This document shows, piece after piece, positions 1-41,005 of a stretch of 41,005 nt of DNA. The stretch covers positions 1 to 41,005 of IMG/VR virus record IMGVR_UViG_3300046463_000557. One strand, written 5' to 3'. Made by a program: the position numbers and the translations under genes. The notes under the pieces were generated by a model, which did no database searches, was not told the origin of the DNA, and saw only the letters and a list, made by a program, of their open reading frames with translations. Source of the stretch: a virus. Within the stretch, counting starts at the first letter, position 1, and every line of letters starts with the position of its first letter.

Positions 1-572
1 CTGTCCGCGCCCAGATACCACTGGTTGCCTGTGGTGGTGTTCAATGTCCGAAGCTGCAACTGACTGGCAGACAAGAGCAGCGGCGCTCCCGGCATGTTGT
101 AGTTCGTGCCGTCGTAATAGACGTAGCGGTTGCCGGTCTGATTTAGGTAAACAAGCCCAGCATTGGTGCTGCCCCCGTATCCATACGCGGCCAGCGCCCC
201 GGTGAGTGAAGTGATGCCGCGGCGCGCAGCAAGGTCGCCCGCGTCATTCAGCGTGAGGTTGACTGCGGTGTTCGCGCTGTTGACAAACTCGATTGCGCCA
301 GTCGCGTTGTTCGAACGCATGACCGGCGCATAACCGTTTGCGTTCATGGCAAGCTGAGTGAGCGTGCCCGTGCTGTATAGAGTCGTGGTGCCTGTGATCT
401 TGGTGTTGCCGTTCACCTGCAACTTGTTGGTCGCGTCATCCGTGCTCGTGCCAACTAGAACGTTACCGGCCGGGCTGATCTGAAGGTTGCCCATCAGCTT
501 TGCCGGGTTTGCGTTGGCCGGGTTGCCGAAAAGGTCAACCAGGCGCGCGGTGAGTTGCGAAATAGATGCCAT
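1..572 (-). CDS. Tail fibre / receptor-binding protein, 3' end cut by the window edge
   Basis: The ATG is at 572 and the frame is open to position 1, giving at least 190 residues; the C-terminus lies outside the window. The N-terminus reads MASISQLTARLVDLFGNPAN. A segment ISPAGNVLVGTSTDD followed by LQVNG matches a segment of the upstream 1253-residue fibre (SPAGRLLIGTTTDD then VQVNG), so the two genes share a beta-rich fibre module. The start lies 3 bases after the stop of the large fibre gene, so the two are probably translationally coupled. Role in adsorption is inferred from position and this shared module. A C-terminal chaperone domain may exist outside the window but cannot be seen. Confidence 0.75.
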   Translation of the reverse strand, partial: MASISQLTARLVDLFGNPANANPAKLMGNLQISPAGNVLVGTSTDDATNKLQVNGNTKITGTTTLYSTGTLTQLAMNANGYAPVMRSNNATGAIEFVNSANTAVNLTLNDAGDLAARRGITSLTGALAAYGYGGSTNAGLVYLNQTGNRYVYYDGTNYNMPGAPLLLSASQLQLRTLNTTTGNQWYLGAD

Positions 573-574
573 CG

Positions 575-3500
575 TTATGCCGCCTTCTTCAGTTGTGCGA
601 TTTCAGCCAGTGCTGCGTCGAGCTGGTGCTTGAGCTCCTGGACGGCGCCCACGAGCAGCGGAACGAGCTTGGAGTGGTCGAGTGCCTGCGGCACGATCGT
701 TTCCTCAACCTCGATCACGTCTTCGGGCTTCACATTGGTTGGGTCCGCACCGTCGCGCAGAACAGGCGAATACGTGACGGCGTCCTTTTCACCCGTGACC
801 GCTTCCGGCACCACTTCGGCGATCTCGTGCGCGAGGAACCCGTCCACCTGGGTTTTGGACGTGTCGGTCTTGAAGTTGAAGCGACTCGGCTTCGCCTGCA
901 TGAGCCGATCGAGCGCACCCGTCATGGAGATGACGTTCTCTTTCAGGCGGTAATCGGAACTCGTGTTAAAGGAGATTGACGTGCCGCTGGTCGTGATCGA
1001 GCCCGCGCTCGTGCCCGCCGCGTAGAACACCATCAGTGAGCCTGTGGTATATCCGGCGGCCTTCGACAGGTAAATGTTGGCGTCATTGTTCTGCTGGAAG
1101 ACTGATGCGCCATTCCCGACGAACCACTTGCCACCGTTCTGCAAAGCAGTGCCAGTCGCATATCCAGCAACATACGATGACGAACCGATCAGGATGCTGC
1201 CCCCTGTATCAAGGCGCAGGCGCTCCGCGCCATTGACGTTGAATGCGAGGGGCACGTTAGTGCCTGTGCCCGCAGCTCCAGAGGAAATCGAAGCGATTGT
1301 GGCCTCTACAACCGCCATCTGAAGGAATGCGGCGTTTGTCGGGTCCGACTTCGACCAGCAGGTGAAATAGGCTCCGTTGCCCGTGCCGCTCGGGATTGCC
1401 CCGACTGACGTGAACGAGTTTGCTGCCGACGTTTGAAAGAGCACGCGCTGAGCATAGGTCGCGTTCGTGAAGTCGCCCGTGATGCGTGCACTCGCGACGG
1501 GGAACGACAGCCCCGGCACTGAAGGCGTCTGCCCCAGCGTCAACGCGCCCGTCTGACGGCTGAGCGTCAGCGGCGTGTCGATGTAGGCGCCCGTGTCGTC
1601 ATAGCGGCTTACCGAAAGGTCCGAGCCAGCGTTCGAGCCAGCCTCCGCTGTGCTCGATGCGCCAACCTCCCAGCGATTGGCCCCGGCAGTCTGCAAAAGG
1701 ATCGAGCGCTTCGTGCCTGCGTTGCCGCTGCGCTTCAGGTCGCCCGTCAGGGTGCCGCCCGAAAGCGGCAACATGCCGTTGATGGCGAATGGCGTGAACG
1801 TGACGACCTCATAGACATCGTTCACGTTGTCCGACGCATTGACGAGGGTAATGACTGCGCCGTCCGTGCCTGTGTAGTCACGGGTCGGGATGAGCTTCAT
1901 GTTGTTCTTGAAGACCCAGTAGCAGCCGACCGTGTAGGGCGTCGTGATCGTTGTCGCGTTCAGCGCGAGCGAGAACGTCGCGCTCGTCGGCTGGAACACC
2001 GTCGAGGGCGAATAGACAAGTGAAGTCAGGACTTCGTAGCGGTCGCGCCCGGTCGCAGGCGTCGTCAGACTCACGTTCATGCCATCGGGCAGCGAGAAGT
2101 CGACGCCGAAGATCAGCTTGCCGTTGTTCTTGAAGACCTGCACGAAAGGCGCGCTGTAGCCATTCGTCGGAATGAGCACCGCGCCTGCGGTTGGCGTAAC
2201 GACGGTGCTGACCGGTGCCGTGACGCCGTTCGCCGTCGTCTGGACAGTGCCGTCAGGGAACTTGAAGCCGCCCGTAATCGAGCGGATCACGCCGTTGACC
2301 TGAACAGGTGAAGCGCCGTCGTCGGTCGTTGTGCCGATCAGCAGGCGACCTGCCGGCGAGAAGCGCCCGCTTTCCGCATTGTTCTGCTTGAAAGTGATCG
2401 CACTGGCATCGGCAGATTCAAGCGCGAGACCGTGCGCAATAGCCGCCAGCTTGGACGGCATGCCGGAGTCAGCGCCCGACAGTCGCACCATGCCATCGCT
2501 GCCCTTTGAGCTGATCGAGCCGCCCGCCTGAATCGCGTCGGTGCCGTTGTCGGTCGTGTTGGCGAGCAGCTTGGGCGCCGCAACGCTCGTCTGGAAGGCC
2601 GGCGTGAACGCGTTGTTCCACCACGCGAGGCGCCAGTTCGATACGCCGTCCGACTCCCAGAAGAAGAAGTCATGCACCGCCGTGCCGAATGGCATGACGA
2701 GTTCAGCCGTGTCGCCTGCCTGGATCGCAATGGATGCGGCCGCGAGTGCCTTGATGCCGACACCTGCGCCCTTCGGGTAGGTGTTCGCCTTCGGCAGCGT
2801 CGTGACCCTGCCAGCGATCGTCTGGACAATCAGCCGACCCAGGTGCGACAGGTCCAGCACCGTATCGACTGCAACCGGCGTCTCGCCAGCGAACTGCACG
2901 CCAGTCGTTGCCGATGTTGCGTAGACGCCCGTGGTGTCGCAGAACAGCGAGCTTGCCTTGCCCTGTAGCACTTGCGCAGCGGGTGCCTTACCCTGCGCGG
3001 CGATCGTGAGCGTGTAACTCACGCCCTGCGGGTTCGTTGTGCCGTTCTCGACAATGAAGGGGTGCGACGTGGCCGGCAGCGTCACCGTGCGATTGCCGGC
3101 GAGCTGCCCCGTGAATTTCATGATGCCGTTGGCGGCCTGCGTGGCAGTGAGCGTGACGTCGGCCGCGCCCACGTCCAGCTCGAGGTAGCCGTTGACGGCA
3201 GCCGCGCTGTTGAAAGCGTTCGTTGCGCTGGTCGCGGCGTTTGCTTCGCTGGTTGCCGCAGCGGTTTTACTTGCCAGTGCGGCAGCAGCCGAAGCCGCGC
3301 TGTTCGTTTCGCTGGCCTTCGCGTTCGCTTCGCTTGTCGCGGCCGCGGATTGCGAGCCGCTGGCGGCCGATGCAGAGCCCGCCGCAGCCGACGCGCTGAG
3401 TTGCGCGTTAGCCGTTGCCTGCTCTGCGTCGAGATTTTCATCGCCCCACACGCCAGCGTTATAGACGCGCGTGCGCTTCGGGTTCATCGCCGTGTTGAAG

Positions 3501-4336
3501 TAGCGCGCACCGTCAACCAGCGGATCGCCGTTGTTATCGACGGTGGGGTCGGCGGTCTTTTCGCCGAGCCACACGGCATTCAGCGAATGCAGGGCTGCCT
3601 GGATCTGCGCCGCAGACGCAGCAGCCGCGTTAGCCGCGGTGTTGGAGTCGGTCGCGCGCGTGTCGCTTCTCGTCGCACTGGCGGCTGAAGCGGCCGCACT
3701 CGTTGCCGAATTCGTTTCGCTGGTATGAGCCGCGTTCTGCGACGCCAGTGCTGCGGCGGCGCTCGCTGCGGCAGCCGCCTGGCTGGCCGCGGAGTTGGTC
3801 TCGCTGGTCTTGGCGTTGGTTTCCGACGTCTTGGCGTTCTGTTCGCTGGCCTTGGCGTTCGCTTCGGAGGTCGCTGCATTCTGCTCGCTCACATGAGCGG
3901 CGGTCTGTGACCCAGCGGCGGCCTGCATGGCAGCATTCGCGCCATTCAGGCTTGCATGAATCTCGGCGATCGACGCGGCGAAACCAGCCGGGTTGATCTC
4001 GGTGATCATGTCCTGGATCTGATACATCGCCTTCGTCCAGATCGCAGCCGTGCCGACGTCGCCCTGCGAAATGAGCGGCAGGTTGTCCGGGACCGTGAAG
4101 TCTGTCGCGAACACGCAGTTGGTCATCGGCGCACTCGCGCCCTGATAGTTCGCAGCCAGAGTCACGACGGTGTTGGTGCCGTCATATACCGCGTCAGCCG
4201 CAATCACATACGGCACCAACTCACTGGCGACCATGAAAATGTTGTTCGCACGGATGCGATACGCCACATTCACGCCAATGATGGTGACAGTCTGACTGCC
4301 GTTTGCGACCGTGCAGACCTGCTTGAGTTGTGCCAT
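575..4336 (-). CDS. Large side tail fibre with C-terminal S74 self-cleaving chaperone domain
   Basis: 1253 residues. About residues 140-240 and 310-375 are made of Ala/Ser/Asn/Glu/Thr repeats of the type SEANAKASE, as in lambda Stf-type trimeric coiled-coil fibres. The middle is beta-rich and low in charge. Near the C-terminus SSDYRLKENV (about 1126-1135) is the Peptidase_S74 autocleavage motif with its Ser-Asp pair, followed by GFLAHEIAEVVPEAV and a final coiled coil ending AQLKKAA. In this family the C-terminal domain assembles the trimer and then cuts itself off. The gene is preceded by a promoter with a TATAAT box directly abutting a copy of the dispersed dyad at 4379-4392. The Shine-Dalgarno is weak (AGG well upstream of the ATG). 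Confidence 0.93.
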   Translation of the reverse strand: MAQLKQVCTVANGSQTVTIIGVNVAYRIRANNIFMVASELVPYVIAADAVYDGTNTVVTLAANYQGASAPMTNCVFATDFTVPDNLPLISQGDVGTAAIWTKAMYQIQDMITEINPAGFAASIAEIHASLNGANAAMQAAAGSQTAAHVSEQNAATSEANAKASEQNAKTSETNAKTSETNSAASQAAAAASAAAALASQNAAHTSETNSATSAAASAASATRSDTRATDSNTAANAAAASAAQIQAALHSLNAVWLGEKTADPTVDNNGDPLVDGARYFNTAMNPKRTRVYNAGVWGDENLDAEQATANAQLSASAAAGSASAASGSQSAAATSEANAKASETNSAASAAAALASKTAAATSEANAATSATNAFNSAAAVNGYLELDVGAADVTLTATQAANGIMKFTGQLAGNRTVTLPATSHPFIVENGTTNPQGVSYTLTIAAQGKAPAAQVLQGKASSLFCDTTGVYATSATTGVQFAGETPVAVDTVLDLSHLGRLIVQTIAGRVTTLPKANTYPKGAGVGIKALAAASIAIQAGDTAELVMPFGTAVHDFFFWESDGVSNWRLAWWNNAFTPAFQTSVAAPKLLANTTDNGTDAIQAGGSISSKGSDGMVRLSGADSGMPSKLAAIAHGLALESADASAITFKQNNAESGRFSPAGRLLIGTTTDDGASPVQVNGVIRSITGGFKFPDGTVQTTANGVTAPVSTVVTPTAGAVLIPTNGYSAPFVQVFKNNGKLIFGVDFSLPDGMNVSLTTPATGRDRYEVLTSLVYSPSTVFQPTSATFSLALNATTITTPYTVGCYWVFKNNMKLIPTRDYTGTDGAVITLVNASDNVNDVYEVVTFTPFAINGMLPLSGGTLTGDLKRSGNAGTKRSILLQTAGANRWEVGASSTAEAGSNAGSDLSVSRYDDTGAYIDTPLTLSRQTGALTLGQTPSVPGLSFPVASARITGDFTNATYAQRVLFQTSAANSFTSVGAIPSGTGNGAYFTCWSKSDPTNAAFLQMAVVEATIASISSGAAGTGTNVPLAFNVNGAERLRLDTGGSILIGSSSYVAGYATGTALQNGGKWFVGNGASVFQQNNDANIYLSKAAGYTTGSLMVFYAAGTSAGSITTSGTSISFNTSSDYRLKENVISMTGALDRLMQAKPSRFNFKTDTSKTQVDGFLAHEIAEVVPEAVTGEKDAVTYSPVLRDGADPTNVKPEDVIEVEETIVPQALDHSKLVPLLVGAVQELKHQLDAALAEIAQLKKAA

Positions 4337-4371
4337 TGCGAGAGAGCCTGTAAGCGTCTGGATTGCTGCCG

Positions 4372-4401
4372 ATTATACAGTCAGTTTTGACTGTTGGACA
4401 A
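4372..4401 (-). promoter_or_regulatory. Sigma70-like promoter with the dyad repeat in its spacer
   Basis: On the minus strand a TTGTCC hexamer is followed after 18 bases by a perfect TATAAT (4377-4372). The 14-bp dyad fills the spacer and touches the -10 box, so a protein bound there should block polymerase. It points at the large fibre gene. Confidence 0.6.
4379..4392 (-). repeat. Dispersed dyad, copy 1
   Basis: Exact copy of AGTCAGTTTTGACT (plus strand). Arms extend to CAGTCA/TGACTG. It lies in the spacer of the fibre promoter. Confidence 0.9.
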
Positions 4402-4430
4402 CAATCCGTTAGACGCTTTCAGGCCCGCCG

Positions 4431-4619
4431 TCAAGGCTTCTTATACTTCTCTTTCACCTGTTGGCAGTGTTCGATCCACATGACCGTTTCTGGCGGCAAC
4501 TGGAAGCCTTGCGAGCCAAGCTGGGCGAGCGCCTTCATGATGGCGTCGAGCTGATCACCGATCGGCATGTAGGCGGCCTTGCGAAGCGGCAGCGGATCGA
4601 CTTCGTGATGGATCTTCAT
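4431..4619 (-). CDS. Small tail-region protein
   Basis: 62 residues, starting MKIHHEVDPLPLRKAAYMPI followed by GDQLDAIMKALAQ. The piece IGDQLDAI followed by a helix resembles a motif seen in many small phage proteins encoded near tail fibres; its function is not established and I do not assign one. The start overlaps the stop of the preceding gene by four bases (ATGA), so the two are coupled. The protein has no signal peptide or membrane segment. It probably helps fibre attachment or assembly, but that is only a guess from position. Confidence 0.8.
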   Translation of the reverse strand: MKIHHEVDPLPLRKAAYMPIGDQLDAIMKALAQLGSQGFQLPPETVMWIEHCQQVKEKYKKP

Positions 4620-4999
4620 GCCTGTGTCACCTCGAAAGTTGCGTCCAGCATGGGAAAGGCCGAGACCGTCACCGCGAACGTGCCGGCGTGGGAGAACGAC
4701 AGGTCACAGTGGTCGTCCGTGCAGTCGTGCGCGACACCCTCGACCGTGACCGTGCATGGCACAGGCAGGTTCTTCAGCGTCATGCCGTCGAGTGTCGCGC
4801 TGTTCGGTGGTCGCACCAGCAACGCCCCGCTCGCGACGTAATGCGTTTCCCGCGTCCCGCGGCCAAGCGCAACCTGCTCTCCTTCGCCAAGCACCTGGCT
4901 TGCGAGCATGAAAGCGGGAATCGTCCCATGCACGCCGATACGGCCGCCTGCATCAGCGACCACGTAGTCGGTCATGGTGTAGTCGGGCGCAGTGCTCAT
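4616..4999 (-). CDS. Tail-associated protein of unknown function
   Basis: 127 residues, beta-rich, starting MSTAPDYTMTDYVVADAGGR. The C-terminal half contains two cysteines in a short acidic stretch (HDCTDDHCDL) followed by an all-beta stretch HAGTFAVTVSAFPMLDATFEV. It resembles small proteins encoded just after J-like genes in other siphoviruses, which may form part of the tip or fibre collar; this is recollection plus position. It overlaps both neighbours by four bases, so it belongs to one translational unit with the J-like gene and the 62-residue gene. Confidence 0.8.
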   Translation of the reverse strand: MSTAPDYTMTDYVVADAGGRIGVHGTIPAFMLASQVLGEGEQVALGRGTRETHYVASGALLVRPPNSATLDGMTLKNLPVPCTVTVEGVAHDCTDDHCDLSFSHAGTFAVTVSAFPMLDATFEVTQA

Positions 5000-7900
5000 C
5001 GTTTTGCCTCAAAAACCAGAAGTAAGCCGTGTTTCGGGGACGACGGGTTCGCGTCGTTCGGGTTAAGAAAGGTGAACTGGATGATGCCGGCCGCCGGCTG
5101 TTGCAGCGTAAAGCCTGTGTAAGGGCCGTAGTTCGTCGCGTTCAGGATCTCGGCGCCATTCATTCTCACGGACATGGTGGCGGGCGTGACGTCACCCTGC
5201 GTGCTGATCCATCCGAGGTCCGTCGAAATGAAGACAGTCAGCACACCGCCAGTGGACTGGTAGTAGACCGAGTTGCCGTGATAGACGCCCCACTGCACGA
5301 GCGTCGAGACAGCGTTCGGGCCGATACGCAGGGTGTCGATCTGGGCATAGCCAATGTGCGCCGTGCCGATCTGGGCGTTGCCGATCTTCGCCGAGGTAAT
5401 CTGGGCATCACCGATCTTCGCGTTATCGATCGAGGCGTCACCGATAAGGGCGCTGCTGATGATGACGCGCGGCTGGCCGTAGACCGAGCCGATCGTGAAC
5501 GGGTGGATGCCCGGATAGCCCGGCAGGTTCACCGAGAAGGTGTCCGTGCGCACCGCGAACTCGCTCACGATCTGACCGTTCACCGGATAGGAGGCGAGCC
5601 CGTAGCCGCTCACATATCCGTTGTTGTCAATCTTGACCGTGTATTGCGCCGAGAGTCCGTTGATCGAGTTCGCCTGAGTCTGGAGCGAGGTCGTGTGACC
5701 GCCGACCGTGGTCTGCAGGGTCGAGATGAGAGTGGCGTTCGCGCTGTCGCCGGCCGCGCGTGTGGTCTGCTCGGTGGTAATCGCCGCGGTGTTCGAGGCG
5801 ACGCCGGCCGCGACCACATCAAGGCGCTGCCCCAGCGCGCCGTCCGCGTTCGTGCGCGCCGTCTCCTCGGTCGTCACCAGTGCAGTCGTCTGGTCGATCT
5901 TGGCGCTCACGCCATCGACTCTCGTCGACAACGCCGATACCGAATCCGACACTGAAGACTGGCTATTGAGGATCTCTGTCTTCGCATCCTTCAGGCGCTG
6001 GTTGACGCTGCCCGGCAGGTTGTCCGCGCCGTCCACGAGATCGATGCGCTGCTGGAGCTCGGGAATCAGTTGCGAGTCCTTGAGCACGCCGTCGGCGATC
6101 GCCTTCACGTCCATATACGGCGTATGGAAGGTGAAAACGGCGCTCGGGATCAGTTCGCTTTTGCCGAACGCGTCATACGGCGCGATCATGAACTGGTAGT
6201 CCGAGTTGAACATCAGGTTCGTGAGCAGCACCGACGTGTCCGGGCCATCGTAAGCGAGCTTGGCCGGGTCCATCGAGACGTGCGGATCGACGTCACCACT
6301 CCAGGCGAGGAAGATCTCCGCGCCGGCGTAGTCCGGGTCGCCCGTCGTCTGGAAGTTGATCTGCACGCGGTCAAACGCAGCCGTGTTCGTGATGCTCACC
6401 ACCTGTGGCGGCGGATTGTAGGCATCGATCACGCACGGCTTGCCTTTGTTGTTGAAAATGTCGCGCGCGCAGATATGGAACGTCAGCCGGCGGTGCAGAC
6501 CATCGGCAAAGTTCTTCTCGTAGGTATAGTCGTAGCTGTTGTCGGTCGTGTGCTCCGTGCGCAGCAGGTGCCCGTTCTGGTCGTAGACCGTGATCTCGTA
6601 GTCGAGGAAGTGCGGGTCGCGCGCGCCCGAATCGGCGCCGTCCGGCTCTGAGCCGAACTCGTAGGAGCCGGTGACGGAGTTGTAATTCCAGAAAATCTTG
6701 CAGTCGCGGCCCGACCAGATGAAGTTCGCACCCGTGACTGCTGCGACCTGCAGCGAGCCCGCCGAGCCGATGATCTTGTGATTTGCGACCGGCGCGTTTT
6801 CGTAGCTCGCGCGCTTGTTCCAGAGGTCATAGGCCACCACCTTCACAGCGACGAGGTCGCCCGTAGTGGCGCCCGTCACCACATAGGTCGGAGCGGACGG
6901 CACCGTCGCGACCTTGTTGAAGGCGCCGCCGTTGATCTGGACGTAGATATCGGCGCCCGCGTAGGAGCCCACGATCGGCAAAGCCCACGACGCGCGCACC
7001 ACGTTCAGGATGTTGGTGCCGTTGACGTAGCTTTCTTCGTAGACGGAGAGCTCCTGCACTTCCCCGATGGCCGCCTGCGACGGATCGAGCAGCGGGGGCG
7101 TGAGTGTGCCCAGCACGCCGTCATACGCAGACAGGTCATAGACCGCCTCGTTGTATTCGAGCGCGCTGATGGTGCGGTTCAGCGAACTGGACGCAAGCGT
7201 GATCGACTTCACGCGATACGGCCGGCGCACGTTGGCGCTCTCGCCAAAAATGTAGTTCGTGAACTGGGTCGGCGTGTAGTTAAGCGGCGTCTGGGCGTGG
7301 ATCGTCTCGGTCTCGCCCGGCTGGTTGACGATCGACACTTCCGTCACCACGTCCGTGTCGATCAGCGTCACGGTGTCGCCCGCGGTGAAGCCACTGACGT
7401 CGTCCACGTAGACGCCGTCACTCACGATCGTCGTGATCGCAGCTTCGGCACCGCTGCCCGACCGGATACGCAGCACGCGACCGGATACGCTCGCGCCACC
7501 CGCGATCTGCACGAAGTTGTTGATAACGTTCTGGATGCGGCCCGAAAAGCGCGTCACGGTGTCCGTGAGCAGCAATGCCTTGTAGACCTTGCCGGCCTCC
7601 ATCGTCACAGGCTTGTCGAGCGCCAGTGCGGTTGTCGTCGAGCCTGCTTCAAGGCGGCCCGAGTAAGCCCAGTCAGGCATGTCGTGCTGCACCAGCACCA
7701 CGTCGCCCGGCGTGCAGGCAATTGCCTCGATGGGCGCGTCGAACTCGACGCTCTGCGTGAGGTAGCGGTTCAGGTTCAGCGCAAAGGCGCCTTCCTTGTA
7801 GGCGGTCTTGATATCCGTGACGCCATACATCGTAATCGCCGACACATTCTGCTGTGCCGCGGTCAGCGCGAGCGTCGAATCCTGGACCTTGACCGTCTTC

Positions 7901-9969
7901 GCCTTGTTGTAGTCGGTCTCGTCGAAGTAGGTCACGTCGACTTCAGTGGCCCGGTCCTTCATGCCGAGCCACGTCATCTTGAAGCTGTCCTTGACGATGT
8001 TGCCCATGCCAAACATCATCACCGGGTCCGACGGCGCTTCGGTCGTCACGTAGTAGCGCGTGCCGAGCTGCATGACCTGCGCATGCCCCACGCGCATGAC
8101 GAGCGCGGCCGCATCCCAGAAGGTCATCACCTGGTCGAGCGGGCCGTTCCACACGAGGCCCGCCGTGTCGCAGTAGTTTGCCCACGCGATAACCGAGTCC
8201 AGATCGATACGTGACGGGTCGATGCCCGCGCCATACACCGAGTTGGTGGTCATGTCATACCAGACCCAGGCCGGATTGGTGCTGGGCACCTGGGACGAGA
8301 CGAGCTGGCCGTCGACGCGGCCGATCACGGTCACGAGCTTGCCGCCGTGCATGAAGGTGACGTTCGGCACGCCCGAGAGCTGCGAGTCCATCTGCACTCT
8401 CAGCGCGAGCAGCGCCGTGTTGTTGTAGGCGACGCCGTCGAACTTGATCTCGTTAATATCGGTGACGTAGGTGTCGCTCTGGGCCGTGTCCGAGTTATCG
8501 GTCGGAAACTCGGACCGCACCACGTTCGTGAAGTTGTTCACGGTCGTGATGGTGTAGTCGGTGTTGCGGCGAACGCGGATCTCGTAGCGTGCGAGCGGCA
8601 CCTGCGGCGACGTGAAGCTGCGGCGCACCGTGGCGCGCAGGTTGTCCGTGATCGTGATGTTGCCGGTGGTGGTGGTCGTATTGATCGCGATGCGCGCGAT
8701 GCCACCAAGCGCTACCGGCCAGGCGCCAATTGGCTTGCCGATGAACTGGTCATACTTCGAATGCGCTTCAGCGAGCGCGGCCGCAGGCACGTTCAGAGCG
8801 CCGCCGGCGAAGTGAATGTCGATCCCGCTGATGATCAGCGTCGGGTCGAAGTCGAACGCACCAGGCGTGCCGGGGAACACCGGCACAATGTCCACTTCCT
8901 GATACAACGTGCTCGTCGGCCCGAGACCGATCCAGTTGGGCGAGCCGACCTGACGGTAATCGGCTTCGATAGCGACCGTGTTGTTATTGATCTTGCCGGT
9001 GGTCGTGTCGACCGAATACAGGCCGAGCGGGCAGGCGAAGTCGATGCGGAACTGCTCGCATTCCTCCACGGTGGTGAACGTGACGAAGTCGCCGTTAGCC
9101 GGCAGCATCACGTTGTGGTTGACCGGCGACATGATCTTCGAGAACCAGTCGATCGGTGCCTGCGCGCCATACCCCAGACGCTGCTGGAGCGTGAGCTCCT
9201 GGAAGTCTTCTGCGGCCCGGCCATTGATCAGCACATCGGAGATGGACGCAATCGGCCCCTCCCCGGCGTTCACCAGCATGTAGAGAATCTGGTTGTTGCC
9301 CTTGCCGCTTGCGTCCGAGCCGCTCGTGTTCAACTCGGTATAGAGGCCGATGATGTTGCCGGCCATCCGGAATTTGCCGTAGCTCACCGGATATGGGACG
9401 CCTTCGTTGCTGGTGTTCTTTGCACCGTCCGCGCCATAGGACGCGCTGTTGTTGAGCGAACCGCCCGTGTTGGTTGCCGTGGCCGGCGGGAGAATCGCAT
9501 TGAGCAGCATCGAGCCCGCGACCGTGACCGCCGTAGCCACCGCGGCCGATGCCGCTGCGAAGCCCGCTGTGCCTTCTGCGAAGCCCATTGCGCCGGCTGC
9601 GGCGCCGCCCGTATAGGCCGCGGCGACCGCGATGACCACCATCGCGATCATGCGGAAGATGATCTTGCCGCCGCCACCATCACCGCCACCGCCGCGCGGG
9701 ATCGGGCACAGGACAATGAAGTCGTCTGCCTGCGGGAAGGTGTTGGCGAGATCCTCCGGCTCGATGACCGCGCCGTTGCATGACACCACGTAGTCGTCGG
9801 CGAGGCCCGCGGGCAGGTAGGCAGCAAGCGACTTGCGCTTCTTCCATACCCATTGCTCGGTCTCGACACTGCGCAAAGGCTCGAAAGGGTTGACCACCCG
9901 ACGCACGTTCAGGTGGCGAACTGTCTTCTCGCGCGGTTTGCGTTTAGCCTTCGTCTGCACAGTATTCAT
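4996..9969 (-). CDS. J-like central tail fibre / tip attachment protein
   Basis: About 1657 residues. The N-terminal 100 residues look like a small beta-grasp-type segment ending in FIVLCPIPRGGGGDGGGG. Residues about 103-163 are a long Ala/Gly-rich hydrophobic region, as in lambda gpI or the N-terminus of many J proteins. The long core is followed by fibronectin-III-like segments around 970-1250, a coiled coil around 1340-1450, and a tandem run of IGDAQI/IGNAQI-like pentapeptides around 1496-1546 typical of J C-termini. Lambda gpJ forms the tip spike and contacts the receptor. ATG at 9969 overlaps the preceding K-like gene by 26 bases. Its Shine-Dalgarno is poor, so a TTG at 10002 or a GTG at 9960 are alternatives. 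Confidence 0.92.
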   Translation of the reverse strand: MNTVQTKAKRKPREKTVRHLNVRRVVNPFEPLRSVETEQWVWKKRKSLAAYLPAGLADDYVVSCNGAVIEPEDLANTFPQADDFIVLCPIPRGGGGDGGGGKIIFRMIAMVVIAVAAAYTGGAAAGAMGFAEGTAGFAAASAAVATAVTVAGSMLLNAILPPATATNTGGSLNNSASYGADGAKNTSNEGVPYPVSYGKFRMAGNIIGLYTELNTSGSDASGKGNNQILYMLVNAGEGPIASISDVLINGRAAEDFQELTLQQRLGYGAQAPIDWFSKIMSPVNHNVMLPANGDFVTFTTVEECEQFRIDFACPLGLYSVDTTTGKINNNTVAIEADYRQVGSPNWIGLGPTSTLYQEVDIVPVFPGTPGAFDFDPTLIISGIDIHFAGGALNVPAAALAEAHSKYDQFIGKPIGAWPVALGGIARIAINTTTTTGNITITDNLRATVRRSFTSPQVPLARYEIRVRRNTDYTITTVNNFTNVVRSEFPTDNSDTAQSDTYVTDINEIKFDGVAYNNTALLALRVQMDSQLSGVPNVTFMHGGKLVTVIGRVDGQLVSSQVPSTNPAWVWYDMTTNSVYGAGIDPSRIDLDSVIAWANYCDTAGLVWNGPLDQVMTFWDAAALVMRVGHAQVMQLGTRYYVTTEAPSDPVMMFGMGNIVKDSFKMTWLGMKDRATEVDVTYFDETDYNKAKTVKVQDSTLALTAAQQNVSAITMYGVTDIKTAYKEGAFALNLNRYLTQSVEFDAPIEAIACTPGDVVLVQHDMPDWAYSGRLEAGSTTTALALDKPVTMEAGKVYKALLLTDTVTRFSGRIQNVINNFVQIAGGASVSGRVLRIRSGSGAEAAITTIVSDGVYVDDVSGFTAGDTVTLIDTDVVTEVSIVNQPGETETIHAQTPLNYTPTQFTNYIFGESANVRRPYRVKSITLASSSLNRTISALEYNEAVYDLSAYDGVLGTLTPPLLDPSQAAIGEVQELSVYEESYVNGTNILNVVRASWALPIVGSYAGADIYVQINGGAFNKVATVPSAPTYVVTGATTGDLVAVKVVAYDLWNKRASYENAPVANHKIIGSAGSLQVAAVTGANFIWSGRDCKIFWNYNSVTGSYEFGSEPDGADSGARDPHFLDYEITVYDQNGHLLRTEHTTDNSYDYTYEKNFADGLHRRLTFHICARDIFNNKGKPCVIDAYNPPPQVVSITNTAAFDRVQINFQTTGDPDYAGAEIFLAWSGDVDPHVSMDPAKLAYDGPDTSVLLTNLMFNSDYQFMIAPYDAFGKSELIPSAVFTFHTPYMDVKAIADGVLKDSQLIPELQQRIDLVDGADNLPGSVNQRLKDAKTEILNSQSSVSDSVSALSTRVDGVSAKIDQTTALVTTEETARTNADGALGQRLDVVAAGVASNTAAITTEQTTRAAGDSANATLISTLQTTVGGHTTSLQTQANSINGLSAQYTVKIDNNGYVSGYGLASYPVNGQIVSEFAVRTDTFSVNLPGYPGIHPFTIGSVYGQPRVIISSALIGDASIDNAKIGDAQITSAKIGNAQIGTAHIGYAQIDTLRIGPNAVSTLVQWGVYHGNSVYYQSTGGVLTVFISTDLGWISTQGDVTPATMSVRMNGAEILNATNYGPYTGFTLQQPAAGIIQFTFLNPNDANPSSPKHGLLLVFEAKR

Positions 9970-10336
9970 AGAAGCCGACAATCCGATGTTTCCAGGGGTC
10001 AAGCCGCTCGATCACCACACCACCGGACTGCTCCCAGGTATGGATAAAGCGACAGTCAGTTATTACTATTCCGACATGCGTAATGAAGCGCCCAGTCCTG
10101 AACATCACCACGCAACCAGGTTTGGGCGCGTCAAGACGCTTCCAGAATTGCGCAGAACCGACCATCAGCGCCTGAATGCGCGCCGTGTCGGCGGGCGAGG
10201 TGTAATCGGGCGCCTTCACGCCCGAGTCACGCTCGATGATGTAGCGGCACAGGCCATAGCAGTCGAAGCTCGCCGGGCCACGCCCACCGCGCTCGAAGGG
10301 AATCCCGATGAGCTGGGAGTTGGTGAGATATTCCAT
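9944..10336 (-). CDS. NlpC/P60 cysteine peptidase, lambda K-like tail tip protein
   Basis: 130 residues. FDCYGLCRYI gives the nucleophile Cys26, THVGI holds His87, and FIHTWEQSGGV follows at about 98. This is the NlpC/P60 pattern of the C-terminal half of lambda gpK. The JAB/Mov34 half of gpK is absent. Such proteins cut peptidoglycan stems or act in tip assembly. Copy 2 of the dyad lies directly against the ATG (first base upstream), leaving no Shine-Dalgarno, so translation may depend on coupling to the L-like gene, whose stop is 20 bases upstream. Confidence 0.9.
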   Translation of the reverse strand: MEYLTNSQLIGIPFERGGRGPASFDCYGLCRYIIERDSGVKAPDYTSPADTARIQALMVGSAQFWKRLDAPKPGCVVMFRTGRFITHVGIVITDCRFIHTWEQSGGVVIERLDPWKHRIVGFYEYCADEG

Positions 10337-10350
10337 AGTCAGTTTTGACT
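10337..10350 (-). repeat. Dispersed dyad, copy 2, against a start codon
   Basis: Exact 14-mer. It fills the gap between the stop of the L-like gene and the ATG of the K-like gene, replacing the usual ribosome binding site position. Confidence 0.9.
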
Positions 10351-10356
10351 GTTATT

Positions 10357-10992
10357 CTACACGTAGAGCGAGCCTTGTGGCACAAGGTTCGGGCAGCCAC
10401 CAAAGTTCACCGTGTTCTGGTGCGCACGGCAGCCATTCGCACCGTCGAGCGTGTGATCGCACGCGAGGAGCGGACCGCTGTAGCGGCAGGTGGTCCCATC
10501 GCGATAGATCCACGTGCAGAAGTCGCGGCGCTGGATTCGGCGCGGGAACTGCCGGTTCAGCGCGTTCTCGGCGCCAAGCGTGAAGTTGACCTGGTAGTTC
10601 GACGCGCTCGCGTTGATCACCTCGAAGAATTCGGTTACTTCGGGGTCGCCATCGAGATTGTTGGAGGCCACGACGATGATCTTGACCTGGAAGCCCACCC
10701 CGCCGGCGTTGTCGTTCATCTTCGAGAGCACGGCACGCGTGTAGTCGAAGAAGTTCAGATTGACGCTCGGCATCCCGCCAAGCTGCGCCGTCACGTCGAT
10801 CGAGAACTGCACCGCCTGGTAGGCGACACCGCGCAGCACGACGTCCTCGGTGTTGTTGACGTAGCGCAGCGTGTCGAGGATGACGCCCGTCATGGGGTCC
10901 GGCACCTTGATCTCCAGACACACGAGATAGGCTGCATCGCTCGCGACGCGGTTCTTCTCGACGACACTGGCGACTGAAATCTTGCCCGACAT
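10357..10992 (-). CDS. Lambda L-like minor tail protein with Cys cluster
   Basis: 211 residues. The N-terminal two thirds are beta-rich. The C-terminal part has cysteines at 159, 169, 178, 188 and 200 spaced through RRDFCTWIYRDGTTCRYSG and LACDHTLDGANGCR. Lambda gpL binds an iron-sulfur cluster through C-terminal cysteines in the tail tip, and this pattern and gene order (M, L, K, J) match it. A bound cluster is inferred. The start overlaps the M-like stop (TAATG). Confidence 0.88.
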   Translation of the reverse strand: MSGKISVASVVEKNRVASDAAYLVCLEIKVPDPMTGVILDTLRYVNNTEDVVLRGVAYQAVQFSIDVTAQLGGMPSVNLNFFDYTRAVLSKMNDNAGGVGFQVKIIVVASNNLDGDPEVTEFFEVINASASNYQVNFTLGAENALNRQFPRRIQRRDFCTWIYRDGTTCRYSGPLLACDHTLDGANGCRAHQNTVNFGGCPNLVPQGSLYV

Positions 10993-11357
10993 TACACTTC
11001 CTCCAACTTGAATGTGACGTCATAGAAGCGCGTCATCCCGGCGCCCGTGTAGGAAAACTGCAGGGTCGTGTCGGTCGTGAAGCGCACCGCCTTGACGGTG
11101 TTATCCGTCGGGTTGGTCCAGTCGAAAATCACCGAGCCGCCATAGACTGAATCGAAGAACGCCTGGAGGGTATTCTTCTGGTCTTCGGTCAGGCTCGTGA
11201 AGCCGGACTGGTAGGTTCTGCGCGGCTTGCGCGTATGACGCGGGCGCGTCATCACGTAGCCGCCGTCCATCTTGCTGGCGATCGTCGGGTTCTCCTGGGC
11301 CACCTGATACTTCGATGAGTCCTGGAGATCTGCGAGAGGGAAAACGGGATTGGTCAT
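10992..11357 (-). CDS. Lambda M-like minor tail protein
   Basis: 121 residues containing QSGFTSLTEDQKNTLQAFFD and GSVIFDWTNP, the layout of short distal tail proteins of the gpM class (lambda gpM is 109 residues). It lies between the tape measure and the L-like gene, exactly where gpM is expected, and overlaps the tape-measure stop by four bases. Assigned by order, size and fold impression rather than by a catalytic motif. Confidence 0.8.
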   Translation of the reverse strand: MTNPVFPLADLQDSSKYQVAQENPTIASKMDGGYVMTRPRHTRKPRRTYQSGFTSLTEDQKNTLQAFFDSVYGGSVIFDWTNPTDNTVKAVRFTTDTTLQFSYTGAGMTRFYDVTFKLEEV

Positions 11358-14300
11358 GTTTTCATTGCCGATTTCATGCCATCGCGGAAGGAGCCGGGCT
11401 GCTGTGCGCTCGTGAGCACCACATCGAGGATCATCTGCCGGCCGTCAAACCGCGGTTGGCCCTGTTGCTGGGAATTGAACTGCTGGCCGGTCTGGTTGAT
11501 CACGTTGACCGTGACCTGCGGTGCGGCGCCAGAAGCCGTCGAGCCGCCACCCGTGGTCGTGCTCGAGCCACCGTTCAGCGTGACCGGGATCGTGCGACCA
11601 TCCGGCAGCGGCACGTAGGCTTCAGTCATCGAACCTTCGCCGTAGAGCGCGAGCTGCGGGCTGTCTGCGACGCCGCCGTTGGCATACTTGCGAAGCTGCA
11701 GCGCGCCGGCGCTGGTCATGATCCCGCCATTGGCGAACTTGAACAGGTCCGCGCCCGAGGTCGAGTTGTAGTTGTAGCCGCCCTGGAGGTTCGTGCCGGC
11801 GCTGGTGCCAAAGAGCGAGCCGCCACCCGACACGTCAGTGCCAGTCGCGACCGATCCGGTGCCACCAAAATAGGAGCCCGTCGATCCGGTTGCGCCGAAA
11901 TAGGCGCCCGCGGCCGTGCCCAGAATGCTGACGAGCGAGCCTGCAGCGCCCCCACCCGACGAGCCGCCCGCCATCTGGGCGAGCGCCTGCGCTGCCACCA
12001 TCGCGGCATTGGCAAGCGCACCCAGGGACGTCGTTGCCGCGCCCTGCACGTTGCCCTGCATCGCCAACTGCGTGACTTGCGCGCCAAGCGCCTGGGTCGT
12101 CTGCTGCACACCCTGCGTGGTGAGTGTCGAGAAGCTGGACTTCAGCGCGTCAGTGTTGCCCGCCAGGCCACCGAGCGCCTTGCTGACAGCGCTGGCGCCC
12201 GCATCACCCGCCGCTCCGGCGATCGAGTTGCCGGCCGCCGTCGACGCATTCGGGAACAGCTTCTGGTTGATGATGCCCGTCAGCGCATCCAGTCCCGTCT
12301 TCAGCGGCTGCGAGAAGGTCTCCTGGAGCTTGATCTTCAGGACGTCGAGCGCCATGTTCTCGGCGAGCTGCCCGAGGTTGGCCTTGCCGGTCTTGACGAA
12401 CGACATCATGGCGTCGATCACGCTGTTCGCCCAGCTCGCCTCTGCGTCCTGCATCTGCTTGAGCGTGTCGTTCCACGTCTCGACCAGACCGTCCATCGGC
12501 GTGCGAAGCAGTCGTGCGCGTTCGGCAGCAGTAACCTGCAGGTGCTGGTTGAACGCCTGCTCGGCCTGAAGCTGGAGGTCGAGCCCGCGCTTGCGCTCAG
12601 CCGCGGCCTGTTCGGGCGAGGTCGCAGACGAAACCGCCGCATCCGTATTGGCCTGCAGTGCCTTCATATCGAGGAGATACTGGGCCTGATCCTTGGACGC
12701 TTGCGTGTCAAAGGCCGCGGTTTTGCGCTGGCTCTCAAACGGCAGCAGCGACTGGAGCGTCTGGTCGTCCTTGCTCTTGAAGCTGGAGGTGAAGTTCAGC
12801 AGATCGGCGCCGGCGCGGTTCTGCAACGCCTCATTCTTGCGCGCGTTCCATTCCTTCCATGCTTTCGTGCCGGTGCCCAGACGTTCTTCGGCGCGCGCCA
12901 GCTCCCGCTCGAGCGCCGTCATCTCGCGCGTCTGCTTCGCGGAGCCGTTCTCGGCCGCGTTGCTCATCGCCTCTTTCAGGTCGTTTTCAGTCGAGGCGAG
13001 CCGCTCGTTCGCGAACACAATCGCCTTCTTCTGCTCCTCGACCTGCTTGAGCTGCGCCATCTGGTTGATGGTCGCCTGCACCGCCGCGTTGGACGTGTCG
13101 AGCGAGCCGTCCGCGTTCTTCCATTGACGGTTGCGCGGGTCGTGCGCCTTGTCGAAGTCCCCGCCCTGCCACTTGGCGGTAAACTCCGCGAGTGCGTCCG
13201 CGCGCAGCGCTTCCATGCCCTTGGGCTGGCGCGTGAGCAGCGCACCGAGGTCGCCCTGGTCGACCTTCAGTTTCGCGGCGATCTGTTCCTGGAATTTGAC
13301 GAAGGGGTCTTCGAACTCGCGCTTCGGCCGCGTCATGCCCGCGGCGAGCTTGTTCGCGTCCGTGTCGTCCAGCTCGATGCCGCCGTGCTTCGGCTCTGCC
13401 TTCTTCGGCGTGTTCTGCGCAGCCAGGCTCGCGTTGCGGTTGGCTTCGCGCTGGTCAACCGTCGGGTCATTGAAGGCGGCTTCGCGGGCGATGCGCGCAG
13501 CTTCTGCCGCCTGGACGCGCTTGGCGTCGGCCATACCGCGCTGATTCTGGCCGCCCGTCGTCGAGCCGTGTGCGTTGCGGTCGGTGCGACTGACGAAGTG
13601 AGACTGGCCGGGCGCACCGTCAGCAGCGGGGGCGTCGTCAAAGAGCTTCCAGTTCTTGATATCGGCAAACTTCTGCTTCAGGTCGCGCCAGAAGTTCGCA
13701 GCCTTGCCCTGCAGCGAGTCGAACCAGTGCTGGAACCAGTCCTCGACCTTGTGGCCGCCGACTTCGAGCCCGCCGATCAGCTTGGTCAAGTCCCATGCGA
13801 GCAGCAGCCAGCCCACGTAAGGGATCGCGCGCATGAACAGCTTGCCGGCCGTCGAGACAAAGAGACTGATCCCTTCGAGCAGACCGGTCAGCGCACCCGT
13901 CGTTGCTGTTGCCGCAGCGCCCGTCGCGCTCGCAAGTGCTGCAGGTGCTTCGGCAACGCCCGCGAGCGCCCGGATCGTCGTGATGACGCCGCCCACCAGG
14001 CCCGTGAGCTTGGTGAAGCCGGAGAACGCGAGAATGACGCCGCCTACTGCTGCCGCGAGCGTGTTGAGCTGCACCAGCATCGGATTATCGGTGCCGACGC
14101 GCTTGAACCACTGGAACAGGTCGTTGATGCCCTGGATCAGCGCCGTCACCATCGGCAGCACGGAGTTGCCGATCATCGTGCCGAGGTCGCTCAGGTTCGC
14201 CTTGAACTCCTTCACGGCGCCCGAATACTGCTTCATCAACTGGTCGTTGACCTCGTCAATGTTTTTCGAACCCTTGATGGTCTCGCGCTGCGCGTTGATC

Positions 14301-16228
14301 CGGTTGGCCGAAGCCGGGTCCATTGCGGTGGACATAGCCTGCGACGCAGTGGTCGTGACGCCCAGGCCCACCAGCACCTTGGCGATCGCGACGCCCTGTG
14401 CCTGCGGGTCGTTAATGTCCTTGCCCTGGTAATACTTGTTCTGGTTCTGCTTCTTCTGGGTGAAGGACAGCAGCTCGTCGTAGTGCTTCTGCAACCACTT
14501 GACCGGGTCTTCCGCAGCCAGATCGCCGTCCACCAGACCCGCGTGCTTCGCCTGGAAGCGCACCTGTTTCGGATCGGCGCCAAAGTCGATCGCGCCTGTG
14601 TTCAGCAGCCCCGAGCCCGCGAAAATCTGCACCGCCTGGTCGGTCATCTGCTTGCCCAGCGCGTATTGCTGGAACATCTTGTAGGCCGTGCCCACGCGCG
14701 ACACACCGGCACCGCCCCCGCCCTCACCGCCGGCGACCTTGAACTGGTCGACCACTGCCATGAGGTTGATCAGGCCGTCATCGCTCAGGCGTGCAGCGCC
14801 CGTGCCCATCTGACGCAGCACCGTTTCCGCGTCCTGGATCTGGACCTTGCCACCGGTGGAGGTCGAGACCTGCTGGAGCAGGTTGAACGTGCGCTTGGCC
14901 GCTTCCGGGTCATTGACCTGCTGACGCGTTTCCACCACGCCGTAGAGGTTGCGGATCGTCGATTGCATGTCGCCGTGCGCCATGCCCAGCGACTGCAGGT
15001 TGTTGGCCGCACGCACTGCCGTCTGGAGCGTCGCGTCGATCACGCCGACGTTGTTCTCGCCCACGGAGGCAATCGCCGACATGCGCGACTTCACCGCGTC
15101 GAGTTGCGACAGAAACTGGTTGGTCTTCGCCAGATCGAACGCCTTGTCGAAGAACTCCTGCGTCTGACCGCCCGGCAGGTTCAGCGACTCCACGATCGTG
15201 CGCTGCTGCTGCATCTCAGCCGCATCACCAACGCTTGCCTTCAGACCGTTCTCGATCTTCAGGGCGGCCCACATCTGCGCCATGCCCTTAAGCGAATCGG
15301 TCAGCGCGTCGGCCTGACCACGCACGGTCGTCATGTTGCGCCCGGCCGCGCTCATCGCGTTGCTCTGGGCGGCAGTGACGCTGGTGTTGGCCTGGGTGAC
15401 GCGGTTAAGTGCGTCAGTGGCGACCGTGTTCTTGTCGGTCGAGACAGCGAGATTGTTGTTCGCCTTGACGAGCTGGATCACCGTGCCCGAGAGCTTGGCG
15501 ATCGTCGTCTCAAGCGACGTGATGGCCTTGGTGAGCGCAGCGTTCGACTGCGTCGCTCTGGTGGCGGCAGCCGACTGGGTATTCTTCGCGCCCGCGGCGT
15601 TCTTCGCCGATGCGGCAAGCTGGTTGTTCGCAAGCGCCGCCTTCATGGCAGCGTTCGGGGTCTGCAGCAGGGCGGCGACCGCCTTGTTGCCCGATGCAGC
15701 CATCGAGGCAGTCGCGGTGTTCAGTTCCGCCGCGGACTTCGTTGCAGCATTGCCGGCGTCGGTCAGACCGGTGCGCGCACGCAGCAGCGCGGGCACGGTC
15801 TTGTCGTAGCTCGCGGCCAGGGTGCTGGCAGCGGCCGCTGCGGCTTCGGTGTTTCTGGCGGCAGGCGCCGCTGCATCGCCGACACCCTGGATGGACTTCT
15901 GCGCCTGCGCAGCAGTGCTCGCTGCCTGGGCAAGGCCGGACGACAGGTTCGAGATCGCTTCGGCGGCAGCGGTGACGCTCTTGCCAAGCGGGCTGACGGA
16001 GGCATCAGCCTGCTTGGTGGTCTTGGCAAAATCGCCCAGCGACGACGCGATGCCTTCCATCGTCTTGGCGAGATCCTGCATCGGCGCCTCGACGCCGGTC
16101 GCCGTGGACTGAAGACCCTTCAGGCCCGCACTGAGCGCGTCGGACTGCTCCTTGGCGCGTTGCGTCTTGAGGGTAAAGCCACTGTCGTCCAGCGTGAGGA
16201 CAACCTTGATCTCGCCACCGATGCTCAT
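11354..16228 (-). CDS. Tail tape measure protein
   Basis: 1624 residues, the longest helical gene in the tail cluster. The first 700 residues are Ala/Thr/Lys-rich coiled coil. Hydrophobic stretches occur near 725-760 and around 800-815 (YVGWLLLAWDL). The C-terminal part is Gly/Ser/Thr-rich, including a run of GGS/TGS. Tape measure proteins set tail length and help pass DNA into the cell. At about 1.5 angstrom per residue the tail would be near 240 nm if the usual rule holds. It follows the frameshifted chaperone ORF by 3 bases, as expected. The opposite strand is also open over nearly the full length, which is a composition artefact. Confidence 0.95.
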   Translation of the reverse strand: MSIGGEIKVVLTLDDSGFTLKTQRAKEQSDALSAGLKGLQSTATGVEAPMQDLAKTMEGIASSLGDFAKTTKQADASVSPLGKSVTAAAEAISNLSSGLAQAASTAAQAQKSIQGVGDAAAPAARNTEAAAAAASTLAASYDKTVPALLRARTGLTDAGNAATKSAAELNTATASMAASGNKAVAALLQTPNAAMKAALANNQLAASAKNAAGAKNTQSAAATRATQSNAALTKAITSLETTIAKLSGTVIQLVKANNNLAVSTDKNTVATDALNRVTQANTSVTAAQSNAMSAAGRNMTTVRGQADALTDSLKGMAQMWAALKIENGLKASVGDAAEMQQQRTIVESLNLPGGQTQEFFDKAFDLAKTNQFLSQLDAVKSRMSAIASVGENNVGVIDATLQTAVRAANNLQSLGMAHGDMQSTIRNLYGVVETRQQVNDPEAAKRTFNLLQQVSTSTGGKVQIQDAETVLRQMGTGAARLSDDGLINLMAVVDQFKVAGGEGGGGAGVSRVGTAYKMFQQYALGKQMTDQAVQIFAGSGLLNTGAIDFGADPKQVRFQAKHAGLVDGDLAAEDPVKWLQKHYDELLSFTQKKQNQNKYYQGKDINDPQAQGVAIAKVLVGLGVTTTASQAMSTAMDPASANRINAQRETIKGSKNIDEVNDQLMKQYSGAVKEFKANLSDLGTMIGNSVLPMVTALIQGINDLFQWFKRVGTDNPMLVQLNTLAAAVGGVILAFSGFTKLTGLVGGVITTIRALAGVAEAPAALASATGAAATATTGALTGLLEGISLFVSTAGKLFMRAIPYVGWLLLAWDLTKLIGGLEVGGHKVEDWFQHWFDSLQGKAANFWRDLKQKFADIKNWKLFDDAPAADGAPGQSHFVSRTDRNAHGSTTGGQNQRGMADAKRVQAAEAARIAREAAFNDPTVDQREANRNASLAAQNTPKKAEPKHGGIELDDTDANKLAAGMTRPKREFEDPFVKFQEQIAAKLKVDQGDLGALLTRQPKGMEALRADALAEFTAKWQGGDFDKAHDPRNRQWKNADGSLDTSNAAVQATINQMAQLKQVEEQKKAIVFANERLASTENDLKEAMSNAAENGSAKQTREMTALERELARAEERLGTGTKAWKEWNARKNEALQNRAGADLLNFTSSFKSKDDQTLQSLLPFESQRKTAAFDTQASKDQAQYLLDMKALQANTDAAVSSATSPEQAAAERKRGLDLQLQAEQAFNQHLQVTAAERARLLRTPMDGLVETWNDTLKQMQDAEASWANSVIDAMMSFVKTGKANLGQLAENMALDVLKIKLQETFSQPLKTGLDALTGIINQKLFPNASTAAGNSIAGAAGDAGASAVSKALGGLAGNTDALKSSFSTLTTQGVQQTTQALGAQVTQLAMQGNVQGAATTSLGALANAAMVAAQALAQMAGGSSGGGAAGSLVSILGTAAGAYFGATGSTGSYFGGTGSVATGTDVSGGGSLFGTSAGTNLQGGYNYNSTSGADLFKFANGGIMTSAGALQLRKYANGGVADSPQLALYGEGSMTEAYVPLPDGRTIPVTLNGGSSTTTGGGSTASGAAPQVTVNVINQTGQQFNSQQQGQPRFDGRQMILDVVLTSAQQPGSFRDGMKSAMKT

Positions 16229-16231
16229 CTT

Positions 16232-16941
16232 CTAAATCCTCGACCCTATGGTTTGTCCAGCCATCTGCTTGAGTAAGTGAATGCCTCCCTCATCTCGCTC
16301 TGCACTCTGGGCCGCTATCGCCGGGGCGCTCATCTTCGCGATGTTTCCAATCTCGACAATGAGCTGCTTGCGGTAGGCGGTCGCACCTTCGGAACTCTGG
16401 GAGCTGGCCGACACCGTCAGGGTCCGCATATCCTTTTGCGCCGAGATCCGATCGACGTTCTCGTGAAACAGCCAGAAGCGCTTCATCGTCCAGCCGAGAA
16501 TCCGATCGTCGTCGTAGCCGTAGAAGTGCGCGACCCGGCAAAAGAGGAACCCGAAATCGAGCTCCTCGAGTGCCGGCTGCGTCAGTTTCCCGAGGCGCCC
16601 TCGTCGGTCTCGCTGGCGGCGGCAGCAGCAGCAGCGGCGGTCTCAGCTTTCTCGACGTCGTCGCCGCGAATGAAGGCGGTGATGGTGTTCAGTTGCTCCA
16701 GCGAGCAGGCCGTCAGCGTCTCGCGCGAGACTTCAGGCACGCTGCGCACGATCATGTCCACCGCTGCGTCCACCTGATCGGCAACGGTCGCGCTCGGGTC
16801 GTCCGCGAGCTTTTGGGCGATGCGCGCCGTCTCGATGAAGTTGGCGACCGTCAGGGCCGGCACTTCATACGTCTTGCCGCCGAGAACCAGTTCGCGCTTG
16901 TCCTGACCGCTCAGTGCGTCCAGATTCAGAATCTTTGCCAT
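16232..16941 (-). CDS. Tail assembly chaperone, -1 frameshift fusion (GT-like)
   Basis: The frame after the slip is open from the slippery site to 16232 and continues GKLTQPALEELDFGFLFCRV then AHFYGYDDDRILGWTMKRFW. Reading 117 codons in frame zero and 119 codons after the slip gives about 236 residues. The extension has no good start of its own; an internal ATG at 16486 would miss the conserved part. In lambda the minor GT product binds the tape measure and tube protein during assembly, and the gene order here is the same. The frame relation was checked by position: G codons start at multiples of three and the extension one base back. Confidence 0.88.
16582..16941 (-). CDS. Tail assembly chaperone (G-like), frame-zero product
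   Basis: 119 residues starting MAKILNLDALSGQDKRELVL, with a strong GAGGAG seven bases upstream. It contains GGKTYEVPALTVANFIETA and ends in an Ala/Glu-rich tail. It is the short chaperone of the lambda G / GT pair, located between the tube gene and the tape measure. An upstream in-frame ATG at 16956 lacks a good ribosome binding site. The tail ends S-G-N-stop, and the last two codons form the slippery site. Confidence 0.9.
   Translation of the reverse strand: MAKILNLDALSGQDKRELVLGGKTYEVPALTVANFIETARIAQKLADDPSATVADQVDAAVDMIVRSVPEVSRETLTACSLEQLNTITAFIRGDDVEKAETAAAAAAAASETDEGASGN
16585..16591 (-). promoter_or_regulatory. Programmed -1 frameshift site GGGAAAC
   Basis: In frame zero the codons are TCG GGA AAC TGA, giving the heptamer G GGA AAC. 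Lambda uses GGGAAAG at the same place. The stop follows at once, and the -1 frame is open for 119 more residues. Confidence 0.87.
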
Positions 16942-16965
16942 GTGCATACTCCTCAAGAGTGGGAC

Positions 16966-16989
16966 AGCCCCGCTTCAGTCAGCGGGGCT
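16966..16989 (-). terminator. Hairpin between tube gene and chaperone
   Basis: Perfect 9-bp stem AGCCCCGCT/AGCGGGGCT with a 6-base loop. There is no U tract on either strand, so it may be an mRNA processing or stability hairpin rather than a true terminator. It lies between dyad copy 3 and the G-like start. Confidence 0.5.
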
Positions 16990-16994
16990 TGTAT

Positions 16995-17008
16995 AGTCAG
17001 TTTTGACT
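16995..17008 (-). repeat. Dispersed dyad, copy 3
   Basis: Exact 14-mer just after the tail tube stop codon, followed on the minus strand by TATACA and the 16966-16989 hairpin. Confidence 0.9.
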
Positions 17009-17018
17009 GTAACGCTAC

Positions 17019-17543
17019 TTACGGCGCGACGGGTGCCGCGCCGACCTTGAACAGCTTCTGCGTGACCGGGTCCGGGTAGCCCGTGAAGTCCACGTCGTAG
17101 ATCCGTTCCTTCTCGACTTCGTAGACGAAGTTCAACGCGCCCGACGTTGCCGCCAGCGGAATCACGAAGTCTTCCGAGTAGTCGGTGGGGGCCTTCGCGA
17201 TCGGGTGCAGACGCAGCTCCTTGGCAATCGAGAGCAGGTCCACGCCGATGCCGACCGACACTTCCACGCTCTTGGCCTGGGTCGTGCCATCGGTCACGAG
17301 CGTTGCGCCCGGCATGATGTTCACCATGTTTTCCAGCGTCGTTTCCGCGAGCGGCACCTTCACCGACACGTCGCGCTGCATGATGATTTCGTTGATGGTC
17401 GTCTTGCCGAACTGGTCGACGTTCACCTTGTGGGTGTCGGTCTTCACGGTCACTTGAACGCCGCCCTGGGTGTAGCCCAGATCCACGCCGTCAAAGAAAA
17501 CCGAGCAGACACCCAACTTTACGTTCTTGGTATCGCTTGCCAC
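17019..17543 (-). CDS. Major tail tube protein
   Basis: 174 residues if translation starts at the GTG at 17543, which has AAGGAG six bases upstream; longer upstream readings are arginine-rich shadow sequence. It begins VASDTKNVKLGVCSVFFDGV and has FGYTQGG-like and alternating hydrophobic beta patterns throughout (VTVKTDTHKVNVDQFGKTTI). Size, all-beta character and location directly upstream of the chaperone pair fit the lambda V / HK97 tube role, forming stacked hexamer rings around the tape measure. No sequence signature is decisive, so the call rests on order and fold impression. It is flanked by dyad copies on both sides, so it may form its own transcription unit as a highly expressed gene. 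Confidence 0.83.
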   Translation of the reverse strand: MASDTKNVKLGVCSVFFDGVDLGYTQGGVQVTVKTDTHKVNVDQFGKTTINEIIMQRDVSVKVPLAETTLENMVNIMPGATLVTDGTTQAKSVEVSVGIGVDLLSIAKELRLHPIAKAPTDYSEDFVIPLAATSGALNFVYEVEKERIYDVDFTGYPDPVTQKLFKVGAAPVAP

Positions 17544-17572
17544 TCTAAACTCCTTTGCAAAGAGGTTTGGAT

Positions 17573-17586
17573 AGTCAGTTTTGACT
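17573..17586 (-). repeat. Dispersed dyad, copy 4
   Basis: Exact 14-mer with arms extended to 8 bp (GATAGTCA/TGACTATC). It lies about 30 bases upstream of the tube start. Confidence 0.9.
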
Positions 17587-17622
17587 ATCGCGCGACTATA
17601 CCACAGGCGTCCTGCCGAGTCA

Positions 17623-18093
17623 CTAGCCGACCGCCTTGATGGCCGCGTCGGTGAGCGAGTTGAGGATTTCCGCCGCGACTGCGTCGGCTGCCCGTTCCAT
17701 GTATTTGCCTCCGACCTGCCCGGAGCCTGCGTTCTTCGCTTCGGACTTCGGACCAAGCTGCAGGGGGCCGGCGGGCGTCAGGTGCTCGTGCATCTCGTAG
17801 GCGTAGTCGCCCACTGTCTTGCCGGGACGCTCAGGCACCGGCATCTGCGCGTCCACGTAGACCTCGACGCTCTTGCGCTCGAACTGGCCCAGCTCGTTGC
17901 GCCCACCGCCCGCCTCGCGCACCTTGATTGCCTGCTCAAGATTACCCTCATCGACCGGAGCGAACTCGCGCGCCTTCTGTGCGACCTTCTCCGCCTCGAC
18001 CTTCATTTGCGCGTAGACGCCGCGCACCGCCCTTGCGCCTACCTGCTGAATGAGCGCACTCAGGCTCCCGCTCTCCTCGATCGTGATGCTCAT
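17623..18093 (-). CDS. HK97 gp10-like neck / tail completion protein
   Basis: 156 residues. FAPVDEGNLEQAIKVRE near residue 44 is the typical AP-V-D-x-G-x-L segment of the HK97 gp10 family, and a basic helix (YAQMKVEAEKVAQKAREF) precedes it. These proteins act at the head-tail joint or tail completion. The start overlaps the stop of the preceding gene by four bases, within a run of overlapping connector genes. Confidence 0.85.
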   Translation of the reverse strand: MSITIEESGSLSALIQQVGARAVRGVYAQMKVEAEKVAQKAREFAPVDEGNLEQAIKVREAGGGRNELGQFERKSVEVYVDAQMPVPERPGKTVGDYAYEMHEHLTPAGPLQLGPKSEAKNAGSGQVGGKYMERAADAVAAEILNSLTDAAIKAVG

Positions 18094-18485
18094 GCCAGCT
18101 CCTCATCACTCACGAAGCAGATTTCGAAGTTCACGCTCCATTCGATCAGGTTCGCGCTCGATAGCGGATACGGAACCGGCAGCGTGAGTGGCCGGCAGTA
18201 GTTGATCTTCGCGGTGTCGATCATGGTTTCTGCGGGCACGCGCAGCGTCGCGATGACCTGGCGCATCAGTGCCTGCCCCGCGTCGTAGGTGGGGGCGCGC
18301 GCGATCACCTGGAAGCGCGCCCGGTAGAACCCTGGCAGGTAGTTGTTGATCGGCACGCCGGAAAGCGGGTTGCGCAGCATCACGGCCGTCGTCACCGTCA
18401 TCGGCATCTGGTCGATGAAAATCGACTTGCCCTGCACGCCGAGACCGGCGTCCTCAAGGCGCTGTGCAAAGGGAAGCAGGTTCAT
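18090..18485 (-). CDS. Tail terminator / minor capsid-type connector protein
   Basis: 131 residues starting MNLLPFAQRLEDAGLGVQGK, with the ATG overlapping the previous stop (ATGA). It contains YRARFQVIARAPTYDAGQAL and ends with NFEICFVSDEELA, an alpha/beta arrangement like small tail terminator proteins of the gpU or minor-capsid type. Assigned by size and position between a stopper-like gene and a gp10-like gene; no catalytic motif. Confidence 0.7.
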   Translation of the reverse strand: MNLLPFAQRLEDAGLGVQGKSIFIDQMPMTVTTAVMLRNPLSGVPINNYLPGFYRARFQVIARAPTYDAGQALMRQVIATLRVPAETMIDTAKINYCRPLTLPVPYPLSSANLIEWSVNFEICFVSDEELA

Positions 18486-18832
18486 GGGGCACTCCACACG
18501 TTCAGGCGGACCTCGTAGTGGTCGATCCGGCCACCGAGGTCGTATTGCGGTGACTTCGAGACCACGCGCAGCGTGAGACCCGCGGCTCTCACCACGTCGT
18601 TGACGTTCGCGCGTGTCTTCGGCGAGAACAGCAGCAGCGCGTCCTCGTTCAGTTCGAACGCGGCGCCCCGGCTTGCCGTCGTATCGCCGCTGACGGACGT
18701 CTGCTTGGACTTGATCTCGATCTTGACCACGCTCACCCTTTCTTTGACGCTCGGGCCGGGAATCAGCTCGCCGTGGACATTGGTCGCGCCGGACGTGGTT
18801 TCGATCACACAGGGGACAGTCGGGTTAAACAT
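18482..18832 (-). CDS. Head-closure (stopper)-like protein
   Basis: 116 residues, mostly beta: VSVVKIEIKSKQTSVSGDTT, then LNEDALLLFSPKTRANVNDV and RIDHYEVRLNVWSAP. The layout resembles gpFII / SPP1 gp16 type head-closure proteins, which bind the portal-adaptor ring and the tail terminator. Function is inferred from order between an adaptor-like gene and the terminator. It overlaps the upstream gene by 8 bases. Confidence 0.65.
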   Translation of the reverse strand: MFNPTVPCVIETTSGATNVHGELIPGPSVKERVSVVKIEIKSKQTSVSGDTTASRGAAFELNEDALLLFSPKTRANVNDVVRAAGLTLRVVSKSPQYDLGGRIDHYEVRLNVWSAP

Positions 18833-19478
18833 GCAGCACCGCCTTGGTGTTCGGGTGAAAGACGCGCCGGCGGGCTTCCTCGAGCGACAGGTAGCCGTGC
18901 CTGCCTGCGATCGACACTTCTTCGGGACTCGCGTCGGCCCGCTCGATGAAGACCACGTCCTGGCCGCGGCGGTTCGCCTCGAACACGACCGCTTCGATCG
19001 ACGTCTGGATGGCGAACTGGCGGATCGTGGTGCGCATGATCGTGTTGGCCTCGAACATGCGGCCGGCGGCGTCGCTCGCGCGAAAGTCCAGCGCGCCGAG
19101 CTTGCTCTGCACCAGCAGCCCCATGCCGCCGGTGGCGTTCTTCAGCATCGCCGCGGGGCTCGTGCCGGCACCACGCAGCCGCTTCATGACCGTCTTGATG
19201 TTCTGCGCGACCGTGACATGCACGCCCGAGAGCGCAGTCGCGAACCATGCGCTCGTGGGCGCGTCCGCGTGCAGTGTTGCTGCGTAGCGCGTCATCTCGC
19301 TTTCGGCGCGCGCAATGAACGTTCTGGCAAGCGCATGCGCGCTTGTCGAGACGCTCGTGAGGGTCTGCGGGGTCACGCTCGTTCCCGGCGTCGTCACACC
19401 GAGATATAGCCCGGTGAGCGCCGACAGGAACGAACGATAGTCGCCCATCACCGTCTGGGTCAGGTCGTCGTAGGTCAC
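18825..19478 (-). CDS. Head-tail region protein of unknown function
   Basis: 217 residues from the GTG at 19478, which overlaps the upstream stop in a GTGA arrangement. It is largely helical (LTSVSTSAHALARTFIARAE) and ends with a compact segment VSIAGRHGYLSLEEARRRVF. The C-terminus is vaguely like minor head proteins, but I cannot place it in a family. It may be a minor capsid component. The frame continues upstream to 19544, but that part overlaps the preceding gene and lacks a good start. Confidence 0.75.
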   Translation of the reverse strand: MTYDDLTQTVMGDYRSFLSALTGLYLGVTTPGTSVTPQTLTSVSTSAHALARTFIARAESEMTRYAATLHADAPTSAWFATALSGVHVTVAQNIKTVMKRLRGAGTSPAAMLKNATGGMGLLVQSKLGALDFRASDAAGRMFEANTIMRTTIRQFAIQTSIEAVVFEANRRGQDVVFIERADASPEEVSIAGRHGYLSLEEARRRVFHPNTKAVLHV

Positions 19479-20338
19479 GTGCGCGCGAGCCTCTTGGAGT
19501 TGGTCACGAAGTAGCTCACGTAGGACATGGCCCGCTTGCAGCACGGCATTTCCAGCGGCTTGGTCGAGCGGTAGGTCTGCCGTGTGGTGCCGACCGCATC
19601 CGAGGTCAGTCCCATCTCGCGCTTCAGCGCAATCGGGTCGTCAGCGAGGATCGCATCGGCTTCCGCGACCTGGGCCTTTCTGAGCGCGCCCTTGAAGCGC
19701 TCGGGCAGCGAGGCAAACTGCTGTGCGTTCAGCAGCTCCAGGTTGCCGTCGAACATGAACAGGCTGTCAGTCGCCGCATACTTCGAGATATACGTGCCTT
19801 CCGGGATGAAGTTCAGGCTGTCCTGGCCGAAGTTCAGGTTCGAGTTCAGCAGGTAGTAGCTGAGCTTGCACAGGTGCCAGCGCGCCTCGATCATGGCCGC
19901 GTAGCGCTCCTCGTCGCTCGCCGCGTCCCAGGCCGGCGTGTTCGGAATGTCGATCGCCGTCAGTTGCGCCTGCGCGTAGGTCTGGAAGCTGTTCAGGCCC
20001 GGCACCAGCGTATCCACGGGCTCGATGGCGTAGACGTAGGTCAGACCAACGTTGTTGCCGTCCGCGAGCGTGAGGAACAGCTCCACGATGCGACCCTCGC
20101 GAGTCGGCACCGTGTGTTCGGTAGGCGTGGCGCCCAGTGCGTTCAGACTCGCCGGAACCGTGACCTGTGCGCTGGCCGCACCCGGCGTGTAGCTGTCGAG
20201 CGTAGCGCGCGGGGCCAGCTCCGTGTTCGCCTGGTCGACGATTCGATAGTCCACCGAGGCGACGTTCAGGGGCGTGCCGCTGCGGTCAAGCAGCGGAATC
20301 ACGCACAGGACATTGGTTCCAGCGAGAAAGACCTGCAT
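19475..20338 (-). CDS. Putative head-tail adaptor protein
   Basis: 287 residues with two parts. The first 110 residues are beta-rich (FLAGTNVLCVIPLLDRSGTP). The rest is helical and acidic with DAASDEERYAAMIEARWHLC and PERFKGALRKAQVAEADAIL, resembling helical gp6/gp15-type adaptors. The C-terminus has a CC pair (EMPCCKRAMSYVSYF). A two-domain protein fusing a beta module to an adaptor-like helical domain is an inference. It lies 4 bases after the SAP-like gene stop. Confidence 0.65.
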   Translation of the reverse strand: MQVFLAGTNVLCVIPLLDRSGTPLNVASVDYRIVDQANTELAPRATLDSYTPGAASAQVTVPASLNALGATPTEHTVPTREGRIVELFLTLADGNNVGLTYVYAIEPVDTLVPGLNSFQTYAQAQLTAIDIPNTPAWDAASDEERYAAMIEARWHLCKLSYYLLNSNLNFGQDSLNFIPEGTYISKYAATDSLFMFDGNLELLNAQQFASLPERFKGALRKAQVAEADAILADDPIALKREMGLTSDAVGTTRQTYRSTKPLEMPCCKRAMSYVSYFVTNSKRLART

Positions 20339-20342
20339 CGCG

Positions 20343-20789
20343 TTACTCGCCCTTTTCTTCGAAGACGCCGCCCGTTGCCTTGACGATCGCGTCGATCAGG
20401 CCACGGATGGAGTTGTTCTTGATGTTCATCGTGTCCGCGATCTCACGCAGTCCACCGATGCCCTTCTCGTCAGCGATGGCTGCGAGCTCCGCCTCGTTCC
20501 AGACCTTCGCTGCGGGCGTAACCGGTGCGACAGTTTCCGGTGCGGGTGCGGTGGGTTCCGTCACCACGGTTGTCGCGCTGGTCGAGACCGCCGGCGCGTG
20601 CATCTGGTCGAGCAGGAATTGCGAGACACTCGGATTGGTGCCGTCCTCGTATGCGCATGCGTAGACCGCGGCGATGCGCGTGGCGTCCTTGTGGGAGACG
20701 TCGGCGGTAGACACGCCGTTCTCGAAGAACACGGCGCCCAGTTGTGCGGTGTAGCGCTCCATGCCCGGCGTCAAAAGTCGAAGTTTCAT
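20343..20789 (-). CDS. Small head-region protein with C-terminal SAP/Rho-N-like module
   Basis: 148 residues starting MKLRLLTPGMERYTAQLGAV. A Pro/Thr/Ala-rich linker (about 70-95) separates an N-terminal domain from a C-terminal helical module containing ELAAIADEKGIGGLREIADT then IRGLIDAIVKATG, the look of HeH/SAP/Rho-N type modules found in several phage head proteins encoded next to the capsid gene. Possible roles are nucleic-acid binding, head completion or capsid surface decoration. The gene follows a terminator hairpin after the major capsid gene, so it may be expressed at lower level. Confidence 0.75.
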   Translation of the reverse strand: MKLRLLTPGMERYTAQLGAVFFENGVSTADVSHKDATRIAAVYACAYEDGTNPSVSQFLLDQMHAPAVSTSATTVVTEPTAPAPETVAPVTPAAKVWNEAELAAIADEKGIGGLREIADTMNIKNNSIRGLIDAIVKATGGVFEEKGE

Positions 20790-20806
20790 TTGTGATCCCT
20801 GATGTG

Positions 20807-20835
20807 AAAAAGGGCGAGCCCAAGGCCCGCCCTTT
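20807..20835 (-). terminator. Intrinsic terminator after the major capsid gene
   Basis: 12-bp stem with one mismatch and a 3-base loop, GC-rich with AAAGGGCG at its base, followed on the minus strand by a run of T. It separates the capsid gene and dyad copy 5 from the next gene, and could step down expression. Confidence 0.75.
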
Positions 20836-20842
20836 CTATGAT

Positions 20843-20856
20843 AGTCAGTTTTGACT
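20843..20856 (-). repeat. Dispersed dyad, copy 5
   Basis: Exact 14-mer with 8-bp arms (GATAGTCA/TGACTATC), between the capsid stop and the terminator. Confidence 0.9.
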
Positions 20857-20866
20857 ATCCAGACAA

Positions 20867-21778
20867 TTAAACGTTGGAGACGCCAATCAGACGTGCGATC
20901 GAACGCGTGGACTTCAGCGCGAGGCCCGTATACCACTTCAGGCGGATACGCGTTGCGTCCTTGTTCTGCACCGTGCCGATGTTCTCGACCACGATACCTG
21001 CGTCGCCGCCACCGTAGATGCCGTGCAGGCCATCCAGCTCGTTCAGGCGCAGTGCGTAGACCGAGCACAGGCTCGAACCAGTGCCCAGGCTTTCGTTCGC
21101 GCCCAGGAACTCGTTCATGATGATCGGCACGCCGTTATGCGTGAGCATCGGGCGACCGAAGTTTTCCAACTGCTGCATCACAGCGTCGGTGCCGTAGGTC
21201 GCACGCAGCAGACCGCGGAATGCGCGGATCGTGCCACGACGCATCACGATCACGTCAGCGCCGTTCGGCACTGCGTCGAGCAGCTCGTCGAGCATCGTCA
21301 GCGTGAGGGCATTGCCGTTCGCGCCAGCGGCGATCGTCTGCGTGCCGCCAGCTTGCACCGCCAGGCTCGGCAGGCCGTCGAACGCCTTCGTGTTCACCGC
21401 CGAGTCGCCGGTTGCCAGCGTCTGGTGGAACACGCGCGCCACGCCCTTCGCCTTCTTGGCGATCTGCACCGCCATCTGGTCGTTGGTGTCGCTTTCGGTC
21501 GACTGCAGGAACTTGTCCACATCGACGTCGCCAGCCAGGATGCGCAGACGCGTCACGACTTCTTCGACGGTCGATGCACTTTCGTTCACCGTGTCGTTCG
21601 GGTCGAGGAAGTCAGCGCCAGCCAGCGTGTCTTCGCGGTTGTAGACATACGCCTTGCCGTTCACGCCGACAAAGGGCAGAACGCTGAACAGATCGTCGCG
21701 TTCGATAATTTCGTCGATGACACCTGCGACGAGCTGGTTATTGCTCAGCGAGTCGGCCACCGTTTTCAAAAGAGGCAT
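20867..21778 (-). CDS. Major capsid protein
   Basis: 303 residues starting MPLLKTVADSLSNNQLVAGV with AAAGGAAA upstream of the ATG. It lacks a long protease-type N-terminal delta domain, in keeping with a separate scaffold gene upstream. Features include DADFLDPNDTV-like E-loop sequence near 55, MRRGTIRAFRGLLRATYGTD in the middle and RIRLKWYTGLALKSTRSIAR near the end, consistent with an HK97-fold coat. The order terminase, portal, scaffold, capsid is standard. Long leader (about 115 bases), own dyad upstream and a terminator downstream suggest a strongly expressed separate unit. Confidence 0.9.
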   Translation of the reverse strand: MPLLKTVADSLSNNQLVAGVIDEIIERDDLFSVLPFVGVNGKAYVYNREDTLAGADFLDPNDTVNESASTVEEVVTRLRILAGDVDVDKFLQSTESDTNDQMAVQIAKKAKGVARVFHQTLATGDSAVNTKAFDGLPSLAVQAGGTQTIAAGANGNALTLTMLDELLDAVPNGADVIVMRRGTIRAFRGLLRATYGTDAVMQQLENFGRPMLTHNGVPIIMNEFLGANESLGTGSSLCSVYALRLNELDGLHGIYGGGDAGIVVENIGTVQNKDATRIRLKWYTGLALKSTRSIARLIGVSNV

Positions 21779-21878
21779 TGCATTTCCTTTAAAAAAGATT
21801 GAAACAGCTTCGTTTCGGGCCTAGGTCGCTTTAGTCACCGATAGGACGCCACAATATCACAAAACGACCACTTTGGAT

Positions 21879-21892
21879 AGTCAGTTTTGACT
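21879..21892 (-). repeat. Dispersed dyad, copy 6
   Basis: Exact 14-mer about 100 bases upstream of the capsid start, followed on the minus strand by TATCCAAAG as in copies 4 and 10. The spacer downstream also contains the only CCTAGG found outside the two right-hand repeat clusters. Confidence 0.9.
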
Positions 21893-21911
21893 GTTGTGAC
21901 GCCCGCCAAAC

Positions 21912-22838
21912 TTAGCTGTTGAGTTTCACATTCAGACCCTTCAGGCCCGCGGCAATGCGCGAGATACCCGTCGTTTCTCCCTGCTGGCTCGGTTGTGTCA
22001 CCTTGCCGCCAGCGAGACGCGAATCGGAACCGGCGCCGGGCTTGACCTTGCTCTTGAGCAGGTGGTCCTTCTCCGGGTCCGCCTCGACGATCTTGCGCAG
22101 CGCTTCGTCAAAACTGACTGCCGCACCGGCACCATTGACGATCATCGTGCGTTCGGCCGCGCCCTTGGGCTTGTCGTATGCGACGACCTTGCCGTCGACC
22201 AGCTCGAAGTGATCGCCGTAGATGACGCGCGCCTTGGCGGGCGTCAGGGCGAGTTCCGCGCTGATGAACTGCGACTGCGAGAACTGCGTGCCAACGGTCA
22301 GTTCGTTGATGACGCTCTCGCGCGCGCCGAGCTGGCTCTTGAGCGCGTCGATCTGTTCCTGCAGGGTCTTCTTTTCCTTGCCGTGTTCTTCGGCCATGCG
22401 CTCTTTCAGGCGCGACCACTCGCCCTTTGCTTCAAGCGCGGCGTTTTCGGCGTCCACTTTTTCCTTCAGCAGCGCACGCACCGCTTCCGGGTCGATGCCC
22501 TCGAACTTCTTCAGTTGTTCCTGGGCGAGCGTGAGTGCCTTGTTGGCCTCATCGAGCTTGCCCTTTTTCTGCATGACTTCCTTCAGCAGCGCGGCTTCCT
22601 CGTCGGTCGGCTTGCGCTCGCCGGAGCCTGCGCCCTGCTTGTCCTTCTCTGCTGCGGCTGCGGCTGCTGCCGCTTCAGCGTCGGCTGCTTCGGCCGCTGC
22701 TTTTGCTGCTGCTGCCTTGGCCTGGTCTGCTGCGAGCCCCGCGGCAATTGCTGCGGCACCGCCCGATTTCGAGCCTTCTTCACCCGCCGCGTCCATGTAG
22801 CGTTGGGAGAGCATCAGTTTGCGCAAAAGTGCATTCAT
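21912..22838 (-). CDS. Scaffolding protein
   Basis: 308 residues, very rich in Ala, Lys, Glu and Gln. A low-complexity Ala run spans about 28-65, and a long coiled coil about 85-180 includes EALRALLKEKVDAENAALEA-like heptads. The C-terminus is basic and flexible (SDSRLAGGKVTQPSQQGETT). This is the typical composition of internal scaffolds, and it sits between portal and capsid. The ATG at 22838 starts MNALLRKLMLSQRYMDAAGE. A reversed copy of the dyad with one mismatch lies inside the gene at 22106-22119. Confidence 0.87.
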   Translation of the reverse strand: MNALLRKLMLSQRYMDAAGEEGSKSGGAAAIAAGLAADQAKAAAAKAAAEAADAEAAAAAAAAEKDKQGAGSGERKPTDEEAALLKEVMQKKGKLDEANKALTLAQEQLKKFEGIDPEAVRALLKEKVDAENAALEAKGEWSRLKERMAEEHGKEKKTLQEQIDALKSQLGARESVINELTVGTQFSQSQFISAELALTPAKARVIYGDHFELVDGKVVAYDKPKGAAERTMIVNGAGAAVSFDEALRKIVEADPEKDHLLKSKVKPGAGSDSRLAGGKVTQPSQQGETTGISRIAAGLKGLNVKLNS

Positions 22839-22911
22839 GTTTCGTCGTTCCTTGACCAGTCTCTAGGTCGTAGTTGTGAAAATGCCGGCACATCACTTGG
22901 CCGGCGTGGGG

Positions 22912-24549
22912 TTAGCCTTCCGACTTCGTGGTGAGCGATTCGGTCGCCACCGCGCGGTCGGAGTATTTCTGGAGCTGCTGCTTAGCGCCCTGCTGGGCCT
23001 GAGCCTGAGCCTGCAGCTCAAGCGGACCCGCCGGCGGCCAGTCCTTCAGGTCAGCGAGGATCTTCTCCTTGATGCCCTTCGCAAGCTGCGGGAACAGCTT
23101 GTCGATCACCGCCTTCATCTGCTCCTGACGCAGCGAGTCAGGCGCTTCGATCAGGGACAGGCGCGCGGCAATGTCGAACTCGTCGTAGAGTCCGCGGGTA
23201 TCAAAGTCGTCCGGGTAGGTCACATACTGCTGATCCTCGGCGAGCTTTTCGCCGTTCCAGAGCGCGACCAGCGCCGCGATCTTGTTCTCGATCGACTGCA
23301 GTGAATCCGCCTTGGCTGCCAACAGAGCATTCACTCGCTCGAAGTCGTAAGCCTTGGCTACACCGGAGCTGTTGTCGATCCCGAGCGAGTTGTCCTGTTT
23401 GGTGCGCTCGCCTGCGAGACCAACGGTGTGGTAGATCTCGTTGATGATCTTGTGGATCACCGCGAGGATCATCTGGGCCTGTTTCGGGTCCGGGGAAATG
23501 TATTTCGGTTCAGCGCCGCCATCACCGTCGTAGAGGAAGATGCGCTTGGTGCCCATCTCCATCATCTTCGTGTAGTTGTCGTCGCCCGGCATCATGCCCT
23601 GCGCCGGCATCGCCAACTGGCTGAAGGTCTGGTCCTGGATGATCGCGTCGAGGTTCGAGAGGTAGTTCGCCACCGCCCGGTCCAGATACGCAATGTCGTC
23701 GATCATCGACGGCGCCACATACAGCTCGTCGGAGATCACGTGGTCAGCCAGAATCACCGGCACGACACCCAGGTCGTGGTTGCCGGCGCCGATCTGCACC
23801 ACCTTCTGCTTCTTGCCCTTGCCCTGCAGTTCGAACAGACGCCACTCCTGCTTGGTCCACAGACGGAAGCGTTGCAGGATCGCGCCGCTCGAATTCAACG
23901 GGTCCGCGTCGTCGCGTGCCGTCTCCTGGATGAGTGCCCAGTTCAGCGCGCCCATGCCGTCGTAGCTGTAGTCGAGCAACTGCTCGGGACCAACCAGATA
24001 CGCGTAAGTCATGACGCCGGCGGCCTTCTCGTCGGCCTTCGTTTCCACGCCGTCGGTCTTCGTGTTATCGACCACGATGCCGATACGGCCCTGGCGGGAC
24101 GTGCGCGAGGCGATCTGGCGCGCGAAGTCCTGGATGCCCAGACCGTTGCGGGTGCTTTTCAGCCAGAACTGCTTGATGCACTCGGGTGCGTCGTTTTCGT
24201 TGCGGGTGATCGCCTGCTTGAACAGATACTTGTTCAGCAGGTCGACGACCTCCTTCGTATGGTTGAAGCGGTAGGCGCGCGCGAGCCGGTCGCTGAATTC
24301 CTTGTCGCCTTCCTTGATGTAGCGGAATACGTTGGTGTCGAACCACTCGCGGCCGCCCTCATACGTTTCTTCGATGAAGTGCCAGTGATTGACGTTCTCG
24401 TCGTATTCGGGATGCCGGCGGGAGATGAGCGCGCGCAGCTTCTTCTGCTCGTCGTCGGCGACCGGTGCGATGCCCATAGCGGCAGCCGAATCGACCTCAT
24501 TCGGGTCGATGGAGAACTGCTCGCCGGCGGTAAAGTGCTTGATGTCCAT
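22912..24549 (-). CDS. Portal protein
   Basis: 545 residues. It contains HPEYDENVNHWHFIEETYEG, a central GRIGIVVDNTKTDGVETKAD, YLVGPEQLLDYSYDGMGALN and a helical C-terminal region ending in Gln-rich sequence (ELQAQAQAQQGAKQQ). These match portal proteins of the DUF4055-like type, as far as I recall. Located between terminase and scaffold. There is no Shine-Dalgarno upstream of the ATG at 24549. A promoter with TTGACA and AATACT places transcription start within a few bases of the ATG, so the message may be leaderless. Confidence 0.88.
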   Translation of the reverse strand: MDIKHFTAGEQFSIDPNEVDSAAAMGIAPVADDEQKKLRALISRRHPEYDENVNHWHFIEETYEGGREWFDTNVFRYIKEGDKEFSDRLARAYRFNHTKEVVDLLNKYLFKQAITRNENDAPECIKQFWLKSTRNGLGIQDFARQIASRTSRQGRIGIVVDNTKTDGVETKADEKAAGVMTYAYLVGPEQLLDYSYDGMGALNWALIQETARDDADPLNSSGAILQRFRLWTKQEWRLFELQGKGKKQKVVQIGAGNHDLGVVPVILADHVISDELYVAPSMIDDIAYLDRAVANYLSNLDAIIQDQTFSQLAMPAQGMMPGDDNYTKMMEMGTKRIFLYDGDGGAEPKYISPDPKQAQMILAVIHKIINEIYHTVGLAGERTKQDNSLGIDNSSGVAKAYDFERVNALLAAKADSLQSIENKIAALVALWNGEKLAEDQQYVTYPDDFDTRGLYDEFDIAARLSLIEAPDSLRQEQMKAVIDKLFPQLAKGIKEKILADLKDWPPAGPLELQAQAQAQQGAKQQLQKYSDRAVATESLTTKSEG

Positions 24550-24557
24550 TGGTCGTG

Positions 24558-24586
24558 AGTATTCGTGAGGGGCGGCGCTTTGTCAA
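24558..24586 (-). promoter_or_regulatory. Strong sigma70-like promoter for the portal gene
   Basis: TTGACA at 24586-24581, 17-base spacer, AATACT at 24563-24558. The dyad (copy 7) ends one base upstream of the -35 box. Only 8 bases separate the -10 box from the portal ATG. Confidence 0.7.
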
Positions 24587-24587
24587 C

Positions 24588-24601
24588 AGTCAGTTTTGAC
24601 T
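24588..24601 (-). repeat. Dispersed dyad, copy 7
   Basis: Exact 14-mer, one base upstream of a consensus -35 box. Same geometry as copy 8. Confidence 0.92.
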
Positions 24602-24611
24602 ATCCGCAGGG

Positions 24612-25880
24612 TTAAACAGAAAGCCCGCCAAGCTGCAGACGGCGAACCGGGAACTCGAGGTCGATGCAGTAGCCTGCCGCGTCAGCGGAGTGCTCGGTGC
24701 CGGCGTCCTTGTCGACGTCGCGCGAGCCTGGCTTGTAGATCGTCTGCTCCAGCGACTTGATGAAGTGCTTGCAGGACGGGTCGATGCGCATGCGCACCTG
24801 TCCGTCGGCCGAGCGCAGCATCCGGTTCACAGAGTTGACCCGGTCAGCCACGAGCGGTGACTTGCGGCGGAACTTGATGCGCTTGAAGCCCTTCTCGCGA
24901 AGAATGTCCAGGTCGGTCTCGCCACGCGCGTGCTGCCGCTGGCCGCCGGCCGGGTCAGGGTAGATCGTCATCTGCTTCTGGTGGCGCCAGTATTTCTTCT
25001 CCAGCGCGTCAGCGATCTCCTCGGTGTTCGAGCCGAACTGCACGATCTCGTCCACCGCCCACAGCTCGCCATTATCCTGAAGCTGGAAAATGACCGTGGA
25101 CATAGGGTCGATGTTGAAGTCCATCCCGACCCAGATCGGCAGTTTCGGGTTGAACTCCAGCTTTGCGACGTGGACCGCCCGGTCAAACGGGTAGTAGACG
25201 CGCCCGCTCATCGTCTCGAAGCTCGCCTCGAACTCCTGCTTGTAGGATTTCGGGTCCATGTCGCGGCGTGCGGCCTCGAGCTCCGAGCTTGGAATGAACG
25301 GCGACGTGAAGGTCGGGAACTGCCAGCTCGCCCAGTCGTTGCGGCGCATGCGGCCGTTGGTGTCCAGATACTCCTCGCCGCGCTGGCCGAGCATGTAGAC
25401 GGTGTGCAGGTAGTTGTAGGCTTTGGGCGTGCCGATGAACATCGCGTGGCCGCCCGTGTCCGCGAGCGTCGGGCGCAGCACCTTGGTCCACGTCTCCTCG
25501 CTCATGTCCTGGAACTCGTCGAGCACGAGGAAGTGGATACCCACGCCGCGCAGCGAGTCGGCCTTGTCGGCGCCCTTCAGCTCGATCCGCGTGCCGTTGC
25601 GCAGCGTGATCGTGAGCGTCGTCTCATTGATCTTCTTGATCCACTTCTTGGGCAGCGCGTCGAGCAGGTCGGTCCAGAGAATCTGCTTCGCCATCTTGTA
25701 GGTCGGCGCCACATACCAGACCTTGCGCTTCCTGATCTGCGCGAACTTGATGATGAGCACCTTGGAGAGCTGCGTCTTGCCCCAGCGCCGGCCCGCGACC
25801 ACGACCCTGAAGCGGTGCTTGTCCTGAAACACCATCATCTGCTTCGGATGGAGCGAGAGCGTCGCATTCTTACGCGCCAT
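24612..25880 (-). CDS. terL: Large terminase subunit
   Basis: 422 residues from the ATG at 25880. Walker A is VVAGRRWGKT (about 27-36), Walker B FLVLDEFQDM (about 117-126) with Glu122 as catalytic carboxylate, and coupling motif MFIGTPK follows. The nuclease part begins with WVGMDFNIDPMS near residue 250, giving the first Asp of the RNase H-like site. This motor cuts and pumps DNA into the procapsid. The start overlaps the small subunit gene by 11 bases. Confidence 0.95.
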   Translation of the reverse strand: MARKNATLSLHPKQMMVFQDKHRFRVVVAGRRWGKTQLSKVLIIKFAQIRKRKVWYVAPTYKMAKQILWTDLLDALPKKWIKKINETTLTITLRNGTRIELKGADKADSLRGVGIHFLVLDEFQDMSEETWTKVLRPTLADTGGHAMFIGTPKAYNYLHTVYMLGQRGEEYLDTNGRMRRNDWASWQFPTFTSPFIPSSELEAARRDMDPKSYKQEFEASFETMSGRVYYPFDRAVHVAKLEFNPKLPIWVGMDFNIDPMSTVIFQLQDNGELWAVDEIVQFGSNTEEIADALEKKYWRHQKQMTIYPDPAGGQRQHARGETDLDILREKGFKRIKFRRKSPLVADRVNSVNRMLRSADGQVRMRIDPSCKHFIKSLEQTIYKPGSRDVDKDAGTEHSADAAGYCIDLEFPVRRLQLGGLSV

Positions 25881-26514
25881 CGTCATCCCCGCTTTCGTCG
25901 ACCACGTCGTCAATCTCCGCGACGTCTGCCTCGGCATCCGGCAGGTCGTCCAGCTCGCTTTCGTCGCGCGCGCGCAGCGCCTCGATCTGTTCGGCAGTCA
26001 GTTCGCTGATGATCAGCTCCGGCAGCCCGTCTTCGTCCATGCCGTCGTCGCGGTCCAGACCTAGCACCGCCCAGCGCTCCTCACGGGCCTTCTTCAGGAC
26101 CGTCATCGCCGAGTCGAGCGCCTTGAGGTTGTTGAGCACGGTGGAGAACGCGTGCCCGGCCGCCTTCGCCTGCAGGATCTCGTTCCACGAGAGCTTGGCG
26201 AGGCCGGAGGCCATCTTGTAGTGCTCCTCCTTGGTCTCCTTGATGCGCGCGGCGAGCACCGTGGCGTCATCGATCGACGCCTTTTTGACTTCTTCCTTGA
26301 CCGCGGCCGCGTGCTCAGCCTTCTTCGAGCCGCGCACGATCTCGTATTTCGCGAAGTGGGAGGAAAAGGCGGATTTGTGCTTGCCAAACCGTTTGGCGAG
26401 ATCGACGAGCGTGACTTCGCCGGACTCCCATAGCGCCTCGGCCTCCGCCCACTGCTTCGGGGTGAGGCGGGCATGCTTGCTTTTGGGTGCTGCTGGTGCC
26501 GGTGCCTTCGTCAC
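25870..26514 (-). CDS. terS: Small terminase subunit
   Basis: 214 residues from a GTG start. The N-terminal part has a helix-turn-helix (EALWESGEVTLVDLAKRFGK then HKSAFSSHFAKYE) suited to DNA binding. The middle is a coiled coil (SIDDATVLAARIKETKEEHY) and the C-terminus is strongly acidic (AEADVAEIDDVVDESGDDDG). This architecture is normal for TerS. Start context AAGGACAGGCAGTG is acceptable. The GTG overlaps the stop of a 24-residue leader ORF that spans a terminator, so expression may depend on its translation. Confidence 0.9.
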   Translation of the reverse strand: MTKAPAPAAPKSKHARLTPKQWAEAEALWESGEVTLVDLAKRFGKHKSAFSSHFAKYEIVRGSKKAEHAAAVKEEVKKASIDDATVLAARIKETKEEHYKMASGLAKLSWNEILQAKAAGHAFSTVLNNLKALDSAMTVLKKAREERWAVLGLDRDDGMDEDGLPELIISELTAEQIEALRARDESELDDLPDAEADVAEIDDVVDESGDDDGA

Positions 26515-26585
26515 TGCCTGTCCTTCTGTTTCGCTGTTTCAAAAAAAAAGGGCGCGGAGGTTGGCGCCCATTCGGAGACAAACAT
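26511..26585 (-). CDS. Possible leader peptide ORF upstream of terS
   Basis: A 24-residue ORF (MFVSEWAPTSAP, then FFF, then ETAKQKDRQ) starts about 10 bases after the predicted transcription start. It runs through the intrinsic terminator at 26541-26569 and stops in a GTGA overlap with the terS start. The three Phe codons are the terminator's T run. A weak GGAG lies 11 bases upstream of its ATG. Ribosomes on it would melt the hairpin. Whether it is translated is unknown. Confidence 0.4.
   Translation of the reverse strand: MFVSEWAPTSAPFFFETAKQKDRQ
26541..26569 (-). terminator. Intrinsic terminator upstream of terS (attenuator candidate)
   Basis: Stem GGGCGC/GCGCCC with an 8-base loop, followed on the minus strand by nine T. 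It lies between the promoter at 26601-26629 and the terS start, so it must be read through for terS, terL and portal transcription from this promoter. Confidence 0.85.
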
Positions 26586-26600
26586 GCGAATCAGGGCTCC

Positions 26601-26629
26601 AATGTAGCCGCGGCCGCGGCATTTGTCAA
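26601..26629 (-). promoter_or_regulatory. Strong sigma70-like promoter for the packaging genes
   Basis: TTGACA at 26629-26624, exactly 17 bases, TACATT at 26606-26601. The dyad (copy 8) ends one base upstream of the -35 box. Confidence 0.75.
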
Positions 26630-26630
26630 C

Positions 26631-26644
26631 AGTCAGTTTTGACT
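26631..26644 (-). repeat. Dispersed dyad, copy 8
   Basis: Exact 14-mer with 7-bp arms (ACAGTCA/TGACTGT). It also supplies the last codons and stop (SQN-stop) of the gene at 26633-27025. Confidence 0.92.
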
Positions 26645-27025
26645 GTCTTCTGCGACCACGAGAAAGAGTGCGGCCGCCAGAGCCATCACTTCGTCCGGCT
26701 GCGCAGTCGTCGCTCTGTGCTCGCCATTAAGTTCGAAGCGACACACCCATCCCCCGCCCGGTTCGGGCAGCACTGAGTGCGGGATTTCGCGCTTTGCGAG
26801 CGCTTCTGTCGTCAGTGTTTCGCGCTCGCTGAATCGGGGCGCGACAACCCAGTTGGTTTCGTCGGGCACGACGTCCTTGGCCCAGCACTTGACGATTCCG
26901 TCCTGGATCTCGGCGAGGTAGCCGAGCGCTGCCGCAATGGACCAGTCAATCCGCAGTCGGGCTCTTTCCACGGACTGGGCCCAAGTTGGGTCCGCCTCGC
27001 TTTCCCGGAATTCTTTATCTTTCAT
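26633..27025 (-). CDS. Hypothetical protein, 130 residues
   Basis: Starts MKDKEFRESEADPTWAQSVE. It contains WSIAAALGYLAEIQDGIVKC and a C-terminal GEHRATTAQPDEVMALAAAL. No family recognised; soluble with mixed alpha/beta composition. It is the last gene of the non-structural operon. Its final residues SQN and the TGA stop come from dyad copy 8. Upstream is an AT-rich spacer with a hairpin element that is repeated at 40,628. The start has no clear Shine-Dalgarno; an A-rich leader precedes the ATG. Confidence 0.7.
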   Translation of the reverse strand: MKDKEFRESEADPTWAQSVERARLRIDWSIAAALGYLAEIQDGIVKCWAKDVVPDETNWVVAPRFSERETLTTEALAKREIPHSVLPEPGGGWVCRFELNGEHRATTAQPDEVMALAAALFLVVAEDSQN

Positions 27026-27060
27026 TCTTTGTTTCTTTATTACTTAATACTTATATATAA

Positions 27061-27084
27061 CGGGAACGACTTGGGAGCCCAAGT
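27061..27084 (-). repeat. Hairpin element, copy 1 of 2
   Basis: Starts CGGGAACGACTTGGG on the plus strand with palindromic arms ACTTGGG/CCCAAGT. It matches 40628-40651 at 20 of 24 positions, including an A-T to G-C exchange that keeps pairing. It lies 11 bases after a stop codon and is followed by an A/T-rich tract. Confidence 0.65.
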
Positions 27085-27095
27085 GCGGCCCCAAG

Positions 27096-27422
27096 TCAGG
27101 AACCCTCGAAAATCTCATCCAGGAGAGCTTCTTCGTCGGAAGCGATAAACGCCGGCCCCGGAGAACTCACCGGAGTGAGGACATAGCCGCGGCCCGCTGC
27201 CGTGATCGAGATCAGCACCCGCTGCCGGTCCCGGCGCTTTTCCTTACCCGTCTTCTCGATCAGCCCGTGCTTGATGAGCGCGCGGATCGAAAACTGGATC
27301 GACGCCTTGGTGGTTTCGTAGTTGATGCGCTCGATGACCTGGTCGAGGTCGCACGCGGTGCCGTCCGGGTTCGCCGCGGCAATCACGCGCAGGAGTTCGA
27401 TCTGTTTGACGGTCAGGTGCAT
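27096..27422 (-). CDS. Winged-helix DNA-binding protein (MarR-like)
   Basis: 108 residues: MHLTVKQIELLRVIAAANPD, then KASIQFSIRALIKHGLIEKT followed by a wing-like GKEKRRDRQRVLISITAAGR. This is the pattern of MarR-type or replication-type winged helices, which bind palindromic DNA as dimers. The ATG follows the stop of the GNAT gene with no gap, so the two are coupled. It is one candidate for the protein that reads the dispersed dyads, though nothing in the sequence proves that. The tail is acidic (EEALLDEIFEGS). Confidence 0.75.
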   Translation of the reverse strand: MHLTVKQIELLRVIAAANPDGTACDLDQVIERINYETTKASIQFSIRALIKHGLIEKTGKEKRRDRQRVLISITAAGRGYVLTPVSSPGPAFIASDEEALLDEIFEGS

Positions 27423-28346
27423 TCAATGGGCTCCCGTGAGCTTGGAGAGGTCAAGCGGCGCGTCCACCGGCTGGTTGTCATACGCGAGCAGCGGAATGCG
27501 CGCGGGGAGCTCCCGCGGCGCCCTGGCATCGACGTCGTAATCCGGGTTGAGGTAGACGCCATAGAGCGGGCTCGCGAAGACGAGCTGCTGGAGTTGCTTC
27601 AGAAGCCAGCCCACTTCCATCCCCTCGATGCGCTCGGCGGCGTCAAAGCGCTTGTTACCCGACTTCTCGCGGCTCGAATTGCGGTAGTAGTAGGCGCGCA
27701 GCTCCGCCACGCACTTCTCGCGGATATGCGCCGGCATCTGCTCGATTTCTTCCGTCACGCCGACATAGTCCGACGGCACCGATTCGAACCAGCGCCGGAA
27801 CAGCTCGAGGCCCGACTTGTATTTCGCACTGGGCCGCGGCCGCACGAAGCGCACTCCGGCCTTGGCGGCGAACGGGTTGAACTTCGACATGGAAGACTGG
27901 AACTCCACGATGCTCGAGCCGGAGAGGCGCATCATGAGGTTCTGCATCCGGTAGGCGATGCCCGCGCCCCGATACATCGTGTCGAGCACCAGGCGGCTGT
28001 TCGTGCAGGCGTTATCGTTCAGCCAGTTCATCCGATACTTGTTGATGAGCTTCGTGTCCATGCCGTTCTGGTTCGGGCGCAGGTGCTTGAACACCTCGTT
28101 GCGGCCCGAGGAGAGCGCGGAGGACACCGTCATGACGCCCACACCGATCGTCTGGTCGCGCAGCACGCACCGGTAGAAGTTCGGCCCGAACGGCAGGTTC
28201 TCCGCCTTGTAGTGGAGCTCGTGCAGCAGATCCCAGTCGGCCTTGGTGCCGCGCTCGACGTAGATTTCCGGCAGCAGCGACAGGCTCACCTTCGAGACCG
28301 CCTGGCGCTCGATCAGCACGTCCGGGTTGTCGACGACGATGGTCAT
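27423..28346 (-). CDS. GNAT-fold acyltransferase-like protein, partner of an ABC ATPase
   Basis: 307 residues. LHELHYKAENLPFGPNFYRC (about 41-60) is followed by a central beta pair DQTIGVGVMTVSS, and SRLVLDTMYRGAGIAYRM (about 117-134) is GNAT motif A with the acyl-CoA loop. VEFQSSMSKFNPFAAKAGVR follows at about 147-166. These segments resemble the acetyltransferase part of cellular ABC-ATPase/acetyltransferase fusions (COG2401, from memory). The matching ATPase is a separate gene 1.4 kb upstream in the same operon. The substrate is unknown; modification of a nucleobase, as by Mu Mom (also GNAT-fold), is a hypothesis. The C-terminus has APLDLSK, echoed in the neighbouring small protein. Confidence 0.82.
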   Translation of the reverse strand: MTIVVDNPDVLIERQAVSKVSLSLLPEIYVERGTKADWDLLHELHYKAENLPFGPNFYRCVLRDQTIGVGVMTVSSALSSGRNEVFKHLRPNQNGMDTKLINKYRMNWLNDNACTNSRLVLDTMYRGAGIAYRMQNLMMRLSGSSIVEFQSSMSKFNPFAAKAGVRFVRPRPSAKYKSGLELFRRWFESVPSDYVGVTEEIEQMPAHIREKCVAELRAYYYRNSSREKSGNKRFDAAERIEGMEVGWLLKQLQQLVFASPLYGVYLNPDYDVDARAPRELPARIPLLAYDNQPVDAPLDLSKLTGAH

Positions 28347-28492
28347 TTTGCGGGCGGCACCTTGGGACGACGCGGCGAGCCCTCGAGCGGCGCCTTCGTC
28401 TTCGACAGGTCGAGCGGCTTGCCCGTCGTCTGGTTGATCTTTTCCGCGATATCCTTCAGCGGGTTGGGTTTCTTAGGCGCTTTGAGCGGCAT
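28343..28492 (-). CDS. Small basic Pro/Lys-rich protein
   Basis: 49 residues starting MPLKAPKKPNPLKDIAEKIN and continuing TGKPLDLSKTKAPLEG. GGAGA lies nine bases upstream of the ATG. The stop overlaps the GNAT start (ATGA). The segment KPLDLSK resembles APLDLSK near the end of the GNAT protein. It is likely disordered and could be a partner or adaptor of the GNAT protein; no family recognised. Confidence 0.7.
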   Translation of the reverse strand: MPLKAPKKPNPLKDIAEKINQTTGKPLDLSKTKAPLEGSPRRPKVPPAK

Positions 28493-28754
28493 TGCGCTTT
28501 TTCTCCATGAATCGTTGATAGAACCAGATGCTCGATGCGATCCCGCAGCACCCGCCGGCAGCGCTCGCGAGAAACGCGTAGAGCGATCCTGACGCGGCCG
28601 CGTGCGCAAAGGTGAACTGACCCACGCTGATGCCGAAGGACGTCACCACGGACGCGATATAGCGCCCCTGATTGACGTTCTTCGACTGCACCCCGAGCAG
28701 AAACACCGACCCGTATGAGGCGGCGAACAGGATGAGCAGCGTGACCAAGGTCAT
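28473..28754 (-). CDS. Small membrane protein, possibly holin-like
   Basis: 93 residues with about three hydrophobic segments: 1-21 (MTLVTLLILFAASYGSVFLL), about 33-53, and about 57-80 (LYAFLASAAGGCCGIASSIW), and a basic tail (YQRFMEKKRNAAQSA). Size and topology would fit a class I holin, but no endolysin is nearby and the gene sits in the ParB/ABC/GNAT operon. A membrane partner of that system is equally possible. It overlaps both neighbours. Confidence 0.75.
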   Translation of the reverse strand: MTLVTLLILFAASYGSVFLLGVQSKNVNQGRYIASVVTSFGISVGQFTFAHAAASGSLYAFLASAAGGCCGIASSIWFYQRFMEKKRNAAQSA

Positions 28755-29152
28755 GTGCAGGCTCTCGCGGCGGCGCTGATGTTTGCCATTGCCGAGCTGA
28801 CCGATGCCGCGGCAGCATCAGTCGAAGCTGCTGAGTTCAGGCACGTCACCGTGGTGCGCGGATCGGCGATGCCAAGCGTATGCGCCCCACCCAGGAAGCC
28901 GCCACCACCGCCCGAATGCCAGCCACCTACCGGTGCGGCCACGCCAGGCGATGCGATGCCCACGCCAATGCCCGGCATGTATTCACCGAGCGAGATGGGC
29001 GTCTTCGGCTTGTCGGCCGCCGGTTGTTTCTGCGCCGGTGCAGCGCCGATCGACTCCAGCTTCTCGCGGATCTGGCTGCGCACGTCGAGGTCCATGTCGG
29101 CACCACCGTCGAGGAATCCCTCGAGCCACCAGACGAACTGTTCGTGCGTCAT
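28751..29152 (-). CDS. Hypothetical protein with phage WL-GF N-terminal motif
   Basis: 133 residues from the ATG at 29152, which overlaps the previous stop (ATGA) and has GGGAG eight bases upstream. The N-terminus MTHEQFVWWLEGFLDG then IREKLESIG resembles a small domain common in phage accessory proteins of unknown function. It is followed by a Pro/Gly-rich region with a GGGGG run (about 95-100) and an Ala/Ser-rich C-terminus ending AARACT. Longer in-frame upstream sequence lacks a good start. Confidence 0.75.
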   Translation of the reverse strand: MTHEQFVWWLEGFLDGGADMDLDVRSQIREKLESIGAAPAQKQPAADKPKTPISLGEYMPGIGVGIASPGVAAPVGGWHSGGGGGFLGGAHTLGIADPRTTVTCLNSAASTDAAAASVSSAMANISAAARACT

Positions 29153-29358
29153 GCCGCGGCTCCCGAGATGCTCAGACAGTCGTAGCACTCCATGCAGCCG
29201 CACGCACGATTGCCCGTCACCGGAGCAGCGCCCGTCGGCGGCAGGTCGTCATCGTCGCGCCGGTCCTTGTCGTTGATCATCTTGACGAGCAGCGCCCACA
29301 GCGCGAGCGCGGCGATCAGAACGAGCGGAAGGCCAAGATAGAAGTCGAGCAGCGTCAT
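29149..29358 (-). CDS. Single-pass membrane protein with Cys cluster
   Basis: 69 residues. One hydrophobic segment (about 5-27, LDFYLGLPLVLIAALALWAL) is followed by an acidic/basic patch KDRRDDDD and a cysteine cluster CGCMECYDC near residue 53. The cysteines could bind metal or be redox active, which is notable next to a thioredoxin gene. The start lies one base after the thioredoxin stop. Confidence 0.75.
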   Translation of the reverse strand: MTLLDFYLGLPLVLIAALALWALLVKMINDKDRRDDDDLPPTGAAPVTGNRACGCMECYDCLSISGAAA

Positions 29359-29359
29359 G

Positions 29360-29725
29360 TCAGAACTCCAGGCGACAGAACTCTTGGCGAACCGGCGTCT
29401 GGTTCAGGCCCAGGTCGGCGAAATATTCTTCGAGCGCCGCGGGCGTGCGATCTCCCGAGAAGCGGCCCTTGGGCACCCCGGCTTCGAGCGTGATGACCGT
29501 CGGCACCGCGCGCACACCAAAGAGAGCGGCGAGCTCCGGCTCGTCACCAGCGTCGACCACGGCAACCGTGAAGCCCCACTTGTCGGCGAGCGCCGCGAGC
29601 TTGGGCTTGAGCTGCTTGCAGGGGCCGCACCACGGCGCGGTGAATGCGACCACGATCGGCTCATCCTTCGACTTTTCGGTGACGAATTCGTCGAACGTGT
29701 GTTTGGTGGGGTTAATGACTGGCAT
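29360..29725 (-). CDS. trxA-like: Thioredoxin
   Basis: 121 residues from the ATG at 29725, with AGGA seven bases upstream. FTAPWCGPCKQLKPKL (about 28-43) contains the active-site CGPC (33-36), and the cis-proline is in VRAVPTVI (Pro75). It would reduce disulfides in the cytoplasm. It overlaps the end of the ABC ATPase gene by 14 bases. Phages use thioredoxins as DNA polymerase factors or ribonucleotide reductase donors, but neither enzyme is in this window. Here its partners may be in the same operon. The C-terminus is slightly extended (VRQEFCRLEF). Confidence 0.92.
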   Translation of the reverse strand: MPVINPTKHTFDEFVTEKSKDEPIVVAFTAPWCGPCKQLKPKLAALADKWGFTVAVVDAGDEPELAALFGVRAVPTVITLEAGVPKGRFSGDRTPAALEEYFADLGLNQTPVRQEFCRLEF

Positions 29726-30374
29726 CTTTGTATCCTTCGGGGGTGTAGGCGATCTCGATCTTTTCCCGATACCGTTTCTCGATATAGACGGAAGGCGCCA
29801 GGTCCGCGCGCAGGTCGAGGTGAGTGGTGGCAACAATGAGCGTCGCGCCGGCCGCGCGGGCAACCTTCTGCATGTTGAAGGCGATCACTTTCGCCGTATC
29901 CCGGTCGACCACCGCGAGAAACTCGTCGGCAACCCAGACCTTGGCGTTCGCCTCAATGAGCTTGGCAAGGCGGAACCGGTAGCGCTGCCCGTCCGAGAGC
30001 TCGGAAGGCTTGCGCACGAACAGGTAGGCGTCGTTCAGCCCGGCGATCGAGAGATAGCGAAGCGCGTCGTTGGTGTCGGTGCCGATCTGGTTGATGAGCG
30101 GGCAGTCCTGGAACTGGATCTCGTCGATATCGCACACGACGTCGCCGGCGGCCTTCATCTGCGCCTTCAGCTCGCGCAGGACAGTCGACTTGCCCGAGCC
30201 GGACTGGCCGGTCACGTAGACGACGTCGCCCTGCTCAATGTCGATCGGCTGGTTGTCGAAGACGACGAATTCCTTGTCGTCCAGGCCCAGGCCGAACGCT
30301 TCAGCGATCTCCAGCACGCGGTCGGTGCGCTCCACGGTCGCCGTGAAGCGCTTGTTGACGATGTATTGCGTCAT
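29712..30374 (-). CDS. Stand-alone ABC-type ATPase
   Basis: 220 residues from the ATG at 30374 (ATGA overlap with the previous stop). Walker A GQSGSGKST (56-64), signature LSDGQ (126-130), Walker B VWVADE (Asp150, Glu151), H-loop THLD (His185). No membrane domain is encoded with it. The N-terminus RVLEIAEAFGLGLDDKEFVV then QPIDIEQGDVVYVTG resembles the ATPase half of ABC/acetyltransferase fusion proteins rather than a transporter subunit. It probably dimerises on ATP and acts on DNA, RNA or a protein. Partner: the GNAT gene at 27423-28346. Confidence 0.88.
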   Translation of the reverse strand: MTQYIVNKRFTATVERTDRVLEIAEAFGLGLDDKEFVVFDNQPIDIEQGDVVYVTGQSGSGKSTVLRELKAQMKAAGDVVCDIDEIQFQDCPLINQIGTDTNDALRYLSIAGLNDAYLFVRKPSELSDGQRYRFRLAKLIEANAKVWVADEFLAVVDRDTAKVIAFNMQKVARAAGATLIVATTHLDLRADLAPSVYIEKRYREKIEIAYTPEGYKDASH

Positions 30375-30733
30375 TCCTCGATGCCCTGCCGGTTGATCGA
30401 TGCCCACCAGGCCATTGCCTTGGGGTTGTCCTGCCATACCTGACACAGACCCCGCGCGCCGAACAGCGTGAAGTCTTCCTCGTCGTTCTCGTCCTGGAGG
30501 TCGAAGTAGACATGGATCGCGTGCATCACTTCATGCAGGAAGGTGTCGGCCAGGTTCTGCGCGGTCTGGTGCTGCGCCACGCGAATCTTGTGGCTCACCT
30601 GATTCATGTGACCGAAGCTGCCGGTGGCGACCGAATCCCCAAAGTCTTCGATTTCCACCGTGAACCGGAAGTTGCCGATCTTCAGGGAGGTCGGGATGCC
30701 GCGATAGGGGTTGAAAGCAGTTTTGCCGGTCAT
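30371..30733 (-). CDS. Small HExxH putative metalloprotein
   Basis: 120 residues from the ATG at 30733. TFLHEVMHAIHVYF carries HEVMH (His67, Glu68, His71) with a further His74, the zinc-site pattern of minimal metallopeptidases. NPYRGIPTSLKIGNFRFTVE precedes it. Phage proteins of this size with HExxH next to ParB/ABC genes are familiar to me but not functionally described. Protease activity is a guess from the motif. Longer upstream sequence is out of character and overlaps a membrane peptide gene. Confidence 0.82.
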   Translation of the reverse strand: MTGKTAFNPYRGIPTSLKIGNFRFTVEIEDFGDSVATGSFGHMNQVSHKIRVAQHQTAQNLADTFLHEVMHAIHVYFDLQDENDEEDFTLFGARGLCQVWQDNPKAMAWWASINRQGIEE

Positions 30734-30735
30734 GG

Positions 30736-30888
30736 TCAGTCGTCGCTCACTATCTGCAGGACGAGCAGCAGCGCCAGCAGCTCGTCGCCCGACAGGGACA
30801 CTGGCTCGCGACGCAGCGCCCACACCGCGCCCAGCGCCACGAGGACCAGTAGGGAAACCAGCAGTATCGGAAGCAGCATCGAGTGCAT
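30736..30888 (-). CDS. Small membrane peptide
   Basis: 50 residues from an ATG at 30888 with GAGG six bases upstream (an ATG at 30894 is also possible). MHSMLLPILLVSLLVLVALG forms one transmembrane helix, followed by a charged stretch RREPVSLSGDE and a second hydrophobic run LLALLLVLQIVSDD. The stop TGA lies two bases before the HExxH gene start. It is hidden in another frame of a longer spurious ORF. It may anchor the operon's proteins at the membrane. Confidence 0.65.
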   Translation of the reverse strand: MHSMLLPILLVSLLVLVALGAVWALRREPVSLSGDELLALLLVLQIVSDD

Positions 30889-30921
30889 CGTCATCCTCGC
30901 GTTTCGGGTGGGTGAAGGTTT

Positions 30922-31572
30922 TCATGCGTTTGCCACCTCTTTTGCATGGGCGACAAGCGCGTCGGCGCCGGTCAGTCCGGTTTGTGCTTCGATCGTTGCC
31001 ATGAAGCGCGCGAGATGGCGCTCGTCGCGACCGGCGATGCTCTTGAAGCCCAGCACCTTGTCGAGCCGCACTTCGCGCGCATCGGTCTCCTCGACCGCCT
31101 TGGTCGCCGAGAGCGACTGTTCGCGCACCACCTCGTCCAGATCCTCGACGAACGGGGCGTCGTTGATTTCGCCCAGGTCCGCGGTCATGAACTCCAGCTC
31201 CTTCGCGTCGAAGATGCCTTCGAGGCTCACTTCGAGCGAGGCGAGTTCTTCCTGCAGCAGGCGCGCGTCGATCTCTGAGATGGCAACGCGGTTATCGGCG
31301 AGACGCAGCGCCTTGGCTTCGTCTTTCGAGAGGTCATCGCGAACCACGACCGGAACGTGCTTCAGCACAGGTTCAAGTAGCGATGCGAGGCGCCGGCCGT
31401 GGCCCGCGATGATGGTGCCGTCGGCTTCGGTGACGATTGCGGTCGTCCAGCCGAACTTGTCGATGGACTTGCGGATCTTGGCAATCTGGGCCGCGTCGTG
31501 AATCTTCACGTTGCCCTCGTAGGGCTTCAGGAAGTCGATCGGCTTCAGTTGCGGCTTGAATTCTTGGCTCAT
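30922..31572 (-). CDS. ParB-like N-domain protein 1
   Basis: 216 residues. LKPYEGNVKIHDAAQIAKIR, then SIDKFGWTTAIVTEADGTII and AGHGRRLASLL (about 53-63) are the ParB/Srx N-terminal fold with box-II-like GHGRR, and LRLADNRVAISEIDARLLQE follows. It lacks the ParB helix-turn-helix and C-terminal dimer domain, so it is not a partition ParB. Such domains bind nucleotides and often occur with DNA methylases or nucleases. The start overlaps the stop of the zinc-ribbon gene (ATGA). Confidence 0.88.
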   Translation of the reverse strand: MSQEFKPQLKPIDFLKPYEGNVKIHDAAQIAKIRKSIDKFGWTTAIVTEADGTIIAGHGRRLASLLEPVLKHVPVVVRDDLSKDEAKALRLADNRVAISEIDARLLQEELASLEVSLEGIFDAKELEFMTADLGEINDAPFVEDLDEVVREQSLSATKAVEETDAREVRLDKVLGFKSIAGRDERHLARFMATIEAQTGLTGADALVAHAKEVANA

Positions 31573-31760
31573 GCGGCGATCTGCTCCAACCAGATGGTCT
31601 GTTCTTCGTCAGGCTTGTCGAGCGCCTGCAGCTTGCGCAGGTCTTCGTCGTAGCCGTCGTCCTCGCCGTTGTGCTCGTAGTTCGAGCCCTCGTCGCAGGA
31701 TCGGCACTGGAACGGGTCGTATTCCAGGTTCAGGCAGGTGCGGCAGAAAGCGAACTTCAT
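31569..31760 (-). CDS. Small zinc-ribbon protein
   Basis: 63 residues. FCRTCLNLEYDPFQCRSCDE gives two CxxC pairs (Cys6/9 and Cys19/22), a single zinc knuckle, followed by an acidic helix (DEDLRKLQALDKPDEEQTIW). The pattern DPFQCRSC followed by GSNYE is familiar from small conserved phage proteins of unknown role. Its start follows the Tad2-like stop by one base, and its end overlaps the ParB-like start. No Shine-Dalgarno is visible, suggesting coupling. Confidence 0.8.
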   Translation of the reverse strand: MKFAFCRTCLNLEYDPFQCRSCDEGSNYEHNGEDDGYDEDLRKLQALDKPDEEQTIWLEQIAA

Positions 31761-31761
31761 G

Positions 31762-32046
31762 TCAGAGCGTGATCCAGTCGTTGGCGAGCATGTCGGTCTG
31801 GGAGGGAGCCCAAGGCACAAAGCAGTTGTCGGCTGTCTTCATGCCGATCCACGGCAGCTTCGAACAGCCGAGCGCGTGAACCGAGCCGCGTTCAGCATCG
31901 GGGTTGTAGTCGTAGCCCTGCACCAGCACGAGCCACATGCCGCTGCCGTTCCAGCCGACTCTGGCGACGCGCATACCGGCCTTGATTGCGTCGAGCGCGT
32001 CGCTGAAGTCGAGGCCCACGCCGCTGCGTTCATTACGGTCTTTCAT
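31762..32046 (-). CDS. tad2-like: Tad2-like anti-Thoeris protein (DUF2829)
   Basis: 94 residues. FSDALDAIKAGMRVARVGWN then GSGMWLVLVQG, and CFVPWAPSQTDMLANDWITL at the C-terminus, match the DUF2829 family. Characterised Tad2 members form tetramers that sequester the cyclic nucleotide 1''-3' gcADPR used by Thoeris defence. The hallmark W-x-PS-x-x-DMLA-x-DW is complete. Length is normal for the family. Actual ligand here is unknown; some family members bind other cyclic nucleotides. Copy 9 of the dyad lies seven bases upstream of the ATG. Confidence 0.9.
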   Translation of the reverse strand: MKDRNERSGVGLDFSDALDAIKAGMRVARVGWNGSGMWLVLVQGYDYNPDAERGSVHALGCSKLPWIGMKTADNCFVPWAPSQTDMLANDWITL

Positions 32047-32053
32047 GTTCGAT

Positions 32054-32067
32054 ATTCAGTTTTGACT
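32054..32067 (-). repeat. Dispersed dyad, copy 9 (one mismatch)
   Basis: ATTCAGTTTTGACT. It carries the last codons and TGA stop (SQN-stop) of the ParB-like gene 2. Confidence 0.85.
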
Positions 32068-32718
32068 GGTTCGGTGGGTAAGCAGGTGAACCAGCGCGTT
32101 ACCGGCGTTGGTCAGGGAATCGTCTTCGGTGAAGCGCTGCGTCTTCATGGTGGACTCGATCAGCTCCGTGATCGTCGCGACGTCCTCGACAGGCACCTTG
32201 AAGCGCATCACCTGGTGGGTCTGGACAGCCTTCTCTTTCGGGAGAACGCTCGGGCTCCCGTCATCGTCCGGTATGTCTAAATCATCCAGCGCTATATTTA
32301 CTGACGAGAAGATCGAAGCGAAATCCGCGTCGGTGTAGGGCATGAACGTCGCGAGGTCGTCGGGCGAGCCCAGACCGTCCAGAAGCTCCGCCAGGCGCAG
32401 CGTGTCGTCGTTACCGTAGCGGCCGTTGTCGACGAGGCTGATCTCCTTCGCGCGCTTGTCGTCAAGGCGACCGAGGTTCGTCACCGGCACCTGCGGCACC
32501 TTCAGACGGATCGCAGAGTCGCGCCGGTGCGCACCGCCCAGGATCTCCAGCGTGCCGTCGGCCAGCTCACGCGCGATGATCGGCTTGAACAGCCCCAGCC
32601 GCCTGATCGACTCATCGATCTTGGCCTCATTTTCAGGGCTGACAACGTTGGTGTTCCAGCCGTTGTGCTTCAGTTGCTCGGGGGCAACGTGCAGCGTCTG
32701 GAATTGGGCTTTGCTCAT
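32056..32718 (-). CDS. ParB-like N-domain protein 2
   Basis: 220 residues. LKHNGWNTNVVSPENEAKID, then SIRRLGLFKPIIARELADGT and ILGGAHRRDSAIRLK form a ParB-type N-domain with box II as GAHRR. A helical region and a C-terminal acidic/mixed domain (RFKVPVEDVATITELIESTM) follow. It differs from protein 1 beyond the shared fold, so the two may pair with different partners. First gene of the leftward operon; starts opposite the helicase across a 72-base divergent region with dyad copy 10. Confidence 0.87.
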   Translation of the reverse strand: MSKAQFQTLHVAPEQLKHNGWNTNVVSPENEAKIDESIRRLGLFKPIIARELADGTLEILGGAHRRDSAIRLKVPQVPVTNLGRLDDKRAKEISLVDNGRYGNDDTLRLAELLDGLGSPDDLATFMPYTDADFASIFSSVNIALDDLDIPDDDGSPSVLPKEKAVQTHQVMRFKVPVEDVATITELIESTMKTQRFTEDDSLTNAGNALVHLLTHRTSQN

Positions 32719-32731
32719 GCGCTTCCTGCGG

Positions 32732-32759
32732 TTTTGGATAGTCAGTTTTGACTTATACT
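32732..32759 (+). promoter_or_regulatory. Divergent promoter region with dyad copy 10
   Basis: TATACT (32754-32759) on the plus strand directly abuts the dyad, as TATAAT does in copy 1; a -35 box (TTTTGG, 16-base spacer) is weak. A protein bound here could control both the helicase operon and the ParB operon. Confidence 0.45.
32740..32753 (-). repeat. Dispersed dyad, copy 10
   Basis: Exact 14-mer in the centre of the divergent region between the ParB-like gene 2 and the helicase. Confidence 0.92.
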
Positions 32760-32790
32760 ACGCCTAACTTATAAAGATGGCAACCAAGCT

Positions 32791-34347
32791 ATGACACGCG
32801 CGACCATTGCATACAACGCGACCACCGCCAAGCTGATCGAGACCGACCGGGCGCTCAAGCTCGAAGTCCAGCGCCTCATCAGCTACAAGGTGGCGGGTGC
32901 AGATAACACCGACGCGTTCAAGCGCGGCGGCTGGGACGGGCGCAGCTCCTTCTTCGACTTCAGGAAAGGCACCTTCCCCGCCGGCTTCGTGCATCTGGTC
33001 ACGGCGGGGCTACGGCGCGCGGGGCATGAAGTGGCTCACGTCACCAAGCCCGCACCTGAGCCGCTTTGTCCAGTGAACCCGAAGATCGACAGCTTCCCGG
33101 ACGATCCCCGCTACGACTATCAGCCCGAAGTGGTCGACCGGCTCGTCAAGCACCGCCAGATCATCGCGCAGGTCGCAACCGGTGGCGGCAAGTCGCGGAT
33201 CGCACGTCTTTGCTTCGCCCGCATCCGGCGCCCCACCCTCTTTCTCACGACGCGCTCGATCCTCATGTATCAGATGAAGGACGCGTTTGAGGAGATGGGC
33301 GTGAAGTGCTCGGTGCTCGGCGACGGTCAGTTCGGGACGGTCACAACCGGTGCCGACGGTGTCGAGCGTCACTCGGTGAAGATGATGAGCGTCGGCATGG
33401 TTCAGACGCTTGTTTCGCGCTTGCAAGAACCGTGTCCAGACGATGACGTCGAGAAGCAGAACGAGCAGACGCGCATCAGGAACAAGACGATCGCGCTCCT
33501 GGAGAAGTTCGAGTTCGTGATCGGTGAGGAAGCCCACGAGGCGGGCGGCAACAGCTACTACGAGATCCTGCGCCACTGCAAGAACGCGCACTACCGGCTC
33601 GCGCTCACGGCCACGCCGTTCATGAAGGACGACGAGGAATCGAACATGCGCCTGATGGCCGCGTTCGGTCCGATCGGCATCAAGATCAGCGAGAAGATGC
33701 TGATCGACCGCGGCATCCTCGCCAAGCCGTGCTTCAAATACGTCCAGTTGCAGCAGAAGCCGCCGAAGCTCTTTCGCGGCACGACCTGGCAGGCTGCCTA
33801 CCGCCTGGGCATCGTAGATAACGCCGAGCGCAACGCTCACATCATCTACGAGGCTCGCCGGGCGGCCGCATTGAAGCAGCCGGTGATGATTCTCGTGCAG
33901 CAGACGCGCCACGGTGAGCTTTTACGGGAGGCACTCACCGCAAAGGGCATCAGCACTGAGTTTCTGCAGGGCGAGAACAAGCCAAAGGAGCGGAAAAGCG
34001 CGCTCACCAGGCTCGGAAACGGTGCGACCCAGGTGCTCATCGGCACCACCATTCTGGACGTCGGTGTGGACGTGCCGGCGGTGGGTCTGGTGATCCTGGC
34101 CGGCGGTGGAAAAGCGGAAGTTGCGCTTCGCCAGCGTATCGGGCGCGGTGCGCGCGCGAAGAAGAAAGGGCCGAACGTGTTTCTGGTGGTCGACTTCGAC
34201 GATCCGTGGAATTCCCACACGAAGGAGCACGCCAAGCAGCGCCGCGCGATCGTGGATGCGACGCCGGGCTTTGCCGAGAACGTGCTGCCGGCGGCTGCCG
34301 ACTTCGATTTCGTCGGACTGGGGCTCGCGACTCGCCGGGCCGCGTGA
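32791..34347 (+). CDS. Superfamily 2 DNA helicase (UvsW-like)
   Basis: 518 residues. An N-terminal domain of about 100 residues (LKLEVQRLISYKVAGADNTD, then GWDGRSSFF) resembles the UvsW/Hef-associated N-domain. Motif I is ATGGGKSR (129-136), motif II EEAH (about 246-249, first residue E not D), motif III LTATPF (about 270-275) and motif VI QRIGRGAR (about 446-453). UvsW-type enzymes unwind recombination intermediates and R-loops. First gene of the short plus-strand operon, starting opposite the ParB-like gene across the divergent dyad promoter. Shine-Dalgarno is weak. Confidence 0.93.
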   Translation: MTRATIAYNATTAKLIETDRALKLEVQRLISYKVAGADNTDAFKRGGWDGRSSFFDFRKGTFPAGFVHLVTAGLRRAGHEVAHVTKPAPEPLCPVNPKIDSFPDDPRYDYQPEVVDRLVKHRQIIAQVATGGGKSRIARLCFARIRRPTLFLTTRSILMYQMKDAFEEMGVKCSVLGDGQFGTVTTGADGVERHSVKMMSVGMVQTLVSRLQEPCPDDDVEKQNEQTRIRNKTIALLEKFEFVIGEEAHEAGGNSYYEILRHCKNAHYRLALTATPFMKDDEESNMRLMAAFGPIGIKISEKMLIDRGILAKPCFKYVQLQQKPPKLFRGTTWQAAYRLGIVDNAERNAHIIYEARRAAALKQPVMILVQQTRHGELLREALTAKGISTEFLQGENKPKERKSALTRLGNGATQVLIGTTILDVGVDVPAVGLVILAGGGKAEVALRQRIGRGARAKKKGPNVFLVVDFDDPWNSHTKEHAKQRRAIVDATPGFAENVLPAAADFDFVGLGLATRRAA

Positions 34348-34363
34348 AACGTGCTAATTTGTC

Positions 34364-34377
34364 AGTCACAACTGACT
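34364..34377 (+). repeat. Dispersed dyad, copy 11, plus-strand orientation
   Basis: AGTCACAACTGACT, one base different from the consensus (central A to C). It is the only intergenic copy in the opposite orientation, and it precedes a plus-strand gene, so orientation follows transcription. Confidence 0.88.
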
Positions 34378-34388
34378 GAGGAACGACC

Positions 34389-34574
34389 ATGAAGCACGCC
34401 CTGACCCTGAACCTCATGATTATCGTCGCGATCCTCGCGGCGATCGTCATTTCCGGTAGTCCGCTGCCGCTTTTCGCACTGTTCATGCTCCGGGAATTCC
34501 CATATGCGCTGATGGTCAATCAGCAGGACGAAGAACCGGACGGGCCGCGTATCGGATTCACCGCCGAGGTGTAG
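34389..34574 (+). CDS. Small membrane protein
   Basis: 61 residues. LNLMIIVAILAAIVISGS and PLPLFALFMLREFPYALMVN give two hydrophobic stretches, with an acidic tail (QQDEEPDGPRIGFTAEV). GAGGAA seven bases upstream of the ATG overlaps the end of dyad copy 11, so a bound protein could block both transcription and, in RNA, ribosome access. No family recognised. Confidence 0.72.
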   Translation: MKHALTLNLMIIVAILAAIVISGSPLPLFALFMLREFPYALMVNQQDEEPDGPRIGFTAEV

Positions 34575-34621
34575 TCGGCACGTGCAGCTTAGGGTTTTCA
34601 CATAAAATGCTGCATCGAACG

Positions 34622-34652
34622 GGCATGATTTTTGTAAGATGAAAATCATGCC
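34622..34652 (+). repeat. 11-bp inverted repeat in the spacer
   Basis: Perfect arms GGCATGATTTT/AAAATCATGCC around a 9-base loop. Followed by TACAAT, a possible -10 box, and then the 89-residue gene. Could be an operator or hairpin regulating the rest of the operon. Confidence 0.6.
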
Positions 34653-34704
34653 TGTCTACAATATGCGTGCGAATGTAAAACACACGTGAAAGGGAGTGTC
34701 GGAA

Positions 34705-34974
34705 ATGGAACAGGACAAGCAGACGCGCTACACCGTTGTCGTCGGCAAGCTCGCGCAGGCACGGCTCGCTTCCATCGCGAAGCAGTTCAAGATCAGCCAG
34801 GGCGCGGTGATGGAGGTCATGATCGAGAACGTGGACGTGCAGGCGCTCGAGGAACAGTTCAGGGCGCGGCGCGAACAGAAGGTCCAGAGCCGCGGCAGCA
34901 AGACCGAGCTGCTGGAGAAGATCAAGAAACTCACGCCCGAGCAGCGGGCGTATCTCGAAAGTCTGGGTAGCTGA
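34705..34974 (+). CDS. Small ribbon-helix-helix-like DNA-binding candidate
   Basis: 89 residues starting MEQDKQTRYTVVVGKLAQAR. The strand RYTVVV is followed by two helices LASIAKQFKISQGAVMEVMI, the layout of ribbon-helix-helix proteins, then a basic coiled coil (FRARREQKVQSRGSKTELLE). ATG at 34705 has AGGGAG eight bases upstream; a GTG at 34696 is poorer. Its stop overlaps the next ATG by one base. Such proteins bind short repeats, so it is a candidate dyad reader, unproven. Confidence 0.78.
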   Translation: MEQDKQTRYTVVVGKLAQARLASIAKQFKISQGAVMEVMIENVDVQALEEQFRARREQKVQSRGSKTELLEKIKKLTPEQRAYLESLGS

Positions 34975-35348
34975 TGCGGGTGCTCGTCTGTGGCGGGCGC
35001 GACTTCGAGGATCAGGACTTCACCGATTGGGCGCTTGATGCGGTTCACGCACGGCGCCCAATCTCGTTGGTGATCGAGGGAGGCGCACGGGGCGGTGATC
35101 GCTGTGCGCGCAAGTGGGCGATCTCCCGCGGCATCCCATACCATACTTTCGAGGCCGACTGGCAGCGTTACCGACTCCGCGCCGGCTTCGTTCGAAACCA
35201 GCAGATGCTCGACGAGGGCCAACCCGACATGACGCTTGCCCTGCCTGGTGGCAGGGGCACCACCGACATGGTGCTGAAGTCACGCGCGGCCGGAGTGAAG
35301 ACGAAGACGCTCTGGAAGCTCCACGAGCAATACCTCGCTACCCGTTGA
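34974..35348 (+). CDS. DUF2493 / SLOG-family protein
   Basis: 124 residues. VLVCGGRDFEDQDFTDWALD and GGARGGDRCARKWAISRGIP then RNQQMLDEGQPDMTLALPGG are the nucleotide-binding Rossmann features of DUF2493 in the SLOG superfamily. Members bind nucleotide-derived ligands; no enzyme activity is established for this subfamily, as far as I know. It ends with an 11-base tail-to-tail overlap with the lipoprotein gene on the other strand. Confidence 0.88.
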   Translation: MRVLVCGGRDFEDQDFTDWALDAVHARRPISLVIEGGARGGDRCARKWAISRGIPYHTFEADWQRYRLRAGFVRNQQMLDEGQPDMTLALPGGRGTTDMVLKSRAAGVKTKTLWKLHEQYLATR

Positions 35349-35790
35349 AGTGCTCATTCAGGAACGGCTTGAAGTGGTTCTGCACGTCCGTGATGCGGTT
35401 AAAGCACGGCCAGTAAGCCGGACCCTGCCCGCCCTGCGAGGACGCATACATGCCCCGACAGACGCCTTCGAGCGTGATCGTCGCCCCTGCCCCGCTATCG
35501 ACGTAGGTCGCCCGGAACGTCGCCTGTCCTGTGTGAACCGGCAGATAGGTCTCGACTGCGGTGTCGTCCGCGCGGCGCACCCGCATATCGGAGTTCTGCT
35601 CGACAAAGACCTTGGTCAGGCGCCACACCTTCGCACACGCGGCTGCATCGGTGCAGGTGACGGTGGCTCGTTCCTGGATGGTGGTCAGCGCGCTCTCGGC
35701 GTCGAAGAAGTTCTTTTCGTTTTGCGCCTGCTCGGCCGGCGACACGCAGCCGGTGAGTGCGAGCGCAGCGATGGCGATGGTCTTTTTCAT
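35338..35790 (-). CDS. Putative lipoprotein
   Basis: 150 residues. N-terminus MKKTIAIAALALTGCVSPAE is a signal sequence with lipobox LTGC (Cys15). The mature part is soluble, with cysteines CTDAAACAK and QNEKNFFDAESALTTIQERA, and ends in KPFLNEHFNG. Exposure in the periplasm or outer membrane is inferred. Phage lipoproteins may block superinfection, but no family was recognised. A perfect TATAAT lies 33 bases upstream of the ATG and GGGGGAG before it, so it has its own promoter. Confidence 0.83.
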   Translation of the reverse strand: MKKTIAIAALALTGCVSPAEQAQNEKNFFDAESALTTIQERATVTCTDAAACAKVWRLTKVFVEQNSDMRVRRADDTAVETYLPVHTGQATFRATYVDSGAGATITLEGVCRGMYASSQGGQGPAYWPCFNRITDVQNHFKPFLNEHFNG

Positions 35791-35822
35791 GGTGTCGTTC
35801 TCCCCCGTTTTTGAACGGTCGG

Positions 35823-35828
35823 ATTATA
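35823..35828 (-). promoter_or_regulatory. Perfect TATAAT -10 box of the lipoprotein gene
   Basis: TATAAT on the minus strand, about 33 bases upstream of the lipoprotein ATG. The -35 region is poor (CCATTT at a 16-base spacing). No dyad is present here. Confidence 0.5.
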
Positions 35829-36102
35829 GACAGCCAAGGCGCCGAAATGGGCGAAGTGTAAGGATTGCCCCACACCCTACCCACCTACCCAGGGTGGCGT
35901 GTGTCCGGTGGCAACGAAATCCGTATCGACGAGCGGTGCGGCGTGCGGAGGGGTGGAACTATAAGGAGCCGCGATCCTGGTCGGCCTGGATCTGTAAGGA
36001 AGCGTGTTTGGGGGACTGGATTGATGAAGGGAGGGCCATGGCGACGCTCGGAAATCTCTAGGACTTCGACTCCCGCGTCGGACAAGGATGATTCGCGTCC
36101 TG
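35829..36102. other. Non-coding stretch between lipoprotein and small peptide gene
   Basis: No convincing gene. It contains C-rich runs (CACCCTACCCACCTACCC) and, at 36081-36104, a short imperfect inverted repeat. Small ORFs on both strands lack ribosome binding sites and sensible composition. Confidence 0.5.
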
Positions 36103-36267
36103 TCAGCCCTTCTGCGTGCGCATGACCGCGTTGTGTGTCGTGCGGTTTGCAATGCGTTTGCAGTCACGCGAAACCGCTTGCAACGCGCTATCGTGCACGT
36201 ATGAATACAGACATAGCAAACCGCAAGCAATCAGAAGCAGAGACACAATCAGCAGAAGATGCAGCAT
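36103..36267 (-). CDS. 54-residue lipoprotein-like peptide
   Basis: MLHLLLIVSLLLIACGLLCL, then YSYVHDSALQAVSRDCKRIA and a basic tail NRTTHNAVMRTQKG. GAGGGGG lies close upstream of the ATG. LLIAC fits a lipobox, or the hydrophobic stretch is a membrane anchor. It uses A/T-ending codons like the next upstream gene, unlike the rest of the window. It lies just downstream of parS and dyad copy 12, so it may be read with the 254-residue gene. Confidence 0.65.
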   Translation of the reverse strand: MLHLLLIVSLLLIACGLLCLYSYVHDSALQAVSRDCKRIANRTTHNAVMRTQKG

Positions 36268-36286
36268 ACAACCCCCTCATTAGAGA

Positions 36287-36312
36287 CTGAGTGTTTCACG
36301 TGAAACACTCAG
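36287..36312. promoter_or_regulatory. parS-like palindrome (exact TGTTTCACGTGAAACA core)
   Basis: The 16-bp core at 36292-36307 is identical to the canonical bacterial parS consensus bound by chromosomal ParB. It sits inside a perfect 26-bp palindrome. Its right arm runs into dyad copy 12 and is followed by TTTT, so a terminator role on the plus strand is also possible. Confidence 0.8.
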
Positions 36313-36320
36313 TTTTGACT
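36307..36320 (-). repeat. Dispersed dyad, copy 12 (one mismatch)
   Basis: ACTCAGTTTTGACT. It overlaps the right arm of the parS palindrome and lies 6 bases after the stop of the 254-residue gene. Confidence 0.85.
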
Positions 36321-36326
36321 GTTACG

Positions 36327-37091
36327 TTATGCAGTAAACAGCGCTTCTACTTTCTTTGCAGCGTTCGATTCAGTCAGCGTGATTGAGTCGTCTTTGCGAC
36401 CTTTTACGACGTTGCAAATGTTCATGAAACGCAGCATCTGACGCGTGCTAGATGCTTGCGTGCTTGCGGTTGACGGTTCGCACATCTTGAACGAGCGCAC
36501 CGCTTCGGTTTGCATGTCTTCGCTAAACACGACTTTGTTAGACAGCGAGATTTGCGAACCGCGATTGCTCAATGCTTGCAACTTAATCAGATTACGCAGA
36601 ATCGCAACGGTGTAACCGTCAAACACTGACGTCATACCGCAAGCGAGCGCGAAAACCGCTTTGCGGATTTTTTGCGCTGCGTAGATAGCGATATAGTCAT
36701 GTGCACGTGCATCGCTAATCGCGTATTGCTTTGCGAGCGTTTCAAAGTCTACTTCTAATTCAATGCACCGCTCGATAGCGATCAGCGCATTACGACCGCT
36801 CAACGCGCTAAGCTCTGCGTTCATGTTCTTTTTGAAGTTGTCAGACGGTGCGTTAGCAATGCGCGACTTGATCGAATCGAGCAAAAGCGTTTGCATGCGC
36901 ACCGCTTTAGCTGCGTTCGCTTCTGCGTTCGTTTCAGCTTGAACCGGTGCAGCGCTTTCAATCGTTGTTTCGACCGCGAGCGCTTCAACCGTTTGCGCTT
37001 CAACTTGCGTCAGTGCGTCAGCTTGAACCGGTGCAGCGTTCTTGCGGTTGCGCTTTGCTTTCGGTGCGACTGCGTTTGCTTGTGCGTTCAT
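36327..37091 (-). CDS. 254-residue protein of unknown function with atypical codon use
   Basis: An N-terminal Ala/Glu/Gln-rich, probably disordered part (about 1-65, with the repeat APVQA/AAPVQAE) precedes a helical domain with FETLAKQYAISDARAHDYIA, possibly helix-turn-helix, and LACGMTSVFDGYTVAILRNL. Glutamine is mostly CAA, alanine often GCA or GCT, and GC content is lower than in neighbours. No Shine-Dalgarno; a weak -10 box lies only 8 bases before the ATG, suggesting a leaderless message like the portal gene. Position next to parS raises a DNA-binding role, but I do not recognise the family. Confidence 0.8.
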   Translation of the reverse strand: MNAQANAVAPKAKRNRKNAAPVQADALTQVEAQTVEALAVETTIESAAPVQAETNAEANAAKAVRMQTLLLDSIKSRIANAPSDNFKKNMNAELSALSGRNALIAIERCIELEVDFETLAKQYAISDARAHDYIAIYAAQKIRKAVFALACGMTSVFDGYTVAILRNLIKLQALSNRGSQISLSNKVVFSEDMQTEAVRSFKMCEPSTASTQASSTRQMLRFMNICNVVKGRKDDSITLTESNAAKKVEALFTA

Positions 37092-37099
37092 TTTGTAGA

Positions 37100-37128
37100 C
37101 TCGTATGTGTGTTGTGTTTCACGGTCAA
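37100..37128 (-). promoter_or_regulatory. Promoter candidate of the 254-residue gene
   Basis: TTGACC, 17 bases, then TACGAG (weak). The dyad (copy 13) ends two bases upstream of the -35 box. -10 box to ATG is 8 bases, as at the portal gene. Confidence 0.45.
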
Positions 37129-37130
37129 AC

Positions 37131-37144
37131 AGTCAGTTTTGACT
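37131..37144 (-). repeat. Dispersed dyad, copy 13
   Basis: Exact 14-mer, just upstream of a -35-like box. Confidence 0.9.
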
Positions 37145-37150
37145 GCTTGT

Positions 37151-37172
37151 CTCGCTGCAACGTTGCAGCGAG
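37151..37172. repeat. Perfect 22-bp palindrome
   Basis: Begins CTCGCTGCAA and is symmetric about AACGTT. It lies 6 bases beyond dyad copy 13. No U tract follows, so an operator is more likely than a terminator. Confidence 0.7.
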
Positions 37173-37300
37173 TAACGACAGTATGACGACCGGGTCAGCA
37201 ACGTGCAACAACTTTTTACACGTATTTTAAAAAACGTGCGTTTGTTGTTTTCATGCAAAACCGCTTGCAGGGAGGCATAGGTGGGTGTAGACGCGAAGGC

Positions 37301-37387
37301 TGGATGAGGACGCTCCTTGTCCTAGGCGGTGGATGAGGGCGATTCGCATCCAAGGGCGTGGATGAGGACGCTCCTCACTCGCAGCCT
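37301..37387. repeat. Three 29-bp iterons
   Basis: Units begin TGGATGAGG at 37301, 37330 and 37359, an exact 29-base period. Units 1 and 3 share TGGATGAGGACGCTCCT; unit 2 is diverged (TGGATGAGGGCGATTCGC). Confidence 0.75.
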
Positions 37388-37420
37388 GAGCCGGCCTAGG
37401 CCACCACCCTAGGCGATCGG

Positions 37421-37490
37421 CCTAGGCGCTTTCCATGGAACTGCCTTAAAAGTTCCAAAACGGTGTCGGCGGCCTCTCCCGTCCGACACC
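37421..37490. repeat. Composite repeat, unit A
   Basis: CCTAGG at 37421, then GGTGTCGGC 41 bases later, then CCCGT. Here GGTGTCGG pairs with CCGACACC (37483-37490), an 8-bp hairpin that on the minus strand is followed by GTTTTGG and may terminate the small-gene operon ending at 37508. Confidence 0.7.
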
Positions 37491-37507
37491 CTCACTGCTG
37501 CCCTGCG

Positions 37508-37702
37508 TCAATACGCCTCCATCACACCCAGGCGGCCGTTCGTGCGGATCTGCGCGCGCAGGTGACGGATCTCGGCCTCCTCCTGCTGCATCTCCAGCCA
37601 GTCGATCAACTGGTGCGGGCGCATGGCCTTGTATTGCGTGGCCGACGGGTCAGCGGCTTCGGTGCGGGTTTCGACAGGGCGCAGGTTCATGGTGGTTTTC
37701 AT
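37508..37702 (-). CDS. Small hypothetical protein
   Basis: 64 residues starting MKTTMNLRPVETRTEAADPS. The C-terminal half is a charged helix (LIDWLEMQQEEAEIRHLRAQ) that could form a coiled coil. Dyad copy 14 ends three bases before the ATG, leaving no normal ribosome binding site. The second ATG at 37690 is not better. Last gene of the small-gene block; a hairpin follows. No family recognised. Confidence 0.7.
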   Translation of the reverse strand: MKTTMNLRPVETRTEAADPSATQYKAMRPHQLIDWLEMQQEEAEIRHLRAQIRTNGRLGVMEAY

Positions 37703-37705
37703 GGT

Positions 37706-37719
37706 GTTCAGTTTTGACT
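37706..37719 (-). repeat. Dispersed dyad, copy 14 (two mismatches)
   Basis: GTTCAGTTTTGACT, three bases upstream of the 64-residue gene start. Confidence 0.75.
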
Positions 37720-37735
37720 GTTGTGGGTGAGATGG

Positions 37736-37876
37736 TTAAAAACGGGTTGCCATGCGGTAGATGCCGCTGGCGGTCTTATAGGCTTCACGGGGCGTTGCAC
37801 CGGAGCGGCGTGCTCCGAGATACGCGTCGCGCTCGATGGGGCGCAGAGCCCGGAAGGCGTGAGCCAGGGCGCTCAT
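37736..37876 (-). CDS. Small basic helical protein
   Basis: 46 residues: MSALAHAFRALRPIERDAYL then GARRSGATPREAYKTASGIY. It is basic with possible DNA- or RNA-binding helices. Its ATG overlaps the stop of the membrane peptide gene (ATGA), so it is coupled. It is hidden inside a longer out-of-character frame. No family recognised. Confidence 0.65.
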   Translation of the reverse strand: MSALAHAFRALRPIERDAYLGARRSGATPREAYKTASGIYRMATRF

Positions 37877-38022
37877 GCGTGCTCTCCCGGTGCATCGCCC
37901 TGCAGACGCTTGATGACCCAGAGATAGCCGTCGATGGCCTTGATCCAGACGAACGCAATCGCGGTGCCGGTGAGGCCGAGCAGGACGATTGCGCAGATCC
38001 ATTGAAGAAGTTCGGAGTTCAC
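37873..38022 (-). CDS. Small single-pass membrane peptide
   Basis: 49 residues from a GTG at 38022 with AAGGAG upstream. VNSELLQWICAIVLLGLTGT then AIAFVWIKAIDGYLWVIKRL makes one long hydrophobic helix with an aromatic/basic end. GTGA overlap upstream and ATGA overlap downstream place it firmly in the operon. Role unknown. Confidence 0.75.
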   Translation of the reverse strand: MNSELLQWICAIVLLGLTGTAIAFVWIKAIDGYLWVIKRLQGDAPGEHA

Positions 38023-38219
38023 AGGCCGCGCTCCTTTGCTGCTGCGTCCGCGCACTTCCACGCGCTGTCTTCCGAGTAGCTCGGCTCAAAGTCCTGAAAG
38101 CTACCGTCTGCGTGCATCCAGCGGTATTGCCCGGTGAAGTCCGAGCCCCATACCGCGCCCATGTCTTCGATCTCGAAACCGGCTGCGAGGATCTGCTCTT
38201 TGCGCTCTTGCGTAATCAT
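38019..38219 (-). CDS. Small hypothetical protein
   Basis: 66 residues: MITQERKEQILAAGFEIEDM, then FTGQYRWMHADGSFQDFEPS and SEDSAWKCADAAAKERGL. Mixed alpha/beta, soluble. The layout W-x-H-x-DG then AW-x-x-A is seen in small phage proteins but has no function that I know. The upstream spacer carries leader element A; no Shine-Dalgarno is visible before the ATG. Confidence 0.75.
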   Translation of the reverse strand: MITQERKEQILAAGFEIEDMGAVWGSDFTGQYRWMHADGSFQDFEPSYSEDSAWKCADAAAKERGL

Positions 38220-38287
38220 GATGTGTCTGCTTCGTTGTTGTGTGAGTAGTCATTGTCTCGACTGCTCACAGGAGATGTGGTGGGTAG
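38220..38287 (-). ncRNA. Structured leader element A
   Basis: 68 bases between two genes. On the minus strand: CCCACCACAT, then a stem GTGAGCAGTC/GACTACTCAC (9 of 10 pairs), then ACAACAAC and the ATG. It matches element B at 38633-38699 in order and flanks, while the inner stem differs but still pairs. Confidence 0.6.
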
Positions 38288-38632
38288 TTAGTCGGCGATC
38301 AGCATCGGCAGGCTGGTGACGCACTCGGGGTCGCTCTCGAGGGCGAACGCGTCGGCGAGCGGCACACCGGGATGCTGGAATGCGTTGAGGGTTGCGCTCA
38401 CGCATGCCTCGAGGTGCTGGGCGTCGCGGTAGTGTCTGCACACGACCGGGTCAAATGACTCGGCTGTAACGACGTTTCCCGCGAGCGAGAGCTTTCCAAT
38501 CCGGGTGCCCAGATCAGTCTTTACGACGAGCACATGGGCACCGCAGGCACGCTGGTGCAGGCGATACAGACGGGTGTGGTGCTTGCGGTAGGTGGCTGCG
38601 TGCGCGTCGCGCTGGGCGGGAGTGAGGTTCAT
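38288..38632 (-). CDS. Hypothetical protein, 114 residues
   Basis: MNLTPAQRDAHAATYRKHHT, then RLYRLHQRACGAHVLVVKTD and a helical C-terminal half (DAQHLEACVSATLNAFQHPG) ending SLPMLIAD. His/Cys-rich (six His in the first 45 residues with Cys30), so metal binding is possible but unproven. No Shine-Dalgarno before the ATG; leader element B precedes it. No family recognised. Confidence 0.72.
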   Translation of the reverse strand: MNLTPAQRDAHAATYRKHHTRLYRLHQRACGAHVLVVKTDLGTRIGKLSLAGNVVTAESFDPVVCRHYRDAQHLEACVSATLNAFQHPGVPLADAFALESDPECVTSLPMLIAD

Positions 38633-38699
38633 GTCGTGTGCTGCAGTTGTTGAGTGAGATTGCAGTGTCGCAATCTCACGCAGGGTATGTGGTGGGTGT
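38633..38699 (-). ncRNA. Structured leader element B
   Basis: 67 bases. On the minus strand: CCCACCACAT, then a perfect stem GTGAGATTGC/GCAATCTCAC, then CAACAAC and the ATG. Conserved partner of element A. Confidence 0.62.
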
Positions 38700-38969
38700 T
38701 TAGTCGTCGATCTCGAGGGTCAGGCCGACAAGCGTCTCCGGGTTCAGCACACGATCGGAGCGGGTGTTCTCGTCGCTCATGGCGAGATGCAGGACGTCGA
38801 TCATGTCGGGCGTGAACGTCTCGATCTCGCGCAGCGTGCCCTGACCGATCCGGTTCAGATCGTCCTGCGACACGACGCGCAGCATGAAATCGTCGCCCTG
38901 ATCGAAACGCACGATATACATGCGCTCGCGTTCGCTGTAGGAGTCGATGTGTGCTTGGATGTGGCTCAT
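38700..38969 (-). CDS. Hypothetical protein, 89 residues
   Basis: Starts MSHIQAHIDSYSERERMYIV, continuing RFDQGDDFMLRVVSQDDLNR, and ends acidic (LVGLTLEIDD). A beta-alpha arrangement with IETFTPDMIDVLHLAMSDEN. The ATG at 38969 has a moderate GAGAG upstream; an earlier ATG at 39011 lies at the dyad and is less likely. First gene of the small-gene operon, driven from the spacer with dyad copy 15. Confidence 0.75.
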   Translation of the reverse strand: MSHIQAHIDSYSERERMYIVRFDQGDDFMLRVVSQDDLNRIGQGTLREIETFTPDMIDVLHLAMSDENTRSDRVLNPETLVGLTLEIDD

Positions 38970-39012
38970 TGCGTTTCTCTCGGTTGCGTCGCACGTCGCG
39001 ACAAACATCATT

Positions 39013-39026
39013 ATTCAGTTTTGACT
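39013..39026 (-). repeat. Dispersed dyad, copy 15 (one mismatch)
   Basis: ATTCAGTTTTGACT, upstream of the small-gene operon. Confidence 0.85.
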
Positions 39027-39166
39027 GTGGCTTTATGCTGGGAATCGTCACTTCCGCAGCGGTTTCCTCTCCTCTCCCTCGGCACCGCCTAGGCTTTTCT
39101 CCTAGGCCACCCAGGCAACCGGAGTGGATTCTTCCACCGGCCTAGGTGATACCCCAAGGGGCACGG

Positions 39167-39233
39167 CCTAGGGCACTTCCCGAGCCGCCCTTGGAAACTC
39201 CATAAGGGTGTCGGCCGCGGCTCCCGTTCCCAC
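39167..39233. repeat. Composite repeat, unit B
   Basis: CCTAGG, then GGTGTCGGC 40 bases later, then CCCGTTCCCAC. Confidence 0.7.
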
Positions 39234-39242
39234 GGGGCTATC

Positions 39243-39310
39243 CCTAGGGCGAACCCCTCGGGAGTCTTCAAAACTTGGGTAAAGGTGTCGGCGACGGCGC
39301 CCGTTTCCAC
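39243..39310. repeat. Composite repeat, unit C
   Basis: CCTAGG, then GGTGTCGGC 41 bases later, then CCCGTTTCCAC. Confidence 0.7.
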
Positions 39311-39389
39311 TTATACGTCCCTCACGCGCACGCACGCAGGGTTTGGTTTTGCTTTTAACAATGCCATCCGATGAGGAACCCTACGGTGA

Positions 39390-39520
39390 AGAACCAAGTC
39401 CCCCCAAACCCCCCACGACTATAATCAGTGGGAGGTTTGGGAGAACCCGGCCTTACCAAGGAACCCTACACCGGAGGCTATCCGCGTATGGCAACCCAAC
39501 AGGCAAGAACCAAGTCCCCC
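39390..39520. repeat. Pair of 15-bp direct repeats
   Basis: AGAACCAAGTCCCCC at 39390-39404 and 39506-39520. A second pair, AGGAACCCTAC, lies at 39374-39384 and 39459-39469. Confidence 0.65.
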
Positions 39521-39583
39521 AGAAGAAGAAGCTACTCCCCGAACCGGTGCTTTGGAGCGGGCAAACAATATGGGGTGGATGAT

Positions 39584-39597
39584 AGTCAGTTGTGACT
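39584..39597 (-). repeat. Dispersed dyad, copy 16 (one mismatch)
   Basis: AGTCAGTTGTGACT, downstream of the GYG-tail gene block. Same variant base as copy 11. Confidence 0.85.
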
Positions 39598-39727
39598 GAT
39601 GCTGTCAAGGGAGTTGGTGGCGGGTGATGTGTAAGAGTTTGGTGGCGGCGGGCGATTTTCGTCGCTCCATAGCTATCCCCACCTAACCCCGGTCCCGCAC
39701 CCACTCCCCGACTCTCTACCCACGCAC

Positions 39728-39970
39728 CTACCAGCTCCCATATCCCTGATACCTCTGCTCGCTTGGGTCGTAGATTCCTTCCCTCTTGAATCCGTCGAAC
39801 TGCGCGGCCATCATCCACTCGTATGTGTTGAGGTCCGGTTCCCTCAGGCCAAACTGCCTTCTTAGCTCACTGTCCAGCACGAGGAATTCCTCTCCCGTCT
39901 CGACGTCGTGCGCCGCGTAATACAGTTCGTCCATCCTTGTGCGACCTGAGTCGTCCAGTTTGATCTTCAT
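39728..39970 (-). CDS. GYG-tail protein 1
   Basis: 80 residues: MKIKLDDSGRTRMDELYYAA, then VLDSELRRQFGLREPDLNTY and EQRYQGYGSW at the end. The ATG at 39970 has GGGAG six bases upstream and overlaps the previous stop by one base. The C-terminal GYG-S-W is shared with the three upstream genes, although the rest differs. It is the last of its block, so the tail sequence here does not serve as a ribosome binding site for a following gene. Confidence 0.78.
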   Translation of the reverse strand: MKIKLDDSGRTRMDELYYAAHDVETGEEFLVLDSELRRQFGLREPDLNTYEWMMAAQFDGFKREGIYDPSEQRYQGYGSW

Positions 39971-40236
39971 CACCAGCTCCCTGCTTCCCCATATCCCACA
40001 GGCTCGTCCCTACCGTGTGCTGCTTGGACGTTGGTGATCTTGTCTCGGGGGAAGCCGCTGTGATCCTCTCCCACGAGCCACGAAAGGTTCGAGTGCCTGC
40101 TCATCCCATACTGCTCGCAGAAGTCCTCAACCATCACGTGGCCTCGCTTGAGTGGTGAGCCTATAGCTTCGGTCTCGCTAAATTCGACGGCGAACACGTC
40201 CGGGCTTACGACCTCAACAATCTTGATCCGTGCCAT
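39970..40236 (-). CDS. GYG-tail protein 2
   Basis: 88 residues: MARIKIVEVVSPDVFAVEFS, then PLKRGHVMVEDFCEQYGMSR and a C-terminus GRDEPVGYGEAGSW. N-terminal strands (ARIKIVEVV-x-FAVEF) are similar in plan to protein 3 (AKIRIKRVL-x-LQVEW). The ATG follows the previous stop directly (TAGATG) with GGAGAGG eight bases upstream. The next gene's Shine-Dalgarno lies within its GYGE-coding sequence. Confidence 0.8.
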   Translation of the reverse strand: MARIKIVEVVSPDVFAVEFSETEAIGSPLKRGHVMVEDFCEQYGMSRHSNLSWLVGEDHSGFPRDKITNVQAAHGRDEPVGYGEAGSW

Positions 40237-40527
40237 CTACCACGCCTCTCCATATCCTTTGGGCTCATCCCGCTCCGGGTTGACGATCCGCTTGGTGATA
40301 TTGCTGTTCGGGAGTAGCGGCTTGATCTTGTCGTCGGGGAATCCGATGAACACGTCTTCCTCCTTTCCGGTGCTGGGCTTGGGCGTTTCCTCCAGTCCGT
40401 AGGTCTCGCGGAGATCCTGGATCAGCACGTAGCCGTTTTGCGCCCGCGACCAGTCCACGAACGAGTCGACCCACTCCACCTGCAGCCAGTCCTCGTCCAG
40501 AACCCGCTTGATCCTGATCTTTGCCAT
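40237..40527 (-). CDS. GYG-tail protein 3
   Basis: 96 residues: MAKIRIKRVLDEDWLQVEWV, then NGYVLIQDLRETYGLEETPK and FIGFPDDKIKPLLPN, ending ERDEPKGYGEAW. HVMVEDFCEQYGM in protein 2 aligns with YVLIQDLRETYGL here, and GFPRDKI with GFPDDKI, so these two are true paralogues. AGGAAAGG precedes the ATG. An upstream 128-bp spacer contains hairpin element copy 2. Confidence 0.82.
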   Translation of the reverse strand: MAKIRIKRVLDEDWLQVEWVDSFVDWSRAQNGYVLIQDLRETYGLEETPKPSTGKEEDVFIGFPDDKIKPLLPNSNITKRIVNPERDEPKGYGEAW

Positions 40528-40627
40528 TGCCTTTCCTGTGTTGGGCTCTTGGGTCCGCGGTTGGGTAAATCCATCGCTCCCGTCTAGTCTTTAATAACTA
40601 CTTCTCTTTCTTACTTTCTTTCTTTAC

Positions 40628-40651
40628 CGGGAGCGGCTTGGGCGCCCAAGC
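40628..40651 (-). repeat. Hairpin element, copy 2 of 2
   Basis: Contains the perfect palindrome GCTTGGGCGCCCAAGC (40636-40651), four bases after the stop of GYG-tail protein 4, followed on the minus strand by a purine-rich tract. Matches 27061-27084. Confidence 0.65.
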
Positions 40652-40655
40652 TGGG

Positions 40656-40877
40656 CTACCAGGTGTCTCCGTATCCATGCGGTTTGTCCGTGATCGGCCT
40701 AAGCAGATCGAGGTCGATCCGGTAGACGTTCTCTCCGTCCACGACCCCGACCCTTTCCTTGCACGTGCGGAAGTTGACGCCCTCGATCCTGTGGAGACTG
40801 TCGTCGGTCGCCATGTGGACGATGTATTCGTCCTCATCGCCGTCGTATTCCTTTACCGTGATTCTGGCGCTGGTCAT
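40656..40877 (-). CDS. GYG-tail protein 4
   Basis: 73 residues: MTSARITVKEYDGDEDEYIV, then RIEGVNFRTCKERVGVVDGE, ending ITDKPHGYGDTW. It is more diverged from the others except for the basic P-x-GYG-D/E-x-W tail. AGGA lies very close to the ATG. It is the first gene of the block and is separated from the next by 128 bases, so its tail-coding sequence is not a ribosome binding site either. Confidence 0.78.
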   Translation of the reverse strand: MTSARITVKEYDGDEDEYIVHMATDDSLHRIEGVNFRTCKERVGVVDGENVYRIDLDLLRPITDKPHGYGDTW

Positions 40878-41005
40878 CTTCCTGCTCTCATGAATTCGTT
40901 GTTCGATTCTCTCGCGTGACTCATGGAATGTCTGCGGGAACCGGTGTTGGCTGCGACGCGTTTAAAGACGTTTTGAGCGGTCGGGGTCGTTGCGTGTGTC
41001 TTGTG
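40878..41005. other. Upstream spacer at the window edge
   Basis: No gene visible. A 16-codon minus-strand ORF (MSHARESNNEFMRAGR) ends in an ATGA overlap with the start of GYG-tail protein 4 and could be a leader peptide or chance. The promoter of the block may lie here or beyond the window. Confidence 0.35.

Follow-up and report, generated by a model that had tools for sequence, protein, structure and literature searches.

A conserved ParB, ABC ATPase and GNAT gene set next to terminase genes in SSU5-like phages, with fused relatives in archaea and planctomycetes

What use does a phage have for an ABC-type ATPase that lacks a transporter partner and is encoded in one run with a GNAT-fold acyltransferase and two ParB-domain proteins? 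The question is raised by a viral DNA stretch of 41,005 nucleotides (IMG/VR record IMGVR_UViG_3300046463_000557), referred to here as the window, which is a 41-kb piece of an approximately 110-kb SSU5/nickie-like siphophage genome. An earlier note, made from the letters alone, had read the whole run as one operon for DNA or RNA modification or protection. The analysis below reduces that operon to an invariant core, places the core beside the terminase genes, and argues that it probably adds chemical groups to DNA.

An invariant core upstream of the terminase genes

All genes named in the earlier note were found on the minus strand at the coordinates it gave. The features of the region, with match values and the number of reference loci containing them, are as follows.

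32791..34347, plus: helicase, divergent, at the module border; DNA match to annotated helicases
32755..32783, minus: promoter-like site, TTGCCA-17-TAGTAT, upstream of ParB1; pattern scan only
32056..32718, minus: ParB1, ParB-N-domain protein, core; Pfam ParB_N E 6e-6, phrog_723 8e-63; 59/59
31762..32046, minus: predicted Tad2-like protein (Thoeris anti-defence 2); PF11195 E 1.7e-23, 83.4 bits against a cut-off of 25; 9/59
31569..31760, minus: zinc ribbon, two CxxC pairs (CRTC...CRSC), from sequence; 47/59
30922..31572, minus: ParB2, core; phrog_930 6e-75; 59/59
30736..30894, minus: short hydrophobic membrane ORF; ORF and hydropathy
30371..30733, minus: HExxH metalloprotein (HEVMH), perhaps SprT-like; phrog_1233 6e-16; 31/59
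29712..30374, minus: ABC-type ATPase, non-transporter, core; PF00005 1e-12, all ABC motifs; 59/59
29360..29725, minus: thioredoxin (WCGPC); PF00085 8e-21; 47/59
29149..29358, minus: small membrane ORF; ORF and hydropathy; 7/59
28751..29152, minus: uncharacterised ORF; 8/59
28473..28754, minus: small membrane ORF; ORF and hydropathy; 26/59
28343..28492, minus: short ORF, four-base overlap with the GNAT start
27423..28346, minus: GNAT-fold acyltransferase with a helical C-terminal domain, core; phrog_886 6e-124; 59/59
27096..27422, minus: winged-helix protein, core, abutting the GNAT gene; HTH_27 1.3e-6, phrog_900 6e-24; 59/59
26633..27025, minus: uncharacterised ORF at the end of the run; 38/59
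26550..26569, minus: terminator-like stem-loop with a T9 tail, between module and terS; pattern scan only
25870..26514, minus: terminase small subunit (TerS), by position and conservation; 59/59
24612..25880, minus: terminase large subunit (TerL); GRRWGKT and VLDEF motifs, nuclease acidic residues, aligns with the annotated TerL of relatives
22912..24549, minus: portal protein, orthologous to the one annotated in phage nickie

The ATGA-type overlaps described earlier are present as four-base overlaps at five junctions: zinc ribbon with ParB2, HExxH protein with ABC ATPase, the membrane ORF at 29149 with the uncharacterised ORF at 28751, the latter with the membrane ORF at 28473, and the short ORF with GNAT. 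Three short ORFs carry a strongly hydrophobic stretch. An Rfam search of the region found no RNA. The terminator-like site parts the module from terS in the window, and was counted against terminase coupling.

The reference loci were IMG/VR viral loci covering helicase through terS, 59 in number and thinned to 39 that are non-redundant. ParB1, ParB2, the ABC ATPase, GNAT, the winged-helix protein and TerS occur together in all 59 (39/39 after thinning), and throughout the 59 the order upstream of TerS-TerL is ParB1, ParB2, ABC ATPase, GNAT, winged-helix. This co-occurrence far exceeds chance. The conserved set continues past GNAT, by way of the winged-helix gene, into TerS, TerL and portal, and the helicase forms the module border in those loci that extend so far. 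The earlier note had named failure of its genes to co-occur in other phages as grounds for giving up its proposal; these grounds fall away, because GNAT, ABC and ParB genes co-occur in these loci and in unrelated phages as well. The Tad2-like gene, the extension of the set to TerS, TerL and portal, and the terminase link, which is the strongest contextual signal, were absent from that note.

The thioredoxin, zinc ribbon, HExxH, Tad2-like and membrane genes are optional additions to the core and do not make up one pathway with it. Because they vary among loci, a single pathway built from all genes of the operon was rejected, and the operon-wide system once proposed contracts to ParB1, ParB2, ABC ATPase and GNAT, with the winged-helix protein. 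The match of the HExxH protein to SprT-like proteins (0.011) lies under the cut-off.

The core proteins and their fused relatives

The family profile of ParB1 matched ParB/Noc/Spo0J structures (2e-11). ParB2 matches the PADLOC model MTase_II (4e-18), its N-terminal part matches phrog_498 "DNA methyltransferase" (1.5e-31), and by its sequence it is of the ParB type that forms the N-terminus of phage DNA methyltransferases.

The ATPase contains every ABC motif: Walker A (GQSGSGKS) at residue 56, the signature LSDGQ at 126, Walker B (VWVADE) at 146 and the H-loop (ATTH) at 182. An ABC transporter was ruled out, as the permease is absent and only short ORFs with hydrophobic stretches, not conserved, are present; on both counts the earlier description of the ATPase was correct. 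The ABC half of archaeal ABC-GNAT fusion proteins is 42-48% identical to the window ATPase, and in a tree of ABC domains the window clade and these fusions group together with support of 92/92.

A Pfam search with the window GNAT found no family at E 0.1 or better, and its profile drew no match from PDB sequences. The protein has a conserved R126-G127-x-G129 loop. Its AlphaFold model (pLDDT 87.7) retrieved GNAT-fold matches in Foldseek, with TmcA first and the top solved structure and with Mom structures among the matches, and its profile matches families with members that Pfam calls acetyltransferases. For two independent GNAT models, the ATP-dependent RNA-base acetyltransferases TmcA, Kre33 and NAT10 rank near the top; the best structure match of the planctomycete model is RimI, a protein acetyltransferase. 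The fold search is unspecific, in that RimI and dopamine and amine acetyltransferases get similar scores, and the substrates of GNAT folds include proteins, tRNA and small molecules.

In profile comparisons the window GNAT family aligns with the GNAT part of archaeal and planctomycete fusions (E 6e-24, 154 columns). With free-standing planctomycete GNATs the match extends to 245 columns and takes in the C-terminal domain (E 8e-16); with the fused GNATs of phages it is weaker (E 1e-7). ABC and GNAT are fused in archaea, in some planctomycetes, and in Leptospira, Pasteurella, Gordonia, Nonlabens and other phages; in the window they are separate genes rather than one chain. Both are homologous to the fused protein, as the earlier note had suspected from the ATPase, and they are its separated halves.

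Terminase genes beside the set in phages and cells

TerS of the window precedes TerL, at the place where phage nickie has an annotated DNA-binding gene. In seven unrelated phages a ParB gene and the start of the ABC or ABC-GNAT gene overlap, with a terminase following within a few kb in most, and in most unrelated phages with the fusion the trio adjoins the large subunit. TerL lies near ABC-GNAT on the same strand in 12 of 15 archaeal loci and in 35 of 42 planctomycete loci (23/24 of those with full flanks); the fully flanked archaeal loci without TerL are L125, L131 and L132, and planctomycete locus L174 is without it too. In viruses, archaea and planctomycetes alike, the trio nearly always adjoins a TerL gene, and this observation is new: we found no report of terminase coupling for GNAT+ABC systems, whose 2013 prediction we cite from PMC7824862. 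In phages, the proximity could mirror a conserved layout of late genes.

A complete planctomycete operon runs ABC-GNAT-ParB-cX-TerL. The planctomycete TerL proteins have intact motifs, and two of their families are confined to genomes with ABC-GNAT (12/12 and 6/6, or 18/18 together; 1.5e-10 for the 12/12 restriction). Gemmata/Isosphaera-type loci have a further TerL form upstream, seen by a Terminase_6C match and by alignment. No recurrent portal or capsid genes were found within 8 kb around the planctomycete loci; of ten planctomycete genomes tested for the Phage_capsid and Phage_portal families, neither was found in six, and in three others they lie far from the module. ABC-GNAT itself is patchily distributed (35/199 and 30/200 sampled planctomycete genomes), with several copies in some genomes. 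The recurrence of the set beside TerL in unrelated viruses, archaea and planctomycetes, in the last without head genes, suggests that DNA marking and cutting or packaging act together.

The cellular loci are not all free of further phage genes: a YqbQ-like protein is encoded at four of the multi-copy loci of a single Bathyarchaeota MAG. YqbQ/XkdQ proteins are tail-related, and these Bathyarchaeota copies may therefore be proviral.

Possible functions and comparison with known systems

We favour, at somewhat less than even confidence, an ATP-dependent, ParB-guided base acylation that is coupled to terminase action. The ParB-domain proteins, whose structural relatives are the ParB/Noc/Spo0J clamps, would load onto and mark the phage genome. 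The permease-less ABC ATPase would pair with GNAT, to which it is covalently joined in the fusions, and would spend ATP to open or hold DNA, while GNAT would move an acyl group from CoA to the exocyclic amine of a base; this chemistry we infer. The acyl mark might shield phage DNA from restriction, direct the terminase's choice of DNA to cut or package, or both. A wider proposal, possible but tentative, is that ABC-GNAT-ParB-TerL forms one functional unit in viruses and cells, in which a base-acylation mark is read or written together with the terminase motor-nuclease. It would govern which DNA is packaged in phages and would amount in planctomycetes, perhaps archaea, to a capsid-less, terminase-based mark-and-cut system, a new kind of restriction-modification.

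Several other readings compete with base acylation. It is rather doubtful that planctomycete, and perhaps archaeal, ABC-GNAT-ParB marks self DNA for a TerL-like motor-nuclease that cuts unmarked DNA, the phage module being this machinery put to use in choosing what is packaged. The intact TerL motifs, the capsid and portal results and the patchy, multi-copy distribution described above all speak for this, but we know of no restriction activity for ABC-GNAT-ParB-TerL, PADLOC includes no system of that type, and the conserved host neighbours in planctomycetes would suit another chromosomal role as well.

An unlikely reading is a protein acylation switch, in which GNAT, under the direction of the ABC ATPase and ParB, acetylates terminase, portal or a host protein and so times packaging or host takeover. 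The constant terminase neighbourhood and the RimI match would agree with it, as would the phage GNATs known to act on host RNA polymerase, according to PMC7824862; it leaves unexplained the DNA-methyltransferase-type ParB proteins and the need for an ABC/ParB pair. Acylation of tRNA or other RNA with ATP, guarding phage translation from RNA-targeting defence, seems distinctly improbable. TmcA acetylates a cytidine of tRNA-Met in an ATP-dependent manner, its design is likewise an ATPase with a GNAT, and its recurrence with Kre33 and NAT10 in the structure searches fits; its ATPase, however, is helicase-like and not ABC, the ParB and terminase partners indicate DNA, and no tRNA genes were found in the window. 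Plasmid partition or copy control, in which the ParB proteins would segregate a prophage whose relatives are phage-plasmids, is very improbable and was ruled out as the main role: the window has the ParB N-domain of a ParABS system, ParB folds match ParB/Noc/Spo0J, and GNAT is carried by 905 PLSDB plasmids (about 105-107 kb among the matches listed), but no ParA partner was found among the genes conserved at the 59 loci, and unrelated phages as well as chromosomes have the trio too.

For more than ten years the phage GNAT+ABC system has existed as a prediction on paper. Its invariant core is now defined, its two enzymes are shown to be halves of one machine that occurs fused elsewhere, and the system is tied to terminase in phages as well as in archaea and planctomycetes. 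The results point to terminases without capsids in cells, which would come as a surprise to those who study phage packaging and defence systems, and SSU5-like phage-plasmids offer direct experimental access to GNAT. Phages nickie, SSU5 and RHEph10 carry the system and have laboratory hosts. The literature searched yielded no nucleoside mass spectrometry on carrier phages, and a nanopore study of phyllosphere phages (PMC11780129) covers no identifiable carrier.

Among known systems, Mu Mom (PF25680), which modifies adenine in DNA and which the earlier note had invoked, has the GNAT fold in common with the window protein. The likeness goes no further: profile PF25680 did not match the window GNAT, hhalign against Mu Mom gave E 0.13 and 0.05, and membership in the Mom family was rejected on these non-significant tests. 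A better Mom profile could not be built because a scan for Mom relatives gave only Mu-type copies (85-100% identity). Mu, moreover, has mom without an adjoining ABC ATPase or ParB gene, unlike the window. The cytidine N4-acetyltransferases TmcA, Kre33 and NAT10 also combine a GNAT with an ATPase to act on a nucleobase amine, and are high in both structure searches, but they are single chains with a helicase-type ATPase and an RNA substrate, and their TM-scores against the GNAT models are low. The ParB part of phage ParB-DNA methyltransferase fusions aligns with ParB2, which unlike them has no methyltransferase domain. Another relative is the MK0520/COG2401-type "ABC-type ATPase fused to a predicted acetyltransferase"; its archaeal halves are homologous to the window proteins, and it is a single chain in archaea, ABC then GNAT, whereas the window phage has the two split. 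A gene of Escherichia phage Cyrano carries the annotation MK0520-like.

A further counterpart is the phage GNAT+ABC system for an uncharacterised acyl nucleobase modification, predicted by Iyer et al. 2013 (doi 10.1093/nar/gkt573) as related in Iyer 2021 (PMC7824862). Nucleic acid modification, as proposed earlier, agrees with that prediction and with the methyltransferase-type ParB2, and the modified base itself we infer. The window has the same pairing, with a GNAT-superfamily enzyme (phrog_886, AlphaFold/Foldseek and profile matches) and a linked, full-motif ABC ATPase free of a permease. It differs from the predicted system in its separate genes, in its two ParB genes and winged-helix gene, and in its fixed position before the terminase.

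The operon and its invariant core

Gene calling and family searches bore out the genes and families that the earlier note had assigned to the operon, namely an ABC ATPase, a separate GNAT protein, two ParB-domain proteins, an HExxH protein, and thioredoxin. The minus-strand order, in three successive parts, is:

ParB1, Tad2-like, zinc ribbon, ParB2, short transmembrane (TM) protein, HExxH, ABC
thioredoxin, TM, ORF, TM, ORF, GNAT, winged helix (wHTH), ORF
TerS, TerL (terminase small and large subunits), portal

Adjacent genes overlap by four bases at five junctions of the run. By pattern matching, a promoter-like site precedes ParB1, and a strong terminator-like stem-loop separates the run from terS. 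Further features of the window are:

26550-26629, minus strand: promoter-like TTGACA-17-TACATT and, about 30 bases further on but still ahead of terS, a GC stem-loop with a run of nine T; together they may form an attenuator of the packaging genes
31762-32046, minus strand: the operon's Tad2-like gene (Thoeris anti-defence 2; match to PF11195 at E 1.7e-23), which lies at another operon position in two related loci (L013, L044)
34974-35348, plus strand: 124-aa Rossmann-like protein with a weak PDB sequence match only, which looks like the SLOG/DUF2493 type
11315-16276, plus strand: 1653-aa frame, antisense over almost its full length to a 1624-aa frame (11354-16228, minus strand), and a probable high-GC shadow ORF

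At the protein level, the nearest named relatives of this 41-kb virus fragment are phages of Rhizobium, Pseudomonas (nickie, hairong, and phiK7B1), Stenotrophomonas, Klebsiella, and Escherichia, together with Salmonella phage SSU5; nearly all of these records are 100-122 kb. Much closer relatives occur in IMG/VR, with GNAT identity up to 95%. The GNAT is also encoded by 905 PLSDB plasmids, and the size of about 105-107 kb among the matches listed fits phage-plasmids.

Profiles made from the window proteins were used to search 80 IMG/VR loci, 59 of which span helicase to terS (39 after thinning). ParB1, ParB2, ABC, GNAT, wHTH, and TerS were all present in 59 of 59 (39 of 39 thinned), whereas thioredoxin and the zinc ribbon were each found in 47, HExxH in 31, and Tad2 in 9 of the 59. 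The functional unit is therefore ParB1-ParB2-ABC-GNAT-wHTH adjoining terminase, the remainder being optional cargo.

Fused ABC-GNAT proteins in phages and cells

A single protein in which an ABC domain precedes a GNAT domain is encoded by unrelated phages, among them Leptospira LE4, Pasteurella Pmp13, Nonlabens P12024S, Rhodococcus Jace, Arthrobacter EastWest, Gordonia Axumite, and Pseudoalteromonas SL25; in several, the GNAT part scores above the Pfam cut-off. In seven of these unrelated phages the ParB and ABC(-GNAT) genes overlap, at the start of the latter, and in most a terminase gene follows (TerL in LE4, Pmp13, Axumite, MismyG, and SL25; TerS in Jace). In Axumite, a gene annotated as tRNA-methyltransferase (1805-2452 of locus L089) lies between the fusion and terminase.

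A GTDB genome scan with an ABC alignment found the same domain order in proteins of Bathyarchaeota, Thaumarchaeota, and Thermoproteota, and ABC and GNAT adjacent or fused in Planctomycetota. In pairwise profile comparisons, whose E-values are not database-wide, the window GNAT family matched the archaeal and planctomycete fusions at 6e-24 over 154 columns, and free planctomycete GNATs at 8e-16 over 245 columns, C-terminal domain included. The ABC tree joins the SSU5-like clade to the archaeal one (92/92), separate from the other phage fusions. The window's ABC and GNAT are thus separately encoded counterparts of the two halves of one protein that is fused elsewhere.

Terminase genes at the cellular loci

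In archaea, 12 of 15 loci have a TerL-like gene on the same strand as ABC-GNAT and no more than 5 kb away. In planctomycetes 35 of 42 loci do, or 23 of 24 when only those with sufficient flanking sequence in both directions are counted. Bathyarchaeal ABC-GNAT and TerL often abut or overlap. All four TerL forms (archaeal; planctomycete types 1, 2, and 3) retain Walker-type and nuclease acidic residues. ABC-GNAT occurs in 35 of 199 Planctomycetota genomes, which include all 12 with TerL type 1 at E below 1e-100 (hypergeometric 1.5e-10, uncorrected for relatedness) and all 6 with type 2. The TerL seeds were drawn from ABC-GNAT neighbourhoods; the test is occurrence at strong E-values outside ABC-GNAT genomes; for types 1 and 2, none was found among the 199. 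TerL lies about 31 kb from ABC-GNAT in genome G163 and on a different contig in G148, so the co-occurrence goes beyond adjacency. Conserved small genes of the planctomycete loci (L137-L178) are candidates for TerS. An HTH/sigma-like gene precedes ABC in 17 of these loci, a 112-aa HTH-like gene precedes ParB in 9, and a gene designated cX separates ParB from TerL in 17.

When 112 archaeal and 94 planctomycete neighbours were scanned against PHROGs, terminase large subunit was the sole recurrent head or tail family among the 25 most shared. The planctomycete neighbours include host-like ThiF, CxxCxxCC, and HTH/sigma-like proteins, and many of the neighbours are common to several loci. Phage_capsid and Phage_portal had no match in 6 of 10 planctomycete genomes tested; G030 gave weak partial Phage_capsid matches only, and in G001, G005, and G158 capsid or portal matches were distant from the module or on a separate contig. 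Seven archaeal genomes gave no Phage_portal match, and archaeal portals may be too divergent for detection; the picture of prophage status in archaea is mixed. Bathyarchaeota MAG G003 (L123, L179-L185) carries ABC-GNAT at nine places in 2.5 Mb, a multi-copy element; several copies have TerL and shared small genes, and four lie near a YqbQ-like gene and so may be proviral. Throughout the analysis, genes were called mechanically, and contamination of MAGs is possible.

Proposed function and earlier prediction

The ABC ATPase keeps its motifs intact and lacks a permease. The window GNAT model (pLDDT 87.7) matched TmcA best among solved structures, with Kre33 fourth and Mom fourteenth; an independent planctomycete GNAT model ranked RimI first and NAT10 third. 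Given the low TM-scores, the GNAT substrate is not settled by fold. A viral structure search placed both a Mom protein and the LE4 ABC-GNAT protein in its top ten. Both ParB families match ParB/Noc/Spo0J structures, and ParB2 aligns with the ParB portion of phage DNA methyltransferases. Cleavage at pac in phage P1 depends on adenine methylation, a precedent for a base mark read by terminase.

We tentatively favour, over its rivals, a module that would acylate bases in an ATP-dependent, ParB-guided manner linked to terminase action. An overlapping reading of the cellular loci, in which ABC-GNAT-ParB would mark self DNA and the TerL-like motor-nuclease would cut DNA left unmarked, is conceivable if improbable. 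Protein acylation is unlikely and RNA modification more doubtful still; partition is very improbable.

Base acylation is a prior prediction: PMC7824862, citing Iyer 2013, describes the GNAT and ABC phage system as predicted to acylate a nucleobase. The papers searched, among which Iyer 2013 is represented by its citation in PMC7824862, gave no experimental characterisation of this system. To that base acylation proposal the present analysis adds a split form with two ParB genes and an invariant core, as well as the coupling to terminase in cells.
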